Positions 1-64,000 of a DNA stretch of 64,000 bases are shown piece by piece. Every line of letters starts with the position of its first letter. Position 1 is the first letter of the stretch. The stretch comes from Streptomyces sp. NBC_00536 (GTDB lineage: Bacteria; Actinomycetota; Actinomycetes; Streptomycetales; Streptomycetaceae), in contig NZ_CP107819.1 in NCBI RefSeq assembly GCF_036346295.1, forward strand, positions 7,440,001 to 7,504,000. Direction: 5' to 3'. Made by a program: the position numbers and the translations under genes. The notes below the pieces were generated by a model. It had not been told where the DNA came from. It saw nothing but the letters and a program-made list of their open reading frames with translations, and ran no database searches.

Positions 1-10
1 TGACGGCACA

Positions 11-1339
11 TCAGATGTCCCTCGCGGTGCGGAAACCGGCGAAGATCTGGCGGCGCACCGGCAGGTCCCAGTTGCGGAAGGTGCCCCGGCAGGCCACCGG
101 ATCCACGGCGAACGAGCCGCCGCGCAGCACCTTGTGCTCCGGACCGAAGAACACCTCGGAATACTCGCGGTAGGGGAACGCCCGGAACCCCGGGTAGGGC
201 AGGAAATCGCTCGACGTCCACTCCCACACGTCGCCGATCAGCTGGCGCACGCCGAGCGCGGACGCCCCGGCCGGGTAGCTGCCCGCGGCGGCCGGGCGCA
301 GGTGGCGCTGGCCGAGATTGGCGTGCGCGGGCGTGGGATCGGCGTCGCCCCACGGGTAGCGGGTGGACCGGCCGGCCGCCGGGTCGTGGCGGGCCGCCTT
401 CTCCCACTCGGCCTCGGTGGGCAGCCGCCGCCCGGCCCAGCGGGCGTACGCGTCCGCCTCGTACCAGCTGACGTGCAGCACCGGCTCGTCGTCGGGCACC
501 GGCTCCACCACGCCGAAGCGGCGGCGCAGCCACTGGCCCGCCTCCCGGTACCAGAACAGCGGGGCCTCGATCCCGTGGCGGCGGATCTGCTCCCAGCCCT
601 CGGCCGCCCACCAGCGGGCCTCGCCGTAGCCGCCGTCCGCCATGAAGGCGCGGAACCGGGCGTTGGTGACCGGGACCGTGTCGATCCAGAAGGGCCCGGT
701 GTCCCGCGTGTGCGCGGGACGCTCGTTGTCCAGTGCCCACGGCTCGGTGGAGGTGCCCATGGTGAACGGCCCGCCGGGAACCAGGACTTCGGCGGCCGGC
801 GGCGGAGGCCCGCTCGGCGGTTCCGGCTCCGGGGCGGTCAGCACCGGGCTGCCCGGCCGCAGCTGATGGGTGATCAGCATCGTTTCGTCGTGCTGCTGTT
901 CGTGCTGCGCGATCATCCCGAAGGCGAAGCCGTCGTCGAGCAGCGCGGAGCCTTCGAACGGGGTCCGCTCCAGCAGGTCGAACACCCGGTCCCGCACCCG
1001 CGCGCTGTAGCCGCGCGCCTCGGCGGGGCCCAGCAGCGGCAGGGCGGGCCGCTCCGCGCGGGGATGCGCGAACGCGTCGTAGAGCGGGTCGATCCCGGGA
1101 AGGAGCGGCTCCCGGCCGGCGACCCGGCGCAGCAGCCACAGCTCTTCCTGGTTGCCGATGTGCGCGAGGTCCCACACCAGCGGGGACATCAGCGGCGAGT
1201 GCTGCGCGGTCAGGTCGGCGTCGGTCACCGGGTCGGTCAGCCCGGCGGTCCGGACCCGGGCGGCGGTCAGCGCGGCGGCCGCCCGTTCGCGCAGGTCCCC
1301 GGGCGGCGCCTGGGGCGCCCGGTCGGTTTCGGCGCTCAC
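11..1339 (-). CDS. egtB: Ergothioneine biosynthesis protein EgtB (sulfoxide synthase)
   Basis: EgtB is an iron-dependent enzyme that joins gamma-glutamylcysteine (or cysteine) to hercynine with O2, giving the sulfoxide intermediate of ergothioneine. The 442-residue protein has the family layout. An N-terminal DinB-like half carries HIGNQEELWL near residue 60 and the iron-binding HEQQHDETM near 150. A C-terminal FGE-sulfatase domain (about 185-440) carries VPVTNARFRAF, RLPTEAEWEKAAR, GDVWEWTSS and VLRGGSF. The GTG start overlaps the egtA stop by four bases, so the two are translationally coupled. The order egtA-egtB matches actinomycete egt operons, and egtC and egtD would be expected just beyond the left edge of the window. 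Confidence 0.96.
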   Translation of the reverse strand: MSAETDRAPQAPPGDLRERAAAALTAARVRTAGLTDPVTDADLTAQHSPLMSPLVWDLAHIGNQEELWLLRRVAGREPLLPGIDPLYDAFAHPRAERPALPLLGPAEARGYSARVRDRVFDLLERTPFEGSALLDDGFAFGMIAQHEQQHDETMLITHQLRPGSPVLTAPEPEPPSGPPPPAAEVLVPGGPFTMGTSTEPWALDNERPAHTRDTGPFWIDTVPVTNARFRAFMADGGYGEARWWAAEGWEQIRRHGIEAPLFWYREAGQWLRRRFGVVEPVPDDEPVLHVSWYEADAYARWAGRRLPTEAEWEKAARHDPAAGRSTRYPWGDADPTPAHANLGQRHLRPAAAGSYPAGASALGVRQLIGDVWEWTSSDFLPYPGFRAFPYREYSEVFFGPEHKVLRGGSFAVDPVACRGTFRNWDLPVRRQIFAGFRTARDI

Positions 1340-2760
1340 GGGCGCGCCTCCTTCCGGTCAAGGGCGGGAGCTGGAGATGGAGCCGGGGCGGGTGCCGGGG
1401 ACGCCATCGTGGCGCCGGACCGGGTGCGCGCCTCCTCGGCCTCGTCGGCGGGGCAGCGGCCGCGCCGCACGAACCGGTCGGTGAACTCGCCCACGGCGTC
1501 CCGCACCCGGGTGTCCGCCCCGAGGCGCGGCAGCGCCTCGGCCGCCGCCCGGAAGCAGGCGCGGGCGGCGGCGCGCAGCTCCGGGTCGCGCGGCCCGAAC
1601 CGGGCGGCCGAGCGCCAGAGCGGATTGCGCGGCGCGGGCCGCGGGCCGTAGGAATCGGCGAGCCCCTTCGCCACGCGGTACGCCGTCTCCGCGGCCTCCG
1701 GATCGTCGAACAGGGCGTGCACCACGGCCACCGGGACCAGCCAGCCGTCCGGACCCGGCTGCGCGTCGATCATCCGCAGCTCCAAGTGCCCGCGCGGCCG
1801 GACCGGCGGGAACAGGGTGGTGAGGTGGTAGTCGAGGTCCGCGGCGGTCGGCGGCCGGGGCCCGGCGCCGCGCAGCCACCCGCGGAAGCTCAGGCCCCGG
1901 GGGACCTCCCAGGCCCCGGCCGCCTTCTCGTGGTCCGGACCCGGTGGCCGTACGCACATCACCGTGGTGTCGAGCGCGTGCCGGGTCCAGGCCTCGCGCG
2001 GGTCGGCGTCCAGCGGCGGGGCGAGGGCGCGCGCCGTGTCGAGGTCGCTCCAGACGCCCTGGCGGGAACACCGCCAGCCCGCGTACGGGCCGCTGGGGGC
2101 GGGGGAGTTGGCGAAGGCCGACACCAGCACGGCGCCCAGCAGGTGCGCGAACCGCCAGCGCCTGCCGTACCCGAGCGGCCCGGGCTCCTCATGGCCGGCG
2201 TCGACACAGACCTGTACGGAGGCGGACGCGCGCATCATGGCCCGTCCGGCCGGTCCGGTGCGGTCGAAGTAGGTCTCCATCGCGGTGTAGCGCGGGCTGT
2301 CCAGCAGCCGCCGCAGCGGCAGGCGCAGATCGTGCCCGAGACCGTCGAGTACGACGCCCTGGGCGCCGAGGGCGGCGCGTACGGCCGTCAGATCGGTCTG
2401 GAGGTCGCCGACGCACCCCATCAGGGAGGTGGCGGGCGGCGAGCTGAGTTCGAGCTGGCCGCCGGGTTCGACGGTGAACCGGGACCGCAGGGGCAGGGCG
2501 GCCGCCGCGTCGTGCGCGGCGGTGAGCCGGGCGGGCGGCAGCGGTCGGGCGGGGTCCTCCGCGTCCAGCAGCAGCCATTCCAGTTCGGCACCGACCAGCC
2601 GGGGCGGGCCCGTCTTGAAACAGATGCCGCGTACGAGGTCCTCGGCGGCGGTCTCGGTGAGCGGGTGCGCGGGGTGCTCCGCGGGATGCCCGGGGGGACA
2701 TCCCGGGGGACGTTCGGGGGGATGCTCGCGGACGTGTGCCATGGGTGAGTCCTGGGGCAT
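1336..2760 (-). CDS. egtA: Ergothioneine biosynthesis glutamate-cysteine ligase EgtA
   Basis: EgtA makes gamma-glutamylcysteine, the sulfur donor used by EgtB, in the cytoplasm. The 474-residue product has GCS2-type features: PRLVGAELEWLLLD near residue 50, EPGGQLELSSPP near 95, ASASVQVCVD near 180 and HLELRMIDAQP near 320. The N-terminus is Pro/His-rich (HPPERPPG, HPAEHPAHP), and this tract looks variable. I chose ATG 2760 because a GAGG lies eight bases upstream. In-frame starts at 2796 and 2799 would add 12-13 residues but have no visible Shine-Dalgarno. The gene overlaps egtB by four bases and is divergent from the macro-domain gene at 2924. Confidence 0.93.
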   Translation of the reverse strand: MPQDSPMAHVREHPPERPPGCPPGHPAEHPAHPLTETAAEDLVRGICFKTGPPRLVGAELEWLLLDAEDPARPLPPARLTAAHDAAAALPLRSRFTVEPGGQLELSSPPATSLMGCVGDLQTDLTAVRAALGAQGVVLDGLGHDLRLPLRRLLDSPRYTAMETYFDRTGPAGRAMMRASASVQVCVDAGHEEPGPLGYGRRWRFAHLLGAVLVSAFANSPAPSGPYAGWRCSRQGVWSDLDTARALAPPLDADPREAWTRHALDTTVMCVRPPGPDHEKAAGAWEVPRGLSFRGWLRGAGPRPPTAADLDYHLTTLFPPVRPRGHLELRMIDAQPGPDGWLVPVAVVHALFDDPEAAETAYRVAKGLADSYGPRPAPRNPLWRSAARFGPRDPELRAAARACFRAAAEALPRLGADTRVRDAVGEFTDRFVRRGRCPADEAEEARTRSGATMASPAPAPAPSPAPALDRKEARP

Positions 2761-2848
2761 GACCGGATCCTCATCTCCTGTCGTGAGCCGTGACATCACC
2801 GTTGCCTACCCGTCGTGGTCGGGCCGTGAATCGTGCGGTTCGCATCAA

Positions 2849-2900
2849 GATCGCGCAAACCGGTGTCGGATCGCGCAAGGAATTGCGTTGCCGCTTGCGC
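2849..2900. promoter_or_regulatory. Candidate operator: repeated GATCGCGCAA in divergent promoter region
   Basis: Between egtA and the macro-domain gene, GATCGCGCAA occurs at 2849-2858 and again at 2869-2878. That is exactly 20 bases apart, two helical turns, so both would face the same side of the DNA. An inverted TTGCGC follows at 2895-2900. The arrangement suggests a dimeric regulator site covering both divergent promoters. No regulator gene is adjacent, so the binder is unknown. Confidence 0.35.
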
Positions 2901-2923
2901 TCCCCGTTCCGGAGAATCGGGGG

Positions 2924-3736
2924 ATGAGCAGTAGATTGCGGGCCATCGCGCTCGAAAACGCGCAGATCGTGACGGCCGGGGGATATCGGTCGAGGTCGGG
3001 ACGGGAGGTTCCGCTCGCCGCCGCCGTGGCGGAGGCCAAGGCAGGAACCAGGATATATGGCCCCAATCCACTCATTCCAGGCGAACCGGAGGGCACGGGG
3101 AGCCGGGCGACCGTGTTCGAGGTGACCGGCGAGAGCAGCACCGTCGCCGCCCGCAGGCTCGCCGCCGACGGCCCGGTCGCGGTCCTCAGCTTCGCCTCGG
3201 CCCGCAATCCCGGGGGCGGTTACGTCCGCGGGGCCAAGGCCCAGGAGGAAGCCCTGTGCCGCGCCTCCGCCCTCTACGAGACCCTGCTGGAGGCGCGCGA
3301 GTACTACGAGGTCCACCGCGCCGAGCGGAGCACCTTCTACACCGACCGGGTGATTCACTCGCCCGGTGTCCCCGTCTTCCGCGACGACCGCGGTGACCTC
3401 CTGGAGGAACCCTTCCGCGCGGGCTTCCTGACCTCCCCGGCGCCCAACGCGGGCACGATCCGGCGCCAGGAACCCGAGCGGGCCCGCGAGATCCCGGCGG
3501 CGCTGGCCCGGCGGGCGGAGCGGGTCCTGGAGGTGGCGGCCCTGCACGACTACCCGCGCCTGGTGCTGGGGGCGTGGGGGTGCGGGGTGTTCATGAACGA
3601 CCCGGCCGAGGTCGCCGAGGCCTTCCGGGCCCTGCTGACGGGCCGCTTCGCGGGGGTCTTCGACCGGGTGGCGTTCGGAATCCTGGACCGCGCCCCCGGC
3701 CCCCGCCGCGCCTTCGAGGCGGCCTTCCCGGGCTGA
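2924..3736 (+). CDS. TIGR02452 family protein (macro-domain / PARG-like)
   Basis: This 270-residue protein matches the TIGR02452 family of microbial PARG-like macro-domain proteins, which are thought to bind or remove ADP-ribose. Visible hallmarks are VAVLSFASARNPGGGY near residue 90, QEEALCRASALYETL near 110, and VLGAWGCGVFMNDP near 215, the second ADP-ribose-binding loop. The open frame extends far upstream, but ATG 2924 is chosen because it follows GGAGAATCGGGGG and begins the conserved domain at the right distance. It is divergent from egtA. Substrate and partner are not evident from the neighbourhood. ADP-ribosyl hydrolase activity is a family inference only. Confidence 0.88.
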   Translation: MSSRLRAIALENAQIVTAGGYRSRSGREVPLAAAVAEAKAGTRIYGPNPLIPGEPEGTGSRATVFEVTGESSTVAARRLAADGPVAVLSFASARNPGGGYVRGAKAQEEALCRASALYETLLEAREYYEVHRAERSTFYTDRVIHSPGVPVFRDDRGDLLEEPFRAGFLTSPAPNAGTIRRQEPERAREIPAALARRAERVLEVAALHDYPRLVLGAWGCGVFMNDPAEVAEAFRALLTGRFAGVFDRVAFGILDRAPGPRRAFEAAFPG

Positions 3737-3760
3737 GGGGCGCGGGGCCGGGGGGAGTCG

Positions 3761-4225
3761 CTAACTCCAGCCGTACCGCTCGCGCAGGCGGTCCACGACC
3801 AGCTGGAAGCGGCCCCGGTCCAGGGCGCAGGCCTCGCGCCGCATGCCGTCCTCGTGCACCCGCAGCACCCGGTCCACGTCCACCCAGGACTCCCGCCCGG
3901 CACCGTCCCAGGGGCCGGTGCCGATCGGGACCCACTCGCGGTCGTGGTCGTGCCGCTTGCTGGAGAGCTGGACCGCGAGCACGGTGCCGCGCCCGGTCTC
4001 GCGGGCCACGACCAGGACGGGGCGGTCCTTGCCCCGCCCGTCGTTCTCCTCGAACGGAACGAAGGTCCACACGATCTCGCCGGGATCCGGGTCCCCGTCG
4101 TGGTCCGGGGCGTACGAGGTGCGGACGGGCCCGATGGCGTGCGGATCGACCTCGGCGGTGGCGCCGGAGCCGTCGCGGCCTGGTTGCTCGACGTGACCGT
4201 TGCTGTGGTGTGAAAGTGCCGTCAT
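3761..4225 (-). CDS. PemK/MazF-like protein (putative type II toxin family)
   Basis: The 154-residue product has a PemK/MazF-like core after a roughly 45-residue N-terminal extension. The core has DPGEIVWTFVPFEENDGRGKDRPVLVVA, written here in shorter pieces as GEIVWTFVPF and KDRPVLVVA, then VQLSSKRHDHD and WVDVDRVLRVHE. Family members are mRNA endoribonucleases. No antitoxin-like small gene lies next to it. Its ATG overlaps the TGA of the upstream HTH regulator by four bases, so the two are translated together. Similar solitary copies are, as I recall, common in Streptomyces chromosomes, so a housekeeping or regulatory role is as likely as a true toxin. Confidence 0.8.
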   Translation of the reverse strand: MTALSHHSNGHVEQPGRDGSGATAEVDPHAIGPVRTSYAPDHDGDPDPGEIVWTFVPFEENDGRGKDRPVLVVARETGRGTVLAVQLSSKRHDHDREWVPIGTGPWDGAGRESWVDVDRVLRVHEDGMRREACALDRGRFQLVVDRLRERYGWS

Positions 4226-5418
4226 TCGGGTGAGGTTAGCGGTGCGGGACCGGTGGGCGCGGGATTTCGCGCGGCCGTCCCGTCGGTGGGGGGCGTCTGC
4301 GCGGCGGCCGCGGAGAGGTGCAGGCCGTGGGCGTGGATGAGGACACCGGCCTGGGTGCGGCTACGGGCCCCGAGCTGGTCCATGAGTTCGGAGATGTGGC
4401 GGCGGCAGGTGCGCAGGGACAGGCCCAGGCGGCGGGCGATGACCTCGTCCTTGATGCCGTCGGCGAGCAGGACGGCGACCGTGCGTTTGATCTCCTCGGT
4501 CACGGTACGGGCCGCGGCCGGGCCGCTGAGGTAGGGGGTCGCCCGGTTCCAGGACTGCTGGAAGGCGTCGTAGAGGAAGGCGACGGCGGAGGGCTGGCGG
4601 ATGACCACGGCTCCGCGGGGGCGCGCGTGGTCGGGGATGAACGCGACCCGCCGGTCCACGATGATCATCTGGCCGAAGAGCTCGTCGAGGGTGCGGATCT
4701 GCGATCCGGCCGCCGCGGCGGTGCGGACATAGTCCTGGGTGGGCTGGTGGAAGCGGGCCGGGTGCTGGTAGATGCACCGGATCTCGATGCCGCGGTCGAG
4801 CATGGCCAGGTCGCGGGGCAGCGCGTCGGCGAGGATCTCGGCGGGCCGGCCGCCGCCGGGCTGGAAGGAGACGACGTCCGTGCGGCAGTCGGCGACGCAG
4901 GAACTGATGGCGTTGCGGGCGGCGTGCACGTCGGGCAGGAGTTCCAGCACCTCCGCGGACGACGGTCCGTCGTGGGCGCGGGGGAGCGGGAGTGCCTCAA
5001 GGGTGGCGCGCAGTGCGGCGGCCTGCTCCTGATGGATCTTCAACTGCACGTGCGCCGCGCGTAGTTCTTCCTCCCGAGGGCCGAGGAGGGTGGCGATGGC
5101 GTGGTGGGGGCTGACCGGTTCCCAGGCGTCCCCTTCGGGGGCGGGGCGCAAGAGCTGCCACGCCTGGAGTGCGGCCAGGTGCTCGTGGTGGGCGTCGGTG
5201 CGTAATCCGGTGGATTCCGCCGGTGATCCGGTCAACTCTCCTTGTTCCAAGGCCTGGTGGTAGAGCGTCACGGCGTCCCGGGAGAGCGGGGGAAGGCCCG
5301 CGGTTTCGGCCAGCCCGGAATTTTGGGGTGTTTTGTCTCCCTGGCCAGAAAGGGCCTGCAGCTTGTGGGCGGGTTCGTGGGGGGTGCCCAGACTGGCGTT
5401 TTCTCTGTCTATGTCCAC
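4222..5418 (-). CDS. LuxR-type HTH transcriptional regulator with TrmB-like domain
   Basis: This 398-residue regulator has three parts: an N-terminal winged-helix-like segment (about 45-125), a central TrmB/phospholipase-D-like domain (about 165-290, with DVVSFQPGG, RCIYQHPARF, FGQMIIVDRRVAFIP) and a C-terminal LuxR-type HTH (about 320-365, ADGIKDEVIARRLGLSLRTC). There is no phospho-acceptor receiver domain, so it probably senses a ligand or protein. Proteins of this build are abundant in Streptomyces and often sit beside biosynthetic clusters. The start is GTG at 5418, with GGGAAGG upstream. It is divergent from the 67-residue secreted peptide and lies at the edge of the lanthipeptide locus, making it the best candidate for pathway control. 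Confidence 0.82.
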   Translation of the reverse strand: MDIDRENASLGTPHEPAHKLQALSGQGDKTPQNSGLAETAGLPPLSRDAVTLYHQALEQGELTGSPAESTGLRTDAHHEHLAALQAWQLLRPAPEGDAWEPVSPHHAIATLLGPREEELRAAHVQLKIHQEQAAALRATLEALPLPRAHDGPSSAEVLELLPDVHAARNAISSCVADCRTDVVSFQPGGGRPAEILADALPRDLAMLDRGIEIRCIYQHPARFHQPTQDYVRTAAAAGSQIRTLDELFGQMIIVDRRVAFIPDHARPRGAVVIRQPSAVAFLYDAFQQSWNRATPYLSGPAAARTVTEEIKRTVAVLLADGIKDEVIARRLGLSLRTCRRHISELMDQLGARSRTQAGVLIHAHGLHLSAAAAQTPPTDGTAARNPAPTGPAPLTSPE

Positions 5419-5561
5419 TTTTGCCTTCCCCTCTCAACTGGCCTGCACGTTCAGGGCGGATCCACCGCATGGTCCGAGCGGCGCGGACACGGCAGTGTTT
5501 CCCCCAGAAGGAAGCAGCCCGGAGAACCGGGAGCTAACCGATCAAGATCTGGGGATACGTT

Positions 5562-5765
5562 ATGCGAAACATCTTCCGAATGGCAGCTGTCGCGGCAAGC
5601 GCGACGTTCGTCCTCGGTGCGGCCGGTGTCTCCCACGCGGCGCCGCTGGCCGGAAATGACCTGCTCGCCGGTGGTACCAGCGCCGGAATCCAGTCAGACG
5701 AGACCGGCTGGGGCGAGATCTCCTGCCAGTCGGTGCCGCGCCCGGCCTCCTGCCCGCAGATCTAG
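5562..5765 (+). CDS. Small secreted peptide with Cys pair, unknown function
   Basis: I do not recognise the family. The 67-residue product begins with a clear Sec signal: positive MRNIFR, a hydrophobic AAVAASATFVLGAAG stretch, and a likely cut after VSHA. The mature part would be about 41 residues (APLAGNDLL to the end) with two cysteines eight residues apart near the C-terminus (SCQSVPRPASC). GGGGA sits seven bases before ATG. It is divergent from the LuxR/TrmB-like regulator, with a shared 143-base promoter region, and precedes the lanthipeptide genes on the same strand. It has neither the ILxLQN leader nor an SxxS motif, so it is not another lanthipeptide precursor. A secreted signal or surface peptide is possible. 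Confidence 0.7.
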   Translation: MRNIFRMAAVAASATFVLGAAGVSHAAPLAGNDLLAGGTSAGIQSDETGWGEISCQSVPRPASCPQI

Positions 5766-5862
5766 GCCAGCTCCCGGTCCTTCGCGGTCACGCCGCCCCG
5801 GTCCCCTCCGGAATCCGCGCCGCCGCCCACCCCATCCGCCTGAGTCCAGCCCGTCCGAGGAG

Positions 5863-6012
5863 ATGACAGCCGTGCACGCGTTCTCACACTCCGATCACGA
5901 TCCCTTCCACGACCGCTTCTACGACCCCCGGCAGGACGGCGAGGGCGGACCGACGGCCGACGGCGCCCTTCCCTGGCCGCCCACGGGCCCGGAACAGGTC
6001 GTAGTCCTCTGA
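5863..6012 (+). CDS. 49-residue hypothetical ORF upstream of lanKC
   Basis: This is a short ORF, supported mainly by GAGG a few bases before ATG and by its position between the secreted peptide and lanKC on the same strand. The product is His/Asp/Phe-rich at the start (HSDHDPFHDRFYDP) and Pro/Trp-rich near the end (ALPWPPTGPEQVVVL). It has no Cys, signal peptide or known motif. Its stop codon falls in a 26/27-base tandem repeat. It could be a real small peptide of the cluster or a chance ORF in GC-rich DNA. Confidence 0.4.
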   Translation: MTAVHAFSHSDHDPFHDRFYDPRQDGEGGPTADGALPWPPTGPEQVVVL

Positions 6013-6077
6013 CCCCGGTCCGGCTTCAGGACCACTGACCCCGGTCCCGGCTTCAGGACCACTGGCCCCGGCCCAGG
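6010..6077. repeat. 26/27-bp tandem repeat, two copies plus partial
   Basis: Unit 1 (6010-6035) and unit 2 (6036-6062) share TGACCCCGGTC and CGGCTTCAGGACCAC, differing by one inserted C. A degenerate third start, TGGCCCCGG, follows at 6063. The repeat overlaps the stop of the 49-residue ORF and lies about 300 bases before lanKC. Confidence 0.8.
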
Positions 6078-6372
6078 ACATCCGGCCCGCGCCCCTTCGG
6101 CGGCGCCCGCCCACCAGACTTCCCCCGAGGCCCTCTCCTCCCGCCCCGGGGTGATCCCGCCCGGCCCGCTCCCGGCGAGCCCCGCAGCGGCCCCGCCGCA
6201 CTCCCCGCGCCCCGCGCCCCGCACCCGCCACCCGGCGGTGACCGCCCCGCGGTGACCATCCCGCGCCCGCGCTCCCCTTCTTCCTTCCCGCCCGGCCCCT
6301 GCGCGCCGCGTTCCCGACGGCAGGCGGTCCCGTCCCGCCGCCGTGCCCGGCCGCGTCCTCCTGGAGAACCCC
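6078..6372. other. Intergenic leader before lanKC
   Basis: About 295 bases of very C-rich DNA with no convincing ORF on either strand. It ends in the lanKC ribosome binding site (GGAG at 6363-6366). I see no clear hairpin terminator. It may be a long untranslated leader or contain the lanKC promoter. Confidence 0.4.
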
Positions 6373-9063
6373 GTGGAAAGAATCAACCACCTCGCCTACT
6401 GCCGTGCGGACCAGCGGTTCTACGAGAACTCCGACACCGCACGCACCGGCGCACCGTTCCCCGCCACCGAGCGCCCCGCCCCGGACGGCTGGCGCCGCAG
6501 CGAGACCAGCAGCTGGCTGTACGTGCACCCCGAGCACGTACAACTCCCCGCGCAGGGATGGAAGATCCACGTCTCGGCCACGGCGGCGGACGCCGCCGAG
6601 GTCATCGACACGGTGTGGGAGTACTGCGTACCCCGCTCGCTGTCCTTCAAGTTCCTGCCGCACCCACAGGTGCACCAGGCGATGAACAGCAAATACGCAC
6701 CCCGCGGCGGCAGCGGCAAGCTCCTGACCCTCTACCCCGCGGACGACGCCTCGCTGGAACGGACCCTCGACGAGCTGGGCTCCCTGCTGCGGGGACGGCA
6801 AGGTCCGTACATCCTCAGCGACCTGCGGTGGCGGGAAGGGCCGCTCTACCTCCGGTACGGCGGCTTCGCCCGGCGTGAATGCCTCTCCGAAAGCGGTGAG
6901 CGGACCCTCGCCATCGCCCGCCCCGACGGGGTGCTGGTGCCCGACGAGCGCGCCCCCGTCTTCCAAGTGCCCGACTGGGCCCCGGTTCCCGGCTTCATCG
7001 CCGAACAGATCGAGGCCCGCGCCGCGGCCCAGGACGACGACGCGTTCCCGTACACGGTGGAGAAGGCGCTGCACTACTCCAACGGCGGCGGCATCTACCT
7101 GGCCACGGACAACGACACCGGCCGCAAGGTCGTGCTGCGCGAAGCCCGGCCGCTGGCGGGCCTGGACGGTTCCGGCGACGACGCCGTCACCCGGCTGCAC
7201 CGGGAGGCCGACACCCTGCGCCGGCTGGCCCACCTGGACTCCGTACCGGACATACTGGGCACCTTCACCGCCTGGGAACACCACTTCCTGGTACAGGAGT
7301 TCATCGAGGGGCAGACCCTCCAGCGGTACATGTCCACCACCAACCCGACGATCAAACCGGGTTCGGGGCCGAGCGAACGCCAAGCGTACGCCGACACCGT
7401 CCTGGACGTCCTCGGCCAGCTCGAACGGGTCCTGGAAGCGGTCCACGCCACCGGCACCGTCTTCGGCGACCTCAGCCCCAACAACGTCATGGTGCGTCCG
7501 GACGGCCGGGTCGCCCTGGTCGACTTCGAGATCGCGCACCGGCCCGGCACCGACGACCCCGATCCCAGCATCGGCACGCCCGGCTACATCGCCAAGCACG
7601 CCACGGGCTTCGACCGCGACCGCTACGCCCTCGACTGCCTGCGTCTCGGCCTCTTCCTGCCGCTGACCATGACGCTGGACCTCGACCCGGACCGCGCTGG
7701 TCAACTGGCCGAGGCCACAGGGGAGTTGTTCTCCCTGCCCACGGAGGTGGTCGAGCGGATCACCACCGGCCTGACGCCACCGGGACACACGGCGCGCACC
7801 GACCGGACCGTGGCCGACCTGTTCGCCGCCACCGCCGCCGCACCGGTCTCCGCCCCCGCCCGTGAGCTGGAACGCGCCCTCGTCGCGGCCATCCGGGCCA
7901 GCGCCACCCCGGACCGTCAGGACCGTCTCTTCCCCGGGGACCCCGCGGCCCTGCACGACGGCGGCTACACCATGGCCCACGGCGCGGCCGGCGTCCTGTA
8001 CGCACTGGCCGTCACCGGCCACGCCACGGACCCGGAACACCACGAGTGGCTGTGGCAGGCCACCCACCGCGCCTCCGAACCCAGGCCCGGCCTGTACGAC
8101 GGCCTGCACGGCGCCGCACACACCCTGCACCTGGTCGGCCGCACCGCACAGGCGCTGGAGGTGCTGGACCGCGCCATCGACCTCACCACCGACCTCACCC
8201 CCGTGGGCCTGCACGACGGACTGGCGGGCATCGGCCTGAACCTGCGGCACTTCGCGCACGCCCTGGACGAACCCGGCCTGCACGCCCACGTGTTGCAGAC
8301 CGCCGAACGCCTCGTGACGCGGCTGGCCGGCGTCACCCGGGCCCCCGCCGCCCGCGCCGGACTCCTGCGCGGCTGGAGTGGCCCCGCCCTGTTCTTCCTG
8401 AGCCTGTACGAGGACACCGGCGACACCGGCTTCCTCGACCTGGCGAGGGAATGCCTCCAACTCGACCTGGACCACTGCCAGCAGATCGACTCGGTGCTCA
8501 ACCTCAATGACGGCACGCGCCTGTTGCCGTACCTGGGAGCGGGCAGCGCGGGCATCGCCGTGGCCCTCGCGGCCTACCTGCAGCACCGTCCCGACGGCGA
8601 ACTCGCCGTCACCCTGGACTCGTTGCACGAGGCCACGGACCTGAACTTCACCATCCAGAGCGGACTCTTCGCGGGCCGGGCCGGACTGGCCGCCGCCATC
8701 GCCCACAACCGGGTGATCGAAACCAGCCCCCACCTGGAGGCCGGTTTCAAGGGGCACATCCGCGACCTGTCCTGGCACGCCATGGCCCACGCCGACGGCA
8801 TCGCCACCACCGGTGACCAGAACATGCGGCTGTCCATGGACCTGGCCACCGGCACCGCGGGCATCCTCCACACCCTGCACACCGTCGCGGGCCGGCTGCC
8901 CGCCCTGCCCCTCCTCGACCGCCCCGGCGTCCCCGCCCGCCCGGAGCAGGACCGGAGCGCGCCGCGGCCGCTCGCCCTGCACTCGGCCGCCGTGGGCGAG
9001 CCGGCGAGTACCGGTGACCCGAACAGCGTCTGGGCCTGCGACGGCACCGAAGCCACTCCCTGA
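6373..9063 (+). CDS. lanKC: Class III lanthipeptide synthetase LanKC
   Basis: LanKC installs lanthionine or labionin rings. A kinase domain phosphorylates Ser/Thr, a lyase region eliminates phosphate, and a cyclase-like domain closes rings with Cys. The 896-residue protein has an N-terminal lyase-type region (about 1-220). The kinase (about 225-480) carries VVLREARPLAG, VFGDLSPNN (Asp366, Asn371), DFE (384-386) and GTPGYIA. The LanC-like C-terminal half (about 520-880) carries MAHGAAGVLYAL, GLYDGLHGA, GLHDGLAGIG and GTAGILHTL. The LanC zinc-binding Cys-Cys-His set is absent, as is usual for class III. The position usually held by the catalytic kinase lysine is Arg256. GTG 6373 is preferred over the upstream GTG 6343 because GGAG precedes it. 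Confidence 0.95.
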   Translation: MERINHLAYCRADQRFYENSDTARTGAPFPATERPAPDGWRRSETSSWLYVHPEHVQLPAQGWKIHVSATAADAAEVIDTVWEYCVPRSLSFKFLPHPQVHQAMNSKYAPRGGSGKLLTLYPADDASLERTLDELGSLLRGRQGPYILSDLRWREGPLYLRYGGFARRECLSESGERTLAIARPDGVLVPDERAPVFQVPDWAPVPGFIAEQIEARAAAQDDDAFPYTVEKALHYSNGGGIYLATDNDTGRKVVLREARPLAGLDGSGDDAVTRLHREADTLRRLAHLDSVPDILGTFTAWEHHFLVQEFIEGQTLQRYMSTTNPTIKPGSGPSERQAYADTVLDVLGQLERVLEAVHATGTVFGDLSPNNVMVRPDGRVALVDFEIAHRPGTDDPDPSIGTPGYIAKHATGFDRDRYALDCLRLGLFLPLTMTLDLDPDRAGQLAEATGELFSLPTEVVERITTGLTPPGHTARTDRTVADLFAATAAAPVSAPARELERALVAAIRASATPDRQDRLFPGDPAALHDGGYTMAHGAAGVLYALAVTGHATDPEHHEWLWQATHRASEPRPGLYDGLHGAAHTLHLVGRTAQALEVLDRAIDLTTDLTPVGLHDGLAGIGLNLRHFAHALDEPGLHAHVLQTAERLVTRLAGVTRAPAARAGLLRGWSGPALFFLSLYEDTGDTGFLDLARECLQLDLDHCQQIDSVLNLNDGTRLLPYLGAGSAGIAVALAAYLQHRPDGELAVTLDSLHEATDLNFTIQSGLFAGRAGLAAAIAHNRVIETSPHLEAGFKGHIRDLSWHAMAHADGIATTGDQNMRLSMDLATGTAGILHTLHTVAGRLPALPLLDRPGVPARPEQDRSAPRPLALHSAAVGEPASTGDPNSVWACDGTEATP

Positions 9064-9094
9064 CCCACCTCACCCCTCCTCAAGGAGAAAGACC

Positions 9095-9241
9095 ATGAAC
9101 GCGATCCTCGCCCTCCAGAACCTGCGGAACACCGACGGGACAGTCGGCTCGGACGGCCCGAAGGACGGCGAACTCAACAGCTCCTACAGCGTCTTCGGCT
9201 GCACCAACGGTGGCGGTGGCGGCACCGCCACCGAAGCCTGA
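9095..9241 (+). CDS. Class III lanthipeptide precursor 1 (LanA-like)
   Basis: A 48-residue precursor that starts MNAILALQNL, the class III ILxLQ leader motif bound by LanKC. An acidic spacer (DGPKDGEL) precedes the core NSSYSVFGCTN, which has a Ser-x2-Ser-x3-Cys labionin-type motif. It has an unusual Gly-rich tail (five Gly, then TATEA). AAGGAG sits upstream of ATG. It is the first of ten precursors, 31 bases after lanKC. Confidence 0.93.
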   Translation: MNAILALQNLRNTDGTVGSDGPKDGELNSSYSVFGCTNGGGGGTATEA

Positions 9242-9301
9242 GCCCGCACCGCACCGCACTGCCCACTCACTCACCCACCCACCCGAGAAGGAGAACGCCC
9301 C

Positions 9302-9430
9302 GTGAACGCGATCCTCGCCCTGCAGAACGTCACCTCGGAGAACGACCCCGAAGACGGAGCCGAGCTGATGAACAGCGGCTTCTGTCACGGCAGCACCATC
9401 AGCCTGATGTGCGGCGACCGGGACACGTGA
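9302..9430 (+). CDS. Class III lanthipeptide precursor 2 (LanA-like)
   Basis: A 42-residue precursor with GTG start and leader MNAILALQNV. The core region SGFCHGSTISLMC contains Ser-x2-Ser-x2-Cys (STISLMC) plus an additional upstream Ser-x2-Cys (SGFC). It is the only copy with two cysteines, so two rings are possible. The tail is GDRDT. AAGGAG precedes the start. Confidence 0.9.
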   Translation: MNAILALQNVTSENDPEDGAELMNSGFCHGSTISLMCGDRDT

Positions 9431-9484
9431 CCATCGCCTCCGCCCCGCCGCACCCGTAACCCACCACCCACAAGGAGCACCCTC

Positions 9485-9619
9485 GTGAACACGATCCTCG
9501 CCCTCCAGAACATGCCCCCCGAGAACGGCGCCTACGACGCGGACGGCCTCGCCGGCCCCGGCCCGCGCAGCAGCATCAGCTCGTACGCCCACATCTGCGA
9601 GGGCAACACCGACACCTGA
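9485..9619 (+). CDS. Class III lanthipeptide precursor 3 (LanA-like)
   Basis: A 44-residue precursor, GTG start, leader MNTILALQNM. The core is RSSISSYAHICEGN. Four serines precede the Cys, with Ser-x2-Ser possible in two registers and four residues before Cys. This could give a larger ring than in most of its sisters. AAGGAG precedes the start. Confidence 0.9.
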   Translation: MNTILALQNMPPENGAYDADGLAGPGPRSSISSYAHICEGNTDT

Positions 9620-9672
9620 GCCCCACCTCCCACACCCCGCCGGATCTCGACACCACCAAGAAGGAGAAGCCC

Positions 9673-9783
9673 ATGAACAAGATCCTCGAACTGCAGAACC
9701 TCGACGGTCAGGACGGCCCGCAGGAGGACGAGGCCGGCCTCAGCTCGCTCAGCGTGGCCTTCTGCACCGGCACCGACGCGTAG
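9673..9783 (+). CDS. Class III lanthipeptide precursor 4 (LanA-like)
   Basis: A 36-residue precursor, leader MNKILELQNLDG. The core SSLSVAFCTGT (Ser-x2-Ser-x3-Cys) is identical to that of precursor 9, while the spacer differs (QDGPQEDEAGL). Together with precursors 9 and 10 it forms the LQNLDG subgroup. AAGGAGAAG precedes ATG. Confidence 0.92.
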   Translation: MNKILELQNLDGQDGPQEDEAGLSSLSVAFCTGTDA

Positions 9784-9833
9784 TACGTCCTCCCCCTCCG
9801 CACCCAGCACTCCCCGAACGAAGGAGCACGACC

Positions 9834-9962
9834 ATGAACGCGATCCTCGCCCTGCAGAACATGGCCCCGCAGAACGGTCCCGCAGGCGACGGCGACGCCT
9901 TGATCGTCGGCGGCCTCCCCTACAGCACCGCGAGCACGTTCGCGTGCGACCGGGAGGAGTAG
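9834..9962 (+). CDS. Class III lanthipeptide precursor 5 (LanA-like)
   Basis: A 42-residue precursor, leader MNAILALQNMAPQNGPA. The core YSTASTFACDREE has Ser-x2-Ser-x3-Cys with Thr residues that could also be dehydrated. It belongs to the PQNGPA subgroup with precursors 6 and 7. AAGGAG precedes ATG. Confidence 0.92.
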   Translation: MNAILALQNMAPQNGPAGDGDALIVGGLPYSTASTFACDREE

Positions 9963-10028
9963 GTCCCGCTCCGCTGCACGGCCCACTCGCTCCACCCCGC
10001 CCCTCGTACCCCTCGTAAGGAGAACGCC

Positions 10029-10145
10029 ATGAACAAGATCCTTGCCCTGCAGAACATGACCCCGCAGAACGGTCCCGCGGACGTCGCCATCGAGGACCCC
10101 CGTCGCAGCACGGTCAGCGTCGCGCATTGCGCTCCGGAGGAGTAA
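10029..10145 (+). CDS. Class III lanthipeptide precursor 6 (LanA-like)
   Basis: A 38-residue precursor, leader MNKILALQNMTPQNGPAD. The core RRSTVSVAHCAPEE has Ser-x2-Ser-x3-Cys. It is the closest relative of precursor 7 (same leader, same STVS start of the core). AAGGAGAAC precedes ATG. Confidence 0.92.
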   Translation: MNKILALQNMTPQNGPADVAIEDPRRSTVSVAHCAPEE

Positions 10146-10194
10146 GCCGCGACCACCAACTGACGTCCCACTCCACCCCGGGAAGGAGAACTTC

Positions 10195-10317
10195 ATGACC
10201 AAGATCCTCGCCTTGCAGAACATGACCCCGCAGAACGGTCCCGCAGACGACGCAGGCGCCTGGAATCCCGTTCGCAGCACCGTCAGCTACATCCACTGCA
10301 TTCCGGAAGAGGACTAA
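10195..10317 (+). CDS. Class III lanthipeptide precursor 7 (LanA-like)
   Basis: A 40-residue precursor, leader MTKILALQNMTPQNGPAD. It is the only copy with Thr rather than Asn at position 2. The core VRSTVSYIHCIPEED has Ser-x2-Ser-x3-Cys. The upstream spacer (TGACGTCCCACTCCACCCC then AAGGAGAAC) is nearly the same as that before precursor 9, pointing to duplication of gene plus spacer. Confidence 0.92.
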   Translation: MTKILALQNMTPQNGPADDAGAWNPVRSTVSYIHCIPEED

Positions 10318-10358
10318 GTCGCTTCCCCCCACCCGGACCACCACGACGGAGGCCCCCC

Positions 10359-10493
10359 GTGAACAAGATCCTCGCCCTGCAGAACCTCGCCTCGGACAAC
10401 GGTCCCCAGGACGGCGAGACCCACATCACCACCACCGTGCACATAGGCAGCGGCATCAGCCTCGGCCCGCAGTGCACCGCCACCATCAACTGA
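10359..10493 (+). CDS. Class III lanthipeptide precursor 8 (LanA-like)
   Basis: A 44-residue precursor, GTG start, leader MNKILALQNLASDNGP. It has a Thr/His-rich spacer (THITTTVHIG) and the core GSGISLGPQCTATIN, Ser-x2-Ser-x4-Cys, one residue longer than most. ACGGAGG precedes the start. Confidence 0.9.
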   Translation: MNKILALQNLASDNGPQDGETHITTTVHIGSGISLGPQCTATIN

Positions 10494-10524
10494 CGTCCCA
10501 CCCCACCCCGAGAAGGAGAACACC

Positions 10525-10644
10525 ATGAACAACATCCTCGCCCTGCAGAACCTCGACGGCACCCCCGAAGGCCCGCAGGAGGACGGCGAGTACAGCTCGC
10601 TCAGCGTGGCCTTCTGCACCGGCACCGGCAAGGACCCGATGTAG
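10525..10644 (+). CDS. Class III lanthipeptide precursor 9 (LanA-like)
   Basis: A 39-residue precursor, leader MNNILALQNLDGTPEGP. The core SSLSVAFCTGT is the same as in precursor 4 but followed by GKDPM. The leader-spacer matches precursor 10, so this copy looks like a mosaic of those two. AAGGAGAAC precedes ATG. Confidence 0.92.
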   Translation: MNNILALQNLDGTPEGPQEDGEYSSLSVAFCTGTGKDPM

Positions 10645-10705
10645 TCGGGCTCCACCCCCGTCGCACGAACCACCCGCTCCACCCCACCCCGAGAAGGAGA
10701 ACGCC

Positions 10706-10816
10706 ATGAACAAGATCCTCGAACTGCAGAACCTGGACGGCACCCCCGAGGGCCCGCAGGACGACGAGGCCAACAGCTCCTACAGCCTCGCCTACTGCAC
10801 CAACACCAACGTCTGA
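10706..10816 (+). CDS. Class III lanthipeptide precursor 10 (LanA-like)
   Basis: A 36-residue precursor, leader MNKILELQNLDGTPEGP. The core NSSYSLAYCTNTNV (Ser-x2-Ser-x3-Cys) resembles precursor 1 (SSYSVFGC). It is the last of the ten and is followed 35 bases later by a strong hairpin. Confidence 0.92.
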   Translation: MNKILELQNLDGTPEGPQDDEANSSYSLAYCTNTNV

Positions 10817-10851
10817 CAGCGGTGACCGCGTGAAGTGAGCTCCACCCAGGC

Positions 10852-10885
10852 CGGGCGGGGGCGGGCACGTGCCCGCCCCCGCCCG
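10852..10885. terminator. Perfect 17-bp-arm hairpin after the precursor array
   Basis: The arms meet at GGGCAC/GTGCCC and extend for 17 perfectly paired bases of almost pure G and C, with no spacer. There is no T-run, as is common for Streptomyces terminators. It lies between the last precursor and the exporter, so it probably ends or attenuates transcription of the precursor array. Confidence 0.75.
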
Positions 10886-10949
10886 CTGCTCTTCGCGCAC
10901 CCTTCCCGGACCTCCGGACCCCGTACCCCTCACCGAAAGGAGGAATCCT

Positions 10950-12248
10950 GTGTCAGCTCCCGCACCTTCAGCTCCCGTACCCCTGGGGAAGAACCGGAAC
11001 TTCCGGCTGCTCTGGAGCGCGAACGCGTTGTCCACCCTGGGCTCGCAGGCGGGCTTCATCGCCGTGCCCCTGCTGGTCCTCTCGCTCACCGGCTCCGTCA
11101 CCGCCTTCGGGCTGGTCATGTTCATCGAATCGGCCGTCGCGGTGACCGCGGGCATCCCGGCCGGCATCCTCGTCGACCGGCTGGACCGCCGGAAGGTGAT
11201 GCTGGCCTGCGACGTGCTGCGCGCCGCGGTCAGCGCGGTGTTCGTCATCGCCCTCACCACCGGGCACGCGTCGATGCCGCTGATCATCGGGGTCAGTGCC
11301 GTCACCGGGATCCTCAGCAGCCCGTTCGGTCCCGCCGCGGGCGCGGTGCTGCGCACCGTCGTGCCGCCGGAGCAGCTGGTGTCGGCGTACTCGGTCAACC
11401 AGGCGCGCAACTCGGCGATCACCCTGGCCGGTCCGCTGATCGGGGCCGCGCTCTACGGAGTCTGGCCCGTGCTGCCCTTCCTCGTCGACGGGGTCAGCTT
11501 CCTGGCCTCGGCGGCCTGCGTGCTGTTCCTCCGCGCGCCGCGGTCCCCGCGCCCCGAGGCCCCGGCCCGGCGCCCCCGGCTGCGCAGCGACCTCGTCACC
11601 GGTCTGCGCTTCATCCGCACCAGCCCGTTCCTGCGCTACAGCGTGGTCAACGCCGCCATGATGGGCTTCGCCCTGTCCGCCGTGGTGATCACGCTGATCT
11701 CGCTGCACGCCAGGGGCGGCGCCGCCCCCATGAGCACCGGCGTCCTCATCTCGGTGTCCGGCGCGGGCAACCTGCTCGGCGCGGTCCTGGCCCCCCGGCT
11801 GAACCGGCTGTTCAGCCCCCGCCGCCTGGTCCTCGGAGTCTGCTGGAGCACCGCCCTGCTCGTTCCGGCCATGACGCTCAGCGACGCGCTCTGGTGGACC
11901 CTGGCGTTGATCGGCGTATCCAGCATCGCCACCCCCGCGGCCAACATCGCACTGTCCGCGGCGGTCACCCACACCGTGCCCGACCACCTGCAAGGCCGCG
12001 TCCAGACCACCTGCGCGCTCCTGCCCGCGCTCATCGGCCCGCTGGGCCCGCTGGCCGCAGGGCTGCTGACGGACCGTGCCTCCGCCTCGCTCAGCCTGCT
12101 GGTGTTCGGCTTCCTGCTCGTCGCCCTCGCGTTCTTCAGCACCTTCGGCCGCGGCCTGCACCACATCCCCGACCTGCGCCGCCGGCCCGAGGCCCGTCCC
12201 GAGAGCCCGGTCCCCGTGGCGCGTACGCCGAAGCCGGTCCGGTCGTGA
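10950..12248 (+). CDS. MFS transporter, probable lanthipeptide exporter
   Basis: This 432-residue major facilitator has about 12 membrane segments in two halves. The first starts at NFRLLWSANALSTLGSQAGF, and the loop between segments 2 and 3 has ILVDRLDRRKVMLACD. The closest recognisable family is the MFS_3/enterobactin-exporter-like group. GTG 10950 is chosen because AAAGGAGG lies six bases upstream. The upstream in-frame extension has no such site and overlaps the hairpin. Its stop overlaps the GTG of the first M16 peptidase, tying it to the lanthipeptide genes. Class III clusters usually carry ABC exporters, so an MFS exporter is notable. Substrate assignment is inferred from context. Confidence 0.87.
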   Translation: MSAPAPSAPVPLGKNRNFRLLWSANALSTLGSQAGFIAVPLLVLSLTGSVTAFGLVMFIESAVAVTAGIPAGILVDRLDRRKVMLACDVLRAAVSAVFVIALTTGHASMPLIIGVSAVTGILSSPFGPAAGAVLRTVVPPEQLVSAYSVNQARNSAITLAGPLIGAALYGVWPVLPFLVDGVSFLASAACVLFLRAPRSPRPEAPARRPRLRSDLVTGLRFIRTSPFLRYSVVNAAMMGFALSAVVITLISLHARGGAAPMSTGVLISVSGAGNLLGAVLAPRLNRLFSPRRLVLGVCWSTALLVPAMTLSDALWWTLALIGVSSIATPAANIALSAAVTHTVPDHLQGRVQTTCALLPALIGPLGPLAAGLLTDRASASLSLLVFGFLLVALAFFSTFGRGLHHIPDLRRRPEARPESPVPVARTPKPVRS

Positions 12249-13558
12249 CCGCGCCCACCGCCGAGTCCCCGGCCACCTGCCAGGAGTACCACCTCGCCAA
12301 CGGGCTGCACGTGGTCCTCGCCGAGGACCATCTCAGCCCCGTCGCCGCCGTGTGCGTCTGGTACCACGTCGGCTCCCGCGACGAGCGGCCCGGCCGGACC
12401 GGACTGGCCCACCTCTTCGAGCACTTGATGTTCCAGGGCTCCGCCCAGGTCCCCGGCAACGGCCACTTCGAAGCGGTCCAGGCCGGTGGCGGCACCGCAA
12501 ACGGCACCACCAGCTTCGAACGCACCAACTACTTCGAGACCGTGCCCGTCCAGCAGCTCGAACTCACCCTGTGGCTGGAGGCCGACCGGATGGGCGGCCT
12601 CCTGGAGTCCCTCACCCAACAGGCCCTGGACAACCAGCGCGACGTGGTCAAGAACGAACGGCGCCAGCGCTACGACAACGTCCCCTACGGCACCGTCTGG
12701 GAACGCCTGATGGCCATGCTCCACCCGGCCGGGCACCCCTACCACCACATGCCGATCGGCTCGATGACCGACCTCGACGCGGCCACGATGGACGACGCCC
12801 GCACCTTCTTCCGCACCCACTACGCCCCCTCCAACGCCGTCCTGGCAGTGGTCGGCGCCATCGACCCGCAGCAGACCCGCGCCTGGATCGACCGGTACTT
12901 CGGCTCCCTCCCCGGTGAGCCCGCCGCCAGGCCCCCCGTCCCGAGCCCCCTGCCCGCACACACCCGTACCGAACAGCGCGCCGTGGTGCGCGAGCCGGTT
13001 CCCGCCGACGCGCTGATGTGCGCCTACCGGATGCCCCCCGACGGTACGCGCGAGGCGGACGCGGCCGACCTCGCCCTGTCCGTACTCGGCGCGGGCGAGT
13101 CCAGCAGGCTCGCCACCCGGCTGACCCGCGACGACCAGATCGCGATGAACGTCTCCATGGGCCTGATGCGGTTCGCCCACGCGCCCTCGCTCGGCTGGCT
13201 CGACATCAAGGCCGCCGGAGGCGCGGACATCCGCGCCCTGGAGCGCACCCTCGACGAGGAACTCGCCCGCTTCGCCGCCGAAGGTCCCACCCCGGCCGAA
13301 CTCGACCGCGCCCGCGCCCACCTGGAGCGCCGGCACCTGGACGCCACCTCCACCGTCGGCGGACGGGCGGACCTGCTGTGCCGCCACGCCACCTTCTTCG
13401 GCTCCGCCCGGACCGCGGACCGGGCCCTCGCAGCCCTGCACGACATCACCGCCGCGGAGGTCAGGGCCGTCGGCGCGGCCCACCTCCAGCGCGACAACCG
13501 GTCCCTCCTGGTCTACGAACGCCCCGCCACCCCGCCCGGAAGGACAGCGCCCCGATGA
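12245..13558 (+). CDS. M16 zinc metallopeptidase, catalytic subunit
   Basis: M16 peptidases cleave short peptides inside a two-part chamber. This 437-residue protein has the inverted zinc motif HLFEH at residues 56-60 and a third ligand, Glu138, in KNERRQRYDN, so it should be active. Its C-terminal half is the usual inactive M16 domain. It starts GTG at 12245, overlapping the exporter stop, and its own stop overlaps the ATG of the second M16 gene. No signal peptide is visible, so cleavage would be cytoplasmic or at the membrane. Paired M16B peptidases have been linked to class III leader removal in Firmicutes. By position these are the likely leader peptidases here. Confidence 0.92.
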   Translation: MTAPTAESPATCQEYHLANGLHVVLAEDHLSPVAAVCVWYHVGSRDERPGRTGLAHLFEHLMFQGSAQVPGNGHFEAVQAGGGTANGTTSFERTNYFETVPVQQLELTLWLEADRMGGLLESLTQQALDNQRDVVKNERRQRYDNVPYGTVWERLMAMLHPAGHPYHHMPIGSMTDLDAATMDDARTFFRTHYAPSNAVLAVVGAIDPQQTRAWIDRYFGSLPGEPAARPPVPSPLPAHTRTEQRAVVREPVPADALMCAYRMPPDGTREADAADLALSVLGAGESSRLATRLTRDDQIAMNVSMGLMRFAHAPSLGWLDIKAAGGADIRALERTLDEELARFAAEGPTPAELDRARAHLERRHLDATSTVGGRADLLCRHATFFGSARTADRALAALHDITAAEVRAVGAAHLQRDNRSLLVYERPATPPGRTAPR

Positions 13559-14931
13559 CCCGCCCCGCCACGCTCCCGCCGCCGCGGCCCACGCGCACCC
13601 TCCACCCCCGGCCCGTCCCGTCGGCCGCCCCGCCGTGGGAGCCGCCCCCGGCGCGGACCGACACCCTGGGCAACGGCCTGCGCGTGGTGCACCTGCACCG
13701 GCCCGGCCAGCGGGTGATCGCCCTCGAACTCCTCCTCGACGCACCCAGGGAAGCCGAACCGCGCGAGCTGGAGGGCATCGCCACCCTGACCGCGCGCGCC
13801 CTGGGCCACGGGCCCCGCGCCCGCGACACCCGCGACTTCACCACCGCCATCGAGACTTGTGGCGCGACCCTGCAGGCCCAGGCCACCCCGGACGGGATCC
13901 GGCTCGCCGTCCAAGTCCCCGTCTCCGGCCTCGACCGGCTCCTGGACCTGCTCACCGAGACCCTCCGCAGCCCCGCCTTCACGCCCCACGACGTGGCCCG
14001 GCTGGTCCGCCAGCGGCTCGACGAGATCGCCCACGAACAGGCCAGTCCCCCACGGCTCGCCGCCCTCACCCTCCACACACGGCTCTACGACGACGGGCAG
14101 CGCGCCGCGCGCCCCGCGAAGGGCAGCGCCGAGACCGTGGTGCGCATCGACAGCGCGGCCGTCCGGGCGTTCCACGACACCCACGCCCGGCCCGCGACCG
14201 CGACCGCCGTCCTGGTCGGCGACTTCACCGGCGTCGCGCTGCCCCGGCTCCTCGAATCCACCCTGGGCCGCTGGGTACGCCCCGCCGCGGCCCCCAGCCG
14301 GCCGCCGGCCCCGGTCCTGGCGGCGTCCCCGGGCACCGTACTGGTCCACCGGCCCGGCGCGGTCCAGACGCACCTCCTGATCGGCCGGGCCGGACCGGGC
14401 CGGCACTCGCTCCGCTGGCCCGCCCAGGCCATCGCCCTCCAGTGCCTCGGCGGTCCGCTCACCTCGCGGCTCGACCGGACCCTGCGCGAGGAGAAGGGCT
14501 ACACCTACGGGATCAGCGCCTTCGCGGCCCCCGTGCGCACCGGCGCGCACGTCTCGGTCACCGGCTCGGTCGAGACCCGGGTCACCGCCGACGCGGTCGC
14601 CGAGATCATGGCGGCGATCGGGTCCGCCGCCCCCGGACTCACCGCGTCCGAACACCACACGGCCCTGCGCACCCTCAAGGGGATCACCCCCATGCAGTAC
14701 TTGACGTCCGCGGCCACGGCGCGGGTGCTGGCCGACGTCGAGGCGGAACGGCTGCCCGCCGCCTACCTGTCCACGCTCCACCGGCGGCTCGACGCCGTCA
14801 CCACCGACGAGGCGACCCGGGAACTGCGCGCCGCCCTGCCCCTCGACGAGCTGGTCGTCGTCGCGGTGGGGGACGCCGACGCCGTCGAAGCGGGCCTGCG
14901 CGGGCTCGGTCCGCTCACCGTCCTCGGCTGA
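13555..14931 (+). CDS. M16 peptidase-like protein, non-catalytic subunit
   Basis: This is the partner of the preceding peptidase, 458 residues, with a Pro-rich N-terminus (about 1-35). Where HxxEH should be, the sequence reads IATLTARALGHG, so zinc ligands are missing. The C-terminal domain keeps the Arg/Tyr substrate-binding pair of regulatory M16 subunits in LDRTLREEKGYTYGISAF. This is the classic alpha/beta division of labour of mitochondrial and bacterial M16B heterodimers. The ATG overlaps the preceding TGA. It is the last gene of the lanthipeptide strand; the amidase beyond faces it. Confidence 0.9.
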   Translation: MTRPATLPPPRPTRTLHPRPVPSAAPPWEPPPARTDTLGNGLRVVHLHRPGQRVIALELLLDAPREAEPRELEGIATLTARALGHGPRARDTRDFTTAIETCGATLQAQATPDGIRLAVQVPVSGLDRLLDLLTETLRSPAFTPHDVARLVRQRLDEIAHEQASPPRLAALTLHTRLYDDGQRAARPAKGSAETVVRIDSAAVRAFHDTHARPATATAVLVGDFTGVALPRLLESTLGRWVRPAAAPSRPPAPVLAASPGTVLVHRPGAVQTHLLIGRAGPGRHSLRWPAQAIALQCLGGPLTSRLDRTLREEKGYTYGISAFAAPVRTGAHVSVTGSVETRVTADAVAEIMAAIGSAAPGLTASEHHTALRTLKGITPMQYLTSAATARVLADVEAERLPAAYLSTLHRRLDAVTTDEATRELRAALPLDELVVVAVGDADAVEAGLRGLGPLTVLG

Positions 14932-14956
14932 ACCAGCCGCCGTACGGCGCCGGTTC
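14930..14956. terminator. Hairpin between convergent M16 gene and amidase
   Basis: GAACC (14930-14934) pairs with GGTTC (14952-14956), and the inner part contains the palindrome CGCCGTACGGCG. It sits between two converging genes and could terminate both. Confidence 0.5.
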
Positions 14957-14971
14957 GCCCTGCGGGGCGGC

Positions 14972-16543
14972 TCAGCGCGCCCCCACCGGGTGGTGTGCCG
15001 GGGAGGTCTCGGTGCCCGCGCGCAGGGGGGCCGACCAACGGGGCCAGTGGGACTGCCAGTTCTCCGCCGCCTCCAGTTGGGCGGCGAGGGAGATGAGGAG
15101 GGGCTCCGAGGCCTCCGGGCCCAGGAGCTGGGCGCCCACGGGCAGGCCCTGGGGGGTGAAGCCCGCCGGGACGTTCACACCCGGCCAGCCGAGGACGTTC
15201 CAGGGCCACGCGTACGGGCAGGCCGCGATGATCACCCGGTCCGTCTCCAGGACCCCGCGGCCCGCCAGGGCGCCGACGCGCAGGGGAGCGGTGGCGGTCG
15301 TAGGGGTGAGGACCACGTCGAAGCGCTGGAAGATCTCCCCGATCCGGTGCTGGTGCAGGGCCTCCGCCCGGCGGGCCGCCCGCAGCGGCAGGCCGCTCAG
15401 GATCCGGCCCATCAGCGTGGCCTCGCTCGTGCGCGGGTCCAGCAGCGAGGGGTCCGGCACCCGGGCGGCCCACTCGTGTACGCCCCCGGTCGCGCGGGGT
15501 ATGAAGCTCAGCCCGATCTTCCCGTACCGGGGGTCCTCCAGGGCCACCTCGTGCCCCAGCGCCTCCAGCCGCCCCGCGAGCCGCTCCACGGCGTAACGGA
15601 TCGCCGGATCAAGGGACTTGGAGGTGCCCGTGAACGGCATCCCGAAGGAGAGCGCGATCCGCAGCCGCCCCGGCGCGGTACGCGCCGCCCGGGCCGCCGA
15701 GACCGGCGCGGGCCGGTGCAGGTCGCCGGGGTGGGAGCCGCTGGCCGCGTCCAGCAGCAGGGCCGCGTCCGCGACCGTACGCGCCAGCACGCCGTTGACG
15801 GTCAGCCCGCGGAAGGCCTCCGGCTCCGGCCAGGTGGAGATGCGGCCGCGCTGCGGTTTGATGCCGACCAGGTGGGTCCAGGCCGCCGGGATGCGGATGG
15901 ACCCGGCGCCGTCCGATCCCAGCGCCGCCGGGATCAGGCCGGCGGCCACGGCGGCCGCCGAGCCGCCGGAGGAACCGCCGGGAGTGAACGCCGGGTTCCA
16001 CGGATTGCGGGTCTCGCCGAAGGCGGGGCCCTCGGTGTGCGGCCACTGGCCCAGTTCCGGGGTCTGGGTCTTGCCGACGATGACCGCGCCCGCGGCGCGC
16101 AGGCGGCGTACCGCCTCGCTGTCCTCGGCCTTCGGCGGGAAGTCCCCGGCGCAGCCGAAGGCGGTCGGCAGCCCGGCCACGTCCATGTCGTCCTTGACCG
16201 CGAGCGGGACGCCGAGCAGCGGCAGCCGCTCACCGGCGGCGAGCCGCCGGTCGGCCGCGTCCGCCTCCGCCAGGGCGGCTTCGGCATGCACGATGCGGAA
16301 GGCGTTCAGCTCGGGCTGCGAGGCCTCGATCCGCTCCAGGCACTGCTCCGTCAGCCAGCGCGAGGACACGCTGCCGTCGGCGAGCGCCCGGGCCATGTCG
16401 CCCAGGCCGGGCACCGCGTACGGGGGCCGGGCGGCGGGCGCGCCCGGCGGAGAGCCGGGAGCCAGGACGGCCGTCGTGCCCGGAGCCGAGACGGTCGTCG
16501 TGCCAGGAGCCGTGCCAAGAGCCGTGCCAGGAACTGTGGTCAT
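14972..16543 (-). CDS. Amidase signature family protein
   Basis: The protein hydrolyses an unidentified amide. Its 523 residues include the amidase signature. The catalytic Lys is likely in PLAVKDDMDV (near 115), and the Gly/Ser loop is PGGSSGGSAAAVAAG with GSDGAGSIRIPA following (near 190-220), supplying the cis-Ser and nucleophile Ser. The first 40 residues are low-complexity Pro/Gly/Thr repeats (PGTALGTAPG, VSAPGTTAVLAPG) encoded partly by a 12-base tandem repeat, and may be a recent expansion or lie outside the folded enzyme. It is transcribed alone, facing the M16 genes, with an inverted repeat just upstream of its start. Confidence 0.9.
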   Translation of the reverse strand: MTTVPGTALGTAPGTTTVSAPGTTAVLAPGSPPGAPAARPPYAVPGLGDMARALADGSVSSRWLTEQCLERIEASQPELNAFRIVHAEAALAEADAADRRLAAGERLPLLGVPLAVKDDMDVAGLPTAFGCAGDFPPKAEDSEAVRRLRAAGAVIVGKTQTPELGQWPHTEGPAFGETRNPWNPAFTPGGSSGGSAAAVAAGLIPAALGSDGAGSIRIPAAWTHLVGIKPQRGRISTWPEPEAFRGLTVNGVLARTVADAALLLDAASGSHPGDLHRPAPVSAARAARTAPGRLRIALSFGMPFTGTSKSLDPAIRYAVERLAGRLEALGHEVALEDPRYGKIGLSFIPRATGGVHEWAARVPDPSLLDPRTSEATLMGRILSGLPLRAARRAEALHQHRIGEIFQRFDVVLTPTTATAPLRVGALAGRGVLETDRVIIAACPYAWPWNVLGWPGVNVPAGFTPQGLPVGAQLLGPEASEPLLISLAAQLEAAENWQSHWPRWSAPLRAGTETSPAHHPVGAR

Positions 16544-16556
16544 CGAAACCGGACCT

Positions 16557-16591
16557 CCCCGTTACTCATCGGTATACAGACGGTAACGGGG
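16557..16591. promoter_or_regulatory. Inverted repeat CCCCGTTAC-N17-GTAACGGGG before amidase
   Basis: Perfect nine-base arms (16557-16565 and 16583-16591) lie about 15-50 bases upstream of the amidase ATG, enclosing a TATAC-like element. The position suits an operator at the amidase promoter. No regulator gene is adjacent. Confidence 0.45.
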
Positions 16592-16595
16592 GGAT

Positions 16596-16624
16596 CTTGA
16601 AGCTTGCTATATCCATCCTTCAAG
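16596..16624. promoter_or_regulatory. Inverted repeat CTTGAAG-N15-CTTCAAG
   Basis: Seven-base perfect arms at 16596-16602 and 16618-16624, directly beside the CCCCGTTAC repeat in the same intergenic gap. It could be a second operator or upstream promoter element of the amidase gene. Confidence 0.3.
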
Positions 16625-16661
16625 CGAGGTCATGAACCCCTCGAGGTCGTCCCGGTGGCTG

Positions 16662-17936
16662 TCAGCGGACGCTGCGGATCGGCTTCACGGCCAGCGCGCC
16701 CGCGACGGACAGCACCGCCGCGATGACGAACAGGGCGGTGTACCCGCCGCTGACGGACACGATCACCGAGGCGATGAACGGCGCGACGATCTGCGGACCG
16801 GCATTGGCGATGTTGAGGACGCCCATGTCCCGCGCCGCGTCCTCGGCCTTCGGGAGCACCATCGTCACCAGCGCGGTGTCCACGGCCATGTAACTGCCGA
16901 AGGCCAGGCCGTTGACCACCGCGAAGGCGAGCATCGCCGACCAGCTCGTCGACAGGGCCGGGATGAGGAGCGCGAGCGCCGACAGTAGCGCGGAGGCGCC
17001 GACGAACAGCTTGCGGCGGTCGAACCGGTCGGACAGGTAACCGCCCAGCACCGTCGAGACCACCATCGCCACGCTGGTCAGCGGCATCAGGATGGCCACC
17101 GCCGCTTCCGGCTCCATGCCTTCGGGCAGCCGGGTGTGGTCCTGCATGATGTACAGCTGGTAGCCGCTCACCGCGAAGTAGCCGAGGACCAGCAGGGCGC
17201 GCCCGATGAACGCCCACCGGAAGTCGTGGTCCTTGAGCGCGCCCGCGAAGGCGGCCAGCTGGGCGCGGACCGGCAGCGGGGCCCGGACGGGGAGGCGCTG
17301 CTCGCGGCCGCACGCGGTGAACAGCACGGCCGCGCCCGCCACGATCGCGCCGAAGAGCAGGTAGCCGGTGCGGTAGTCGTCGGAGAAGGCCGCGCCGAGC
17401 AGGGCGCCCAGGGTCGAGCCGAAGGGGAGGCCCAGGCCGACCGCCGCCGAGGCCTTGCCGCGCGCGCCGACCGGGACCCGGTCGGGGACCACCGAGGTGA
17501 GCGCGGCCTGGTAGACGTTCATCACGGCCTGGCCGAGGCACCAGGCGATGGTGATCAGCAGGATCGTGTCGGCCAGCCCGAGCAGGAACATCGCGGGTAC
17601 GGCGGCCAGGCCGCCGCCCAGGATCCAGGGGTTGCGGCGGCCGCTGCGGTCCGAGAGGGCGCCGGCGACCGGGTTGAAGACCGTGGCGAAGATCGCGGAC
17701 ACCCCCGCGATCAGGCCGAAGTTGGAGACCTTGTTCGCCGGGTCGATGTGTTCGACCTGGAGCGCGAGCAGGATTCCGGCGACCCCTGTGTAGAGCGAGT
17801 ACATCGCGGTGTTGCCGACGAGGAGCAGGGGGAGCAGGCCGCGTGCGGGCGCGGACTCCGGGCGCGCGGCGGCGGGGTCGGCGGAGGTCGCGGAGGTGGC
17901 GTCGGCGGTGCCGGTGCCGGGGGAGGAAAGGGCCAC
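16662..17936 (-). CDS. MFS transporter next to LacI regulator
   Basis: A 424-residue major facilitator with about 12 membrane segments: the first around LLPLLLVGNTAMYSLYTGV, the loop motif GALSDRSGRRNPWILGG near residue 100, and a second-half repeat GYLSDRFDRRKLFVGAS. It resembles sugar or oligosaccharide MFS carriers of the SUT/GPH-like type more than drug exporters, but the substrate is unknown. GTG 17936 is chosen because GGAGGGCACC precedes it. An upstream ATG at 18017 lacks a site. It is divergent from a LacI-family gene with an inverted repeat between them, a typical locally repressed sugar transporter arrangement. Confidence 0.86.
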   Translation of the reverse strand: MALSSPGTGTADATSATSADPAAARPESAPARGLLPLLLVGNTAMYSLYTGVAGILLALQVEHIDPANKVSNFGLIAGVSAIFATVFNPVAGALSDRSGRRNPWILGGGLAAVPAMFLLGLADTILLITIAWCLGQAVMNVYQAALTSVVPDRVPVGARGKASAAVGLGLPFGSTLGALLGAAFSDDYRTGYLLFGAIVAGAAVLFTACGREQRLPVRAPLPVRAQLAAFAGALKDHDFRWAFIGRALLVLGYFAVSGYQLYIMQDHTRLPEGMEPEAAVAILMPLTSVAMVVSTVLGGYLSDRFDRRKLFVGASALLSALALLIPALSTSWSAMLAFAVVNGLAFGSYMAVDTALVTMVLPKAEDAARDMGVLNIANAGPQIVAPFIASVIVSVSGGYTALFVIAAVLSVAGALAVKPIRSVR

Positions 17937-18081
17937 GGTGCCCTCCTGGGCAGGGATGTCGAGCGGATGAGGGGGTGCGCGCCGCCCTGTCGTGACGGCG
18001 GGGGTGCGTCGGAACACGACAGGGCGACGGCACGGTGCGACACGTGGTGTGGCACGGCCGGTGAAGGCGGTGTGACAGCTG

Positions 18082-18110
18082 GGTTACACGTGTCAATGAA
18101 TCGTGTAACC
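18082..18110. promoter_or_regulatory. Candidate LacI operator GGTTACAC-N13-GTGTAACC
   Basis: Perfect eight-base arms at 18082-18089 and 18103-18110, with an inner ACACGTGT palindrome. It lies in the gap between the divergent MFS gene and the LacI-type gene, where the regulator would be expected to bind. Confidence 0.6.
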
Positions 18111-18180
18111 ACTGTGTAGCATTCGATTCCGGCCATCCGCTAGCCCCCGGGCCCAACCGGTCTGGAAAGATGCCCAGGCA

Positions 18181-19239
18181 ATGCCTCAGTCACCGAAGTC
18201 ACCACCGAAGTCACCACCCAAGCCGCTGCCGAAGTCGTCACCGCCTCTGCCCGCCGCGGCCACCAGCGCCGATGTCGCCCGCCTGGCCGGGGTCTCGCGC
18301 GCCACGGTCTCGTACGTCCTGAACAACGCCGAAGCCGTGCGCATCAGCGAGCCGACCCGCCGCAAGGTCCGCGCGGCGGCCGAGGAACTGGGCTACGTCC
18401 CGCACGCCGCCGCCCGCAGCCTGCGCGCCGGACACACCCGCATCGTGCTGCTGCCCACCTCGCACGTCCCGGCCGGGCCGCTGTACAGCGCGTTCCTCAA
18501 CGAGCTGCAGTGGGCGCTGCGCCGCCTCGACTACACCGTGGTCCAGTACGGCAGCCTCGGCCTCACCGGGGACCAGGCCGCCCGCGCCTGGGCCGAGCTG
18601 CGCCCGGTGGCCGTGATCTCGCTGGGCGAGATCGTGCTGAGCGCCCAGAACGTCGAGACCCTCAAGCGGGCCGGTGCCCGCGCCGTGATCACCCTCGGCC
18701 CGGTCAGCGTCGCCGGGGCGCACGCGCTCGTCATGGACCAGGCCGAGGTCGGTGCCCGGGCCGCCGCCCACCTCGTCGAGCGCGGCCACCGCCGGATCGG
18801 CGTGATCGTCCCCGAGGAGGCGGGCATGGAGCTGTTCTCCGCCCCGCGCCTGGCGGGCGCCCGGGCGGCGGCCGACGGCGCGGCGGAGATCGTCCCGCTG
18901 CCGATGGCCTACACCGAGGAGTCCGCCCGCGCCCTCGCGGCCCGCTGGCCCGGGACCGGGGCCGACGCGGTCTTCGCCTACAACGACGAGTACGCGATGC
19001 TCCTGATGCGCGCCCTCCAGGACGCGGGACTGCGCGTGCCCGAGGACGTGGCCGTCATGGGCGCCGACGACCTGCTGATCGGCCGCCTGCTGCGGCCGCG
19101 GCTGAGCACGGTGCAGATCGAGATGCCCACCGGTGATCACCTGGCCTCGCTGGTGGACCGGGCGGTGCGGGAACCGTCCGAGGTCCCGGCCCGGCACGAC
19201 CTGATGGCCGCGCGGGCCGTGCCCCGCGAGTCCACCTGA
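18181..19239 (+). CDS. LacI-family transcriptional regulator
   Basis: A 352-residue sugar-responsive repressor. After a Pro/Lys/Ser-rich N-terminal tail (about 1-25), the HTH reads TSADVARLAGVSRATVSYVL (about 28-47), followed by the hinge helix HAAARSLRAG. The periplasmic-binding-protein-like core contains GAHALVMDQAEVG, HLVERGHRRIGVI and AVFAYNDEYAMLLMRAL. The first ATG at 18181 has little Shine-Dalgarno, and a later start cannot be excluded because the tail is repetitive. It is divergent from the MFS transporter and probably represses it and itself. Confidence 0.92.
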   Translation: MPQSPKSPPKSPPKPLPKSSPPLPAAATSADVARLAGVSRATVSYVLNNAEAVRISEPTRRKVRAAAEELGYVPHAAARSLRAGHTRIVLLPTSHVPAGPLYSAFLNELQWALRRLDYTVVQYGSLGLTGDQAARAWAELRPVAVISLGEIVLSAQNVETLKRAGARAVITLGPVSVAGAHALVMDQAEVGARAAAHLVERGHRRIGVIVPEEAGMELFSAPRLAGARAAADGAAEIVPLPMAYTEESARALAARWPGTGADAVFAYNDEYAMLLMRALQDAGLRVPEDVAVMGADDLLIGRLLRPRLSTVQIEMPTGDHLASLVDRAVREPSEVPARHDLMAARAVPREST

Positions 19240-19410
19240 GCGTGCACCCGGGCCCCCACCTGGGCCCTCACCCGGGCCCCACCCGGGGCCGCGTCCCGGC
19301 CGGCGGGTCCGCCGGGGCGCCGGGGAGGCGTTGACAGGCCGCGATCCGGGGACGGAGACTGCGGGCGCGCCCACCGGCGCGCCCGCACGGATCTGCCCAG
19401 GAGACCCCGC

Positions 19411-20601
19411 ATGCGCATCCGCGACGTCTACATCGTCGACGCCGTCCGCACCCCGATCGGCAAGTTCGGCGGTGCCTACGCCGGGGTCCGCCCGGACGAC
19501 CTGGCCGCCCACGTCGTCCGCGCCCTGGTGGACCGTACGCCCGCACTCGACCCCACGCGGATCGACGACGTGGTCTTCGGCGACGCCAACGGCGCCGGTG
19601 AGGACAACCGTGACGTGGCCCGCATGGCGGTGCTGCTGGCCGGACTGCCGGTCACGGTCCCCGGGGTCACCGTCAACCGGCTCTGCGGATCGGGCCTGGA
19701 GGCCGTGATCCAGGCCGCCCGGGCCATCGCCCTCGGTGACGCCTCCGTGGCGATCGCGGGCGGGGTCGAATCCATGACCCGCGCCCCCTGGGTGGTGCAG
19801 AAGCCCGAGCGGGCCTTCCCCGCGGCCCACCAGCAGCTCTGGTCCACCACCCTGGGCTGGCGGATGACCAACCCCCGGATGCCCGAGGAGTGGACCGGTT
19901 CGCTCGGCGAGGGCGCGGAACTGGTCGCCGACAAGTACGCCCTGACCCGCGAGGCGCAGGACGCCTTCGCCCTGGAGAGCCACCGCAAGGCCGCGGCGGC
20001 CTGGGCGGCGGGGGAGTACGACGCCGAGGTGGTCCCGTACCCGGGAGCCGAGCTGACGCGCGACGAGTGCGTCCGTGAGGGGTCGTCCATGGAGGCCCTC
20101 GCCCGGCTGAAGCCCGCCTTCCGCACCGACGGCCGGGGCACCGTCACGGCGGGCAACGCCTCCCCGCTCAACGACGGGGCCGCCGCCCTGCTGCTCACCG
20201 ACGAGGCGGGGCTCGCGGAGACAGGGCGCGAGCCGCTGGCCCGGATCCGCGCCTCCGCGGTCACCGGCATCGAGCCGCAGCTCTTCGGGCTGGGGCCGGT
20301 CGAGGCGGTCCGGCGAGCGCTGGAGAAGGCGGGCCGCGGTTTCGCCGACCTCACCACCCTGGAGCTGAACGAGGCCTTCGCCGCGCAGGCGCTGGGCTGC
20401 CTGGAGGCCTGGCCCGAGCTGGACCGGAGCGTGGTCAACCCGCGCGGCGGGGCCATCGCGCTGGGCCACCCGCTGGGCGCGTCCGGCGCCCGGCTCGCGG
20501 GGGCGGTCGCCCACCAGCTGGCGGCGGCCGGTTCGGGTACGGGCATGGCCGCGCTCTGCATCGGGGTGGGCCAGGGCATCGCCCTCGTCCTGGAGCGCTG
20601 A
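19411..20601 (+). CDS. Thiolase (acetyl-CoA acyltransferase, 3-oxoadipyl-CoA thiolase-like)
   Basis: This 396-residue type II thiolase cleaves or forms 3-oxoacyl-CoA. The acylated cysteine is in VNRLCGSGLEAV (about residue 90), the catalytic His is in GGAIALGHPLGASGARL (about 350), and the second Cys is in MAALCIGVGQG near the end. NEAFAAQAL is also present. NPRMPEEWTGSLGEGAE resembles beta-ketoadipyl-CoA thiolases (PcaF). The aldehyde dehydrogenase of benzaldehyde type immediately downstream fits aromatic catabolism, but no other pca genes are nearby, so the substrate remains uncertain. Confidence 0.88.
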   Translation: MRIRDVYIVDAVRTPIGKFGGAYAGVRPDDLAAHVVRALVDRTPALDPTRIDDVVFGDANGAGEDNRDVARMAVLLAGLPVTVPGVTVNRLCGSGLEAVIQAARAIALGDASVAIAGGVESMTRAPWVVQKPERAFPAAHQQLWSTTLGWRMTNPRMPEEWTGSLGEGAELVADKYALTREAQDAFALESHRKAAAAWAAGEYDAEVVPYPGAELTRDECVREGSSMEALARLKPAFRTDGRGTVTAGNASPLNDGAAALLLTDEAGLAETGREPLARIRASAVTGIEPQLFGLGPVEAVRRALEKAGRGFADLTTLELNEAFAAQALGCLEAWPELDRSVVNPRGGAIALGHPLGASGARLAGAVAHQLAAAGSGTGMAALCIGVGQGIALVLER

Positions 20602-20720
20602 CGGGAGCGTCGGCGGGAGCGTGGTGGCGCGGGGGCGGCGCACGGGGTCTGGGCGGGCATCGGCGGGGCATCAACAGTGCAGGCCGGACGGGTGGTCGAT
20701 CGATTCCGGACATGCGCTGC

Positions 20721-20756
20721 TGGCAACTGCCCAATAAGTGAACAGAATTGGCAACT
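20721..20756. promoter_or_regulatory. Direct repeat TGGCAACT upstream of aldehyde dehydrogenase
   Basis: TGGCAACT occurs at 20721-20728 and 20749-20756, 28 bases apart, in an unusually AT-rich part of the gap between thiolase and dehydrogenase (CCAATAAGTGAACAGAATTG). It is probably the promoter region of the dehydrogenase; the repeats may bind a regulator. Confidence 0.35.
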
Positions 20757-20827
20757 CCGTTCTGGCACGATGACGCGTGCCGCCCCCCACCCCACGCTCC
20801 GTCCCCACCCACCGGAGGCCCCGCGCC

Positions 20828-22267
20828 ATGCCGCTCCTCGATCCGCAGCTCTGGCAGGACGGACCGACTCTGACCGGGGGTACGGCGCCGGTCCTCGAAC
20901 CGGCGACCGGCCGCACCCTCGCCACCCTCGACCTGGCCTCGGCGCCCGACGTCGCCGAGGCCGCCGTACGGGCCCGGGCCGCCCAGCGGGACTGGGCGCG
21001 CGCCACCCACCTGGAGCGCGCCGCGGTGCTCCGCCGCGCCGGCGACCTGTTCGCCGCCCACGCCGACGAACTGCGCGAATGGCTGATCCGCGAATCCGGT
21101 TCGATCCCCGGCAAGGCGGACTTCGAACTGCACGTCGCCGCCCAGGAGTGCTACGAGGCCGCGGCGCTGGCCTCGCGCCCGACCGGGCAGGTACTGGCGA
21201 CCGAGGCGCCGCGGCTCTCGTACACCCGGCGCTCCCCGGCCGGGGTGGTCGGGGTGATCGCCCCCTTCAACGCCCCGCTGATCCTGGCTATCCGCTCGGT
21301 CGCGCCCGCGCTCGCCCTCGGCAACGCCGTCCTGCTCAAGCCGGACCGGCGCACCGCCGTGTGCGGAGGCTTCGCGCTCGCCGCGGTCTTCGCCGCCGCC
21401 GGACTCCCGGCCGGGCTGCTGCACGTGCTGCCCGGGGACGCGGAGACCGGGGCGGCGGTGGTGGCCGAACCCCTGGTGCGCGTCGTCTCGTTCACCGGGT
21501 CGACCGCGAGCGGGCGGGCCGTCGCCGAACTGGCGGGCCGTCACCTCAAGCGCGCCCACCTGGAGTTGGGCGGCAACTCGGCGCTGATCGTGCTCGCCGA
21601 CGCGGATGTCGAGGCCGCCGTGGCCCAGGCGTCCTGGGGGACCTTCTTCCACCAGGGCCAGATCTGCATGACCGCGGGCCGTCACCTCGTCCACGCCTCG
21701 CTGTACGACGAGTACGTCGAGCGGCTCGCCGTGCGGGCCGAGGCGCTGGCCGTGGGGGACCCGTACCGCGAACAGGTGCACATGGGCCCGCTCATCGACC
21801 GCGCCCAGCTGGAACGGGTCCACGCGCTGGTCGAGGCGAGCACCGAGCGCGGCGCGAAGCTGATCGCGGGCGGCACCCACCGGGACCTCTTCTACCGGCC
21901 GACGGTGCTCGCGGGCGTCGGTGACGACACCCCCGCCTATGCCGAGGAGGTCTTCGGCCCGGTGGCACCCGTACGGTCCTTCGCCTCGGAGGAGGAGGCG
22001 GTCGCGCTGGCCTCGGCCGGGCCGTACGGCCTCTCGCTCGGCGTGGTCACCCGGGACGCGGCGCGCGGGCTGGAGCTGGCCGACCGGATCCCCACCGGGA
22101 TCGTGCACGTGAACGACCAGACGGTGAACGACGAGGCGGTCGCCCCCTTCGGCGGGGTCGGCGCCTCCGGCAACGGGGCCCGGTTCGGCGGCGAGGCGAA
22201 CCTCGACGCCTTCACGGAACTGCGCTGGACCACGGTCCGCAGCACCCCGGCCGGCCATCCGTTCTGA
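20828..22267 (+). CDS. Aldehyde dehydrogenase, benzaldehyde/vanillin dehydrogenase-like
   Basis: NAD(P)-dependent oxidation of an aldehyde to its acid. The 479-residue protein has the ALDH landmarks GVIAPFNAPL (about 145), FTGSTASGRAVAEL (about 225), catalytic Glu in HLELGGNSAL (about 248) and catalytic Cys in GQICMTAGR (about 282). The C-terminal NDEAVAPFGGVGASGNG is typical of benzaldehyde and vanillin dehydrogenases. ATG 20828 follows CCGGAGG; the longer frame from 20777 is less likely. It sits downstream of the thiolase, with a 226-base gap, so it may have its own promoter. Confidence 0.9.
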   Translation: MPLLDPQLWQDGPTLTGGTAPVLEPATGRTLATLDLASAPDVAEAAVRARAAQRDWARATHLERAAVLRRAGDLFAAHADELREWLIRESGSIPGKADFELHVAAQECYEAAALASRPTGQVLATEAPRLSYTRRSPAGVVGVIAPFNAPLILAIRSVAPALALGNAVLLKPDRRTAVCGGFALAAVFAAAGLPAGLLHVLPGDAETGAAVVAEPLVRVVSFTGSTASGRAVAELAGRHLKRAHLELGGNSALIVLADADVEAAVAQASWGTFFHQGQICMTAGRHLVHASLYDEYVERLAVRAEALAVGDPYREQVHMGPLIDRAQLERVHALVEASTERGAKLIAGGTHRDLFYRPTVLAGVGDDTPAYAEEVFGPVAPVRSFASEEEAVALASAGPYGLSLGVVTRDAARGLELADRIPTGIVHVNDQTVNDEAVAPFGGVGASGNGARFGGEANLDAFTELRWTTVRSTPAGHPF

Positions 22268-22385
22268 CCTCCGTTCCGCCTGGTGTTCCGACCGGCGTTC
22301 CGACCCGGCCCGGCCGGGCCGGAATGCCGGGCGCGCTCCGTTCGTTCCAGGGACAGGAAGCGCGAAATACGGAGGTCTGGAAACC

Positions 22386-22805
22386 GTGGCTACAGTCGAA
22401 CTCACCAAGGAGAACTTCGACCGGACGGTCAGCGAGAACGAGTTCGTGCTGATCGACTTCTGGGCGTCGTGGTGCGGACCCTGCCGTCAGTTCGCCCCCG
22501 TCTACGAGAGGGCGTCGGAGACCCACGCCGACCTGGTCTTCGCGAAGGTGGACACGGAGGCGCAGCAGGAGCTGGCCGCGGCCTTCGACATCCGGTCGAT
22601 CCCGACCCTGATGATCATCCGGGACCAGGTGGCCATCTTCGCCCAGCCGGGCGCCCTGCCGGAGGTCATGCTGGAGGACGTCATCGGCCAGGCCCGCGCG
22701 CTCGACATGGACGAGGTCCGAACGAAGATCGCCGAGGAGAAGGCCAAGGCCGGGGGCCCGGACCAGGGACCGTCCGGGACCGCGACCGCCGGCGAAGACG
22801 CGTAG
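22386..22805 (+). CDS. Thioredoxin
   Basis: A cytoplasmic dithiol-disulfide oxidoreductase of 139 residues, with active site FWASWCGPCRQFAP (Cys at about 32 and 35) and cis-Pro in IRSIPTLMII. A 30-residue charged tail (KIAEEKAKAGG onward) extends beyond the thioredoxin fold. GTG 22386 follows GGAGG. The next gene on the strand is a pyridine nucleotide-disulfide oxidoreductase 62 bases downstream, so the two may be co-transcribed. Confidence 0.95.
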   Translation: MATVELTKENFDRTVSENEFVLIDFWASWCGPCRQFAPVYERASETHADLVFAKVDTEAQQELAAAFDIRSIPTLMIIRDQVAIFAQPGALPEVMLEDVIGQARALDMDEVRTKIAEEKAKAGGPDQGPSGTATAGEDA

Positions 22806-22867
22806 CGGCACGCCGCGACGGTGCGAGTGCGCCGCGCGGGCCCGGCGGTGCGGCGAGACTGGCCCGT

Positions 22868-24301
22868 ATGACTGAAGCAGTGGAGTACGACGTCCTGGTC
22901 CTCGGCGGGGGCCCCGCGGGGGAAAACGTCGTCGACCGGGTCCGGGCCGCCGGGTTGAGCGCGGCGCTGGTGGAGAGCGAACTCGTCGGCGGGGAGTGTT
23001 CGTACTGGGCCTGCGTGCCCAGCAAGGCGCTGCTGCGCCCGGCGCTCGCGCGCGCGGACGCCCGCAAGGTGCCCGGACTGGCGGGCGCCGTGCGGGGGCC
23101 GCTGGACGCGGCGGCCGTGTTCGCCCACCGGGACTACTGGACCAGCGACTGGAAGGACGACGGCGGACGCGACTGGCTGGCCTCGATCGGCGTCGACCTC
23201 TACCGGGGGCACGGCCGTCTCTACGGGATCCGCAAGGTCGCCGTTTCCAGCCCCGAGGGGGAGCACCACGTGCTCTCGGCCCGGCACGCGGTGGTCGTGG
23301 CCACCGGGACCCGGGCGCTGCTGCCGGACCTCCCGGGACTGGCCGATGCCCGGCCGTGGACCAGCCGCGAGGCCACCTCGGCGCAGCAGGCCCCGGAGCG
23401 GCTGCTGATCGTCGGCGGTTCGGTGGTGGCCGCCGAGATGGCCACCGCCTGGCAGGCGCTCGGCTCGCGGGTGACGGTGCTGGTGCGCGGTGCGCGGCTG
23501 CTGCCCCGGATGGAGCCGTTCGCGGGGGAGCTGGTCGCCGAGGCGCTGCGGGAGGCGGGCGCGGAGGTCCGTACGGGCGTGGACGTGGAAGCCGTCGTGC
23601 GCGACGGGGCGACCGGGCCGGTCACGGTCGTGCTCCGCGGCGGGGAGACCCTGGAGGGCGACGAACTGCTGATGGCGACGGGCCGGGTCCCGCGCACCGA
23701 CGACATCGGTCTCGACACGGTCGGGCTGGCGCCCGGCGGGTGGATCGGGGTCGACGAGAGCTGCCGGGTGTCCGGAACCGACTGGCTGTACGCGGTCGGT
23801 GACGTCAACCACCGCGCGCTGCTCACCCATCAGGGCAAGTACCAGGCGCGGATCGCGGGCGCCGCCATCGCCGCCCGCGCGGCGGGCACCGCCACCGCGG
23901 CCGAGGAGGGGCGCTGGGGTCCGTACGCGGCCACCGCGGACACCGCCGCCCTGCCGCAAGTGGTCTTCACCGACCCGGAGGCGGCGGCGGTCGGGCTGAC
24001 CGCCGAGGAGGCCGAACGCGCGGGTCACCGGGTGCGCGCCGTCGACTACGACCTCGGGAAGGTCTCCGGCGCGGGCCTGTACGCGGACGGGTACCGCGGC
24101 CGGGCCCGGATGGTCGTGGACCTCGACCGCGAAGTCGTCCTGGGAGCCACCTTCGTGGGCCCGGGGACCGCCGAACTGCTGCACGCGGCCACGGTCGCGG
24201 TGGCCGGGGAGGTGCCGATCGCGCGACTGTGGCACGCGGTTCCCGCGTTCCCGACGATGAGCGAGATCTGGCTCCGGCTGCTGGAGACGTACCGGGGCTA
24301 G
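22868..24301 (+). CDS. Pyridine nucleotide-disulfide oxidoreductase (Lpd/mercuric reductase-like)
   Basis: FAD- and NAD(P)H-dependent enzyme of 477 residues. The FAD-binding loop is VLVLGGGPAGENV (about 10), and the redox-active disulfide is GGECSYWACVPSKALL (CxxxxC, about 43-48). The NAD-binding loop is LLIVGGSVVAAEMA, followed by the second FAD motif LYAVGDVNHRALLTHQGKYQ. The C-terminal His-Glu pair is in HAVPAFPTMSE. The disulfide sequence differs from lipoamide dehydrogenase (CLNVGC), so it is probably a paralogue of unknown substrate rather than the housekeeping enzyme. It sits beside thioredoxin. Confidence 0.9.
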   Translation: MTEAVEYDVLVLGGGPAGENVVDRVRAAGLSAALVESELVGGECSYWACVPSKALLRPALARADARKVPGLAGAVRGPLDAAAVFAHRDYWTSDWKDDGGRDWLASIGVDLYRGHGRLYGIRKVAVSSPEGEHHVLSARHAVVVATGTRALLPDLPGLADARPWTSREATSAQQAPERLLIVGGSVVAAEMATAWQALGSRVTVLVRGARLLPRMEPFAGELVAEALREAGAEVRTGVDVEAVVRDGATGPVTVVLRGGETLEGDELLMATGRVPRTDDIGLDTVGLAPGGWIGVDESCRVSGTDWLYAVGDVNHRALLTHQGKYQARIAGAAIAARAAGTATAAEEGRWGPYAATADTAALPQVVFTDPEAAAVGLTAEEAERAGHRVRAVDYDLGKVSGAGLYADGYRGRARMVVDLDREVVLGATFVGPGTAELLHAATVAVAGEVPIARLWHAVPAFPTMSEIWLRLLETYRG

Positions 24302-24436
24302 GGTGCCGCGTCAGGGCAGGGACGGATTCCCCTCGGTCTGGGGCTGGTCAAAGCCGGGGGCGTTGAGCAAGGATCGCGTCCGCACCTCACCGCCGGCCTT
24401 CTTCCGGCGCCACACATCCATCACAGGAGGATGTCC

Positions 24437-25483
24437 ATGCCCCGCCGCACCTCTCGCCTCCGCACCGCCGCCATTGTCGCGTCCATGGCAGTGCTGGGTC
24501 TGGCCGTACCGGCATCGGCCGTCGCGTCCGGATCCGCGGACGGCCTGCCCCAGGGGCGTGTCTTCATGGTCAACCCCGTGCAGTCGTCCGGCGATCAGAC
24601 GCTTGCCGACGCCAAGGATTCCGCCGCCGCCGTGCCCGACTCCGCGTATGCCACGGTCGCGTTGCGCAACCTCGACGGCAGCGGAGGCCTCTCCGGCCGG
24701 TGGGCGTACATCCGGTCGGAGACCGGTGCTCCCGCCGCCGTCTCGGACGCCGGGCGGTACACGAGGGCGGACGACCAGTTCGAGCAGGTCATGGCCTACT
24801 TCTGGGTCAACGAGGCGCAGGAGTACCTGCAAGGCCTCGGCTTCGGGAGCGAATTGCCCGGCGCCAACGACCGCGCTCAGCCGGTCCGCATCAACCAGTG
24901 GGGGGCCGACAATTCCTTCTTCAGCGACAAGAAGGCCGAGATCCGCTTCGGCAAGGGCGGTGTCGACGACGCCGAGGACGCGGAGGTCATCGTCCACGAG
25001 TACGGGCACGCGGTGCACGACGCGCAGGTCCCCGGTTTCGGCACCTCCCCGGAAGCGGGGGCGATAGGCGAGGCCTTCGGCGACTACCTGGCCGTCGAAG
25101 TCGGCGACCACGCCGACGCCGTGCACGGCTGGCCGCACCGGACGGATCTGGCGTGCGTGGCCGACTGGGATTCGGTCCCCTACAGCACCGCCCCGCACTG
25201 CCTGCGCCGCATCGACGGGAACAAGGTCTACGCGGACCGGGTCGGTGAGGTCCACGCGGACGGTGAGATCTGGTCCCGCGCCCTCTTCGACATCCGCGCG
25301 GCCCTGGGCGCGCGAACGGCCGACCGCGTCATCGTCAACGCCCAGTTCTCCTTCGCTCCCGACACCAGTTTCCAGGACGCGGCGCGCGCCACCATCGCCA
25401 CCGCCCGGAGCATGTACGGCGCGAGCGCCGCGGACTCGGTGCGGACCGCCTTCAAGAACCGTCAGATCCCCGGCGTCCAATAG
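24437..25483 (+). CDS. Secreted gluzincin metalloprotease (M36/M4-like)
   Basis: A 348-residue exported zinc protease. A Sec signal (RTAAIVASMAVLGLAVPASAVA, cut near residue 30) is followed by a domain with HEYGHAVHD (zinc ligands His-His) and EAFGDYLAVE (third ligand Glu), the gluzincin arrangement of fungalysin-type enzymes. It has no long PepSY/FTP propeptide such as normally precedes M4 or M36 catalytic domains, so it is unusually short. ATG 24437 is chosen because AGGAGG ends six bases before it, and the ATG at 24431 abuts that site. It is immediately followed by a thermolysin-type gene. Confidence 0.87.
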   Translation: MPRRTSRLRTAAIVASMAVLGLAVPASAVASGSADGLPQGRVFMVNPVQSSGDQTLADAKDSAAAVPDSAYATVALRNLDGSGGLSGRWAYIRSETGAPAAVSDAGRYTRADDQFEQVMAYFWVNEAQEYLQGLGFGSELPGANDRAQPVRINQWGADNSFFSDKKAEIRFGKGGVDDAEDAEVIVHEYGHAVHDAQVPGFGTSPEAGAIGEAFGDYLAVEVGDHADAVHGWPHRTDLACVADWDSVPYSTAPHCLRRIDGNKVYADRVGEVHADGEIWSRALFDIRAALGARTADRVIVNAQFSFAPDTSFQDAARATIATARSMYGASAADSVRTAFKNRQIPGVQ

Positions 25484-25510
25484 CCGCTTCCCGGCCGGTG
25501 GTTCTGGTCG

Positions 25511-25528
25511 AAACGGAATGTTCCGTTT
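25511..25528. terminator. Inverted repeat AAACGGAA-TG-TTCCGTTT with T-run
   Basis: Eight-base arms directly downstream of the first metalloprotease gene, ending in TTTTT. The short spacer means only the outer bases could form a stem. It may be a terminator or a protein-binding palindrome ahead of the M4 protease gene. Confidence 0.4.
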
Positions 25529-25660
25529 TTGGCCGTTGGGCGGACATCGCACCCCGCTCTCCGAACAACAACAGGTCAAATTCTTGTTGCGTCCCTGTCA
25601 TTTCCACTCCTCTTCCTGGCAATCTCGCTGCCGTTCCCCCACGGCAACCAAGGAGAGCGA

Positions 25661-27244
25661 GTGACCCGACCCATGTCCTCATCCCCCGCCCCCCGCAGGA
25701 CCCGAGCGCTGCGCACCGCCGCCGTCGTCGCCTCGGCGGCGATGGTCGCCATCGCCGTCCAGAGCGGCTCCGCCAGCGCATCGGCCGAGCGTGAGGCCGG
25801 AGCCACCGCCGTCACGCTGTCGGCCGGGGCGCGCGCCCAGGCGATATCGGCCGCCCAGTCCGAGGCGGCGGACACCGCCCGCGCCATCGGCCTCTCCGGC
25901 GACGAACGCCTCGTGGCCCGTGACGTGATCAAGGACGCGGACGGCACCGTCCACACCCGGTACGAGCGCACCTACGCCGGACTGCCCGTGCTCGGCGGTG
26001 ACTTGGTGGTCCACCAGAAGAAGGACGGCAGTCGCAAGACCACCAAGGGGACCGAGGCCCGCGTGGCCCCGGCCGGAGTCCGCAGCCTGAAGGCGGCGCC
26101 GGCCGGCGCCCGCGAGGTCGTCTGGGCGGCCACCGGCAAGCCGGTCTTCGCCTACGAGGCCGTCGTCACCGGGACCCGGGCCGACGGCACGCCCAGCGAG
26201 CGCCACGTCGTCACGGACGCCGCCACCGGCGCCGAGCTCTACGCCTACGAGGCCATCGACACCGGCACCGGCACCAGCGAGTACTCCGGCACCGTCACCC
26301 TCGGCACCGCGCCGAGCGGCTCGTCGTACAGCCTCACCGACGCCGCCCGCGGCGGCCACAAGACCTACGACCTGAACGGCGCCACCTCCACCGCCACCGG
26401 CACCCTCTTCACCGACGCCGACGACAAGTGGGGCGACGGCACCGCGTCGAACCGCCAGACCGCCGCCGTCGACGCCCACTACGGGGCGGCCGTGACCTGG
26501 GACTTCTACCAGACGGAACTCGGCCGCAACGGCATCGCCGGCGACGGGAAGGCGGCCTACTCCCGCGTCCACTACGGCAATGCGTACGTCAACGCCTTCT
26601 GGTCCGACAGCTGCTTCTGCATGACCTACGGAGACGGAGCCAACAACCTCAAGCCCCTCACCGCGCTGGATGTGGCCGGCCACGAGATGAGCCACGGCCT
26701 GACCGCCGCCACCGCGAAGCTCAACTACAGCCGCGAGTCCGGCGGTCTCAACGAGGGCACCAGTGACATCCTCGGCACCTCCGTGGAGTTCTTCGCCAAC
26801 AACCCCTCGGACCCCGGTGATTACCTCATCGGCGAGAAGATCGACATCCGTGGCAACGGCACGCCGCTGCGCTACATGGACAAGCCCAGCAAGGACGGTG
26901 CCTCCGCCGACTACTGGTCGAAGACGGTCGGCCGCCTCGACGTCCACAACTCCTCCGGCGTCGCGAACCACTTCTTCTACCTGCTCTCCGAAGGCAGCGG
27001 TGCCAAGACGGTCAACGGAGTCTCCTACAACTCGCCGACCTACGACGGCTCGACCGTCACCGGCATCGGCCGCGTCAAGGCGTACAAGATCTGGTACAAG
27101 GCGCTTTCCACCTACATGACGTCGACCACCAACTACGCTGGCGCGCGCACCGCGACCCTGCAGGCGACGGCTGACCTCTACGGCACGACGGGTGCCGAGT
27201 ACCAGCAGGTGGCCGCGGCCTGGAAGGGCGTGAACGTCAACTGA
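25661..27244 (+). CDS. Secreted M4 (thermolysin-type) metalloprotease
   Basis: A 527-residue exported protease with the full M4 layout. The signal (about 1-45, with AAVVASAAMVAIAVQSGSASA) is followed by FTP/PepSY propeptide (about 60-220, YAGLPVLGGDLVVHQ, GKPVFAYEAVV) and catalytic domain with HEMSHG (zinc His) and GGLNEGTSDILG (third ligand Glu). The C-terminal domain contains HNSSGVANHFFYLLSEG with the transition-state His. GTG 25661 is chosen for AAGGAGAG just upstream. An in-frame ATG at 25673 would also work. Convergent with, and overlapping by eight bases, the membrane protein gene on the other strand. Confidence 0.94.
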   Translation: MTRPMSSSPAPRRTRALRTAAVVASAAMVAIAVQSGSASASAEREAGATAVTLSAGARAQAISAAQSEAADTARAIGLSGDERLVARDVIKDADGTVHTRYERTYAGLPVLGGDLVVHQKKDGSRKTTKGTEARVAPAGVRSLKAAPAGAREVVWAATGKPVFAYEAVVTGTRADGTPSERHVVTDAATGAELYAYEAIDTGTGTSEYSGTVTLGTAPSGSSYSLTDAARGGHKTYDLNGATSTATGTLFTDADDKWGDGTASNRQTAAVDAHYGAAVTWDFYQTELGRNGIAGDGKAAYSRVHYGNAYVNAFWSDSCFCMTYGDGANNLKPLTALDVAGHEMSHGLTAATAKLNYSRESGGLNEGTSDILGTSVEFFANNPSDPGDYLIGEKIDIRGNGTPLRYMDKPSKDGASADYWSKTVGRLDVHNSSGVANHFFYLLSEGSGAKTVNGVSYNSPTYDGSTVTGIGRVKAYKIWYKALSTYMTSTTNYAGARTATLQATADLYGTTGAEYQQVAAAWKGVNVN

Positions 27245-28199
27245 CAGCTGTCGAGCGCCCGGTGTCGTGGATCGCGGCTCCTCGCGATCCGCGGTACCGG
27301 GTGCGGGCGAGTGTCCGCATCATCGCCGCGCCCGCCACCACGGCGCAGAGGTGCAGGGCCAGCGCGACCGCGGGGTTCTCCGGTGGCGTGACATCGGCCG
27401 GATGCGCCATCGCCACGTACAGCACCAGGGGCACCTTCCAGGCGCTCCACGCGAACAGCGAGCCCGATCCGACCCACCCGATGACCAGCGGGAGCCAGCG
27501 CGGCAACCCGGCGGGGCGCGCCCGGGCGAGCGTCCAGACGGCGGCGGATCCGGCGATCGCCCAGAATCCCCACGCGACGGCCAGCACCTCCCCGTCGGTG
27601 GTCCGCTCGGCCGGGTGGGCGATCCCCAGAGTGCCCCCGGCCGCCCAGTGGAGCCAGACCAGCCCGACCACGGCGCCGACGACGGCCGCCCACGGTACCG
27701 CCCCGCGCGGCCCGTCCCCCACGCGCCCGGCGAACGCGTCCGGCCAGCGGCGGCGGAGGTACGCCGGGACGGCGAGCGCCAGCCCCAGCCCCATCCCCAC
27801 GAAGCTGAACTCGATGAGCACGCCCTCCCAGACCGGCATGGCCGTGTCATCGCCGCCCGACGGCTCACCGCCGCCGCCCAGGAGCGCGCTGAAGGCGGCG
27901 AACGGCAGCACCGAGACGAGGAACCCCGACCCCACCCAGGAACAGAACGTGACGAGCGCCCCCGGTATGCGCATCCCCCAGGGCCGCACCAGCGCGAGCA
28001 CCAGGGCGATCCCCGTCACCGCCATGCCGACCGTGACGGTGTTGAGCACCAGCCACCCCGCCAGGCCGAACCCCTCGCCGATCGGCAGCACCCCCACGAG
28101 GGAGCCGATCACCCACGAGACTTTGATCAGCAAGTACGGCGACAGCGCCAGCGCCGTCCCGTACGCCGCGTTCCGCCCGACCCGATCCCAGCGGTCCAC
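27237..28199 (-). CDS. Multi-pass membrane protein, hypothetical
   Basis: I do not recognise a named family. The 320-residue product has about eight hydrophobic segments (for example LLIKVSWVIGSLVGVLPI, VTVGMAVTGIALVLALV, SFVGMGLGLALAVPAYL, WAAVVGAVVGLVWLHWA), a short Gly/Asp-rich loop near residue 110, and a basic C-terminus. No transport or enzyme motif stands out. Its 3' end overlaps the M4 protease gene tail to tail. Confidence 0.75.
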   Translation of the reverse strand: MDRWDRVGRNAAYGTALALSPYLLIKVSWVIGSLVGVLPIGEGFGLAGWLVLNTVTVGMAVTGIALVLALVRPWGMRIPGALVTFCSWVGSGFLVSVLPFAAFSALLGGGGEPSGGDDTAMPVWEGVLIEFSFVGMGLGLALAVPAYLRRRWPDAFAGRVGDGPRGAVPWAAVVGAVVGLVWLHWAAGGTLGIAHPAERTTDGEVLAVAWGFWAIAGSAAVWTLARARPAGLPRWLPLVIGWVGSGSLFAWSAWKVPLVLYVAMAHPADVTPPENPAVALALHLCAVVAGAAMMRTLARTRYRGSRGAAIHDTGRSTAVS

Positions 28200-28295
28200 C
28201 CGAACTCCCCTTCCACCGCGAACTTCCCCTTCACCAGCAGGAATCCCAGCGTCGGGCCTGACCGTCCCGGCCGCGTCCCCCGCCGGAGGGAAACG

Positions 28296-28315
28296 CCTCC
28301 CCCACGCGGGGGAGG
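28296..28315. terminator. Hairpin CCTCCCCC-ACGC-GGGGGAGG
   Basis: A perfect eight-base stem with a four-base loop, 20 bases beyond the stop of the Lrp-type gene on the minus strand and before the membrane protein start. Likely terminator of the regulator gene. Confidence 0.6.
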
Positions 28316-28334
28316 AGGCGGGCGGGGACCCGCG

Positions 28335-28793
28335 TCACCGCTCAGGGGCCCGCGGGCCGCGGAGCGGGAGCGGTCGGCTGAGGACGAGGTTGGTGGTCGT
28401 GCTCCCGAAGCCGGCCAGTTCGTCCACCACCGCCTCCAGGTGGCCCATGGAGGAGGTGGCCACCTTGAGGACGTAGCAGTCGTCGCCGGTGGTGCGCAGG
28501 CACTCCAGGATCTCCGGGCGCTCCGCCAGCAGGCGGCGCAGCGGCTCGTGCCGGGTCCCGGGGCCCGGGTACTTGAGCCGGACCACCGCCAGCACTCCGT
28601 ACCCGGTGCGCTCCAGGTCCACCTCCGCCCGGTAGCCCGTGATCACCTCGGCCTCCTCCAGCCGCCGCACCCGCTCCTTCGTCGCGGACGCGCTCAGGTT
28701 CACCCGCCGTGCCAGCTCCGTGAAGGGGATCCGGCCCTCCCCCTGGAGTTCCCGCAGGATCGCCCAGTCCGTCGCATCAAGAGTCTCGGTCAT
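28335..28793 (-). CDS. Lrp/AsnC-family transcriptional regulator
   Basis: A 152-residue feast/famine regulator. An N-terminal HTH (about 8-60: DWAILRELQGEGRIPFTELA, RRVNLSASATKERVRRLEE) is followed by an AsnC ligand-binding (RAM) domain (about 65-145, with GDDCYVLKVAT). Family members usually respond to amino acids. It is divergent from the F420-type oxidoreductase and deaminase pair, which it may control. Confidence 0.92.
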   Translation of the reverse strand: MTETLDATDWAILRELQGEGRIPFTELARRVNLSASATKERVRRLEEAEVITGYRAEVDLERTGYGVLAVVRLKYPGPGTRHEPLRRLLAERPEILECLRTTGDDCYVLKVATSSMGHLEAVVDELAGFGSTTTNLVLSRPLPLRGPRAPER

Positions 28794-28886
28794 CGGGCCA
28801 GATTACCGGCGGATCCACGGCCGAACGCTCCCTGGACAGGCGGGAGTCACTTCTGGCGGCCGTGGCGCCTGGCTAGGCTCGACGGT

Positions 28887-29753
28887 GTGAAGATCGGAGT
28901 CAACGTCCTCAATTTCGGCCCCGGCACCGACCCCGGGGTCCTGCGCGGCTGGGCCCGGACCGTCGAAGGCCTGGGCTTCGACCTGCTGATGGTCTCGGAC
29001 CACGTGGCCATCACGCCCGATGTCGCCGTGCGCTATCCGCCGCCCTTCTACGAGCCCTTCACCACCCTGTCCTGGCTGGCCGCCCTCACCACCCGGGTGC
29101 GGCTCGGCACGACGGTCCTCATCGCCCCCTACCGGCACCCGCTGCTCACCGCCCGGATGGCGGCCAACGTGAACGAACTGAGCGGCGGCAGACTGGTCCT
29201 CGGGGTCGGAGTGGGCTGGGCGCGCCAGGAGTTCGCCGCCCTCGGGATCCCGTTCGAACAGCGGGGCCGGCTGACCGAGGAGCACCTGCGGGACGTCCGC
29301 GCGGCCTGGGCGGACACCGCCGCCTACGGGGACCGGCCGATCCCGGTGTGGGTCGGCGGCAACAGCGACGCGGGGCTGCGCCGGGCCGTACGGCTCGGGG
29401 ACGCCTGGCATCCGCTGCGTCCCACCGTGCCGTGGCTGCGCGAGGCCGCGGTCCGGCTGGCGGCGTACGCGCGGGGGCAGGGGCTCCCCGTGCCCGCCCT
29501 CGCGCCCAGGATCGCCCTCAGGCTCACGGCGGCCCCGGTCACCGGACCGGACCGGCTCGCCGGGGAGGGCACGATCGACCAGATCGCCGAAGACCTCGAA
29601 GAGCTGCGGCGGTTGGGCGCGGAGGCGGTCGTCCTCGACCCCTACGGCGGCGACCCCCGCGAGACCCGCCACCCGGAATTGGCCTGGCGGGCACTGGAGA
29701 CGGTGGCCGCGTACGCCCTCCACGCACCCCGCACCGGAACGGAGCAGCCATGA
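28887..29753 (+). CDS. LLM class F420-dependent oxidoreductase
   Basis: A 288-residue TIM-barrel protein of the luciferase-like superfamily: MVSDHVAITPD near residue 38, TTVLIAPYRHPLLTARMAA near 78, and GRLVLGVGVGWARQEFAALG near 105. The length and RxxLGVGVGW pattern fit coenzyme-F420 members. GTG 28887 begins the conserved KIGVNV strand. Its TGA overlaps the ATG of the downstream nucleoside deaminase, so both are made together. Substrate unknown. Confidence 0.88.
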   Translation: MKIGVNVLNFGPGTDPGVLRGWARTVEGLGFDLLMVSDHVAITPDVAVRYPPPFYEPFTTLSWLAALTTRVRLGTTVLIAPYRHPLLTARMAANVNELSGGRLVLGVGVGWARQEFAALGIPFEQRGRLTEEHLRDVRAAWADTAAYGDRPIPVWVGGNSDAGLRRAVRLGDAWHPLRPTVPWLREAAVRLAAYARGQGLPVPALAPRIALRLTAAPVTGPDRLAGEGTIDQIAEDLEELRRLGAEAVVLDPYGGDPRETRHPELAWRALETVAAYALHAPRTGTEQP

Positions 29754-30205
29754 CCACCATGCCCGAGCACCACGCCGACCACGCCGACCACGCCCTCCTG
29801 CGGCGGGCCATCGCGCTCGCGGGGGAGGCGGGTGAGCGCGGCGACCCGCCCTTCGGGTCGCTGCTGGCGGGACCGGACGGGGCGGTGCTCGCGGAGGAGC
29901 GCAACACCACCCGCACCGACGGGGACATCACCGCGCACCCGGAACTGAAGCTGGCCCGCTGGGCCGCGCGGGAGCTGGACGCGGCCACGGCGGCGGCGAC
30001 CACGCTGTACACGAGCTGCGAGCCGTGCGGCATGTGCGCGGCGGTCATCCAACAGGCCGGACTGCGAAGGGTGGTGTTCGCGCTGTCCGGCGAGCAGCTG
30101 CTCGACATCAGGCCGGGCAGCGGCCGCCCGCCCGTGCCGCAGTACGGGCCCGCGCTGCTCGACGAGGTACGGGCCGTGGTCGCGGCGTACTACCCGCGGT
30201 ACTAG
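29750..30205 (+). CDS. Nucleoside deaminase (cytidine/guanine deaminase family)
   Basis: A 151-residue zinc deaminase. HPELKLARWAAREL supplies the zinc His and catalytic Glu (HPE in place of HAE), and TSCEPCGMCAAVIQQAG supplies the two Cys ligands. FGSLLAGPDGAVLAEERN is the substrate-side strand. It is translationally coupled to the upstream oxidoreductase and overlaps the DUF2087 gene tail to tail by four bases. Similar proteins deaminate guanine, cytosine or small heterocycles; which one applies here cannot be read from the sequence. Confidence 0.9.
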   Translation: MTTMPEHHADHADHALLRRAIALAGEAGERGDPPFGSLLAGPDGAVLAEERNTTRTDGDITAHPELKLARWAARELDAATAAATTLYTSCEPCGMCAAVIQQAGLRRVVFALSGEQLLDIRPGSGRPPVPQYGPALLDEVRAVVAAYYPRY

Positions 30206-30531
30206 GCGGCGGCCGTGCCCCGCTGGTAGCTGCCGCCGTCGCGGGTGCGGGTCAGGTGGCCCGCGATGACCAGGTAGCGCCGCAGCGCGGCACTGTCGTC
30301 GTGCACCGAGCGCAGCGCCTCGTTGACCTCGGGCTCGGTGTACGCGCGGTCCGGGTCGAACAGGGTCTCGGCGAGGTGTCGCAGGAGCTGTTCGCGGCGG
30401 GCGGGCTTGCGCGGGACGGCCTTGAGGCGGCCCGTGGGGGAGAACAGGTCGGCCACCCCGCGCCGTTCGGCGCGGGTCTGTTCAGGGGCGGTCTGGGTGC
30501 GGGGCGGGTGCTGCGGTGCGTTCTCGGACAT
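30202..30531 (-). CDS. DUF2087 domain protein
   Basis: A 109-residue protein in which LFSPTGRLKAVPRKPARREQ opens the DUF2087 domain, followed by RAYTEPEVNEALRSVHDD and LRRYLVIAGHLTRTRDGGSY. This winged-helix-like domain often occurs alone or attached to transcriptional regulators and is presumed to bind nucleic acid. No partner is evident. Confidence 0.88.
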   Translation of the reverse strand: MSENAPQHPPRTQTAPEQTRAERRGVADLFSPTGRLKAVPRKPARREQLLRHLAETLFDPDRAYTEPEVNEALRSVHDDSAALRRYLVIAGHLTRTRDGGSYQRGTAAA

Positions 30532-30676
30532 GAGGGGCAGCCTCGCCCGGGGCCCGGGTCCGCGGCAACCGGTTTTCCCTGCATCCGCAAAAAGTGACGC
30601 TCCTTCATCTTACTGAGCGGTAGTCCCCGCCAGTACCCTCCGGGAACCGTTCCCCGCCCTTCCCGGAGGAGCACGT

Positions 30677-33435
30677 ATGAGACACCCCACCGCACGGCTG
30701 CGCACCGCGGTCGCCGCCGGACTCATCGCTCTCGGCGCCGCCCTGTTCTCCCCCCCCTCGCGTCCGCCACGGCGGCACCGGCCGCCGACCCCGCCCCGCT
30801 CCCCGTCGCGGACTACTGCGGCGGCCAGTGCGCCGACATCCTCCCGCCCGGCCAGAGCGGCAATGCCACCCTGGCCCAGATCCTGCTCCACAAGGCCTTC
30901 GGCACCCTGCCCGCCCACACCTCCGACCAACTGGCGCGCTACGCCTCGCTGGCGGGCGGGTACCAGGGCCTCACCGACGCCAAGATCAACGACTTCTTCA
31001 ACGACGCCGCCTTCGGCGTCCCTTCCGCGCAGGTCGAATCCACCGTCAGCCCGCGCCCCGATGTCACCATCACCCGGGACAAGAAGTCCGGCGTCCCCCA
31101 CATCAAGGGCACCACCCGCTACGGCACCGAGTACGGCGCGGGCTACGCGGCCGCCCAGGACCGGCTGTGGCAGATGGACCTCTTCCGGCACGTCGGCCGC
31201 GGGGACCTGACCCCCTTCGCGGGCGGCGCCCTCGCCAACCAGGGCCTGGAGCAGGAGTTCTGGCCGCAGGCCCCCTACACCGAAGCCGATCTGCAGGCCC
31301 AGGTGGACCGGATCCGGACCACCGAGGGCGACCGCGGCCGCCAGGCGATGGAGGACGCGCAGGCGTATGTCGACGGGATCAACGCCTACCGGACGCAGTC
31401 GAAGGACGGCCGCTACTTCCCCGGGGAGTACGTGCTCACCGGCCACATCGACTCGATCACCAACGCGGGCGAGATCCAGCCCTTCAAGCTCACCGACCTG
31501 ATCGCTCTCGCCTCCGTCGTCGGCGGACTCTTCGGCGGCGGTGGCGGCGGCGAGGTGCAGGCGGCGGTCTCGCTCCTGGCCGCCCAGCAGAAGTTCGGCC
31601 TGGAGGAGGGCACCCGGGTCTGGGAGTCCTTCCGCGAACGGGAGGACCCCGAGGCCGTGTTGACCGTCCATGACGGCACGAGCTTCCCCTACGCCCAGAA
31701 GCCCGCGAACCCGCAGGGCACGGCGCTCCCGGACGCGGGCTCGGTCGTCGCCGAACCGCTCGTGTACGACCGTACGGGCGCGGCGGCCACGAAGGCCGCG
31801 GCCAGCCCGCCGAAGCCGATCAAGCAGAGCATGTCCAACGCGCTGCTGGTCTCCGGCGCGAAGACCGCGAGCGGTCACCCCGTCGCCGTCTTCGGCCCCC
31901 AAACCGGTTATCTGGCACCCCAGTTGCTGATGCTCCAGGAACTCCAGGGGCCCGGGCTGAGCGCGCGCGGAGCCTCCTTCGCGGGCGTGAGCATGTACGT
32001 ACAGCTCGGGCGCGGCCAGGACTACGCCTGGAGCGCGACCTCCGCCGGGCAGGACATCACCGACACCTTCGCCGTCGAACTGTGCGAGCCGGGCGGGGGC
32101 ACCCCGACCACCGCCTCCACCTCCTACCTCTTCCGGGGGACCTGCACCCCCATGGAGAAGCTGGAGCACAGCAACGCCTGGACCCCCAGCGTCGCCGACG
32201 GCACCGCGGCGGGCTCCTACCGGATGCAGGTGTGGCGCACCGGCTACGGCATCGTCACGCACCGCGCGACCGTCGCGGGCAAGCCCGTCGCCTACACCGC
32301 GCTGCGCTCGACCTACCGCCACGAAGCCGACTCGATGATCGGCTTCCAGATGCTCAACGACCCGGCGTACGTCACGGACGCGCACGCCTTCCAGCAGGCG
32401 GCGCAGCACATCGGCTACGCCTTCAACTGGTTCTACGCCGACTCCCGCGAGGCCGCCTACTACAACAGCGGGCTGAACCCCGTCCGGGCCGCCGGGGTCG
32501 ACCCCGCGCTCCCCGTCTTCGGCCGGGCCGCCTACGAGTGGCAGGGCTTCGACCCGGCGGTGAACACGGCCGACTACACCCCGCCCGCCGAACATCCGCA
32601 GTCCATCGGGCAGGACTACTACATCAGCTGGAACAACAAGCAGGCCAAGGGGTACGGGGCGGCCGGGTTCGGGATGGGCGCGGTCCACCGCGCCAGCCTC
32701 CTCGACGACCGGGTCAAGCCCCTCGTCGCGGCGGGCGGGGTCACCCGTGCCTCGCTCACCCGGGCCATGGAGGACGCGGCGGTCACGGACCTGCGCGGCG
32801 AGAACCTGCTGCCCGAGCTGATCGACATACTGAACAGCTCGGCCGTCACCGACCCGGCGGCGGCCGCCGCCGTGCAGAAGCTCACCGCGTGGCGGGACGG
32901 CGGCAGCAAGCGCACGGAGACCAGCCCGGGTTCGCAGACCTACGCGAACGCCGACGCGATCCGCATCATGGACGCCTGGTGGCCGCTGCTCATCGAGGCC
33001 GAGTTCAAACCCGGACTCGGGGCGCCGCTGTACGACGTCCTGCGGGCCTCGCTGACCATCGACGAGGCGCCCAACGCGGGCCACGGGCCCACCGGTTCGC
33101 ACGCCGGGTCCGCGTTCCAGTACGGCTGGTGGAGCTACGCGGACGAGGACCTGCGGATGGTCCTGGGGCGGCCGGTGGCCGATCCGCCGTCCAAGGTCTA
33201 CTGCGGGGGCGGCTCGCTGAGCGGCTGCCGTGACGTCCTGCTCGCCACCCTCAAGCAGGCGGCGGCCGCGACCCCGGCCGCCGTCTACCCGGCCGACGGG
33301 ACCTGCGCCGCGGGCAAGCAGTGGTGCGCGGACGGGATCGTGCAGCGGCCGGTGGGCGGGCTCACCCACCCGATGACCACCTGGCAGAACCGGCCGACGT
33401 ACCAGCAGGTGGTGGAATTCCCGGCCCACCGCTGA
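30677..33435 (+). CDS. Secreted penicillin acylase family protein with apparent frameshift
   Basis: An N-terminal-nucleophile hydrolase of about 919 residues once repaired. ATG 30677 (after GGAGGAGCACGT) begins a signal peptide (RTAVAAGLIALGAALFSPP) in one frame. The mature protein continues in another frame, from LASATAAPAADP through the alpha subunit, spacer and beta subunit. The nucleophile Ser (codon 31834) lies in KQSMSNALLVSG. The shift occurs at a run of eight C (30750-30757); nine C would restore one frame. No start codon exists in the main frame before ATG 31174, which lies inside the alpha subunit. Members hydrolyse penicillins or acyl-homoserine lactones; substrate here is unknown. 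It could be a sequencing error, a phase-variable tract or a recent pseudogene. Confidence 0.85.
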
Positions 33436-33452
33436 CCCACCAGGGACATGAA

Positions 33453-33492
33453 GGCCCCGCCGTTCCCGGTGCGCACCGGGAACGGCGGGGCC
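33453..33492. terminator. Perfect 20-bp-arm hairpin between convergent genes
   Basis: GGCCCCGCCGTTCCCGGTGC is followed directly by its exact complement. It lies between the penicillin acylase gene and the oppositely oriented secreted protein gene, a bidirectional terminator. Confidence 0.85.
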
Positions 33493-33510
33493 GCGTTCGG
33501 GCCGGTCCGG

Positions 33511-35287
<1,777 letters not shown>

Positions 35288-35394
35288 CGTTTGCCCCTGA
35301 ATATCGGCTGTGCACCGTTGTTACCGACGAGTTGAATGTAAGAGTGCCAATGGTGGTTGGCAAGGTTGCGGGAACGCCCGGTTTCGGCCGACTC

Positions 35395-36186
35395 CTACTG
35401 CTCCGTACGCAGCAGTTCGGCGACCTCGGTCTCCACCCGGCGGGCCATCGCGCGGGCGAACTCGGCGGCCACGACCTCGCCCGCCACCGGGCGCAGCGCC
35501 GCCACCGCATCCGTGATGTGCTGGACCTGGGTGGCCGAAAGGTGCTCCAGCCCGTCCGGACCGATCACATACGATCGGAACAGCCCCACGAACCGGTCGG
35601 CGAGCGCCGCCGCCTGAGTCTGTACGAAGTCCCCCGCGTCCAGGATCTCCGTGAGCGGCACCCCCTGCCGCACCAGGGTCACGGTCGCCTCCAGCAGCCC
35701 GCGGCTCGGGAAGGTCACTGTGTCGCCCTCGATCGTGACGTACCGCAGGGCCGCCGCGCGCCGGGTGTCCTGCGGGGTGGCAGCCGGGCCGAACAGCGCG
35801 CGCAGCTCGGCCAGCGTCATCGTCACCGGGTCCTCGTGCACCCAGCCCCGGGTCATCTCCCGCTCCAGGCCCAGCAGTCGGCCGATCCCGCCGCCCTCTT
35901 CCCAGGCGCGCAGCAGCTCCGCGATGCCGTTGACGGTGTAACCCCGGCCCAGCAGGTCGCTGATCAGCCGCAGCCGGGCGAGGTGGTCGTCGGAGTACCA
36001 GGCGATCCGGCCCTCGCGCAGCGGCGGCGGGAGCAGGCCGCGCTCTTGGTAGTAACGCAGGTTGCGCACCTTCACGCCCGCCGCGAGGGCGACTTCCTCC
36101 CGGCGGTAGCGGGCCGGGTGCCCGCCGCCGGGGTGCGCGGCGCCCTCGCCCGCCGATGGGGTCGGCCCGACCCGGCTGCTGCTCAC
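35395..36186 (-). CDS. MerR-family transcriptional regulator
   Basis: A 263-residue regulator. The winged HTH is YRREEVALAAGVKVRNLRYY followed by QERGLLPPPLREGRIAWYSD (about 28-70), then a dimerisation coil and a long C-terminal domain (about 110-260) without the metal-binding Cys of metalloregulators. The C-terminal part resembles ligand-sensing regions common in Streptomyces MerR proteins. It lies between the DUF6230 operon and a methyltransferase, on the same strand. Confidence 0.9.
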   Translation of the reverse strand: MSSSRVGPTPSAGEGAAHPGGGHPARYRREEVALAAGVKVRNLRYYQERGLLPPPLREGRIAWYSDDHLARLRLISDLLGRGYTVNGIAELLRAWEEGGGIGRLLGLEREMTRGWVHEDPVTMTLAELRALFGPAATPQDTRRAAALRYVTIEGDTVTFPSRGLLEATVTLVRQGVPLTEILDAGDFVQTQAAALADRFVGLFRSYVIGPDGLEHLSATQVQHITDAVAALRPVAGEVVAAEFARAMARRVETEVAELLRTEQ

Positions 36187-36269
36187 GGGGCGAGTCTAGG
36201 GCGTGATCAGGACGCCCTTGGCGCGTACTGGCGGGTACCCGGGGTTGCCCGGGCCGCCGCCGGGGCGGG

Positions 36270-37475
36270 TCACTCCCCGGCGGGCCGGTCCTTGGCCGCG
36301 GGGGCCTGCTTGACCGCGCGCAGCACCACGAACTTCGGGTCGCTCGCGACGAGTTGGCTGTTCCCGAAGAGCCTGCGCAGCCGGACGTGGTAGCCGAGGT
36401 GGCGGTTGCCGACGACCCACAGCTCGCCGCCGGGCCGCAGGGCCTGGCGGGCCTGTGCGAACATCCGCATCGCGGTGGCCTCGGTCGTCGCCTGGTGGGA
36501 GTGGAACGGCGGGTTGTTCAGGACCAGGTCCACCGAGCCGTCCGGGACCCCGGCGAGGCCGTCGCCGACCCGGAACTCGGCCTTGCGGTCGTCGCCCGGG
36601 ACGTTGGCCCGGTACGTCGCCTCGGCCGAGGCCACCGCCTGGTACGACTCGTCGGTGAAGATCACTTCGGCGTCGGGGTCGGCGAGCGCGGCGGCCGTGC
36701 CGACCACGCCGTTGCCGCAGCCCAGGTCCACGATCCGGGCGGCGCCGGTGCGGGTGGGGAAGTGCTGGAGCAGGAACCGGGTCCCGATGTCGAGCCGGTC
36801 CGCGCAGAACACCCCGGCGTGGTTGACCGCGGTGAGCCCGGAGCCGACGCCCGAGTCCTCGTCCAGGGTGTAGGTCAGCGGCCAGGGCCCCGGCGCGGCG
36901 GCCTCGCGGCCGGCCTTCGGGCCGGGCGTGGCGAAGATCAGCCGGGCCTTCTTCTCCGCGAGGGAGGTCCGGGTCGGGCCGATGATCCGCTCGAACAGCC
37001 GCAGCGTGGAGGTGTGGATGTCCTTCACCATGCCGGTGCCGACGACCACGGTGTCCGCGTGCAGGTGCGGGGCCAGCCGGTGCAGCTGGTCCTCCAGCAG
37101 CGCGAGGCTCTTGGGCACCCGGACGAGCAGGACGTCGATCCGCTCCGGCGGAGCGTCCTGGGTGGTCAGCAGGTTGACCCCGGCGTCGTGCGCCCCGGCG
37201 CGTTCGAGATTGGCGCGGGTCGCCTCGTGGGTGAGCGAGGAATCGGTGATCTGTACGGGCCGGTGCGCGGCCAGCGCCGTCACCAGCGCCCCCCAGCGGT
37301 CCCCGAGCACGGTGACCTGCCCGTCCAGCTCCACCGGCGGGCGGTCGCCGGTGCCGGTGGCGAGGTGCCGCAGCAGGTACTCGTCAGCGGCGTCCCAGGC
37401 GCGGAGCCGGTCGCGGGAGTCCTCGGGGAAGCGGGTGAGCTCGTGGGAGCCGAAAGGCGTGGTGAGACGGTTCAT
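36270..37475 (-). CDS. RlmG-like class I SAM-dependent methyltransferase
   Basis: A 401-residue protein with the double-domain plan of 16S/23S rRNA guanine-N2 methyltransferases. A degenerate N-terminal methyltransferase fold (about 1-190) is followed by an active C-terminal fold with ARIVDLGCGNGVVGTAAAL (SAM loop, about 245) and VDLVLNNPPFHSHQAT (NPPF catalytic motif, about 320). The best analogue is RlmG, which modifies 23S rRNA G1835 (E. coli numbering), or RsmC. Target not provable from sequence alone. Confidence 0.88.
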   Translation of the reverse strand: MNRLTTPFGSHELTRFPEDSRDRLRAWDAADEYLLRHLATGTGDRPPVELDGQVTVLGDRWGALVTALAAHRPVQITDSSLTHEATRANLERAGAHDAGVNLLTTQDAPPERIDVLLVRVPKSLALLEDQLHRLAPHLHADTVVVGTGMVKDIHTSTLRLFERIIGPTRTSLAEKKARLIFATPGPKAGREAAAPGPWPLTYTLDEDSGVGSGLTAVNHAGVFCADRLDIGTRFLLQHFPTRTGAARIVDLGCGNGVVGTAAALADPDAEVIFTDESYQAVASAEATYRANVPGDDRKAEFRVGDGLAGVPDGSVDLVLNNPPFHSHQATTEATAMRMFAQARQALRPGGELWVVGNRHLGYHVRLRRLFGNSQLVASDPKFVVLRAVKQAPAAKDRPAGE

Positions 37476-37666
37476 ATGGGACCCAGGCTAGCCGAGTGCG
37501 CGGCCCGCTCCCGCACGGCCCGCCCCGGCGGGGCGTGCGACCGTCCTCGCGGCGGGGGTCGGGGCGGGTGCCGACCCGCGTACGGTCCGGCGTGCCGAGG
37601 CGCGGAGGCTCCGCGGGGGCCTGTGGGGTACGGGGCCCGGGCGTGGTGTCCAGGTGCGGCGCATCT

Positions 37667-38104
37667 GCCTCCGGCGGGCCCTCAATCGCCGGGCGGGCTG
37701 GGATTGGCTGCGCCTTCGGCCCGCGGGGGAGGCCGGGTGTGGCTGCGCCGCCTCGCCCGCCGGGCTGGGTGTGGCTGCGGCTCCGGCCCGCCGGGGAGGC
37801 TGGGTTCGGCTGTGCCGTCTGGCCCGCCAGGGGCTCTGTCAGCCTCGCCGGCGTTTGAGGCGCGGGTCCGGGCAGAGCCCGGGGCGGCGGCCGGATGCGC
37901 AGCCGCTCCTGCCTCCGGCGGGCCCTCAATCGCCGGGCGGGCTGGGATTGGCTGCGCCTCCGGCCCGCGGGGGAGGTCGGGTGTTGCTGCGCCGCCTCGC
38001 CCGCCGGGCCGGGTGTGGCTGCGCCTCCGGCCCGCCGGGGAGGCCGGGTTTGGCTGTGCCGTCCGGCCCGCCGGGGAGGCTGGGTGTGCCTGCGCCTCCG
38101 GGGG
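37667..38104. repeat. GC-rich intergenic repeat block (two ~165-bp copies)
   Basis: The 632-base gap 37476-38107 holds no convincing gene. From 37667 a block beginning GCCTCCGGCGGGCCCTCAAT recurs at 37911, 244 bases later, with about 165 bases of strong similarity. Each copy is built of roughly 34-base units of the type TGGCTGCGCCTCCGGCCCGC. Between the copies is a separate element (CGCCGGCGTTTGAGGCGCGG, about 37849) of a kind widespread between Streptomyces genes. These can fold into stable hairpins and may act as terminators or recombination substrates. Confidence 0.75.
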
Positions 38105-38107
38105 CCG

Positions 38108-38497
38108 TCAGTGCTGGGGGAGGTCGCCGGACATGGCGGCGGCCAGGCGGAGGTGGGGGGCGGCTTCGGTGGGGCGGCCCCGGCGTTGCAGGGTGCGGCC
38201 GAGGAGCAGTCGGGCGTAGTCCTCCACCGGCCAGCGTTCCAGCACGGCGCGCAGCTCGCGTTCGGCGTGCGCGAGGCGGGCGGAGTGGTAGTAGGCGCGG
38301 GCCAGCAGCAGCCGGGGAGCCAGCTGCTCGGGGGCCTCGGCGGTCAGCGTCTCCAGCACACGGGCGGCCGGGACGTACTCCTTGGCGTCGAAGAACAGTC
38401 CGGCGCGCGTCCAGCGCTCGGCGGCCGTGCCCTGCTCGTAGTACGCGGCGGGGGCGTGGGCGGTGGGGGTCGCGGAGGTGTTCGTCGGTGTGTTCAT
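38108..38497 (-). CDS. Tetratricopeptide-repeat protein
   Basis: A 129-residue soluble protein made of about three TPR-like helical hairpins: AERWTRAGLFFDAKEYVPAA, PRLLLARAYYHSARLAHAER and YARLLLGRTLQRRGRPTEAA. TPRs mediate protein contacts; no partner is apparent. ATG 38497 is chosen for GGGAGG upstream; the longer frame runs into the divergent pirin promoter. It is divergent from the pirin gene. Confidence 0.85.
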   Translation of the reverse strand: MNTPTNTSATPTAHAPAAYYEQGTAAERWTRAGLFFDAKEYVPAARVLETLTAEAPEQLAPRLLLARAYYHSARLAHAERELRAVLERWPVEDYARLLLGRTLQRRGRPTEAAPHLRLAAAMSGDLPQH

Positions 38498-38607
38498 CGG
38501 TCCTCCCGGCTCTGCCGGTCTGCCCGCTCTACTCGGTCGGCGGGGTCGCGGTGGCTGCAACACGCAGGTACCGCCGGACATTCCGCGGAACACCGTAGGT
38601 TGTGCCC

Positions 38608-39573
38608 ATGAGCAATCTCGAACGCCAGCCCGCCCTGTCCGCATGCGGCGGGCGCGGCTTCGTCGTCGCCGAACCGGTCCGTGAACTCCTCAGCCCGCGC
38701 CGGGTCACCCTCGGCACCGGCACCGAGGTGCGCAGGCTGCTGCCGAACCTGGGCCGCCGGATGGTCGGCGCCTGGTGCTTCGTCGACCACTACGGGCCGG
38801 ACGACATCGCCGACGAGCCCGGGATGCAGGTGGCCCCGCACCCCCACCAGGGGCTGCAGACGGTCAGCTGGCTGCACCAGGGCGAGGTCCTGCACCGCGA
38901 CAGCGTGGGCAGCCTGCAGACCGTCGGGGTCCGTGAGCTGGGCCTGATGACCTCGGGGCACGGAATCAGCCACTCCGAGGAGAGCCCCCGCCCGCACGCC
39001 CGCTTCCTGCACGGCGCCCAGCTCTGGGTGGCGCTGCCGGACGCGCACCGCGGTGTGGCTCCGCACTTCGAGCACCACGGCGAGCTGCCGCACGTCACCG
39101 CCCCGGGGCTGACCGCCACGGTGATCATGGGCACCCTCGACACCGCGACCTCGCCCGGGACGACGTACAGCCCCCTCGTGGGCGCCGACATCAGCCTCGC
39201 GGCCGGGGCCGGGGCGCGGCTGCCGCTGGAGCCCGACTTCGAGTACGCGGTCCTGTCGATGTCCGGCGAGGCCGTGGTGGACGGCGTACCGGTGCTGCCC
39301 GGATCGATGCTGTACCTGGGCTGCGGGCGCACCGAACTCCCGCTGCGGGCCGCCTCGGACGCGAGCCTGATGCTGCTGGGCGGCGAGCCGTTCGAGGAGG
39401 AGATCCTCATGTGGTGGAACTTCGTGGCCCGCACCAACGAGGAGATCCAGCAGGCCCGTTCGGAGTGGATGGGCGGCACCCGCTACGGCGAGGTGAAGGG
39501 CTACGACGGCCCGCCGATCCCGGCGCCGGAACTCCCCCCGGTCCCGCTCAAGCCCCGGGGCCGCGTCCGCTGA
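38608..39573 (+). CDS. Pirin family protein
   Basis: A 321-residue bicupin. The N-terminal cupin has the metal-binding set HPHQGLQTVSWLHQGEVLHRD and MTSGHGISHSEE. The C-terminal cupin (about 185-290) lacks metal ligands, as is normal, and contains the EEEILMWWNFVARTNEEIQQ signature. Pirins act as quercetinases or redox-linked regulators. ATG 38608 has no obvious Shine-Dalgarno and lies close to the likely promoter, so it may be leaderless. Confidence 0.93.
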   Translation: MSNLERQPALSACGGRGFVVAEPVRELLSPRRVTLGTGTEVRRLLPNLGRRMVGAWCFVDHYGPDDIADEPGMQVAPHPHQGLQTVSWLHQGEVLHRDSVGSLQTVGVRELGLMTSGHGISHSEESPRPHARFLHGAQLWVALPDAHRGVAPHFEHHGELPHVTAPGLTATVIMGTLDTATSPGTTYSPLVGADISLAAGAGARLPLEPDFEYAVLSMSGEAVVDGVPVLPGSMLYLGCGRTELPLRAASDASLMLLGGEPFEEEILMWWNFVARTNEEIQQARSEWMGGTRYGEVKGYDGPPIPAPELPPVPLKPRGRVR

Positions 39574-39658
39574 GGGCGCCTCGGGGCGGCTCCCGGCGGG
39601 CGCCGGGGGCCACCCCGAAATATGATGTGCGCGCAGTCCTCACACCTGGGAGCGGTCC

Positions 39659-40492
39659 ATGGCCCCGCCACGTGCCCCGCGGCCGACGAGCGCCGACGAC
39701 CTGCTCAACCGGCTCGGGCGGCTCACCGCACAGGCGCGCGAGCGGGCGGAGTTCCAGCAGGCCAGGGTGGAGCTGGCGGAGGCCCTGCAGCGCAGCATGC
39801 TCCCGGCCGCGCTGCCGACCGTCCCCGGGCTGCGGACCGCCGCCCGCTACGCGCCCGCCCGGCACGGCCTGGACATAGGCGGCGACTGGTACGACGGCTT
39901 CACGCTGCCGGGCGGCGCGCTGGGCTTCTCCCTCGGTGACGTCCAGGGCCACGACGTCGAGGCGGCCGCCTTCATGGGGCAGGTCCGGATCGGGCTGCGC
40001 GCGGTGGCCGCCTCGGCGGCCGACCCGGGCGAGGTGCTGAGCCGGGCCAATGACCTGCTCCTGTCGGTGGACACCGATCTCTTCGCGACCTGCACTTTCC
40101 TGCGTTTCGACCCGCGGAGCTGGGCCCTGGAGAGCGCCCGCGCGGGCCACGTCCCCGCGGTCTGGGCGACCGTCGACGGGGAGTACGGGATCTCCCTCGA
40201 TGCGGGCGGGGTGCCCCTGGGGATGCTGGCGGGCGCCGTGTACCCGGTGACCCGCCGCCGGCTGACCAAGGCGGGGGCGTTCGTCCTGCTCACCGACGGG
40301 GTGGTGGAGGGGCCGACCTTCCCGATCGACGAGGGGCTGGCGCGGGTGGCGCGCGTGGTCAGGGAGGGCGCGGGCGCCGATCCGGGGGAGCTGGCCGCCG
40401 CGGTGATGGAGGTGGCGGACTCCACCGGTCACGCCGACGACGCCGCGGTGCTCGTCCTGTGCCACGAAGCGGAGGCCGGGAGCCCCGCCTGA
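39659..40492 (+). CDS. SpoIIE/PP2C-type serine phosphatase (RsbU-like)
   Basis: A 277-residue phosphatase with a short N-terminal coiled coil (about 25-50, AQARERAEFQQARVELAEAL) and a PP2C_SIIE catalytic domain: LDIGGDWYDGF and LGDVQGHDVEAAAFMGQ carry the metal-binding Asp residues, VLLTDGVVEG and HADDAAVLVL the others. There is no attached PAS, GAF or receiver domain. Such enzymes dephosphorylate anti-anti-sigma factors in partner-switching stress pathways. No such partner genes are close. Confidence 0.9.
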   Translation: MAPPRAPRPTSADDLLNRLGRLTAQARERAEFQQARVELAEALQRSMLPAALPTVPGLRTAARYAPARHGLDIGGDWYDGFTLPGGALGFSLGDVQGHDVEAAAFMGQVRIGLRAVAASAADPGEVLSRANDLLLSVDTDLFATCTFLRFDPRSWALESARAGHVPAVWATVDGEYGISLDAGGVPLGMLAGAVYPVTRRRLTKAGAFVLLTDGVVEGPTFPIDEGLARVARVVREGAGADPGELAAAVMEVADSTGHADDAAVLVLCHEAEAGSPA

Positions 40493-40623
40493 GCCCGCCC
40501 CGCGTGAGCCCGCCCCGCCCCGCGTGAGCCGGCCCCGTCCCGGGTGGGGCCCCCGGCCCGGGGGAGGCGTCCGGGCGCGTGTCACGCCCCGCCGGGGCGC
40601 GGGGACGGTGTTCTGATGGTGCG

Positions 40624-41622
40624 GTGCGCAACGAGGGGTGGCGACGTCTCTGCGGAGCGGTTCTCCGGATCCTCGCCGTGGCCGTCGCGTACTACGTGAC
40701 GGGACGGATCGGCCTGCTGCAGCGGGTCGCGATCGACGGCGCCGTCGTCACGCCCCTGTTCCTGCCGACCGGCGTCGCGCTGAGCTGCCTGCTGCGGATG
40801 GGACTGCGGGTGTGGCCGGGAATCGCCCTCGGCAGCTACCTCGTGATCGAGACCATCGGCCCCTTCCATCTCTCGGGGCTGGCGATCCTCGCCGGGAACA
40901 CCCTGGCGCCCGTCTGCGCCTTCCTGCTGCTGCGCAGGGTGGGCTTCCGCGCCGAGCTGGACCGGCTCGGCGACGGGGTGGCGCTGGTCTTCCTGGGCGG
41001 CATGGTGCCGATGCTGATCAGCGCCACCGTCGGGTCCGTGGTGGTGGTCCTCAGCGGCAGCCTGCCGCTGAGCGGGTTCTGGTCGTTCTGGTCGGCGTGG
41101 TGGGCCGGTGACGCCATGGGGGTCCTCGTGCTCACGCCGCTGCTGCTCGTGCTGCGCCGGCCGTACGGGCTGTCCCGGGACCCGCTGCGCTGGGCGGAGG
41201 CGGGGGCGCTGGCCGTCGGCGTCGTCCTCGTGTCGCTGTTCGTGACCCGCAGCTCGATCGCCCTGCTCTTCCTGGTCTTCCCGCTGCTGATCTGGGCCGC
41301 CCTGCGGTTCCGGCTCCCGGGGGCCGCGCCCTGCGTGCTGCTGGTGTCCGTGCTGGCGATCTCGGCGGCGAACGACCGGGTCGGGCCGTTCGCGGACCAG
41401 ACCCTCTTCCAGGTGATGGTCAACCTCCAGGCCCTCAACGGTTCCGTGGCGCTGACCGGGCTGCTGCTGTCGGCGCTGGTCACCGAGCAGCAGAACATCC
41501 GGGAGAAGATCGAGCAGGCGTGCCTGGACATGGCCGAGCTGGTGGACAGCCTCGTACCGGGACGGCCGGCGCAGGGATGGCCGCCGCCGGACCCGGGACC
41601 GGACCCGGGTGAGCGCGGCTGA
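40624..41622 (+). CDS. MASE1-domain membrane protein
   Basis: A 332-residue protein with about eight membrane segments forming a MASE1 sensor domain (VAYYVTGRIGLLQ near the start, FLPTGVALSCLL, ALGSYLVIETIGPF, WWAGDAMGVLVLTPLLL). A short cytoplasmic coiled tail (VTEQQNIREKIEQACLDMAE) replaces the kinase or GGDEF output normally attached, so signal output must be through another protein. GTG 40624 is preferred over GTG 40579. It follows the SpoIIE phosphatase on the same strand, and the two might form a membrane sensor-phosphatase unit. Confidence 0.82.
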   Translation: MRNEGWRRLCGAVLRILAVAVAYYVTGRIGLLQRVAIDGAVVTPLFLPTGVALSCLLRMGLRVWPGIALGSYLVIETIGPFHLSGLAILAGNTLAPVCAFLLLRRVGFRAELDRLGDGVALVFLGGMVPMLISATVGSVVVVLSGSLPLSGFWSFWSAWWAGDAMGVLVLTPLLLVLRRPYGLSRDPLRWAEAGALAVGVVLVSLFVTRSSIALLFLVFPLLIWAALRFRLPGAAPCVLLVSVLAISAANDRVGPFADQTLFQVMVNLQALNGSVALTGLLLSALVTEQQNIREKIEQACLDMAELVDSLVPGRPAQGWPPPDPGPDPGERG

Positions 41623-41687
41623 TCCGGCCTCGCTGCCGGCCGGGTGATGTGGCCGGGTGATTTGGCCGAACTTCACATGGCATCAAT

Positions 41688-41704
41688 AGGTGCCTGAGGC
41701 ATCT
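41688..41704. promoter_or_regulatory. Near-palindrome AGGTGCCT-G-AGGCATCT upstream of P450
   Basis: Seven of eight positions pair across a single central base. It lies 46 bases upstream of the P450 ATG in the only gap before the P450-ferredoxin operon and could be an operator or part of the promoter. Confidence 0.4.
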
Positions 41705-41749
41705 AATGGGAGCGGCACACGACCGATCGATCGCTTGTGAGGTCAACTC

Positions 41750-42943
41750 ATGACAGAACCCGCCGTTGCCTTTCCCCAGGACCGCACCTGCCCCTACCAC
41801 CCGCCGGCCGCCTACCAGCCGCTGCGCGACGCGCGGCCCCTTTCCCGGGTCACCCTCTACGACGGCCGCTCCGTGTGGGTGGTCACCGGCCACGCCGAGG
41901 CGCGGGCCCTGCTGACCGATTCCCGTCTCTCTTCCGACCGGACGAAAGAGGCGTTCCCCAACACCGTGGCCCGGCTGAAGGGCCTTCAGAACCGCCGGGT
42001 CGCGCTGCTCGGGTTCGACGACCCCGAGCACAACGTCCAGCGCCGGATGCTGATCCCCAGCTTCTCCCTCAAGCGCACGGCGGCCCTGCGGCCGCAGATC
42101 CGCGAGACCGTGGACCGGCTGATCGACGCCATGATCGAGAACGGGCCGACCGCCGAACTCGTCAGCGCCTTCGCCCTGCCCGTGCCGTCGATGGTGATCT
42201 GCGCCCTGCTCGGGGTGCCGTACGCCGACCACGAGTTCTTCGAGGCCCAGTCGCGCCGCCTGCTGCGCGGGAAGGACGCTGCCGAGGTCGAGGACGCCCG
42301 CGACGAACTCAATGGCTACCTGGGCGAACTGATCGACCGCAAGCGCGCGGAGCCCGGCGGGGACGGACTGCTCGACGAGCTGATCGAGCAGCGGCTGGCC
42401 ACGGGCGAGGTGGACCGTACGGAACTCGTCGACCTCGCCACGATCCTGCTGATCGCCGGACACGAGACCACCGCCAACATGATCTCGCTCGGCACCTTCA
42501 CCCTGCTGCGCCATCCCGAGCAGCTGGCCGAACTGCGCGCCGAGCCGGAACTGATGCCCGCGGCCGTGGAGGAGCTGCTCCGGTTCCTCTCCATCGCGGA
42601 CGGCATGCTCCGGGTCGCCTCCGTCGACATCGACATCGCGGGAGCGACCATCCGCAAGGACGACGGGGTGGTCTTCTCCACCTCGGTCATCAACCGCGAC
42701 GAGTCCGCCTACCCCGCACCCGACGCCCTGGACTGGCGCCGGCCCGCCCGCCACCACGTCGCCTTCGGCTTCGGCATCCACCAGTGCCTGGGGCAGAACC
42801 TGGCCCGCGCGGAGATGGAGATCGCGCTGGGCGCCCTCTTCGAGCGGCTCCCGGGGCTGCGCCTCGCCGCGCCGGCCGAACGGATCCCCTTCAAACCGGG
42901 GGACACCATCCAGGGGATGCTCGAACTCCCCGTGACCTGGTGA
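41750..42943 (+). CDS. Cytochrome P450 (CYP105-like)
   Basis: A 397-residue soluble haem monooxygenase: I-helix ILLIAGHETTANMIS (about 235), ExxR in VEELLRFLS (about 280), and haem loop FGFGIHQCLGQNLAR with the Cys thiolate ligand (about 350). The N-terminal TCPYHPPAAYQPLRD and overall pattern resemble CYP105, the broad-specificity Streptomyces family. A 3Fe-4S ferredoxin follows within nine bases and would supply electrons. Natural substrate unknown; an xenobiotic or secondary-metabolite role is typical. Confidence 0.95.
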   Translation: MTEPAVAFPQDRTCPYHPPAAYQPLRDARPLSRVTLYDGRSVWVVTGHAEARALLTDSRLSSDRTKEAFPNTVARLKGLQNRRVALLGFDDPEHNVQRRMLIPSFSLKRTAALRPQIRETVDRLIDAMIENGPTAELVSAFALPVPSMVICALLGVPYADHEFFEAQSRRLLRGKDAAEVEDARDELNGYLGELIDRKRAEPGGDGLLDELIEQRLATGEVDRTELVDLATILLIAGHETTANMISLGTFTLLRHPEQLAELRAEPELMPAAVEELLRFLSIADGMLRVASVDIDIAGATIRKDDGVVFSTSVINRDESAYPAPDALDWRRPARHHVAFGFGIHQCLGQNLARAEMEIALGALFERLPGLRLAAPAERIPFKPGDTIQGMLELPVTW

Positions 42944-42951
42944 GCCCCGCC

Positions 42952-43152
42952 GTGACCCAGCGCATCGACATCGACAAGGACATCTGCATCGGCGCCGGAC
43001 AGTGCGCCCTGACCGCACCGGGAGTGTTCACGCAGGACGACGACGGGCTCAGCGAACTGCTGCCCGGCAAGGAGGACGGCGGCGGCAGCGCCCTGGTGCG
43101 CGAGGCGGCCCGGGCCTGCCCGGTGGGCGCCATCGCCGTACGGCCCGCCTGA
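42952..43152 (+). CDS. 3Fe-4S ferredoxin partner of P450
   Basis: A 66-residue ferredoxin: DKDICIGAGQCALTAPG and ARACPVGAIAV give three cluster Cys (the position of the fourth in 4Fe-4S proteins is Ala in the first motif), so a 3Fe-4S cluster. It begins with GTG 42952 after GGTGAG. An in-frame GTG at 42940 overlapping the P450 stop is an alternative. It transfers electrons from a reductase to the adjacent P450. Confidence 0.93.
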   Translation: MTQRIDIDKDICIGAGQCALTAPGVFTQDDDGLSELLPGKEDGGGSALVREAARACPVGAIAVRPA

Positions 43153-43233
43153 GGCGGGGCCCCCGGTTGGCGGGGGCGGGGCCCGTGCTCGCATGATGGT
43201 GCTGCCGCACTGATCACCACCCCAGGAGCACCG

Positions 43234-43572
43234 ATGGCGAGCCGGGTCCACCAACCGCTGGAGAACGAGGAGTTCGACTTCATCCTCGGACACGTCCCCG
43301 GCCCGGTCCTCGCGTACTTCACCGGGACCTGGCCCAAGGTCGCCGCCGTGTGCAAGGAAATGGACGCCCTGGTCCGGGAAGCGGCCGACGCGTACGGCGG
43401 GCGGCTGACCGCCGTCAAGGCCGACATGACCCGCTGCCCGGGCCCGACGGCCCGCTACGGGGTCACCAGCGCGCCCTGGTTCGTGCTCGTCACGGCGGGC
43501 GAGGTGGTCGCCACCCGGGAGGGGCCGCTGGACCGGGCCGGGCTCAAGGAGTTCCTGGACGCGGCTCTCTGA
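43234..43572 (+). CDS. Thioredoxin-fold protein lacking the CxxC motif
   Basis: A 112-residue protein with a thioredoxin-like order (VLAYFTGTWPKVAAVCKEMD, LTAVKADMTRCPGPTARYGV, TSAPWFVLVTAGEVV with the cis-Pro). The active site position reads GTWPKVAAVC, so the two redox Cys are missing, although a single Cys remains just after. It cannot be a conventional disulfide oxidoreductase and may be a chaperone or binding protein. Its end overlaps the ECF42 gene tail to tail by 29 bases. Confidence 0.82.
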   Translation: MASRVHQPLENEEFDFILGHVPGPVLAYFTGTWPKVAAVCKEMDALVREAADAYGGRLTAVKADMTRCPGPTARYGVTSAPWFVLVTAGEVVATREGPLDRAGLKEFLDAAL

Positions 43573-44869
43573 CCGGAGCGTCCGCGGGGTCCGGCGCCCC
43601 GGCCCGGCCGACCGCCTCGGCCCGGCGCAGCAGCAGGGTCCGCTCCCGCGCGTTGCGGGTCAGCTCCGCGGCGCGGGCGAACTCCGCCCGCGCCTCCGCG
43701 GGCCGCCCGAGCCGGGCCAGCAGTTCGCCCCGGACGCTGGGCAGCAGGTGGTAGGCCTTCAGTACGGGCGCCCCGGCCACCGCGTCCACCACCGCCAGGC
43801 CCGCCTCCGGCCCCTCGGCCATCGAGACGGCGACCGCACGGTTCAGCTCGACCACCGGGGAGGGGACGAGCGCCGCGAGCCGCCCGTACAGCGCGGCGAT
43901 GGCCGTCCAGTCGGTCTCCTCGTAGCTACGGGCCCGGGCGTGGCAGGCCGCGATGGCGGCCTGCAGCGCGTACGGCCCGGGCGCACCCCCCAGCTCGCCC
44001 GCCGCCGCCAGCGCCGCGAACCCGCGCCGGATCAGCAGCCGGTCCCAGCGGCCGCGCCGCTGGTCGGCCAGGAGGACCGGGCGGCCCTGCGGATCGGTGC
44101 GGGCCGCCGTCCGCGAGGCCTGGATCTCCAGCAGCGCCGCCAGCGCGTGCGCCTCGGCCTCCGCGGGCATCAGCGCGGCCAGCCGCCGGGCCAGCCGCAG
44201 CGCGTCCTCGCACAGCGCCGGGCGGATCAGGTCCTCGCCGACGGTGGCCGAGTAGCCCTCGTTGAAGATCAGGTAGATGACCTCCAGCACCCCCGCGAGC
44301 CGCTGGGTGCGCTCGGGCCCGTACGGCACCTCGAAGGGCACGCCCGCCTTCGCCAGGGCCCGCTTCGCCCGCACGATGCGCTGGGCGACGGTGGCCTCCG
44401 GGGCGAGGAACGCCCGGGCGATCTCGTCCGTGGTCAGCCCGCCCAGCAGCCGCAGGGTCAGCGCGATCCGGGCGTCCGGCGGGAGCACCGGGTGGCAGGC
44501 GGTGAAGATCAGCCGGAGCACGTCGTCGTCGATGTCGTCCGGGCCGGCCGGTTCGGGATCGTACGCCGCCTCGTCCAGGTCGCGGCCCAGCTCGGCGAGC
44601 TTGCGGGCGTAGGTCTCGCGCCTGCGCACCAGATCGACGGCCCGGCGGCGGGCGGTGGTCGTCAGCCAGGCCGCCGGATGGTCCGGGACCCCCGTGCGCG
44701 GCCACTGCTCCAGGGCCTCGACGAGGGCGTCCTGGGCGATCTCCTCGGCGAGCCCGACGTCCCGCACGATCCGCGCGGCCGCGGCGATGATCCGCGCGGA
44801 CTCGATCCGGAAGACGGTTTCCACCGTGCGGGCCGTGGTGACCGGGCCGGCCGTGCTGTCTTTGCTCAC
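43544..44869 (-). CDS. ECF42-type RNA polymerase sigma factor
   Basis: A 441-residue extracytoplasmic-function sigma factor with region 2 (about 20-90, DVGLAEEIAQDALVEALEQW, TTTARRRAVDLVRRRETYAR), region 4 (about 120-175, LTLRLLGGLTTDEIARAFLA and ATVAQRIVRAKRALAKA) and a long C-terminal TPR-like extension (about 190-440, IYLIFNEGYSAT). The extension and the neighbouring YCII/DGPF gene define group ECF42, which is thought to use the extension rather than an anti-sigma factor for control. The partner gene lies just upstream on the same strand but is separated by a MITE-like element. Confidence 0.93.
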   Translation of the reverse strand: MSKDSTAGPVTTARTVETVFRIESARIIAAAARIVRDVGLAEEIAQDALVEALEQWPRTGVPDHPAAWLTTTARRRAVDLVRRRETYARKLAELGRDLDEAAYDPEPAGPDDIDDDVLRLIFTACHPVLPPDARIALTLRLLGGLTTDEIARAFLAPEATVAQRIVRAKRALAKAGVPFEVPYGPERTQRLAGVLEVIYLIFNEGYSATVGEDLIRPALCEDALRLARRLAALMPAEAEAHALAALLEIQASRTAARTDPQGRPVLLADQRRGRWDRLLIRRGFAALAAAGELGGAPGPYALQAAIAACHARARSYEETDWTAIAALYGRLAALVPSPVVELNRAVAVSMAEGPEAGLAVVDAVAGAPVLKAYHLLPSVRGELLARLGRPAEARAEFARAAELTRNARERTLLLRRAEAVGRAGAPDPADAPVREPRPGTP

Positions 44870-44945
44870 GGCGACCCATCAGAGCACCCCGCGGCCCGGC
44901 CCGGCAACGAAGCCGGGCCGGACCGCGGGGTCTGCGGGGTCCGGC

Positions 44946-45113
44946 CTAGGGGGTGTCTGGTGGATCTCCGTGGGTAAGGAGCGGCGTCCGGTGCGTGCTC
45001 TCGGCGTGCCGGCCGGAAGCTCGCGTACTGGTTGTACGTGGGCTTTCGGCCGGTGCGGCGAGAGCGCGTGCCGGGCGTCGCGACGCCGCGGAGATCCATC
45101 AGACACCCCCTAG
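44946..45113. mobile_element. MITE-like 168-bp palindromic element
   Basis: Terminal inverted repeats of 25 bases (44946-44970 and 45089-45113) match at 24 positions and begin CTAGGGGGTGTCTG. The interior arms are also partly complementary (GTGCTCTCGGCG/CGGCGAGAGCGCG, CGGCCGGAAGC/GCTTTCGGCCGG). It has no coding capacity. CTAG at both ends suits a four-base target duplication of the YTAR type used by IS5-like elements. It sits between the YCII gene and the ECF42 gene, and its right-hand CTAG supplies the YCII stop codon. Confidence 0.75.
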
Positions 45114-45466
45114 CCCTCGGCGACCTCGCGGACCTCGCAGGTGATCGTCCAGTAGTCCTCGTGGACGGCCAGGAAGCGCTTCGTCCACTCGATCGCCTCG
45201 GCCAGGTCCTTGGCCTGCAGCATCGCGTAGCCGCCGATGACCTCCTTGGCCTCGGTGAACGGGCCGTCCACGACCGAGGTCCGGCCGCCCTCCCAGGTCA
45301 CCCGGGCGCCCTGCGCTGTGGGCGTGAGACCGGCGGTGTCCAGCAGGACCCCGGCCTTCGTCATCTCCTCGATGAGCAGGCCCATCCGCTCCATCAGCGC
45401 GTCGCTGGGGCCCTCGGCCGGGGCGTTGGCCTCGTCGAGGCGGATCATCGAAAGGTAGCGGGGCAT
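45110..45466 (-). CDS. YCII/DGPF domain protein associated with ECF42
   Basis: A 118-residue protein of the YCII-related (DGPF) family: MPRYLSMIRLDE start, VTWEGGRTSVVDGPFTEAKE with the DGPF motif, and IGGYAMLQAKDLAEAIEWTK. DGPF genes accompany ECF42 sigma factors and may be part of their regulation or their target. Its TAG stop is formed by the CTAG end of the MITE-like element, so the insertion may have replaced the original C-terminus or fallen precisely at the stop. AAGGAG precedes ATG. Confidence 0.9.
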   Translation of the reverse strand: MPRYLSMIRLDEANAPAEGPSDALMERMGLLIEEMTKAGVLLDTAGLTPTAQGARVTWEGGRTSVVDGPFTEAKEVIGGYAMLQAKDLAEAIEWTKRFLAVHEDYWTITCEVREVAEG

Positions 45467-45610
45467 GACGTACTCCTTGTGCCGTTCCGTACGGGGGCGG
45501 GGGTCCTTCCCCGCCCCTCACTCATACGTCGAACGGCGCTCGCCGGGATCGACACACGCCGGAAGATTCTTTTCCGGCGCCCGCGCGGCCACCGGTGGTT
45601 GACTGGGGCC

Positions 45611-46237
45611 ATGCCATTGGCGAACTACGGAGTACTGGCCGGGACCCTGTTCCGGCACTTCCGCGACGATCCCGACGATCAGGGACGCTGGTTCCACGTC
45701 CACCTGGAGGTCGACACCCCGGCGGGCCGGTACGCGTGCGCGATCGACGTCGACAGCAAGCACTCCAGCACCGGCGTGCGGTGGAAGGTCCTCACCCTGT
45801 ACCCGTCGGTGCTCGAACCGGTGGACGCGCCGACGCCCGGCTACCACGACCTGTCACCCGCCTCCGGGTCCGGCGCGCTCGACTACCTCCGCCATCCGGC
45901 GCTCGCGGACCGGCCGCGCGGCCTCTTCCGTCGCCGTCCGCCGCGGCCGTGGAACTCGGGCTCCTACCTGGAGGCCTCGCAGGCGCTGGAACCGCTCCTC
46001 GTGCCCGGCCGCGAGGTACTGGTCTTCGGCGAGCCCTTCGACGAGGGGCTCGGTATGCACAACGTCCACCAGAACCAGGGCGACCCCTACGGCTCCCAGT
46101 GGTGGGCCGACAACGGCACCTGGCAGGACGGCGCCACCCTCGTCCGGCGCCCGGACGGCCGGTACGACGCGTTCCTGTCCCGCTTCTCCACCCAGGCGGA
46201 CGCGACCGACCAGGACGGCCACCCGCTTCCGGCTTAG
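45611..46237 (+). CDS. DUF2278 (YukJ-like) protein
   Basis: A 208-residue protein that matches the YukJ/DUF2278 family: PLANYGVLAGTLFRHFRDD at the start, HVHLEVDTPAGRYACAIDVD, MHNVHQNQGDP and WADNGTWQDGATLV near the C-terminus. No function is established for the family. It is divergent from the YCII gene and overlaps the following membrane protein gene tail to tail by four bases. Confidence 0.88.
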   Translation: MPLANYGVLAGTLFRHFRDDPDDQGRWFHVHLEVDTPAGRYACAIDVDSKHSSTGVRWKVLTLYPSVLEPVDAPTPGYHDLSPASGSGALDYLRHPALADRPRGLFRRRPPRPWNSGSYLEASQALEPLLVPGREVLVFGEPFDEGLGMHNVHQNQGDPYGSQWWADNGTWQDGATLVRRPDGRYDAFLSRFSTQADATDQDGHPLPA

Positions 46238-46656
46238 GCAGTCCGGGTCGCGGCCGGGCGACGGGCCGCGACCGAGGCGCACAGCGCGGCCAGCGGGAGT
46301 TCCGCGCACACCGCCAGCACCACCGCCGTCATCCGCGCGTCACCCGCCGCCGAGGTCGTCACGTCGAACCAGGCGTCCAGCACCAGTAGGGCGGCGGTCG
46401 CCGCGGCCAGCGCCCCGGCCCGGGCGTCGCCCCGCTTGAGGAGCAGCCCCGTACCGGACAGGGCGGCGGCCAGCATGACGTCCAGACCGATCCACGCGGT
46501 GGACCAGTTCGCGACCTCGGCGGTGTGCGGCAGGGTGTTCGAGAGCACCGCTATCCACGGCACCAGCGCCATCCCGGCGGCCACGAGCACGGCCGCGAGC
46601 ACGGTGGCGGGCCGGGCGGCGCCGCGGGTCCGGAACTGCGGGGCGACGAGCGTCAT
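46234..46656 (-). CDS. Small four-segment membrane protein, unknown
   Basis: A 140-residue hydrophobic protein: PATVLAAVLVAAGMALVPWI, WIGLDVMLAAALSGTGLLL, ALAAATAALLVLDAWFDVTT and VVLAVCAELPLAALCASVA. Four segments separated by short charged loops (KRGDAR). ATG 46656 is chosen because GGAG precedes it. I recognise no named family. It is divergent from the histidine kinase gene. Confidence 0.75.
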   Translation of the reverse strand: MTLVAPQFRTRGAARPATVLAAVLVAAGMALVPWIAVLSNTLPHTAEVANWSTAWIGLDVMLAAALSGTGLLLKRGDARAGALAAATAALLVLDAWFDVTTSAAGDARMTAVVLAVCAELPLAALCASVAARRPAATRTA

Positions 46657-46756
46657 GGCGGTGGAACTCCCTCCGGCCCGGCGGTCCGTCCCCCGGGCAC
46701 GGTGACAACTCTGCTGGCCAGGGGGGCCCGCGGTCAGTAGCGGCACTGTCCGAAAG

Positions 46757-46780
46757 GGGGGTGGCACCAGCTACACCCCC
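46757..46780. promoter_or_regulatory. Inverted repeat GGGGGTG-N10-CACCCCC upstream of histidine kinase
   Basis: Seven-base perfect arms, 49 bases before the kinase start, with a second GCACCAGG element shortly after. The site would suit autoregulation by the response regulator encoded downstream. Confidence 0.4.
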
Positions 46781-46828
46781 GAGCGGGCACCAGGGTGGTG
46801 GCAGGTCCCTGACCAGTGCGATTACCGT

Positions 46829-48082
46829 ATGCGCATGGCACCTTCCGGCGCGCTGCGGCGTACGTACACCTGGATCGCCGGGCACACGCCGGGGTCGGCA
46901 TGGGCCCGGCGCAACACCGTCTTCACCGTCGCCGCCGTCCCGACGGCCCTGCCCGCCACGGCCGCGATCGCCACCCTCTTCGTGGCCCCGGGCCGCGCCC
47001 CGGCCGTGCTGCTCCTCCTGCTGGTCCTCCAGCCCCTGCTCACCGGGCTCCAACGCAGCCGCCTGTGGTCCCTGTTGGCCGTGGACGTGCCGGAGGTCCG
47101 CCACGAGCGGCCCTGGTGGTCCCCGCGCGGCCGGCTGGAGCGGCTGCGGGCCGAATCGACCTGGCGGCAGTACGGATACCACCTCCTGGTCAGCCCGCTC
47201 GCCGGGCTGGGCGGGGCGCTGGTCGTACTGGGCTGGGCGGGCGGGGTCGCGGGAGCGAGCGTGTTCGCCTGGTCGTGGATGCGGCCCGTCAGCGAACGCG
47301 CCATGGGCTGGACCGACGACCAGGTCCTCCTCACCGTGCTCGGCGCGCTGCTGCTGCTCCTCATGCCCTGGTTCGCCGCGGGCCTCGCCCGGCTGGACAC
47401 CGGCCTCGCGCGCAGGCTCCTGGGCCCGAACCGCGCCCGGGAACTGGAGCGCAGGGTCGAGGACCTCGCCGAGAGCCGGGCCGGTGTCCTCGACGCCGCC
47501 GACCTCGAACGCCGCCGCATCGAACGGGACCTGCACGACGGGGCCCAGCAACGGCTGGTCTCCCTCGCCATGAACCTCGGCATCGCCCGCGCCACCCTCA
47601 CCGGGCTGCCGCCCGAGGCGAAGGCCGTCATCGACGAGGCGCACCGCGAGGCGAAGGAAGCCATCGAGGAACTCAACAGCCTGGTGCGCGGCCTGCACCC
47701 GGCCGTCCTGGAGGACCGCGGGCTCGACGCGGCCCTCTCCGGCATCGCCGCCCGGGCCCCGCTGCCCGTCGAACTCACCGTGGACCTGACGGACCGGCCG
47801 GGCCCCACCGTCGAGGCCGTCGCCTACTTCGTCGTCTCCGAAGCCCTCGCCAACGTCGCCAAACACGCCCGGGCCGACCGCTGTCAGGTGGTCGCCCGCC
47901 GTCACGGCGACCGGCTGCGCATCACCGTCACCGACGACGGGGTGGGCGGCGCCGACCCCGCGGGCGGCACCGGACTGGTGGGCCTGCGCAAGCGCGTAGG
48001 GTCGGTCGACGGAACCATCGTGATCAACAGCCCCCTCGGGGGCCCGACCGTCGTGACTGTGGAGCTGCCGTGCGCGCTGTGA
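46829..48082 (+). CDS. DesK-type sensor histidine kinase
   Basis: A 417-residue membrane kinase with about four membrane segments (about 28-180), a coiled linker, a HisKA_3 domain with the phospho-acceptor His in RRIERDLHDGAQQRLVSL (about 228-245), and a HATPase domain with FVVSEALANVAKHARA (N box) and ITVTDDGVGGADPAGGTGL (G box). It overlaps the response regulator gene by 13 bases. The signal is unknown; the DUF4097-like protein downstream may be part of an envelope-stress module. Confidence 0.93.
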   Translation: MRMAPSGALRRTYTWIAGHTPGSAWARRNTVFTVAAVPTALPATAAIATLFVAPGRAPAVLLLLLVLQPLLTGLQRSRLWSLLAVDVPEVRHERPWWSPRGRLERLRAESTWRQYGYHLLVSPLAGLGGALVVLGWAGGVAGASVFAWSWMRPVSERAMGWTDDQVLLTVLGALLLLLMPWFAAGLARLDTGLARRLLGPNRARELERRVEDLAESRAGVLDAADLERRRIERDLHDGAQQRLVSLAMNLGIARATLTGLPPEAKAVIDEAHREAKEAIEELNSLVRGLHPAVLEDRGLDAALSGIAARAPLPVELTVDLTDRPGPTVEAVAYFVVSEALANVAKHARADRCQVVARRHGDRLRITVTDDGVGGADPAGGTGLVGLRKRVGSVDGTIVINSPLGGPTVVTVELPCAL

Positions 48083-48723
48083 TCGCCGAGGACTCGGTGC
48101 TGCTGCGAATAGGGCTGGTCAAAGTCCTCGAAATGGCGGGATTCGAGGTGGCCGCCGAAACCGGGGACGCCGAGGGTCTGCTCGCCGCCGTCGAGGAACA
48201 CGCCCCCGACCTCGCGCTGGTCGATGTCCGGATGCCGCCGGGATTCACCGACGAGGGGGTCCGGGCCGCCCTGATGATCCGCCGCCAGTGGCCGGGGACC
48301 TCCGTGCTGCTGCTCTCGCAGTACGTCGAGGAACGCTACGCCGCCGACCTGCTGGCCACACAGACCGGAGGCATCGGCTACCTCCTCAAGCAACGGGTCG
48401 CGGACGTCGAGGAGTTCATCGACGCCCTCAAGCGGGTCGCGGCCGGCGGCACCGCGCTCGACCCGCAGGTCGTGGCCCAGCTGCTGCTGCGCCGCGGCGG
48501 CGGACTGGACCCGCTCGACCGGCTGACCCCGCGCGAGCGCGAGGTGCTCGCGCTGATGGCCGAGGGCCGCTCCAACGCGGGCATCGCGGCCGAACTCGTC
48601 ATCAGCGAGAGCGCGGTGGCCAAGCACATCAACAACATCCTGGCCAAGCTCGACCTGCCGCAGGCCGACGGCGACCACCGCCGGGTCCTCGCGGTCCTCC
48701 GCTTCCTGGACGGATCCCCGTGA
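48070..48723 (+). CDS. NarL/FixJ-type response regulator
   Basis: A 217-residue regulator: receiver domain (about 1-120) with acidic pocket AEDS, phospho-acceptor Asp in LALVDVRMPP and Lys in LLKQRV. The C-terminal LuxR HTH is LTPREREVLALMAEGRSNAG followed by IAAELVISESAVAKHINNIL. GTG 48070 lies inside the kinase gene end, giving translational coupling, and its own stop overlaps the GTG of the next gene. Confidence 0.94.
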   Translation: MRAVIAEDSVLLRIGLVKVLEMAGFEVAAETGDAEGLLAAVEEHAPDLALVDVRMPPGFTDEGVRAALMIRRQWPGTSVLLLSQYVEERYAADLLATQTGGIGYLLKQRVADVEEFIDALKRVAAGGTALDPQVVAQLLLRRGGGLDPLDRLTPREREVLALMAEGRSNAGIAAELVISESAVAKHINNILAKLDLPQADGDHRRVLAVLRFLDGSP

Positions 48724-49568
48724 GCCGCGAGGACGCGGCGGGCGCCGCGGGTACGGAGCACGCGGCCGGGCGCCCGCACCCGCGCCCCCGGCACCGGACC
48801 GCGTGGACCGTGGCCGCCGCGCTCAGCGCCGTCTTCGTCGTCGCCCCGGGCGCCTGGTGGGCCTGGAGCCACCATTGGGCCGGCGAGAGCGGGACCCTGA
48901 GCGGCACCAGCGCCGACCGGCCGGTCACCGCACTGGAGATCGACGCCGGTGAGGCGGCCGTGACCGTCAGCCCCCGCGCGGACCAGCGGGTGGTCTACCG
49001 CGCCGCCGTCCGCTGGTCGCTGGGGCGGCCCGAGATCGAGGAGAGCTGGCTCGGCGGCACCCTGCGGCTGACACCGCACTGCCCGGGCGTCGACACCGCG
49101 CTCGGCGCGGGCCTCGGCTGCATGATCGACCTGGGCGTGACCGTCCCCGCGGGCATCCCGGTCAAGGTGACCGGCGGATCCGGGAAGGTCGACATCAGCG
49201 GCCTCGGCGGCGCCGTCGACCTGCGGACGGACTCGGGAACGCTGCGCCTCACCGCGCTGCGCGGCCCGCTGCGGGCCGTCGTCGACTCCGGCTCCCTGGA
49301 GGCCACCGCCCTCACCTCGCCGGAGGCCGACATCCGCTCCGGGACGGGCTCGGCCGTCGCCCGCTTCCTCACCCCGCCGGACCGGATCACCGCCCGCACC
49401 GGTTCGGGCAAGGTCGCGGTCACCGTGCCCGTCGCCACCCGCTTCCAGGTGACGAGCCGGGTGGGCGCCGGGAGCCTGGAGGTGGCACGGGGACTCGCGG
49501 ACCCGGCCGCACCGGGCCGCCTCGACCTCTCGGCGGACTCGGGCCGGGCGGAGGCGGGCTACCCGTAG
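48720..49568 (+). CDS. DUF4097-like membrane-anchored protein
   Basis: A 282-residue protein with one N-terminal membrane segment (TVAAALSAVFVVAPGAWWAW, about 30-50) and an extracytoplasmic beta-solenoid-like domain of repeating strands (KVTGGSGKVDISGLGG, VDLRTDSGTLRLTAL, VVDSGSLEATAL, ITARTGSGKVAVTV), typical of DUF4097/adhesin-like proteins. The gene overlaps the response regulator stop by four bases, so kinase, regulator and this protein form one operon. It may be the signal-sensing or output envelope protein. Confidence 0.85.
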   Translation: MSREDAAGAAGTEHAAGRPHPRPRHRTAWTVAAALSAVFVVAPGAWWAWSHHWAGESGTLSGTSADRPVTALEIDAGEAAVTVSPRADQRVVYRAAVRWSLGRPEIEESWLGGTLRLTPHCPGVDTALGAGLGCMIDLGVTVPAGIPVKVTGGSGKVDISGLGGAVDLRTDSGTLRLTALRGPLRAVVDSGSLEATALTSPEADIRSGTGSAVARFLTPPDRITARTGSGKVAVTVPVATRFQVTSRVGAGSLEVARGLADPAAPGRLDLSADSGRAEAGYP

Positions 49569-49698
49569 CCCCGGCCGTCGCCGCCCCCGCCGGTGCGCCC
49601 GGGACCGTACCGCCTACCCTGGCTGACCGGCGGCGATGCCCGTCCCGACGCCCTGTCCGTGTGCAGCGATCCGTACCACCGAGGAGCAGTGAACCGCC

Positions 49699-50184
49699 AT
49701 GACCGTCACCCCCGTCCCCACCGCCGACCTGTACGACGAGCACGGCGAGCGGCTGGAGATCTGCGGCACGCAGTTCCGGCAGTTCGGCGGGCGCCGCGCC
49801 TTCGCCGGACCGGTGCGGACCCTGTCCTGCCACGAGGACAACGCCCTGCTGCGCGAGCTGGTGAACGGCCCGGGCGACGGCGCCGTCCTCGTCGTCGACG
49901 GCGCGGGCTCGCTGCGCACCGCGCTCGTCGGTGACCTGATCGCGGGCGCGGCCGCGCGCAACGGCTGGGCCGGGCTGGTGATCCGGGGCGCGATCCGCGA
50001 CAGTGTGGCCCTCGGCGGCCTCGACCTCGGCGTCAAGGCGCTGGGCACCATCCCGCGCAAGAGCGGCAAGACCGGCGCGGGCACCGTGGACGGGACGCTC
50101 ACCTTCGACGGCGCCACCTTCCGCCCCGGTGACACGGTCCACTGCGACGACGACGGAGTGGTGGTCGTGCCGGCCGGGAGCTGA
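49699..50184 (+). CDS. rraA: RraA family protein (RNase E activity regulator-like)
   Basis: A 161-residue protein of the RraA/4-hydroxy-4-methyl-2-oxoglutarate aldolase fold: TADLYDEHGERLEICGTQFR at the N-terminus, GDGAVLVVDGAGSLRTALVG, GWAGLVIRGAIRDSVALGGL and DGVVVVPAGS at the end. In E. coli RraA inhibits RNase E; in other bacteria related proteins are aldolases. The conserved GAIRDS and D-rich stretch keep both possibilities open. It stands alone. Confidence 0.9.
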   Translation: MTVTPVPTADLYDEHGERLEICGTQFRQFGGRRAFAGPVRTLSCHEDNALLRELVNGPGDGAVLVVDGAGSLRTALVGDLIAGAAARNGWAGLVIRGAIRDSVALGGLDLGVKALGTIPRKSGKTGAGTVDGTLTFDGATFRPGDTVHCDDDGVVVVPAGS

Positions 50185-50256
50185 CCGGCGCGAACGCGCC
50201 AGAAATCCGCCGCGGCCCTGGCGCGTCCGCCCCGCCCCGCGCTTGACTACCCGGCC

Positions 50257-51900
50257 ATGAGACGACACAAGATCATGGGCGCGCTCGGCGCCCTCGTGCT
50301 CGCGGCGGCCGCCCTGTCCGGCGCGGGCCCGGCCGCCGCCGCGCCGGACACCCCGGCCGCCCAGGGCGCCCGGGCGCAGGCCACCGCCACCCCGCCCGCC
50401 GAGTTCGGCACCGACTGGCACGACCCGCTCACGGCCGCCCCGCCCGTCGCGAAGCCGGCCACCCGCTCCTGCGAAGTCACCCTCGCCGAAGCCCAGTTCC
50501 GCGACTTCACGCCGTACCAGGGCAGTTACACGCCCCCCACCGGGTGCGGCACCTCCTGGAGCAAGGTGGTGCTCCGCCTCGACGGCAAGGTCAAGGGCCG
50601 CCAGTTCGACCGGCTCGGCCACCTCTCCGTCGGCGGCGTCGAGGTCCTGCGCACCTCCACCCCCGAGCCCTCGCCCGACGGCATCACCTGGTCCGTCGAG
50701 AAGGACGTCACCCGCTACAGCCCCACCCTGCGCACCCCGCAGCCGGTCGAGATGCTCATCGGCAATGTCGTCGACGACACCTACACCGGAGTCATCGACG
50801 TCAAGGTGACCCTGACCTTCTACGCCGCCGAGCACGGCCGGACGGCCCGCCCGGCCACCGTCCCCGACCGGGTCCTCCCGCTCACCTCCCCGACGCTCAC
50901 CACCCCGCGCAACACCGAGCGCATCCTCGCCGAGGTGTACGCCACCGGCTCGGGCGGCGGCTGCGAGGAGTTCTGGTACCTGGCCACCCCGGAGGCCGCC
51001 CCCTACTCCTGCAAGGCGGCCGAGGGCCCCCACCGCGAGGTGCGCATCGCCGTGGACGGCCAACTCGCCGGCATAGCCGCCCCGTTCCCCACCGTGTGGA
51101 CCGGCGGCTGGTCGAACCCCTTCCTCTGGTACGTCACCCCCGCGCCCCGCGCCTTCGACGTGCAGCCCGTCGTCTACGACCTCACCCCCTTCGCCGCCCT
51201 GCTCAACGACGGCCTCGCGCACCGCGTCGAGGTCTCCGTCGCGGGCGTCCCCGCCGGACAGAGCGGCTGGAGCACCCCCGCCAACCTGCTGCTCTGGCAG
51301 GACCCGGGCCGCGCCGTGGTGACCGGCGCGCTGACCCGCGCCGAGCAGAGCGAACCGGCCAACTCCACCGTCTTCACGCCCGGTTCGCAGAACCGCGTCG
51401 ACGCCAAGGGCGGCCACCGGCTCACCACCGCCGGATACCTGAACACCTCGCACGGCCGCGTCACGACCACCGTGACCCGGACCCTGGCCAGTACCTCCGC
51501 GCACCGCTGGACCGAGGGGGAGAACCAGGACGCCCTCGCCGCCGACTGGTCGGACGACGAAAGCGTCACCAGCGGGCGGACCACCACCAGCACCCGGCGC
51601 GCCTACAGCATGAACGGCGAGACCACCCTCGGTACGGACAACCGGCTGCGCACGGTCATCTCCCTCGGGGACCGGGCCGACACCGCCTCCGTGCGCGACG
51701 ACGGCACCCGGCTGTCCTGGTCGCGGCTGGACGACCGCTACACGGGTGACGCCGCCTACACCTCGGGCGTGCCGCGCGATCAGCGCCACGCGGTCGGCAC
51801 CAGCACCGAGCGCTACCGGCTCACCGGCTCCGACGGCTGCTACGACCGCACGGTCGCCAGCGCGCAGGGAACCCTCACCCAGGACCTGCGCCGCTGCTGA
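50257..51900 (+). CDS. Secreted PNGase A-like protein (peptide N-glycanase family)
   Basis: A 547-residue exported protein with a Sec signal (KIMGALGALVLAAAALSGAG, cut about residue 28). The core matches the peptide-N4-(N-acetyl-beta-glucosaminyl)asparagine amidase A family: DFTPYQGSYTPPTGCGTSWS, RLGHLSVGGVEVLRTSTPEP, CEEFWYLATPE and VWTGGWSNPFLWYVTP. Known members release N-glycans from glycopeptides, so a role in using plant or fungal glycoproteins is likely. Several Cys are spaced for disulfides (TRSCEV, GCEEF, SCKAA, DGCYD, RRC). Confidence 0.88.
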   Translation: MRRHKIMGALGALVLAAAALSGAGPAAAAPDTPAAQGARAQATATPPAEFGTDWHDPLTAAPPVAKPATRSCEVTLAEAQFRDFTPYQGSYTPPTGCGTSWSKVVLRLDGKVKGRQFDRLGHLSVGGVEVLRTSTPEPSPDGITWSVEKDVTRYSPTLRTPQPVEMLIGNVVDDTYTGVIDVKVTLTFYAAEHGRTARPATVPDRVLPLTSPTLTTPRNTERILAEVYATGSGGGCEEFWYLATPEAAPYSCKAAEGPHREVRIAVDGQLAGIAAPFPTVWTGGWSNPFLWYVTPAPRAFDVQPVVYDLTPFAALLNDGLAHRVEVSVAGVPAGQSGWSTPANLLLWQDPGRAVVTGALTRAEQSEPANSTVFTPGSQNRVDAKGGHRLTTAGYLNTSHGRVTTTVTRTLASTSAHRWTEGENQDALAADWSDDESVTSGRTTTSTRRAYSMNGETTLGTDNRLRTVISLGDRADTASVRDDGTRLSWSRLDDRYTGDAAYTSGVPRDQRHAVGTSTERYRLTGSDGCYDRTVASAQGTLTQDLRRC

Positions 51901-52020
51901 CCCGGCAGAGGATGCCTCGCGGTGACACCGCCGGGTGACCCCCGGCAGTGACATTCGTACCATCCGGGTCCGTACGGGCGGCTCTGCCGTCCGGCCGGGC
52001 CCGGTCCCTACGGTGGGGGC

Positions 52021-53151
52021 ATGACGAAGACAGCCCCGCCCGCCACCTACCGCGAACGCGGCCCGATGGGCGCGCCCAACGGTTTCACCCTGCTGCCCTG
52101 GCTGCTGATGGGCATGGGCGCGGTCTCCAACCTCCTCCAGGGGCAGACCCCCCAGCCGTGGATCGGCGGCCTGGGCCTGCTGGTCTTCAACTCCCTCTAC
52201 ATCAGCGTGGTGTTCCGCTCCTTCGCCCCCGGCAAACGGGAGGCGCTGAGCACCCGGATCAGCCTGGCCGCGCTGGGCGCCGTGACCTTCGCCCTGGCCT
52301 TCGCCTACGGCGACAGCTGGCTGTTCTTCTTCCCGCTGCTGGGCCTGGCCACGGGGGCGGTGGTCCGGGGCCGCCGCCTCGGCCCGGTGATGCTCGGCAT
52401 CAGCCTGGTGGCCGGCGCGGTCGCCTGGCGGCACGAGGGATGGGGCGGGGTCAGCGCCATCCTCTACGGCACCTTCCTCTCCGGAATGGTGACCGCGGCG
52501 ATCCTCGCCCTGTCCGAGACGGTGGCCGAGCTGCGCGAGACCCGGCAGGAGCTGGCCCGTAGCGCCGTGGAACAGGAGCGGCTGCGCTTCTCCCGCGACC
52601 TGCACGACCTGCTCGGGCACACCCTGTCGGTGATCGTGGTGAAGTCGGAGGCGGCCCGCCGGATCGCCCCGCGCGACATGGACGCGGCCCTGGCCCAGAT
52701 CGGCGACATCGAATCGATCGGACGGCAGGCGCTCGTCGAGATCCGCGAGGCCGTCACCGGCTACCGCGAATCGAGCCTGGCGGACGAGCTGGAGCGGGCC
52801 CGCGCGGCGCTCACCGCCGCCGGGATCGAGCCCGCCGTCCACCGGTCGGGTCCGCCGCTGACCCCGCAGACCGAGGCGCTGCTGGGCTGGGTGGTCCGGG
52901 AGTCGGTCACCAACGCGATCCGGCACAGCGGCGCCGCGCACTGCTCGATCGAGGTGGACGGAAGCGCGGAACGGGTCCGGCTGGTGATCACGGACGACGG
53001 GGGCGGCGTAGGCTCGACGGCGCCCGGCAGCGGGCTGACCGGGCTCACCGAGCGCCTCGCGGCGGCGGGCGGGACCCTGCGGGGCGGACCGGCCCCGCGC
53101 CGCGGCTTCCGGGTCGTCGCCGAACTCCCGGTCGACGAGAGCACGGGCTGA
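52021..53151 (+). CDS. DesK-type sensor histidine kinase (second pair)
   Basis: A 376-residue kinase with four to five membrane segments (about 22-165: LLPWLLMGMGAVSNLL, LGLLVFNSLYISVVF, RISLAALGAVTFALAFAYG). HisKA_3 has the phospho-acceptor His in RLRFSRDLHDLLGHTLSVIV (about 192-205), and HATPase has VVRESVTNAIRHSGA and VITDDGGGVGSTAPGSGL. It is close to the DesK kinases that sense membrane lipids. The response regulator follows 10 bases downstream. Confidence 0.93.
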   Translation: MTKTAPPATYRERGPMGAPNGFTLLPWLLMGMGAVSNLLQGQTPQPWIGGLGLLVFNSLYISVVFRSFAPGKREALSTRISLAALGAVTFALAFAYGDSWLFFFPLLGLATGAVVRGRRLGPVMLGISLVAGAVAWRHEGWGGVSAILYGTFLSGMVTAAILALSETVAELRETRQELARSAVEQERLRFSRDLHDLLGHTLSVIVVKSEAARRIAPRDMDAALAQIGDIESIGRQALVEIREAVTGYRESSLADELERARAALTAAGIEPAVHRSGPPLTPQTEALLGWVVRESVTNAIRHSGAAHCSIEVDGSAERVRLVITDDGGGVGSTAPGSGLTGLTERLAAAGGTLRGGPAPRRGFRVVAELPVDESTG

Positions 53152-53161
53152 GGAGCAGACG

Positions 53162-53767
53162 ATGATCAAGGTCTTGCTGGCCGAGGACCAGGGGATGATG
53201 CGGGGCGCCCTGGCGCTGCTGCTCGGGCTGGAGGAGGACATCGAGGTCGTCGCCCAGGTCGCGGCCGGGGACGAGATCCTCCCCGTCGCCCTCGCCTCCC
53301 GCCCCGACGTGGCCCTCCTCGACATCGAACTGCCCGGTCTCAGCGGCCTCGACGCCGCGGTCGAACTGCGCGCCCGCTGCCCCGGCACCCGGGTCCTGAT
53401 CCTCACCACCTTCGGCCGCCCCGGCTACCTGCGCCGGGCGATGGAAGCCGGAGCGGGCGGCTTCCTCGTCAAGGACGGGCCCGTGGAGGAGCTGGCCGCC
53501 GCGATCCGGCGGGTGCTGGCCGGGGAGACGGTCATCGACCCCGCGCTCGCCGCGGCCGCCCTGAGCGCGGGCCCGAACCCGCTGACCGCCCGCGAGCGCG
53601 ACGTGCTGAACGCCGCCGCGGACGGCGCGACCGTCGCCGACATCGCGGCGAAGCTGCACCTGTCGGAGTCGACCGTACGCAACTACCTGTCCGCCGCCAT
53701 CGGCAAGACCGGCACCCGCAACCGGATGGAGGCCGTACGCTCCGCCCGCCGCCAGGGCTGGCTGTGA
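53162..53767 (+). CDS. DesR-type response regulator
   Basis: A 201-residue NarL-family regulator: receiver (about 1-118) with LLAEDQGMMRG, phospho-acceptor Asp in VALLDIELPGLSGLD and Lys in FLVKDGPVEEL, then LuxR HTH with LTARERDVLNAAADGATVAD and LHLSESTVRNYLSAAIGKTG. Paired with the kinase just upstream. DesR homologues control membrane fluidity genes; no desaturase is adjacent here. Confidence 0.94.
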   Translation: MIKVLLAEDQGMMRGALALLLGLEEDIEVVAQVAAGDEILPVALASRPDVALLDIELPGLSGLDAAVELRARCPGTRVLILTTFGRPGYLRRAMEAGAGGFLVKDGPVEELAAAIRRVLAGETVIDPALAAAALSAGPNPLTARERDVLNAAADGATVADIAAKLHLSESTVRNYLSAAIGKTGTRNRMEAVRSARRQGWL

Positions 53768-53771
53768 CTTC

Positions 53772-54911
53772 CTAGGCGGAGCGGCGGTGCCACTCCTCGG
53801 CGAGAAGCCGGTAGGAGCGCACCCGGTCGGCGTGGCCGTGGGTGATGGTGGTGATCAGCAACTCGTCGGCCCCGGTGGCCTCCTGGAGGATGCCGAGCTG
53901 GTCGGCGACCGTCCCCGGGGAGCCGACGAAGCGGGTGTCGAGCCGGTCGGCGACCAGCGCGTGATCGGCCCCGGTCCAGTCGGCGGTGAGCGCCCGGGCC
54001 TCGGCGGGCGTGGGGTAGGGGACGGCGCCCGCCGCGGTCCGGATGCCGTGGACCCAGGGCGCGTACCCGGCGGCCAGTTCGCGGGCGCTCGCGTCGTCCC
54101 CGGCGACGACCACGTCCGCCGAGACGCTCACGTACGGCCGCTCCAGCTCGTCCGAGGGCTTGAACGCGGCCCGGTACGCCTCGGCCGCCTCCAGCACCCC
54201 GGCCGGGGCGACGTGGTAGTTCGCGGTGAACCGCAGACCGTTGCGGCCCGCCGTCTCCGCGCTCTGCCCGGCGCTGCTGCCCAGGATCCACACCTGTACG
54301 TCGGCCCCCTCGCCCGGGACGGCGTGCGCCTCGATGCCGTCGGGGGACCGGTACTCGCCCCGCAGGAGCGCGAGGACGTCGCCGACCTGCTCGTCGTAGT
54401 CCTGGGGCCGCGCCCCGGGCAGGAGCAGCAGCCGCTGGGCGAGCGCGACGCGCGGATGCCCGGCCAGGGAGGCGAAGGAGAAGCCCGGCGGGATCAGCAG
54501 CCCGTTGCCGGTACGGTGACCGGCCGCGGCGGGCTCCGCGGGCGCGGCGCCGTCCGGCGGGCCCGGCGGGCGGCCGCCCGAGCGGCCCAGGCCCAGGTCC
54601 AGGCGCCCCGGGTGCAGGGCGTCGACCAGGCCGAACTCCTCGACGGTCGACAGCGCCGTGCGGTGCCCCAGCTGCACCGCGCCGGAGCCGAGGCGGATGG
54701 TGGAGGTCGCCGCCGCGGTCAGCGCCAGCACGACGGCGGGCGAGGCCCCGGCCACCCCCGGATTGAGGTGGTGTTCGGCGAACCAGTAGCGGGCGTACCC
54801 GAACTCTTCGGCCTGCCGCGCCAGGTCGATGCTGGCGCGCAGCGCCTTGGCGGCCGTGGAGCCGGACGGGATCGGTACGAGGTCCAGGACCCCGAGCGGA
54901 ATACCGGGCAT
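53772..54911 (-). CDS. LLM class flavin-dependent oxidoreductase (luciferase-like)
   Basis: A 379-residue luciferase-family monooxygenase: LDLVPIPSGSTAAKALRAS at the start, YWFAEHHLNPGVAGASPAV (about 48), TIRLGSGAVQLGHRTALSTV (about 85) and LDLGLGRSGGR. The WFAEHH and GSGAVQLGH patterns place it in the bacterial luciferase subgroup of small-molecule oxidoreductases. First described here of three LLM genes on the minus strand; it is the last in transcription order, 12 bases after the NtaA-type gene. Confidence 0.9.
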   Translation of the reverse strand: MPGIPLGVLDLVPIPSGSTAAKALRASIDLARQAEEFGYARYWFAEHHLNPGVAGASPAVVLALTAAATSTIRLGSGAVQLGHRTALSTVEEFGLVDALHPGRLDLGLGRSGGRPPGPPDGAAPAEPAAAGHRTGNGLLIPPGFSFASLAGHPRVALAQRLLLLPGARPQDYDEQVGDVLALLRGEYRSPDGIEAHAVPGEGADVQVWILGSSAGQSAETAGRNGLRFTANYHVAPAGVLEAAEAYRAAFKPSDELERPYVSVSADVVVAGDDASARELAAGYAPWVHGIRTAAGAVPYPTPAEARALTADWTGADHALVADRLDTRFVGSPGTVADQLGILQEATGADELLITTITHGHADRVRSYRLLAEEWHRRSA

Positions 54912-54923
54912 GGTCGCGCTCTC

Positions 54924-56354
54924 CTAGACCGTGGCGGGGGCGGGGGTGGCAACCGCGGCGGGCGCGGCGGCGGGCGGTGGCGTGCGCAGGCCGAGGTGGT
55001 CGCGCAGGGTGCTGCCCGTGTACTCGGTCCGGAACGCGCCGCGCTCCTGGAGCAGCGGCACGACGGTGTCGGCGAAGACGTCGAGCCCGGTCGGCGTCAG
55101 GTGCGGGACGAGGATGAACCCGTCCGCGGCGTCCTGCTGGACGAGCGAGTCGATCGCGTCGGCGACCGTCGCCGCGGAGCCCACGAAGGTCTGGCGGCCG
55201 GTGGTCTCGATGACCAGCTCCCGGATCGACAGGTTCCGCGCGGCCGCCAGCTCCCGCCACTCCTTGGCGACGGTGAGCGGATCCCGGTGCATCCGTACGC
55301 TGGCCCGCCCGAGCGCGACGGTGTTCTCACCGGGTTCCGGGTCGATGTCGGGCAGCGGCCCGTCCGGGTCGTAGCCGGACAGGTCGCGGTTCCACACGTG
55401 CTCCAGGAACTTGATCGCGGTCTGCCCGCTGACCTGCGCGAGCCGCACCTCGTGCGCCAGTTCCACGGCTTCGGCGTCGGTGTCGCCGAGGACGAAGGTC
55501 GCGGCGGGCAGGATCAGCAGCTGGTCGGGGGTCCGCCCGTACCGGGCGAGGCGGCCCTTGACGTCGGCGTAGAACTCCCGGCCCGCCGTCAGGGTGCCGT
55601 GCCGGCTGAAGACGGCGTCGGCGTCGGAGGCCGCGAACTCCCGGCCCTCCTCCGAATCCCCGGCCTGGAAGATCACCGGACGGCCCTGCGGGCTGCGCGG
55701 TACGTCGAAGTGTCCGGCGATGTCGAAGTGCCGCCCCCGGTGCGCGAAGGCCCCCGCCCCGGCATCCCGCAGGAAGGCCCCGGACTCCCGGTCGGCGAGG
55801 ATCTCGTCACCGGTCCAGGAGTCGAAGAGGGTGTGCGCGGCCGCCAGGAACTCCCGGGCCCGGGAGTAGCGGTCCTCGCGGGCGAGGAAGCCGCCGCGCC
55901 GGAAGTTCTCGCCGGTGAAGGCGTCCCAGGAGGTGACCACGTTCCAGGCGGCGCGGCCGTCCGAGAGGTGGTCGAGGGAGGCGAACTGGCGGGCCACCTC
56001 GTACGGCTCGTTGAAGGTGGAGTTGATGGTCCCGGCCAGGCCGATCCGTTCGGTGACGGCGGCCAGTGCGGCCAGCACGGTGAAGGTGTCGGGCCGCCCG
56101 ACCACGTCCAAGTCGTAGATCCGGCCGCCCTGTTCGCGCAGCCGCAGACCCTCGGCGAGGAAGATGAAGTCGAACTTGGCGCGTTCGGCGGTGCGCGCGA
56201 AGTGCGCGAACGAGCTGAACTCGATGTGGCTGCCCGCGGCCGGATCGCTCCAGACGGTGGTGTTGTTGACGCCGGGGAAGTGCGCCGCGAGGTGGATCTG
56301 CTTGCGCGGCCGGTCCGGCCTGTTCGGCCCGCTCGGCCTGTTCGGTGTGCTCAC
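54924..56354 (-). CDS. LLM flavin monooxygenase, NtaA/SnaA/DszA type
   Basis: A 476-residue FMNH2-dependent monooxygenase. KQIHLAAHFPGVNNTTVWSD near the N-terminus, FIFLAEGLRL, NVVTSWDAFTGENFRRGGF (about 140) and VIFQAGDSEEGREFAA (about 225) are characteristic of nitrilotriacetate and dibenzothiophene-sulfone monooxygenases. A Pro/Ala-rich tail ends the protein. GTG 56354 overlaps the stop of the upstream LLM gene. Likely oxidises a C-N or C-S compound; a separate flavin reductase must be elsewhere. Confidence 0.92.
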   Translation of the reverse strand: MSTPNRPSGPNRPDRPRKQIHLAAHFPGVNNTTVWSDPAAGSHIEFSSFAHFARTAERAKFDFIFLAEGLRLREQGGRIYDLDVVGRPDTFTVLAALAAVTERIGLAGTINSTFNEPYEVARQFASLDHLSDGRAAWNVVTSWDAFTGENFRRGGFLAREDRYSRAREFLAAAHTLFDSWTGDEILADRESGAFLRDAGAGAFAHRGRHFDIAGHFDVPRSPQGRPVIFQAGDSEEGREFAASDADAVFSRHGTLTAGREFYADVKGRLARYGRTPDQLLILPAATFVLGDTDAEAVELAHEVRLAQVSGQTAIKFLEHVWNRDLSGYDPDGPLPDIDPEPGENTVALGRASVRMHRDPLTVAKEWRELAAARNLSIRELVIETTGRQTFVGSAATVADAIDSLVQQDAADGFILVPHLTPTGLDVFADTVVPLLQERGAFRTEYTGSTLRDHLGLRTPPPAAAPAAVATPAPATV

Positions 56355-57619
56355 GGTGCTGTCGTCCTTCCGGGTCGGGTGGTGGCGTACCGGGCGGCGT
56401 ACCGGCTGGCCGGGCGGGCGAGCCCCAGCAGGTCGCGGAAAGTGCCGCCCGGACGCGCGGTCCGCAGCGCGCCGCGCCGCCGCAGTTCCGGGACCAGGCC
56501 GCGGGTGATCGCCGGGAGGTCGTGGGAGAGCACGCCGGGCCGCAGCCGGAAACCGTCCGGGCCCCGCCGGTGCCACTCCGTCAGCAGGGCGGCGAGCCGG
56601 GCGGGCGTCCCCGCGAAGACGTGGGTGCCGGGCGCGTACGGTTCCTGCGCGAGCGCGTCGAGGCGGCGCAGCCGGGCCGTGGCCGCCGTGGCGCTCTCGT
56701 CGAGGAACACCACCAGGTCGGCGAAGACCCGGCCGGTCCCCTCCGGCTGCCCGGCGGCCGACCGGGCGGCGCGGATCCCGTCGGTGAGCGTGCGGACCTC
56801 CTCCGTGTCGCGCGGGGCGAGGAACACCAGGTCGACGGCCTCGGCGAGCAGCCGGGGCGGCGCGCCCACCCGGGCCGACGCGCCGACCAGGGGCTGCCCC
56901 TGCGGCGGACGCGGGGTGATCGACGGGCCCTTGACGCTGAAGTGCCTGCCCTCGAAGCCGATGTGGTGCAGCTTGCCGCGGTCGACGAACCGGCCGCTCG
57001 CGACATCGCGGATCTCCGCGTCGTCCTCCCAGCTGTCCCACAGCCGACGGACCACCTCGACGTGGTCGGCGGCCTCGTCCAGCAGCTCCGCGCGCAGCGC
57101 CGACCCCAGGCCGTCGGGGCTGTCGGCGGGCCCCCTCGGGAAGGTCCGGCGGCCGAAGTGACGGGCCTCGTCCGGCCGCCCGGACACCGTGACTAGCAGC
57201 CCCGCCCGGCCACCGCTGACGTAGTCGAGGGTCGCGATCGCCTTCGAGACGTGGAACGGCTCGGTGTGCGTCGCGACCACGGTCGGCAGCAGCCCGATGT
57301 GCCGGGTCAGCGGCGCCACCCGGGCGGCCGTAAGCACCGCGTCGAGCCGCCCGCGCACCCGGTCGGTGCGGCCGTCCGGGCCGGTGGGGGAGGAGGGCGG
57401 CGGGCCCAGCGCGTCCTCGAAGGTGACGAAGTCCAGCAGCCCCCGCTCGGCCTCCGCGACCAGGCCCGCCCAATATCCCGGGGTGACCAACTCCCGCGCC
57501 GGTGACCCCGGTTCGCGCCAGGCCGCCGGGTGGGCGCCGGCGCCTTCGAGCGCGACGGCGAGGTGGAACGTACCGGCGGGCGGGCCGTCGGGGACGGGCG
57601 CTCCGGGGGGTGTGGACAT
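56351..57619 (-). CDS. LLM flavin monooxygenase, NtaA-like
   Basis: A 422-residue member of the same subgroup with more divergent signatures: GTFHLAVALEGAGAHPAAWR (N-terminus), GLLDFVTFEDALG, LDYVSGGRAGLLVTVSGR, and GFEGRHFSVKGPSITPRPPQ, which corresponds to the flavin-binding loop. ATG 57619 lacks a strong Shine-Dalgarno. It is first of the three LLM genes; its stop overlaps the start of the next. An inverted repeat lies 80 bases upstream. Confidence 0.88.
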   Translation of the reverse strand: MSTPPGAPVPDGPPAGTFHLAVALEGAGAHPAAWREPGSPARELVTPGYWAGLVAEAERGLLDFVTFEDALGPPPSSPTGPDGRTDRVRGRLDAVLTAARVAPLTRHIGLLPTVVATHTEPFHVSKAIATLDYVSGGRAGLLVTVSGRPDEARHFGRRTFPRGPADSPDGLGSALRAELLDEAADHVEVVRRLWDSWEDDAEIRDVASGRFVDRGKLHHIGFEGRHFSVKGPSITPRPPQGQPLVGASARVGAPPRLLAEAVDLVFLAPRDTEEVRTLTDGIRAARSAAGQPEGTGRVFADLVVFLDESATAATARLRRLDALAQEPYAPGTHVFAGTPARLAALLTEWHRRGPDGFRLRPGVLSHDLPAITRGLVPELRRRGALRTARPGGTFRDLLGLARPASRYAARYATTRPGRTTAP

Positions 57620-57698
57620 GACGGGTGGCCTTCCTGGTCGCGGTCCTGCCGACCACCTCACTCTCACCCGCCCGGGGCCGCCGGAGAACAAACGGCCG

Positions 57699-57740
57699 GG
57701 CCCTGTCACATGTTTTTCATGCCCTGTGCATGTGGGGGCC
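57699..57740. promoter_or_regulatory. Inverted repeat GGCCC/CACATG...CATGTG/GGGCC before LLM operon
   Basis: Outer arms GGCCC/GGGCC and inner arms CACATG (57707-57712)/CATGTG (57729-57734) flank an AT-richer centre (TTTTTCATG). It lies between the crotonase stop and the first LLM gene and may be a crotonase terminator, an operator of the LLM operon, or both. Confidence 0.4.
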
Positions 57741-57752
57741 GCAAGGGTCGGT

Positions 57753-58565
57753 TCAGTCGGTGAACGAGCCGTGGCGGCCCGCCCCCGAGGCGAAACGGGC
57801 CGCCCCGGAGCCCGTCTCCCCGGCCGCCAGCGGGACCAGGCCGTGCCGGAACTCGGCGGCCAGCGCCTCCCGTTCGGCCAGGCCGTGCTGCTCCAGCACC
57901 GACAGCCGGTCGTGGCGCAGGCACAGCTGCGGGAACCCGGCGATCTCCCGGGCGAGTTCCTCCGCCGCCTCGCGCGAACGGCCCTTCGGCACCAGGCGGT
58001 TGACCAGCCCGATGGCATGCGCCTCGGCGGCCGGGACGGCCCGCCCGGTGAGGATCAGGTCCATGGCCCGGCTCTCGCCGATCAGCCGGGGGAGCCGGAC
58101 CGTACCGCCGTCGATCAGCGGCACGCCCCAGCGGCGGCAGAACACCCCGAAGACCGCGTCCTCTTCGGCGACCCGCAGGTCCGCCCAGAGGGCCAGCTCC
58201 AGCCCGCCCGCCACCGCGTGCCCGGCGACCGCCGCGATCACGGGCTTGCCCAGGCGCATCCGGGTGGGACCCATCGGACCGTCCCCCTCGGCCTCGACCC
58301 GGTTGCCGCGCCCGGTGCCGACGGCCTTGAGGTCGGCGCCCGCGCAGAACGTACCGCCCTCACCCCACAGGACCGCGACCGAGGCGTCCGGGTCGGCCTC
58401 GAACTCACGGAAGGCGGCGGCCAGTCGGCCGGCGGTGGGACCGTCCACGGCGTTGCGGGAGCCGGGCCGGGAGAGGATCACCGTGAAGACCGGTCCGGCA
58501 CGCTCGATCCGAACCGTACGGTCCGCCTCCACCGAGCCGTCCGCCTGCACCGCGCCGTCCTCCAC
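57753..58565 (-). CDS. Enoyl-CoA hydratase/isomerase family protein (crotonase)
   Basis: A 270-residue crotonase: SRNAVDGPTAGRLAAAFREF (about 35), the oxyanion loop GEGGTFCAGADLKAVG (about 70) and VAGHAVAGGLELALWADLRV (about 120). RRWGVPLIDGGTVRLPRLIG carries Asp rather than the usual catalytic Glu pair, so it may be a hydrolase or isomerase rather than a true hydratase. GTG 58565 follows AAGGGG. It precedes the LLM genes on the same strand, with a 133-base gap. Confidence 0.88.
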   Translation of the reverse strand: MEDGAVQADGSVEADRTVRIERAGPVFTVILSRPGSRNAVDGPTAGRLAAAFREFEADPDASVAVLWGEGGTFCAGADLKAVGTGRGNRVEAEGDGPMGPTRMRLGKPVIAAVAGHAVAGGLELALWADLRVAEEDAVFGVFCRRWGVPLIDGGTVRLPRLIGESRAMDLILTGRAVPAAEAHAIGLVNRLVPKGRSREAAEELAREIAGFPQLCLRHDRLSVLEQHGLAEREALAAEFRHGLVPLAAGETGSGAARFASGAGRHGSFTD

Positions 58566-58581
58566 CGTGTTCCCCTTCCGG

Positions 58582-59613
58582 TCAGCTGCCCGACGCGGCC
58601 CATTGTGCCGAGTCGGGGTTCGCTTCGGGCACGGCCCTCGGCGCAGGGTCGGGTGTGGCCGCCGGTGCGGTCCGCGGCGCGGACGTCCGCCGGGGGCGCA
58701 GTCCGAGGACCAGCCCGCCGACCACGACGGCCAGCCCGGCCCAGACGGCCGCTCCCGGTACGCCGCCGCCCGTGAGCGCACCGCCCGCCGCGGCCGAGAG
58801 CGGGGCCACACCGGTCAGCAGACCGGCCCGCCCGGCGCCGACGGCGGCCACCGTCGAATACCAGAGCACGAAGGCCGCGGCCGTGACCAGGGCGGCCAGG
58901 TACCCGACCGCCGCCCACTGCCGGGAGTCCAGGGCCGTGAGGGAGGACGCCGGTTCCGTGGCCACCGCGAGGACGAGGAACATCAGCGCCCCCAGCCACA
59001 CCGAGTGGACGGACACGCCCCACGCGCCGTGCCGCCGCAGCACCGGCACGGCCAGCAGGGTGAACCCGGCCTCGCAGGCCAGCGCCAGCGTCGCCCACGC
59101 CACCCCGGTCGCATCGGTGCGCCCGGTCCCCTGCACCAGAACGGCCCCCGCCACGACGACCGGCGCGGCCAGCAGCACCTGACGGCTGGGCCGCTGCCGC
59201 TCCAGCACCGGACCGATCACCCCGAGGAGTACGGGTACGCAGGCCACGGCGACGGCGATGACGGCGGGCTCGGCGTGCGCGACCCCGCGCACGACCGCGA
59301 TGTTGAAGACGACCAGCCCGCTTCCCGCGAGCCCCGCCAGCCACAGCCACTCCCGCCCGCGCGGCCACACCGGCCGGGCCCCGGCGGCCCGGGCCAGCGC
59401 CAGCAGGACGAGGGCGGCCGCGGCGTACCGGACGGCCTGGGCGGTGAAGAGGGGGGCGTCGGTGAGCGTGCGGGAGACGTTGACGCTGGTGCCGACCAGC
59501 GCCATGCCGAGCACACCGGGGCCGAGGGAGCGGACGGCGGAGCGGGAACGGTCGCCGGAGAGGGAGCGGTCGCCGGAGGAAGGAGCCGGGGCCGGATGGG
59601 GCGTGGTGTTCAT
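58582..59613 (-). CDS. EamA/DMT family transporter
   Basis: A 343-residue transporter with ten membrane segments in two EamA repeats (GVLGMALVGTSVNVSRTLTD to VVAGAVLVQG; WATLALACEAGFTLLAVPVL to LAVVVGGLVLGL) and a Pro/Ala-rich tail. DMT proteins export amino acids or metabolites. It is divergent from a MocR-type regulator with repeated GGTCCA sites between, a common local control arrangement. ATG 59613 is taken; an ATG at 59622 adds three residues. Confidence 0.9.
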   Translation of the reverse strand: MNTTPHPAPAPSSGDRSLSGDRSRSAVRSLGPGVLGMALVGTSVNVSRTLTDAPLFTAQAVRYAAAALVLLALARAAGARPVWPRGREWLWLAGLAGSGLVVFNIAVVRGVAHAEPAVIAVAVACVPVLLGVIGPVLERQRPSRQVLLAAPVVVAGAVLVQGTGRTDATGVAWATLALACEAGFTLLAVPVLRRHGAWGVSVHSVWLGALMFLVLAVATEPASSLTALDSRQWAAVGYLAALVTAAAFVLWYSTVAAVGAGRAGLLTGVAPLSAAAGGALTGGGVPGAAVWAGLAVVVGGLVLGLRPRRTSAPRTAPAATPDPAPRAVPEANPDSAQWAASGS

Positions 59614-59616
59614 GAT

Positions 59617-59683
59617 GTCCACTGTGTGCGGAGAATGGACTCATGAGCAGGTCCAAAGATGTCCAGGTCCAGAGGTCCAAAGA
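59617..59683. promoter_or_regulatory. GGTCCA repeats between EamA transporter and MocR regulator
   Basis: GGTCCAAAGA occurs at 59650-59659 and 59674-59683 (24 bases apart), with further GTCCA at 59617, 59661 and 59667 and an inverted TGGAC at 59636. MocR proteins bind direct repeats near their own promoter. The repeats overlap the annotated start of the MocR gene, so either the true start is later or binding blocks translation and transcription together. Confidence 0.45.
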
Positions 59684-61238
59684 AGCGGCCGGGGACACGG
59701 CCCCCGCCCCGGTGGCCCTCGGCTCCGATTTCCTCCAGCTCGACATCGGCCAGGCGCCGCCGGGCTGCCGCACCGAGTGGCTGGCCGACCGGCTGCGGGA
59801 GGCGATCGCGGACGGCCGCCTGCCGGTGGGCAGCCGCCTCCCCGCGAGCCGGGTGCTGGCCGAGGAACTGCGCGTCGCGCGCGGGGTCGTCACCGAGGCC
59901 TACCAGCGCCTCGCCGAAGCGGGCCAGGTGGCGGGCCGGGGCCGCCTCGGCACCACGGTGGTCGCCGCCCCGCCGGCGCCCGGGCCCGTCACGGCGACGG
60001 ATCCGGGGGAGGCCACGGGGACGGCGGCGGGAGCGGCCGCGGGGGCGCTGTTCGAGGCGGGTGCGCGGGAGGGCGCGGTCAGCGCGCTGCGGGCCGCCCC
60101 CTGCCGGATCGACCTCTCGCCCGGGGTCCCCGACCTCGCCGCGTTCCCGCGCGCCGCCTGGCTGCGGGCCGAGCGCGCCGTCCTGGGCAGCCTGCCCCCG
60201 TCCGGTTTCGGCTACGGGGACGCCCAGGGCGCCCCGGAGCTGCGCACGGCGGTCGCGGAGTGGCTCGCCCGGAGCCGCGGGATCAGGGCCGACCCCGGTG
60301 AGGTGATCGTCGTGGCGGGCGTGGCCCAGGCGCTGGGCCTGCTCGGCGCCGTGCTGCTGGCGAACGGGGTGGACCGGATCGCCTTCGAGGACCCGGGCTC
60401 CCTCGGGGCCCGCCAGCAGCTGGAGTACGGGGGGATCACCACGGTCCCGGTACCGGTGGACGAGGGCGGTCTGCGCGTCGACGCCCTGCGCGCCAGTGGG
60501 GCGAAGGCGGCCCTGCTGACCCCGGCGCACCAGTTCCCGACCGGTGTGGTGCTGGACGGCGAGCGCCGCCGCGCCCTGCTGCGCTGGGCCGCCGAGGAGG
60601 ACGGGCTGATCATCGAGGACGACTACGACGCCGAGCACCGCTACGACCGCACCCCGGTCCCGGCGCTCCGCTCACTGCTGGCCGAGCGGGTCTGTTACGC
60701 GGGCAGCGTCTCCAAGCTCCTCGCCCCCGCGCTCCGGGTGGGCTGGCTCCTCGTCCCGCCGCACCACCACGAGGCCGTCGTCACCGCCAAACGCAACGCC
60801 GACCTCGGGAACGCGCTCCTTCCCCAACTGGTCCTGGCCCACCTCATGACCTCGGGTGAACTGGAGCGCCACCTGCGGTTCGTCCGCAGGCGCCACCGCG
60901 CGCGCCGCGACGCGATGCTCCGGGCCATCGGGACGCACCTGCCCGGGGCGCGGGTGCACGGCGCGGCCGCCGGACTGCACCTGACGGTCACCTTCGACAC
61001 GCCCTTCGAGGACACCGGCTTCGAGGACACCGGCTTCGAGGACACCGGCTTCGCGGACACCGGCCTCGCCGCCGCCGCGCTCGACGCGGGAGTCAAGGTG
61101 CACCCGCTGTCCTGGCACCGGGTGCGCCCCGGGCCGCCCGGTCTGGTGCTGGGGTACGCGGCCGGGCCCGCGAGCGAGATCGAGGAGGGGGTCGCGGTGC
61201 TGGGGGCCGCCCTGCGCCGCTCCCGGCCCACCCGCTGA
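59643..61238 (+). CDS. MocR-family PLP-dependent regulator (GntR-aminotransferase fusion)
   Basis: A 531-residue fusion. The N-terminal GntR winged HTH (about 38-105, LADRLREAIADGRLPVGSRL, RGVVTEAYQRLAEAGQVAGR) is joined to a class I aminotransferase-like domain (about 150-520). PLP-binding Asp lies in LIIEDDYDAEHRYDR, and the internal-aldimine Lys in YAGSVSKLLAPALRVGW. A 15-base tandem repeat encodes four FEDTG-like units near residue 455. It is divergent from the EamA transporter it probably controls. The start is uncertain because GGTCCA operator-like repeats cover it. Confidence 0.9.
   Translation: MSRSKDVQVQRSKEAAGDTAPAPVALGSDFLQLDIGQAPPGCRTEWLADRLREAIADGRLPVGSRLPASRVLAEELRVARGVVTEAYQRLAEAGQVAGRGRLGTTVVAAPPAPGPVTATDPGEATGTAAGAAAGALFEAGAREGAVSALRAAPCRIDLSPGVPDLAAFPRAAWLRAERAVLGSLPPSGFGYGDAQGAPELRTAVAEWLARSRGIRADPGEVIVVAGVAQALGLLGAVLLANGVDRIAFEDPGSLGARQQLEYGGITTVPVPVDEGGLRVDALRASGAKAALLTPAHQFPTGVVLDGERRRALLRWAAEEDGLIIEDDYDAEHRYDRTPVPALRSLLAERVCYAGSVSKLLAPALRVGWLLVPPHHHEAVVTAKRNADLGNALLPQLVLAHLMTSGELERHLRFVRRRHRARRDAMLRAIGTHLPGARVHGAAAGLHLTVTFDTPFEDTGFEDTGFEDTGFADTGLAAAALDAGVKVHPLSWHRVRPGPPGLVLGYAAGPASEIEEGVAVLGAALRRSRPTR
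61005..61064 (+). repeat. 15-bp in-frame tandem repeat (FEDTG x4) in MocR gene
   Basis: TTCGAGGACACCGGC is repeated three times exactly (61005-61049), with a fourth copy differing by one base (61050-61064, GCG for GAG). It adds a five-residue periodic loop to the aminotransferase domain and could vary in number by slippage. Confidence 0.9.
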
Positions 61239-61258
61239 AGACCCGGGAAAAGTTTTTC

Positions 61259-61286
61259 GGGAACATCGGCAACCTCGGGGGCGGTC
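61259..61286 (+). promoter_or_regulatory. ECF-type promoter GGGAAC-N18-GGTC
   Basis: GGGAAC (61259-61264) followed 18 bases later by GGTC (61283-61286) fits the -35/-10 pattern of many Streptomyces ECF sigma factors. It lies 60 bases before the LAHTG protein, first of an operon that itself encodes a sigma factor, so autoregulation is plausible. An imperfect hairpin with a T-run (61242-61261) just before may end the MocR transcript. Confidence 0.45.
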
Positions 61287-61348
61287 GCGCGTCGTGCGGG
61301 GGTGAAGGGCGAAATTCCGCGCCCTCCGACCGACCGTGGAGAACCACC

Positions 61349-61846
61349 TTGAAGATCGTCAAGCGCGCTTCCCGCTCCGCCGACCGTCCCACCGCCCCGG
61401 CCGTCCGCCGCGCGGTCCTCGCCGTCGCCGCCGCCGGGGCGCTCGCCTCGCTGGCCGCCCCCGCGTACGCCGCCGGTGTGGCCGCCCCGGCCCCTTCGGC
61501 CAGCGCGGTCCCCAGCACCGGGCCGATCACCCCCAGCTCCTCTCCCAGCGCCCGGCCGAGCACCCCCGGCGGCCCGAGCGCCCAGCCGAGCCGCCCCGGC
61601 ACCCCGACCGCGCAGCCCAGCACCGCCCCGTCGGTGGAGGCCCCCGGCTCGGGCGTGCAGCCGTCCGCCTCCCCGTCCTCGCCCTCGGGCGTCCAGCCGT
61701 CCGCCTCCCCCTCTTCGCCCGCCGGTCCGGAGCTCGCGCATACTGGCGGCAGCCCGGCCACGATCGCGATGGGCGCGGGCGCCGCGGTGCTCCTCGTCGC
61801 GGGCGCCGGCACCCTGTACGCCGTACGGCGCCGCGCGACCAACTGA
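61349..61846 (+). CDS. LAxTG-anchored cell-wall surface protein
   Basis: A 165-residue exported protein starting at TTG 61349 (GGAG upstream). It has a signal peptide (RRAVLAVAAAGALASLAAPA, cut near AYA), a long Pro/Ser/Thr-rich spacer (about 45-125, with repeats GVQPSASPSSP), the sorting signal PELAHTGG, a hydrophobic segment (ATIAMGAGAAVLLVAGAGTL) and a basic tail (RRRATN). LAxTG is the motif of class E sortases in high-GC actinomycetes. It heads an operon with a sigma factor and a membrane protein. Confidence 0.85.
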   Translation: MKIVKRASRSADRPTAPAVRRAVLAVAAAGALASLAAPAYAAGVAAPAPSASAVPSTGPITPSSSPSARPSTPGGPSAQPSRPGTPTAQPSTAPSVEAPGSGVQPSASPSSPSGVQPSASPSSPAGPELAHTGGSPATIAMGAGAAVLLVAGAGTLYAVRRRATN

Positions 61847-61874
61847 CGTGCTCCACCCGAGGAACGCCCTGCTC

Positions 61875-62570
61875 ATGCCGTACCCCGCCGCGCTGCGGCC
61901 CGCACCACACATACGCCTCGTCCTGCCCGGCTCCGGCCGGGCGGGGCGGGGCGCCCGCGTCCTGCGCGCGCTGCGCGGGTGGCTCCTGCGGGAGGGCCCT
62001 GGGCGGGCGCACCCGGGCACGGCGGCCGCCCCGGCGGCGTTCGCCGGGGCGTTCGCGGGCGCGGACGGCGACGCGTTCGACCAGCCGCCCACGGTCACCG
62101 AGCTGTACCACGCGCACCGGCTGCGGATGGTCCGGCTGGCGGTGCTCCTCGTGGACGACCCGGCCACCGCCGAGGACGTGGTCCAGGACGCCTTCACGGC
62201 CCTGTACCGGCGCCACGGCGAACACATCACCGAAATAGACAACGCCCTCGGCTACCTGCGCACGGCCGTCGTCAACACGGCCCGCTCCGTGCTGCGCCGC
62301 AGGCGTACGGTCCGTGCCTGGACCCCGCCCGCCGAGGCCGACGTACCGTCCGCCGAGGAGTACGTGGTCCTCGACGAGGAACACCGCGAAGTGCTGGCCG
62401 CCCTCGGCCGGCTGACCCCGCGCCGCCGCGAGGTGCTCGTGCTGCGCTACTGGGCCGACCTGAGCGAGGCGGAGATAGCCGCCACCCTCGGGATCAGCCG
62501 GGGCGCGGTGAAGTCGAACGCGAGCCGCGCCCTGGACGCGCTGGAGCGCATCCTGGAAGGCCGGATATGA
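61875..62570 (+). CDS. ECF sigma factor (SigE family-like)
   Basis: A 231-residue sigma factor: region 2 with RLAVLLVDDPATAEDVVQDA and FTALYRRHGEHI (about 88-120), region 4 with LTPRRREVLVLRYWADLSEA and EIAATLGISRGAVKSNASRA (about 175-220). The first 65 residues are basic and Ala/Gly-rich. ATG 61875 follows GAGGAA; GTG 61848 is possible. Its stop overlaps the ATG of the downstream membrane protein, a typical sigma/anti-sigma arrangement. Confidence 0.9.
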   Translation: MPYPAALRPAPHIRLVLPGSGRAGRGARVLRALRGWLLREGPGRAHPGTAAAPAAFAGAFAGADGDAFDQPPTVTELYHAHRLRMVRLAVLLVDDPATAEDVVQDAFTALYRRHGEHITEIDNALGYLRTAVVNTARSVLRRRRTVRAWTPPAEADVPSAEEYVVLDEEHREVLAALGRLTPRRREVLVLRYWADLSEAEIAATLGISRGAVKSNASRALDALERILEGRI

Positions 62571-63466
62571 CCACGCCCACCCCGCCCCCCGCCACGGCCT
62601 CCGGCACGGGCCCCGGCTCCGCGGCCGAGAGCCGCGCCGCCCGCTTCCGTACGATCCGCGCCGGTCACGGCCCCTCGGCCCCCCTCGGCCCGGCCGGCCC
62701 CGCCCGTGGTGCGTACGACGACAGCGGCGCGTTCAACGCCGGTACGCACGACGGCAGCGCCTTCGACCGGGGCGCGGGCCGACCGGGCTCCGCCATCGGC
62801 CACGGCTCCGTTTCCGGCTTCGCCGCGGGTCCCGCGGCGGGTCCCGGCGGCCGCCCGGGAGCCGGACCGTTCCGCCTGCTGCCCGGCTCCGGCGGAGGGA
62901 CCGACGACGGGGACGGGGGAGCAGGGGGAGGAGGAGGCGACGGCGGCGGCGACGGGGAGCGACCCGTCGAGCGGCGGCTGCGGGCCGCGCTGTCGGCGCG
63001 CGCCGAACAGGTCACCGTGCGCGGGCTGCGGCCCGCCGATCCCCCCGGCCCGCACCTGCGGCGGCTGTCGTTCCTGCCGCCGCGCCGGTTCGCGCTGCCC
63101 CTGGCCGGACTGGCCGCGGCCGCGGCGATCGCGGTCGGCTACATCGCCCTCGCGCCCGATCAGACCCCGCGCCCGGTACCGCCCGCGTCCCCGCCGTCGC
63201 TGCCCGCTCCCTCGCCGACGCCCACGCCGGGGGTGGAGCGGCCGGCCCGGGAGCCCTCGGTCGCTCCCTCGGCGGGTCCGTCCGGTAGCGCGTCCGCGTC
63301 GGTGCCCCCGGGCCCCACGGCATCCCGGAGCACGCCCTCGGGCCAGGTGTCCCGTCCGCCGGTGCCGAGCGGCAGCCCCACCCCCGGCGGTCCGGTCGGC
63401 GCGAGTGCCACTCCGCAGCCCTCGTCGTCGCCGAGTTCCCGGGTCAGCGCGTCGCCGGGCCGGTGA
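62567..63466 (+). CDS. Single-pass membrane protein, candidate anti-sigma factor
   Basis: A 299-residue protein of no recognised family. The long low-complexity cytoplasmic part (about 1-160) has Gly/Asp stretches (GGGTDDGDGGAGGG). One membrane segment (FALPLAGLAAAAAIAVGYIA, about 177-196) leads to a Pro/Ser/Thr-rich outer tail. No ZAS motif (HxxxCxxC) is visible, so it is not a classical zinc anti-sigma factor. Overlap with the sigma factor and membrane topology still suggest it holds the sigma factor at the membrane. It overlaps the MarR gene tail to tail by 23 bases. Confidence 0.75.
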   Translation: MTTPTPPPATASGTGPGSAAESRAARFRTIRAGHGPSAPLGPAGPARGAYDDSGAFNAGTHDGSAFDRGAGRPGSAIGHGSVSGFAAGPAAGPGGRPGAGPFRLLPGSGGGTDDGDGGAGGGGGDGGGDGERPVERRLRAALSARAEQVTVRGLRPADPPGPHLRRLSFLPPRRFALPLAGLAAAAAIAVGYIALAPDQTPRPVPPASPPSLPAPSPTPTPGVERPAREPSVAPSAGPSGSASASVPPGPTASRSTPSGQVSRPPVPSGSPTPGGPVGASATPQPSSSPSSRVSASPGR

Positions 63467-63899
63467 TCGCCGCGACGAGCGGCGCGAGGTCCGGGTTCGC
63501 GGCAGCCGCGTCCAGGGCCTCGCGCAGCGCGCTGTCGAACGCGCCCCGGGCGGCCGCCAGCAGCGCCAGCCCGGCCTCGCTGACGTCGGTGTAGATGCCC
63601 CGGCGGTCCGTGTCGCAGAGGTAGCGGCTGAGCAGCCCGCGGTCTTCGAGGCGGGTGACCAGGCGCGTCGTCGCGCTCTGACTGAGCACCACGGATTCGG
63701 CGACCTGGTGCATGCGCAGGTGCCCGCCGGGTCCGTCGTGCTGCCGGCTGAGGACATCGAGGAGCGAGTACTCCCGGACGCTGAGCCCGTGGCCCGCCTG
63801 GAGCGTCCGTTCGATGTGGGTCTCGATCCTGCCGTGCAGCAGGGAGAGGGCGCACCAGCCCTGGGAGAGGGCGGTCAGCGCGCCGTCCGTGGCGGTCAT
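63444..63899 (-). CDS. MarR-family transcriptional regulator
   Basis: A 151-residue winged-helix repressor: LSVREYSLLDVLSRQ, the HTH LRMHQVAESVVLSQSATTRL, and the wing LLSRYLCDTDRRGIYTDVSE. ATG 63899 is chosen for GAGGAGG upstream rather than the extended frame from 63977. The promoter region toward the right edge holds three TGCAA elements, likely its operators. A divergent target gene may begin just beyond the window. Confidence 0.92.
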   Translation of the reverse strand: MTATDGALTALSQGWCALSLLHGRIETHIERTLQAGHGLSVREYSLLDVLSRQHDGPGGHLRMHQVAESVVLSQSATTRLVTRLEDRGLLSRYLCDTDRRGIYTDVSEAGLALLAAARGAFDSALREALDAAAANPDLAPLVAAITGPATR

Positions 63900-63956
63900 G
63901 GGGTCCTCCTCGCGTGACGCGCGGGGCCCGCGCACCCCTTCAGAATAGGACACGTC

Positions 63957-63995
63957 TGCAATAGCCCGCGCTTGCAAATATCCCGCGTGTGCAAT
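63957..63995. promoter_or_regulatory. Three TGCAA elements upstream of marR
   Basis: TGCAAT at 63957-63962, TTGCAA at 63972-63977 and TGCAAT at 63990-63995, 16-17 bases apart. The segment is much AT-richer than its surroundings. It probably includes the marR promoter and operator. Confidence 0.4.
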
Positions 63996-64000
63996 TAACG

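Follow-up and report, generated by a model that had tools for sequence, protein, structure and literature searches.

A Streptomyces locus in which one class III lanthionine synthetase probably modifies ten different precursor peptides beside an MFS exporter and an M16 peptidase pair

Does a single class III lanthionine synthetase in this locus serve ten different precursor peptides, and which peptidase would free the products from their leaders? In the window, by which we mean the whole 64-kb stretch of DNA analyzed, the locus comprises one LanKC gene, ten precursor open reading frames (ORFs), an MFS gene, and a pair of M16 genes (Table 1). Profile matches and ORF coordinates bore out the inventory given by the first-pass annotation (LanKC, ten ILxLQN ORFs, MFS, and two M16 genes), as well as the four-base overlaps it described: GTGA joins the MFS gene to M16a, and ATGA joins M16a to M16b. 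We conclude that ten different small peptides are probably made ring-containing by one modifying enzyme. Its parts have all been seen in other bacteria; the way they are put together here looks like a new variation.

Table 1. Positions in the window of the predicted genes and other features of the locus
Feature	Position	Strand	Basis or remark
LuxR-type (GerE helix-turn-helix) regulator	4222..5418	-	Pfam GerE; divergent from cluster
67-aa secreted-looking ORF	5562..5765	+	Cluster membership uncertain
LanKC, class III lanthionine synthetase (lyase, kinase, cyclase-like domains)	6373..9063	+	NF038151, Pfam domains; GTG start
Precursor 1, 48 aa, core SSYSVFGC	9095..9241	+	ORF and motifs
Precursor 2, 42 aa, core STISLMC, additional Cys upstream	9302..9430	+	ORF and motifs
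Precursor 3, 44 aa, core SSISSYAHIC	9485..9619	+	ORF and motifs
Precursor 4, 36 aa, core SSLSVAFC	9673..9783	+	ORF and motifs
Precursor 5, 42 aa, core STASTFAC	9834..9962	+	ORF and motifs
Precursor 6, 38 aa, core STVSVAHC	10029..10145	+	ORF and motifs
Precursor 7, 40 aa, core STVSYIHC	10195..10317	+	ORF and motifs
Precursor 8, 44 aa, core SGISLGPQC	10359..10493	+	ORF and motifs; passes NF038154
Precursor 9, 39 aa, core SSLSVAFC	10525..10644	+	ORF and motifs
Precursor 10, 36 aa, core SSYSLAYC	10706..10816	+	ORF and motifs
Perfect G+C-rich inverted repeat, 17-bp arms	10852..10885	+	Between precursors and exporter
MFS exporter (MFS_1 / MFS_3)	10950..12248	+	Pfam; GTG start
M16a, active-type M16 subunit, HLFEH zinc motif	12245..13558	+	Pfam Peptidase_M16 and M16_C
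M16b, partner subunit without HXXEH, R/Y pair (REEKGYTY)	13555..14931	+	Pfam M16_C, 75.8 bits

The LanKC protein scored 998.1 bits against NCBIfam model NF038151 (cut-off, 575) and 400.6 against the class IV model NF038150, under that model's cut-off of 650. Its Pfam domains follow in the order RamC_N, Pkinase, and LANC_like. Residues D366, N371, and D384 were invariant in all 121 aligned LanKCs (the window's own counted), and the likely position of the VAIK lysine is an arginine here and in 77 of the 121 rows (window counted); we take these positions to be kinase catalytic or motif residues. By model score, domain order, and D366/N371/D384, the protein is a predicted class III synthetase.

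The ten consecutive precursor ORFs, all different, occupy 9095 to 10816 on the forward strand. As the first-pass annotation had stated, each carries an I-L-x-L-Q-N leader and an S-x2-S-x(2-4)-C core (10/10; in precursor 3, a spacing of 5 is also a possible reading), with one Ser-Ser-Cys motif per peptide. Together with a LanKC score far over its cut-off, these motifs uphold the class III assignment. The combination of leader and core motif was found 10 times in the window versus 0 times in 100 order-1 Markov windows. AAGGAG lies directly upstream of nine precursors, and ACGGAGG precedes the other (start at 10359). Across the array, identity was 0.78 in the leader versus 0.36 in the remainder, and a crude pN/pS, taken without a significance test, was 1.25 for the core block versus 0.60 for the leader. 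Precursors 4 and 9 share an identical core. A G-P pair occupies an aligned position in 8 of the 10 peptides and is also present in precursors from elsewhere with no M16 gene nearby (L146, L053, and L058); no QAAD-like cleavage motif common to all ten was found. Only precursor 8 passed a curated model (NCBIfam lanthi_III_a NF038154, 24.7 versus 22). The remaining nine gave weak matches under every curated cut-off (NCBIfam lanthi_III_a/b/c and SapB/AmfS; Pfam RamS), and none of the ten passed SapB/AmfS (best, 21.7 versus 25) or RamS (best, 20.5 versus 24.3). No precursor passed the model considered for the noursin-like (histidinobutyrine) subgroup, NF050143, which matched precursors 4, 7, and 10 weakly at 15.4, 14, and 12.9 versus 40. 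We infer that the ten peptides are dehydrated and cyclized by the cognate LanKC.

With HXXEH in one protein, the R/Y pair in the other, and adjacent genes, M16a and M16b fit the sequence pattern of an M16B heterodimer. The best PDB sequence matches of M16a were 4nnz (a probable zinc protease) and chain C of 3amj (the active subunit); those of M16b were 3gwb, whose REKRGLTY aligns with REEKGYTY, and then chain B of 3amj (the inactive subunit). Relatives of M16a were present in 246/246 genomes of the genus, the closest relatives found for both proteins were actinobacterial, and M16b, together with three further Streptomyces proteins, formed a group next to the housekeeping clade. By sequence, the window pair is best read as a divergent relative of the genus-wide M16 pair. 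The best Streptomyces match of the M16a plasmid search, L072, encodes an M16 pair that shares 64% and 47% identity with that of the window, with no LanKC and no precursor within 25 kb; its M16b falls within the housekeeping clade. Against NCBIfam, M16a passed neither YfmH (46.6 bits versus 250) nor YfmF (23 versus 285), and M16b matched neither family. We take these families to represent B. subtilis YmfF/YmfH, the named PttP homologues, and assume that they cover PttP1/PttP2.

SapB/AmfS lanthipeptides have several Ser/Cys motifs and an ABC exporter, unlike the window, with its one Ser-Ser-Cys motif per peptide and an MFS rather than an ABC gene after the array. Prochlorosins are class II products of a LanM enzyme, with a larger precursor set scattered over the genome. 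They resemble the window in pairing one promiscuous synthetase (ProcM) with many precursors of conserved leader and variable core (in part PMC12328550). One class III cluster is reported to have 13 precursors, all of them identical (Walker et al. 2020), and actinobacterial class III clusters are described as usually lacking a leader peptidase gene (PMC7268733).

The ptt cluster of Paenibacillus thiaminolyticus (paenithopeptins) already combines a LanKC with seven precursors, a transporter, and an M16B pair encoded within the cluster, according to Xue et al. 2022 (PMC8960859). The earlier claim that such a combination was undescribed was therefore too strong, and a LanKC with many precursors and an M16 pair is ruled out as a novelty. 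The same precedent, with the sequence, supports the idea of one synthetase for many substrates. In vitro, one ptt M16B pair cut all seven precursors, and the division of HXXEH and R/Y between subunits was shown to matter in PttP1/PttP2 (PMC8960859); sequence and precedent thus support the proposal that the M16 pair is, by analogy, the probable leader peptidase of the cluster. Both loci have one LanKC, several single-core precursors (S-x2-S-x2-5-C in ptt), a transporter, and an M16B heterodimer. Unlike the window, ptt belongs to the Firmicutes, has seven precursors with one set apart, and includes a methyltransferase; its cleavage motif, Q-A-(A/V)-(D/E), was not seen in the window's ten precursors, and YmfF/YmfH are given as homologues of its M16 pair, whereas the window pair falls below the YfmF/YfmH cut-offs (PMC8960859 for ptt). 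What remains distinctive, judged from sequence, is an array of ten all-different precursors, an actinobacterial setting, and an M16 pair that misses the YfmF/YfmH cut-offs and for which the nearest kin found are actinobacterial. Searches of open-licence literature by exact wording returned no description of LanKC with precursor peptides and an MFS transporter, nor of a class III lanthipeptide with multiple precursors described as combinatorial.

We compared the locus with 47 loci that carry a related LanKC, of which no more than 46 are distinct. The gene set named by the first-pass annotation recurred in part: LanKC, precursors, and MFS were found together in relatives, but M16 genes were found in 0/47 loci within the stretch examined for each. 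Because of this, the link to M16 rests on the window, Streptomyces sp. NPDC092952, and the Firmicutes precedent. An MFS homologue adjoined LanKC in 8/47 loci, and precursor-like ORFs never exceeded six per locus. The LanKC-precursor-MFS arrangement occurred in L109, L141, L142, L144, L145, L147, and L149, all from genomes of the window's family, with LanKC 50 to 53% and the adjacent MFS 36 to 52% identical to the window's; these loci have one to six single-motif precursors and no M16 gene in the examined stretch, whereas the window has ten and the M16 pair. The nearest LanKC relatives among those seen in genomic context, L031 (Streptomyces sp. NRRL S-31), L032 (S. flavotricini), and L033 (Wenjunlia), are 66 to 73% identical and have an MNxILDLQ leader but, unlike the window, a single precursor each (core QSSTIW(F/Y)C) and no MFS or M16 homologue. 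Among the matches listed, the nearest LanKC was P0129 (78% identical), from strain NPDC057499. Five loci from Herbidospora, Nocardiopsis, and Nonomuraea (L040, L045, L054, L055, and L057) resemble the window in having about five divergent precursors behind one LanKC (remainder identity, 0.30 to 0.33 in the three arrays measured); they differ from it in their VLNLQ-type leaders, in many peptides with two or three Ser-Cys motifs, and in the absence of a homologous MFS or M16 gene.

Streptomyces sp. NPDC092952 is probably, by sequence, a second instance of the cluster: an M16b 70% identical to the window's and two related precursors are each listed on a contig of the same length as the other (615,313 bp), and no LanKC of this strain is among the 120 LanKC matches listed. 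Its precursor P0128 passed SapB/AmfS (31 versus 25) and RamS (26.4 versus 24.3); the sister precursor P0127 passed no curated model. These two peptides and weaker family relatives partly ruled out a precursor family unique to one strain. Precursor matches occurred in 17/394 family genomes (the window's own counted), and among the sampled genomes of the genus, family, and relatives, none other than the window's own matched several of the precursors strongly. The pairing of an MFS gene with M16a also appeared at 5 loci (with M16b in 4 of the 5) of a RiPP-like cluster unrelated to this one, which encodes a peptide of ∼50 aa, two 2OG oxygenases, a B12-radical SAM protein, and ThiF. This second system is apparently undescribed. 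No description of ThiF with M16, RiPP, and B12 was found in open-licence literature by exact wording. The recurrence of MFS with M16 suggests that these genes could be used to look for leader peptidases in actinobacteria.

We consider it likely that the locus is a class III cluster in which LanKC modifies ten precursors, M16a/M16b cut the leaders, and the MFS protein exports about ten single-ring peptides. As in its family, LanKC would bind the common ILxLQN leader, phosphorylate and eliminate both core serines, and tie the core cysteine into a single lanthionine or labionin ring. By analogy with PttP1/PttP2, the M16a/M16b heterodimer would cut between leader and core and trim the N terminus, and the MFS protein would presumably carry the products out. 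The outcome would be a family of some ten small peptides, each with a single ring and all made by the same set of enzymes.

That the M16 pair instead serves export, self-protection, or peptide turnover, while M1 peptidases of the AplP type, encoded elsewhere, remove the leaders as they do for other actinobacterial class III peptides, seems unlikely to us. The window's genome does have nine M1-domain matches, the M1 enzyme AplP cuts a series of class III precursors (PMC10885120), and the seven relatives that have precursors with an MFS gene close by must use something else because they show no M16 nearby. Against this, the four-base overlaps tie the M16 genes to the exporter gene, leader removal by an M16B pair is proven for ptt (PMC8960859), and the MFS-M16 pairing recurs in the second RiPP-like cluster. 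We find it similarly improbable that few of the ten precursors matter and that the array reflects gene-dosage duplication with drifting copies rather than a diversity library. Dosage predicts near-identical copies, such as those in the related arrays L109, L142, L144, L145, and L149 (remainder identity, 0.82 to 0.92), and would suit the shared core of precursors 4 and 9; but all ten ORFs are intact, with leader, Ser-Ser-Cys pattern, and ribosome-binding site, and the low remainder identity and the higher, crude core pN/pS count against this reading.

Whether the locus is merely an actinobacterial cluster of the ptt type, with precursor number its sole novelty, is a closer matter, though we doubt it. 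The ptt cluster has the same kinds of parts, and its M16B pair cuts every one of its seven precursors (PMC8960859), but its methyltransferase was not seen in the window, the cut-offs of the YfmF/YfmH models, assumed to cover PttP1/PttP2, were missed, and the closest M16 kin found are actinobacterial, with M16b grouping beside the housekeeping clade. We tentatively entertain a broader possibility, somewhat short of an even chance: that actinobacteria, separately from Paenibacillus, built a peptide-library machine from a LanKC with ten substrates and a transferable MFS-M16a-M16b cassette, in which a genus-wide M16 relative turned broad leader peptidase, a cassette kind that also serves the second RiPP-like system.

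If the ten products are made, the locus would offer a class III synthetase with a natural tolerance for ten quite different cores, along with the peptidase pair and exporter that match it. It would then be useful for libraries of ring-containing peptides and would test how an M16 pair that is widespread comes to serve one specific pathway.

At the upstream edge, the first-pass annotation had placed the cluster start at 5562, which we do not uphold: the cluster membership of ORF 5562-5765 lacks support because it has no Pfam or NCBIfam match and no homologue in the fetched related loci. A second short ORF (5863-6012) likewise had no homologue in those loci. The LuxR-type regulator (GerE, 29 bits versus a cut-off of 23.5) possibly controls the cluster; a 36% homologue lies ∼2.7 kb from LanKC in the six-precursor relative L109. 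The MFS protein matched MFS_1 at 143 bits and MFS_3 at 117 bits. Ahead of its gene, the region from 10810 to 10955, which includes the inverted repeat, folds at -75.1 kcal/mol (z, -3.94; 0/200 shuffles equally stable), and the repeat may act as an attenuator, holding precursor mRNA above MFS/M16 mRNA.

The locus reads as a coherent class III lanthipeptide cluster: one LanKC gene, ten short precursor ORFs, an MFS gene and two M16 genes (M16a and M16b) follow one another on the same strand, with 4-base overlaps joining MFS to M16a and M16a to M16b. The first-pass annotation had described this ten-ORF locus well; the gene content, order, overlaps and motifs are all present in the sequence. The window LanKC scored 998.1 bits against the NCBIfam class III model (cut-off, 575), did not reach the class IV cut-off, and carries RamC_N, kinase and LanC-like Pfam domains. 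Residues D366, N371 and D384 were invariant in all 121 aligned LanKCs (window counted). Residue 256, where the kinase VAIK lysine would probably lie, is Arg in 77 of these proteins, the window's among them, and Lys in 44. Upstream, a LuxR-type regulator gene diverges from the cluster; directly downstream of it lies a gene for a PemK/MazF-like protein, the start of which overlaps the regulator stop by four bases. A further ORF contains a microbial-type PARG catalytic domain.

Features of the class III locus and its upstream flank (window coordinates)
Feature	Coordinates	Strand	Basis
ORF with PARG catalytic domain	2429-3736	+	
PemK/MazF-like protein	3761-4225	-	
LuxR-type regulator	4222-5418	-	
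LanKC	6373-9063	+	NCBIfam class III model, Pfam domains
Ten precursor ORFs	9095-10816	+	Leader and core motifs
Precursor 2	9302-9430	+	
Inverted repeat	10852-10885		
MFS gene	10950-12248	+	ORF
M16a	12245-13558	+	ORF
M16b	13555-14931	+	ORF

All ten precursor ORFs are preceded by a ribosome-binding site and share an M-x-x-I-L-x-L-Q-N leader and an S-x2-S-x(2-4)-C core. This motif pair occurred 10 times in the window versus 0 times in 100 Markov windows, so the array is not a product of chance. Mean identity among the ten was 0.78 in the leader and 0.36 in the remainder, no two peptides being identical. Crude pN/pS came to 0.60 across the leader codons and 1.25 across the core block; these values, from non-independent paralogues and with no significance estimate, serve only as a hint. 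Every precursor matched the class III precursor models weakly, precursor 8 alone exceeding the cut-off (24.7 versus 22), and none of the ten passed the Pfam RamS cut-off. Precursor 2 has an additional Cys (SGFCHG) upstream of the core motif, possibly for a disulfide or a second ring.

The layout was compared with 47 related LanKC loci (at most 46 distinct, L033 and L140 coming from one record) with flanks of up to ~10 kb per side, the downstream flank being short in L042, L056 and L058; L060 and L143, which lack LanKC, and L002-L030, with a flank of only ~1.5 kb, were excluded. By a loose pattern that counts a few spurious ORFs, 30 loci had one precursor-like ORF, 1 had none and 16 had two to six. 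MFS and M16 homologues were identified by blastp searches with the window's proteins as queries, which would overlook very distant ones; within these flanks, a same-strand MFS homologue adjoined LanKC in 8 of the 47 loci, and an M16a or M16b homologue was found in none. Seven of the eight MFS-bearing loci (L109, L141, L142, L144, L145, L147 and L149) belong to genomes of the window's family, with LanKCs 50-53% identical to the window's; near-identical precursor copies (0.82-0.92) were present in the five arrays measured among them. The eighth, L046 from Streptoalloteichus, has a single precursor, and its peptide is similar to the one encoded in the S. noursei locus L053. In Herbidospora, Nocardiopsis and Nonomuraea, arrays of some five divergent precursors are found, with no homologous MFS or M16. 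The closest LanKCs seen in context (66-73% identical) accompany a single precursor and neither MFS nor M16; the closest overall among the matches listed was P0129 of NPDC057499 (78%). Two to three tandem precursors of the form MSILxLQQLEIAE... lie behind a single LanKC in L052 (12664-13091) and L051 (12578-12841), the two of L051 being identical.

A profile built from the ten peptides matched, among 392 genus genomes, the window's own genome and one other weakly. A wider profile, run on apparently nearly the same 392 genomes, matched three others, including one (G387) with six precursors and an MFS. With the widest, matches came from 17 of the 394 genomes of the family, a count that includes the window's; under a stricter limit, the own genome alone matched among 296 relatives. 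These profiles fit the window by construction and recover only peptides much like these ten. The protein collection returned six of the window's own precursors together with P0127 and P0128, two precursors of Streptomyces sp. NPDC092952, and the closest M16b among the matches listed (P0002, 70% identical) is from the same strain. For each of the three, the longest contig is given as 615,313 bp, so they are probably on one shared contig. By these sequence matches, NPDC092952 likely holds a second instance of the cluster; no LanKC of this strain appeared among the 120 matches listed, a clustered listing that hides members.

M16a carries HLFEH and matches the active subunit of 3amj (chain C); in M16b, HLFEH is absent, the R/Y pair is present and the match is to the inactive subunit (chain B). 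Homologues of M16a were found in all 246 genus genomes (window's counted), mostly at ~63-66% identity among the matches listed. The window genome has a second M16a copy (63% identical) with an M16b partner at 47.5%. A quick tree was built from 38 rows, namely four plus 34 of the 119 other listed homologues. In it the window M16b grouped with P0002 (support, 100), and P0003 and P0013 joined them (support, 99), next to the housekeeping clade; this placement is provisional, given the very distant outgroup and the long branches that come together at this point.

Eight other genus genomes had two M16a matches, and further copies were confirmed in all eight. In five of the nine extra-M16a loci fetched (L178-L182), an MFS only 26-29% identical to the window's adjoins M16a; M16b is also present in four, and L180 stops at a contig edge. 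Neither LanKC nor precursor was seen in the remaining four (L176, L177, L183 and L184). Upstream, L178-L182 share a RiPP-like set, compared by eye after crude gene calling: a ~50-aa peptide, a solute-binding-protein-like protein, two 2OG-oxygenase-like proteins, a B12-binding radical SAM protein and ThiF. Neither the peptide nor the solute-binding-like gene was called in L181, whose first oxygenase is short; the peptides called in the other four loci end in RVRS or RVRT. Pfam coverage extended to L178 and one L181 protein, and one of the two 2OG matches fell below its cut-off. An exact-word search of the open-licence literature found no paper on this cluster.

The combination of genes had been put forward as undescribed. 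This was wrong in kind and overstated the novelty, since the literature, here as excerpted, contains precedents. Xue et al. (2022; PMC8960859) describe the bcn and ptt clusters, the latter from Paenibacillus. In ptt, PttKC and seven precursors are accompanied by a transporter, a methyltransferase and the M16B pair PttP1/PttP2, whose members bind one another and, acting first as an endopeptidase and then as an aminopeptidase, cleave PttA1 to PttA7 in vitro. In a class III cluster reported by Walker et al. (2020; PMC7268733), there are 13 precursors, all identical, and in class V, LxmP1/LxmP2 are likewise an M16 pair (PMC8068269). The window cluster is a variant of an already described kind of class III cluster, not a new kind. 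No actinobacterial case of the combination was found in the literature searched; the noursin paper (PMC10206099) and a protease review (PMC10885120) were covered in excerpt. Catenulispora PttP-type homologues did not cleave an AplP-type precursor in the excerpted PMC8960859, so actinobacterial M16B pairs do not act on class III precursors in general. The window pair fell below the NCBIfam family cut-offs for YfmF/YfmH, taken to be the B. subtilis proteins given there as PttP homologues. On a plasmid of Streptomyces sp. NBC_00212 (L073, 4636-10582), class V genes (lxmK, a HopA1-like gene and two LxmA-leader peptides) adjoin an M16 pair and an ABC transporter.

In the proposed working of the cluster, LanKC would modify all ten cores through the common leader, M16a/M16b would remove the leaders, and the MFS would export the products, which may have signalling, surface or antagonistic roles. 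The array and the MFS gene are separated by a stretch containing an inverted repeat with perfect 17-bp arms, and this region folds far more stably than its shuffled versions; the repeat may keep MFS/M16 expression below the precursor level.
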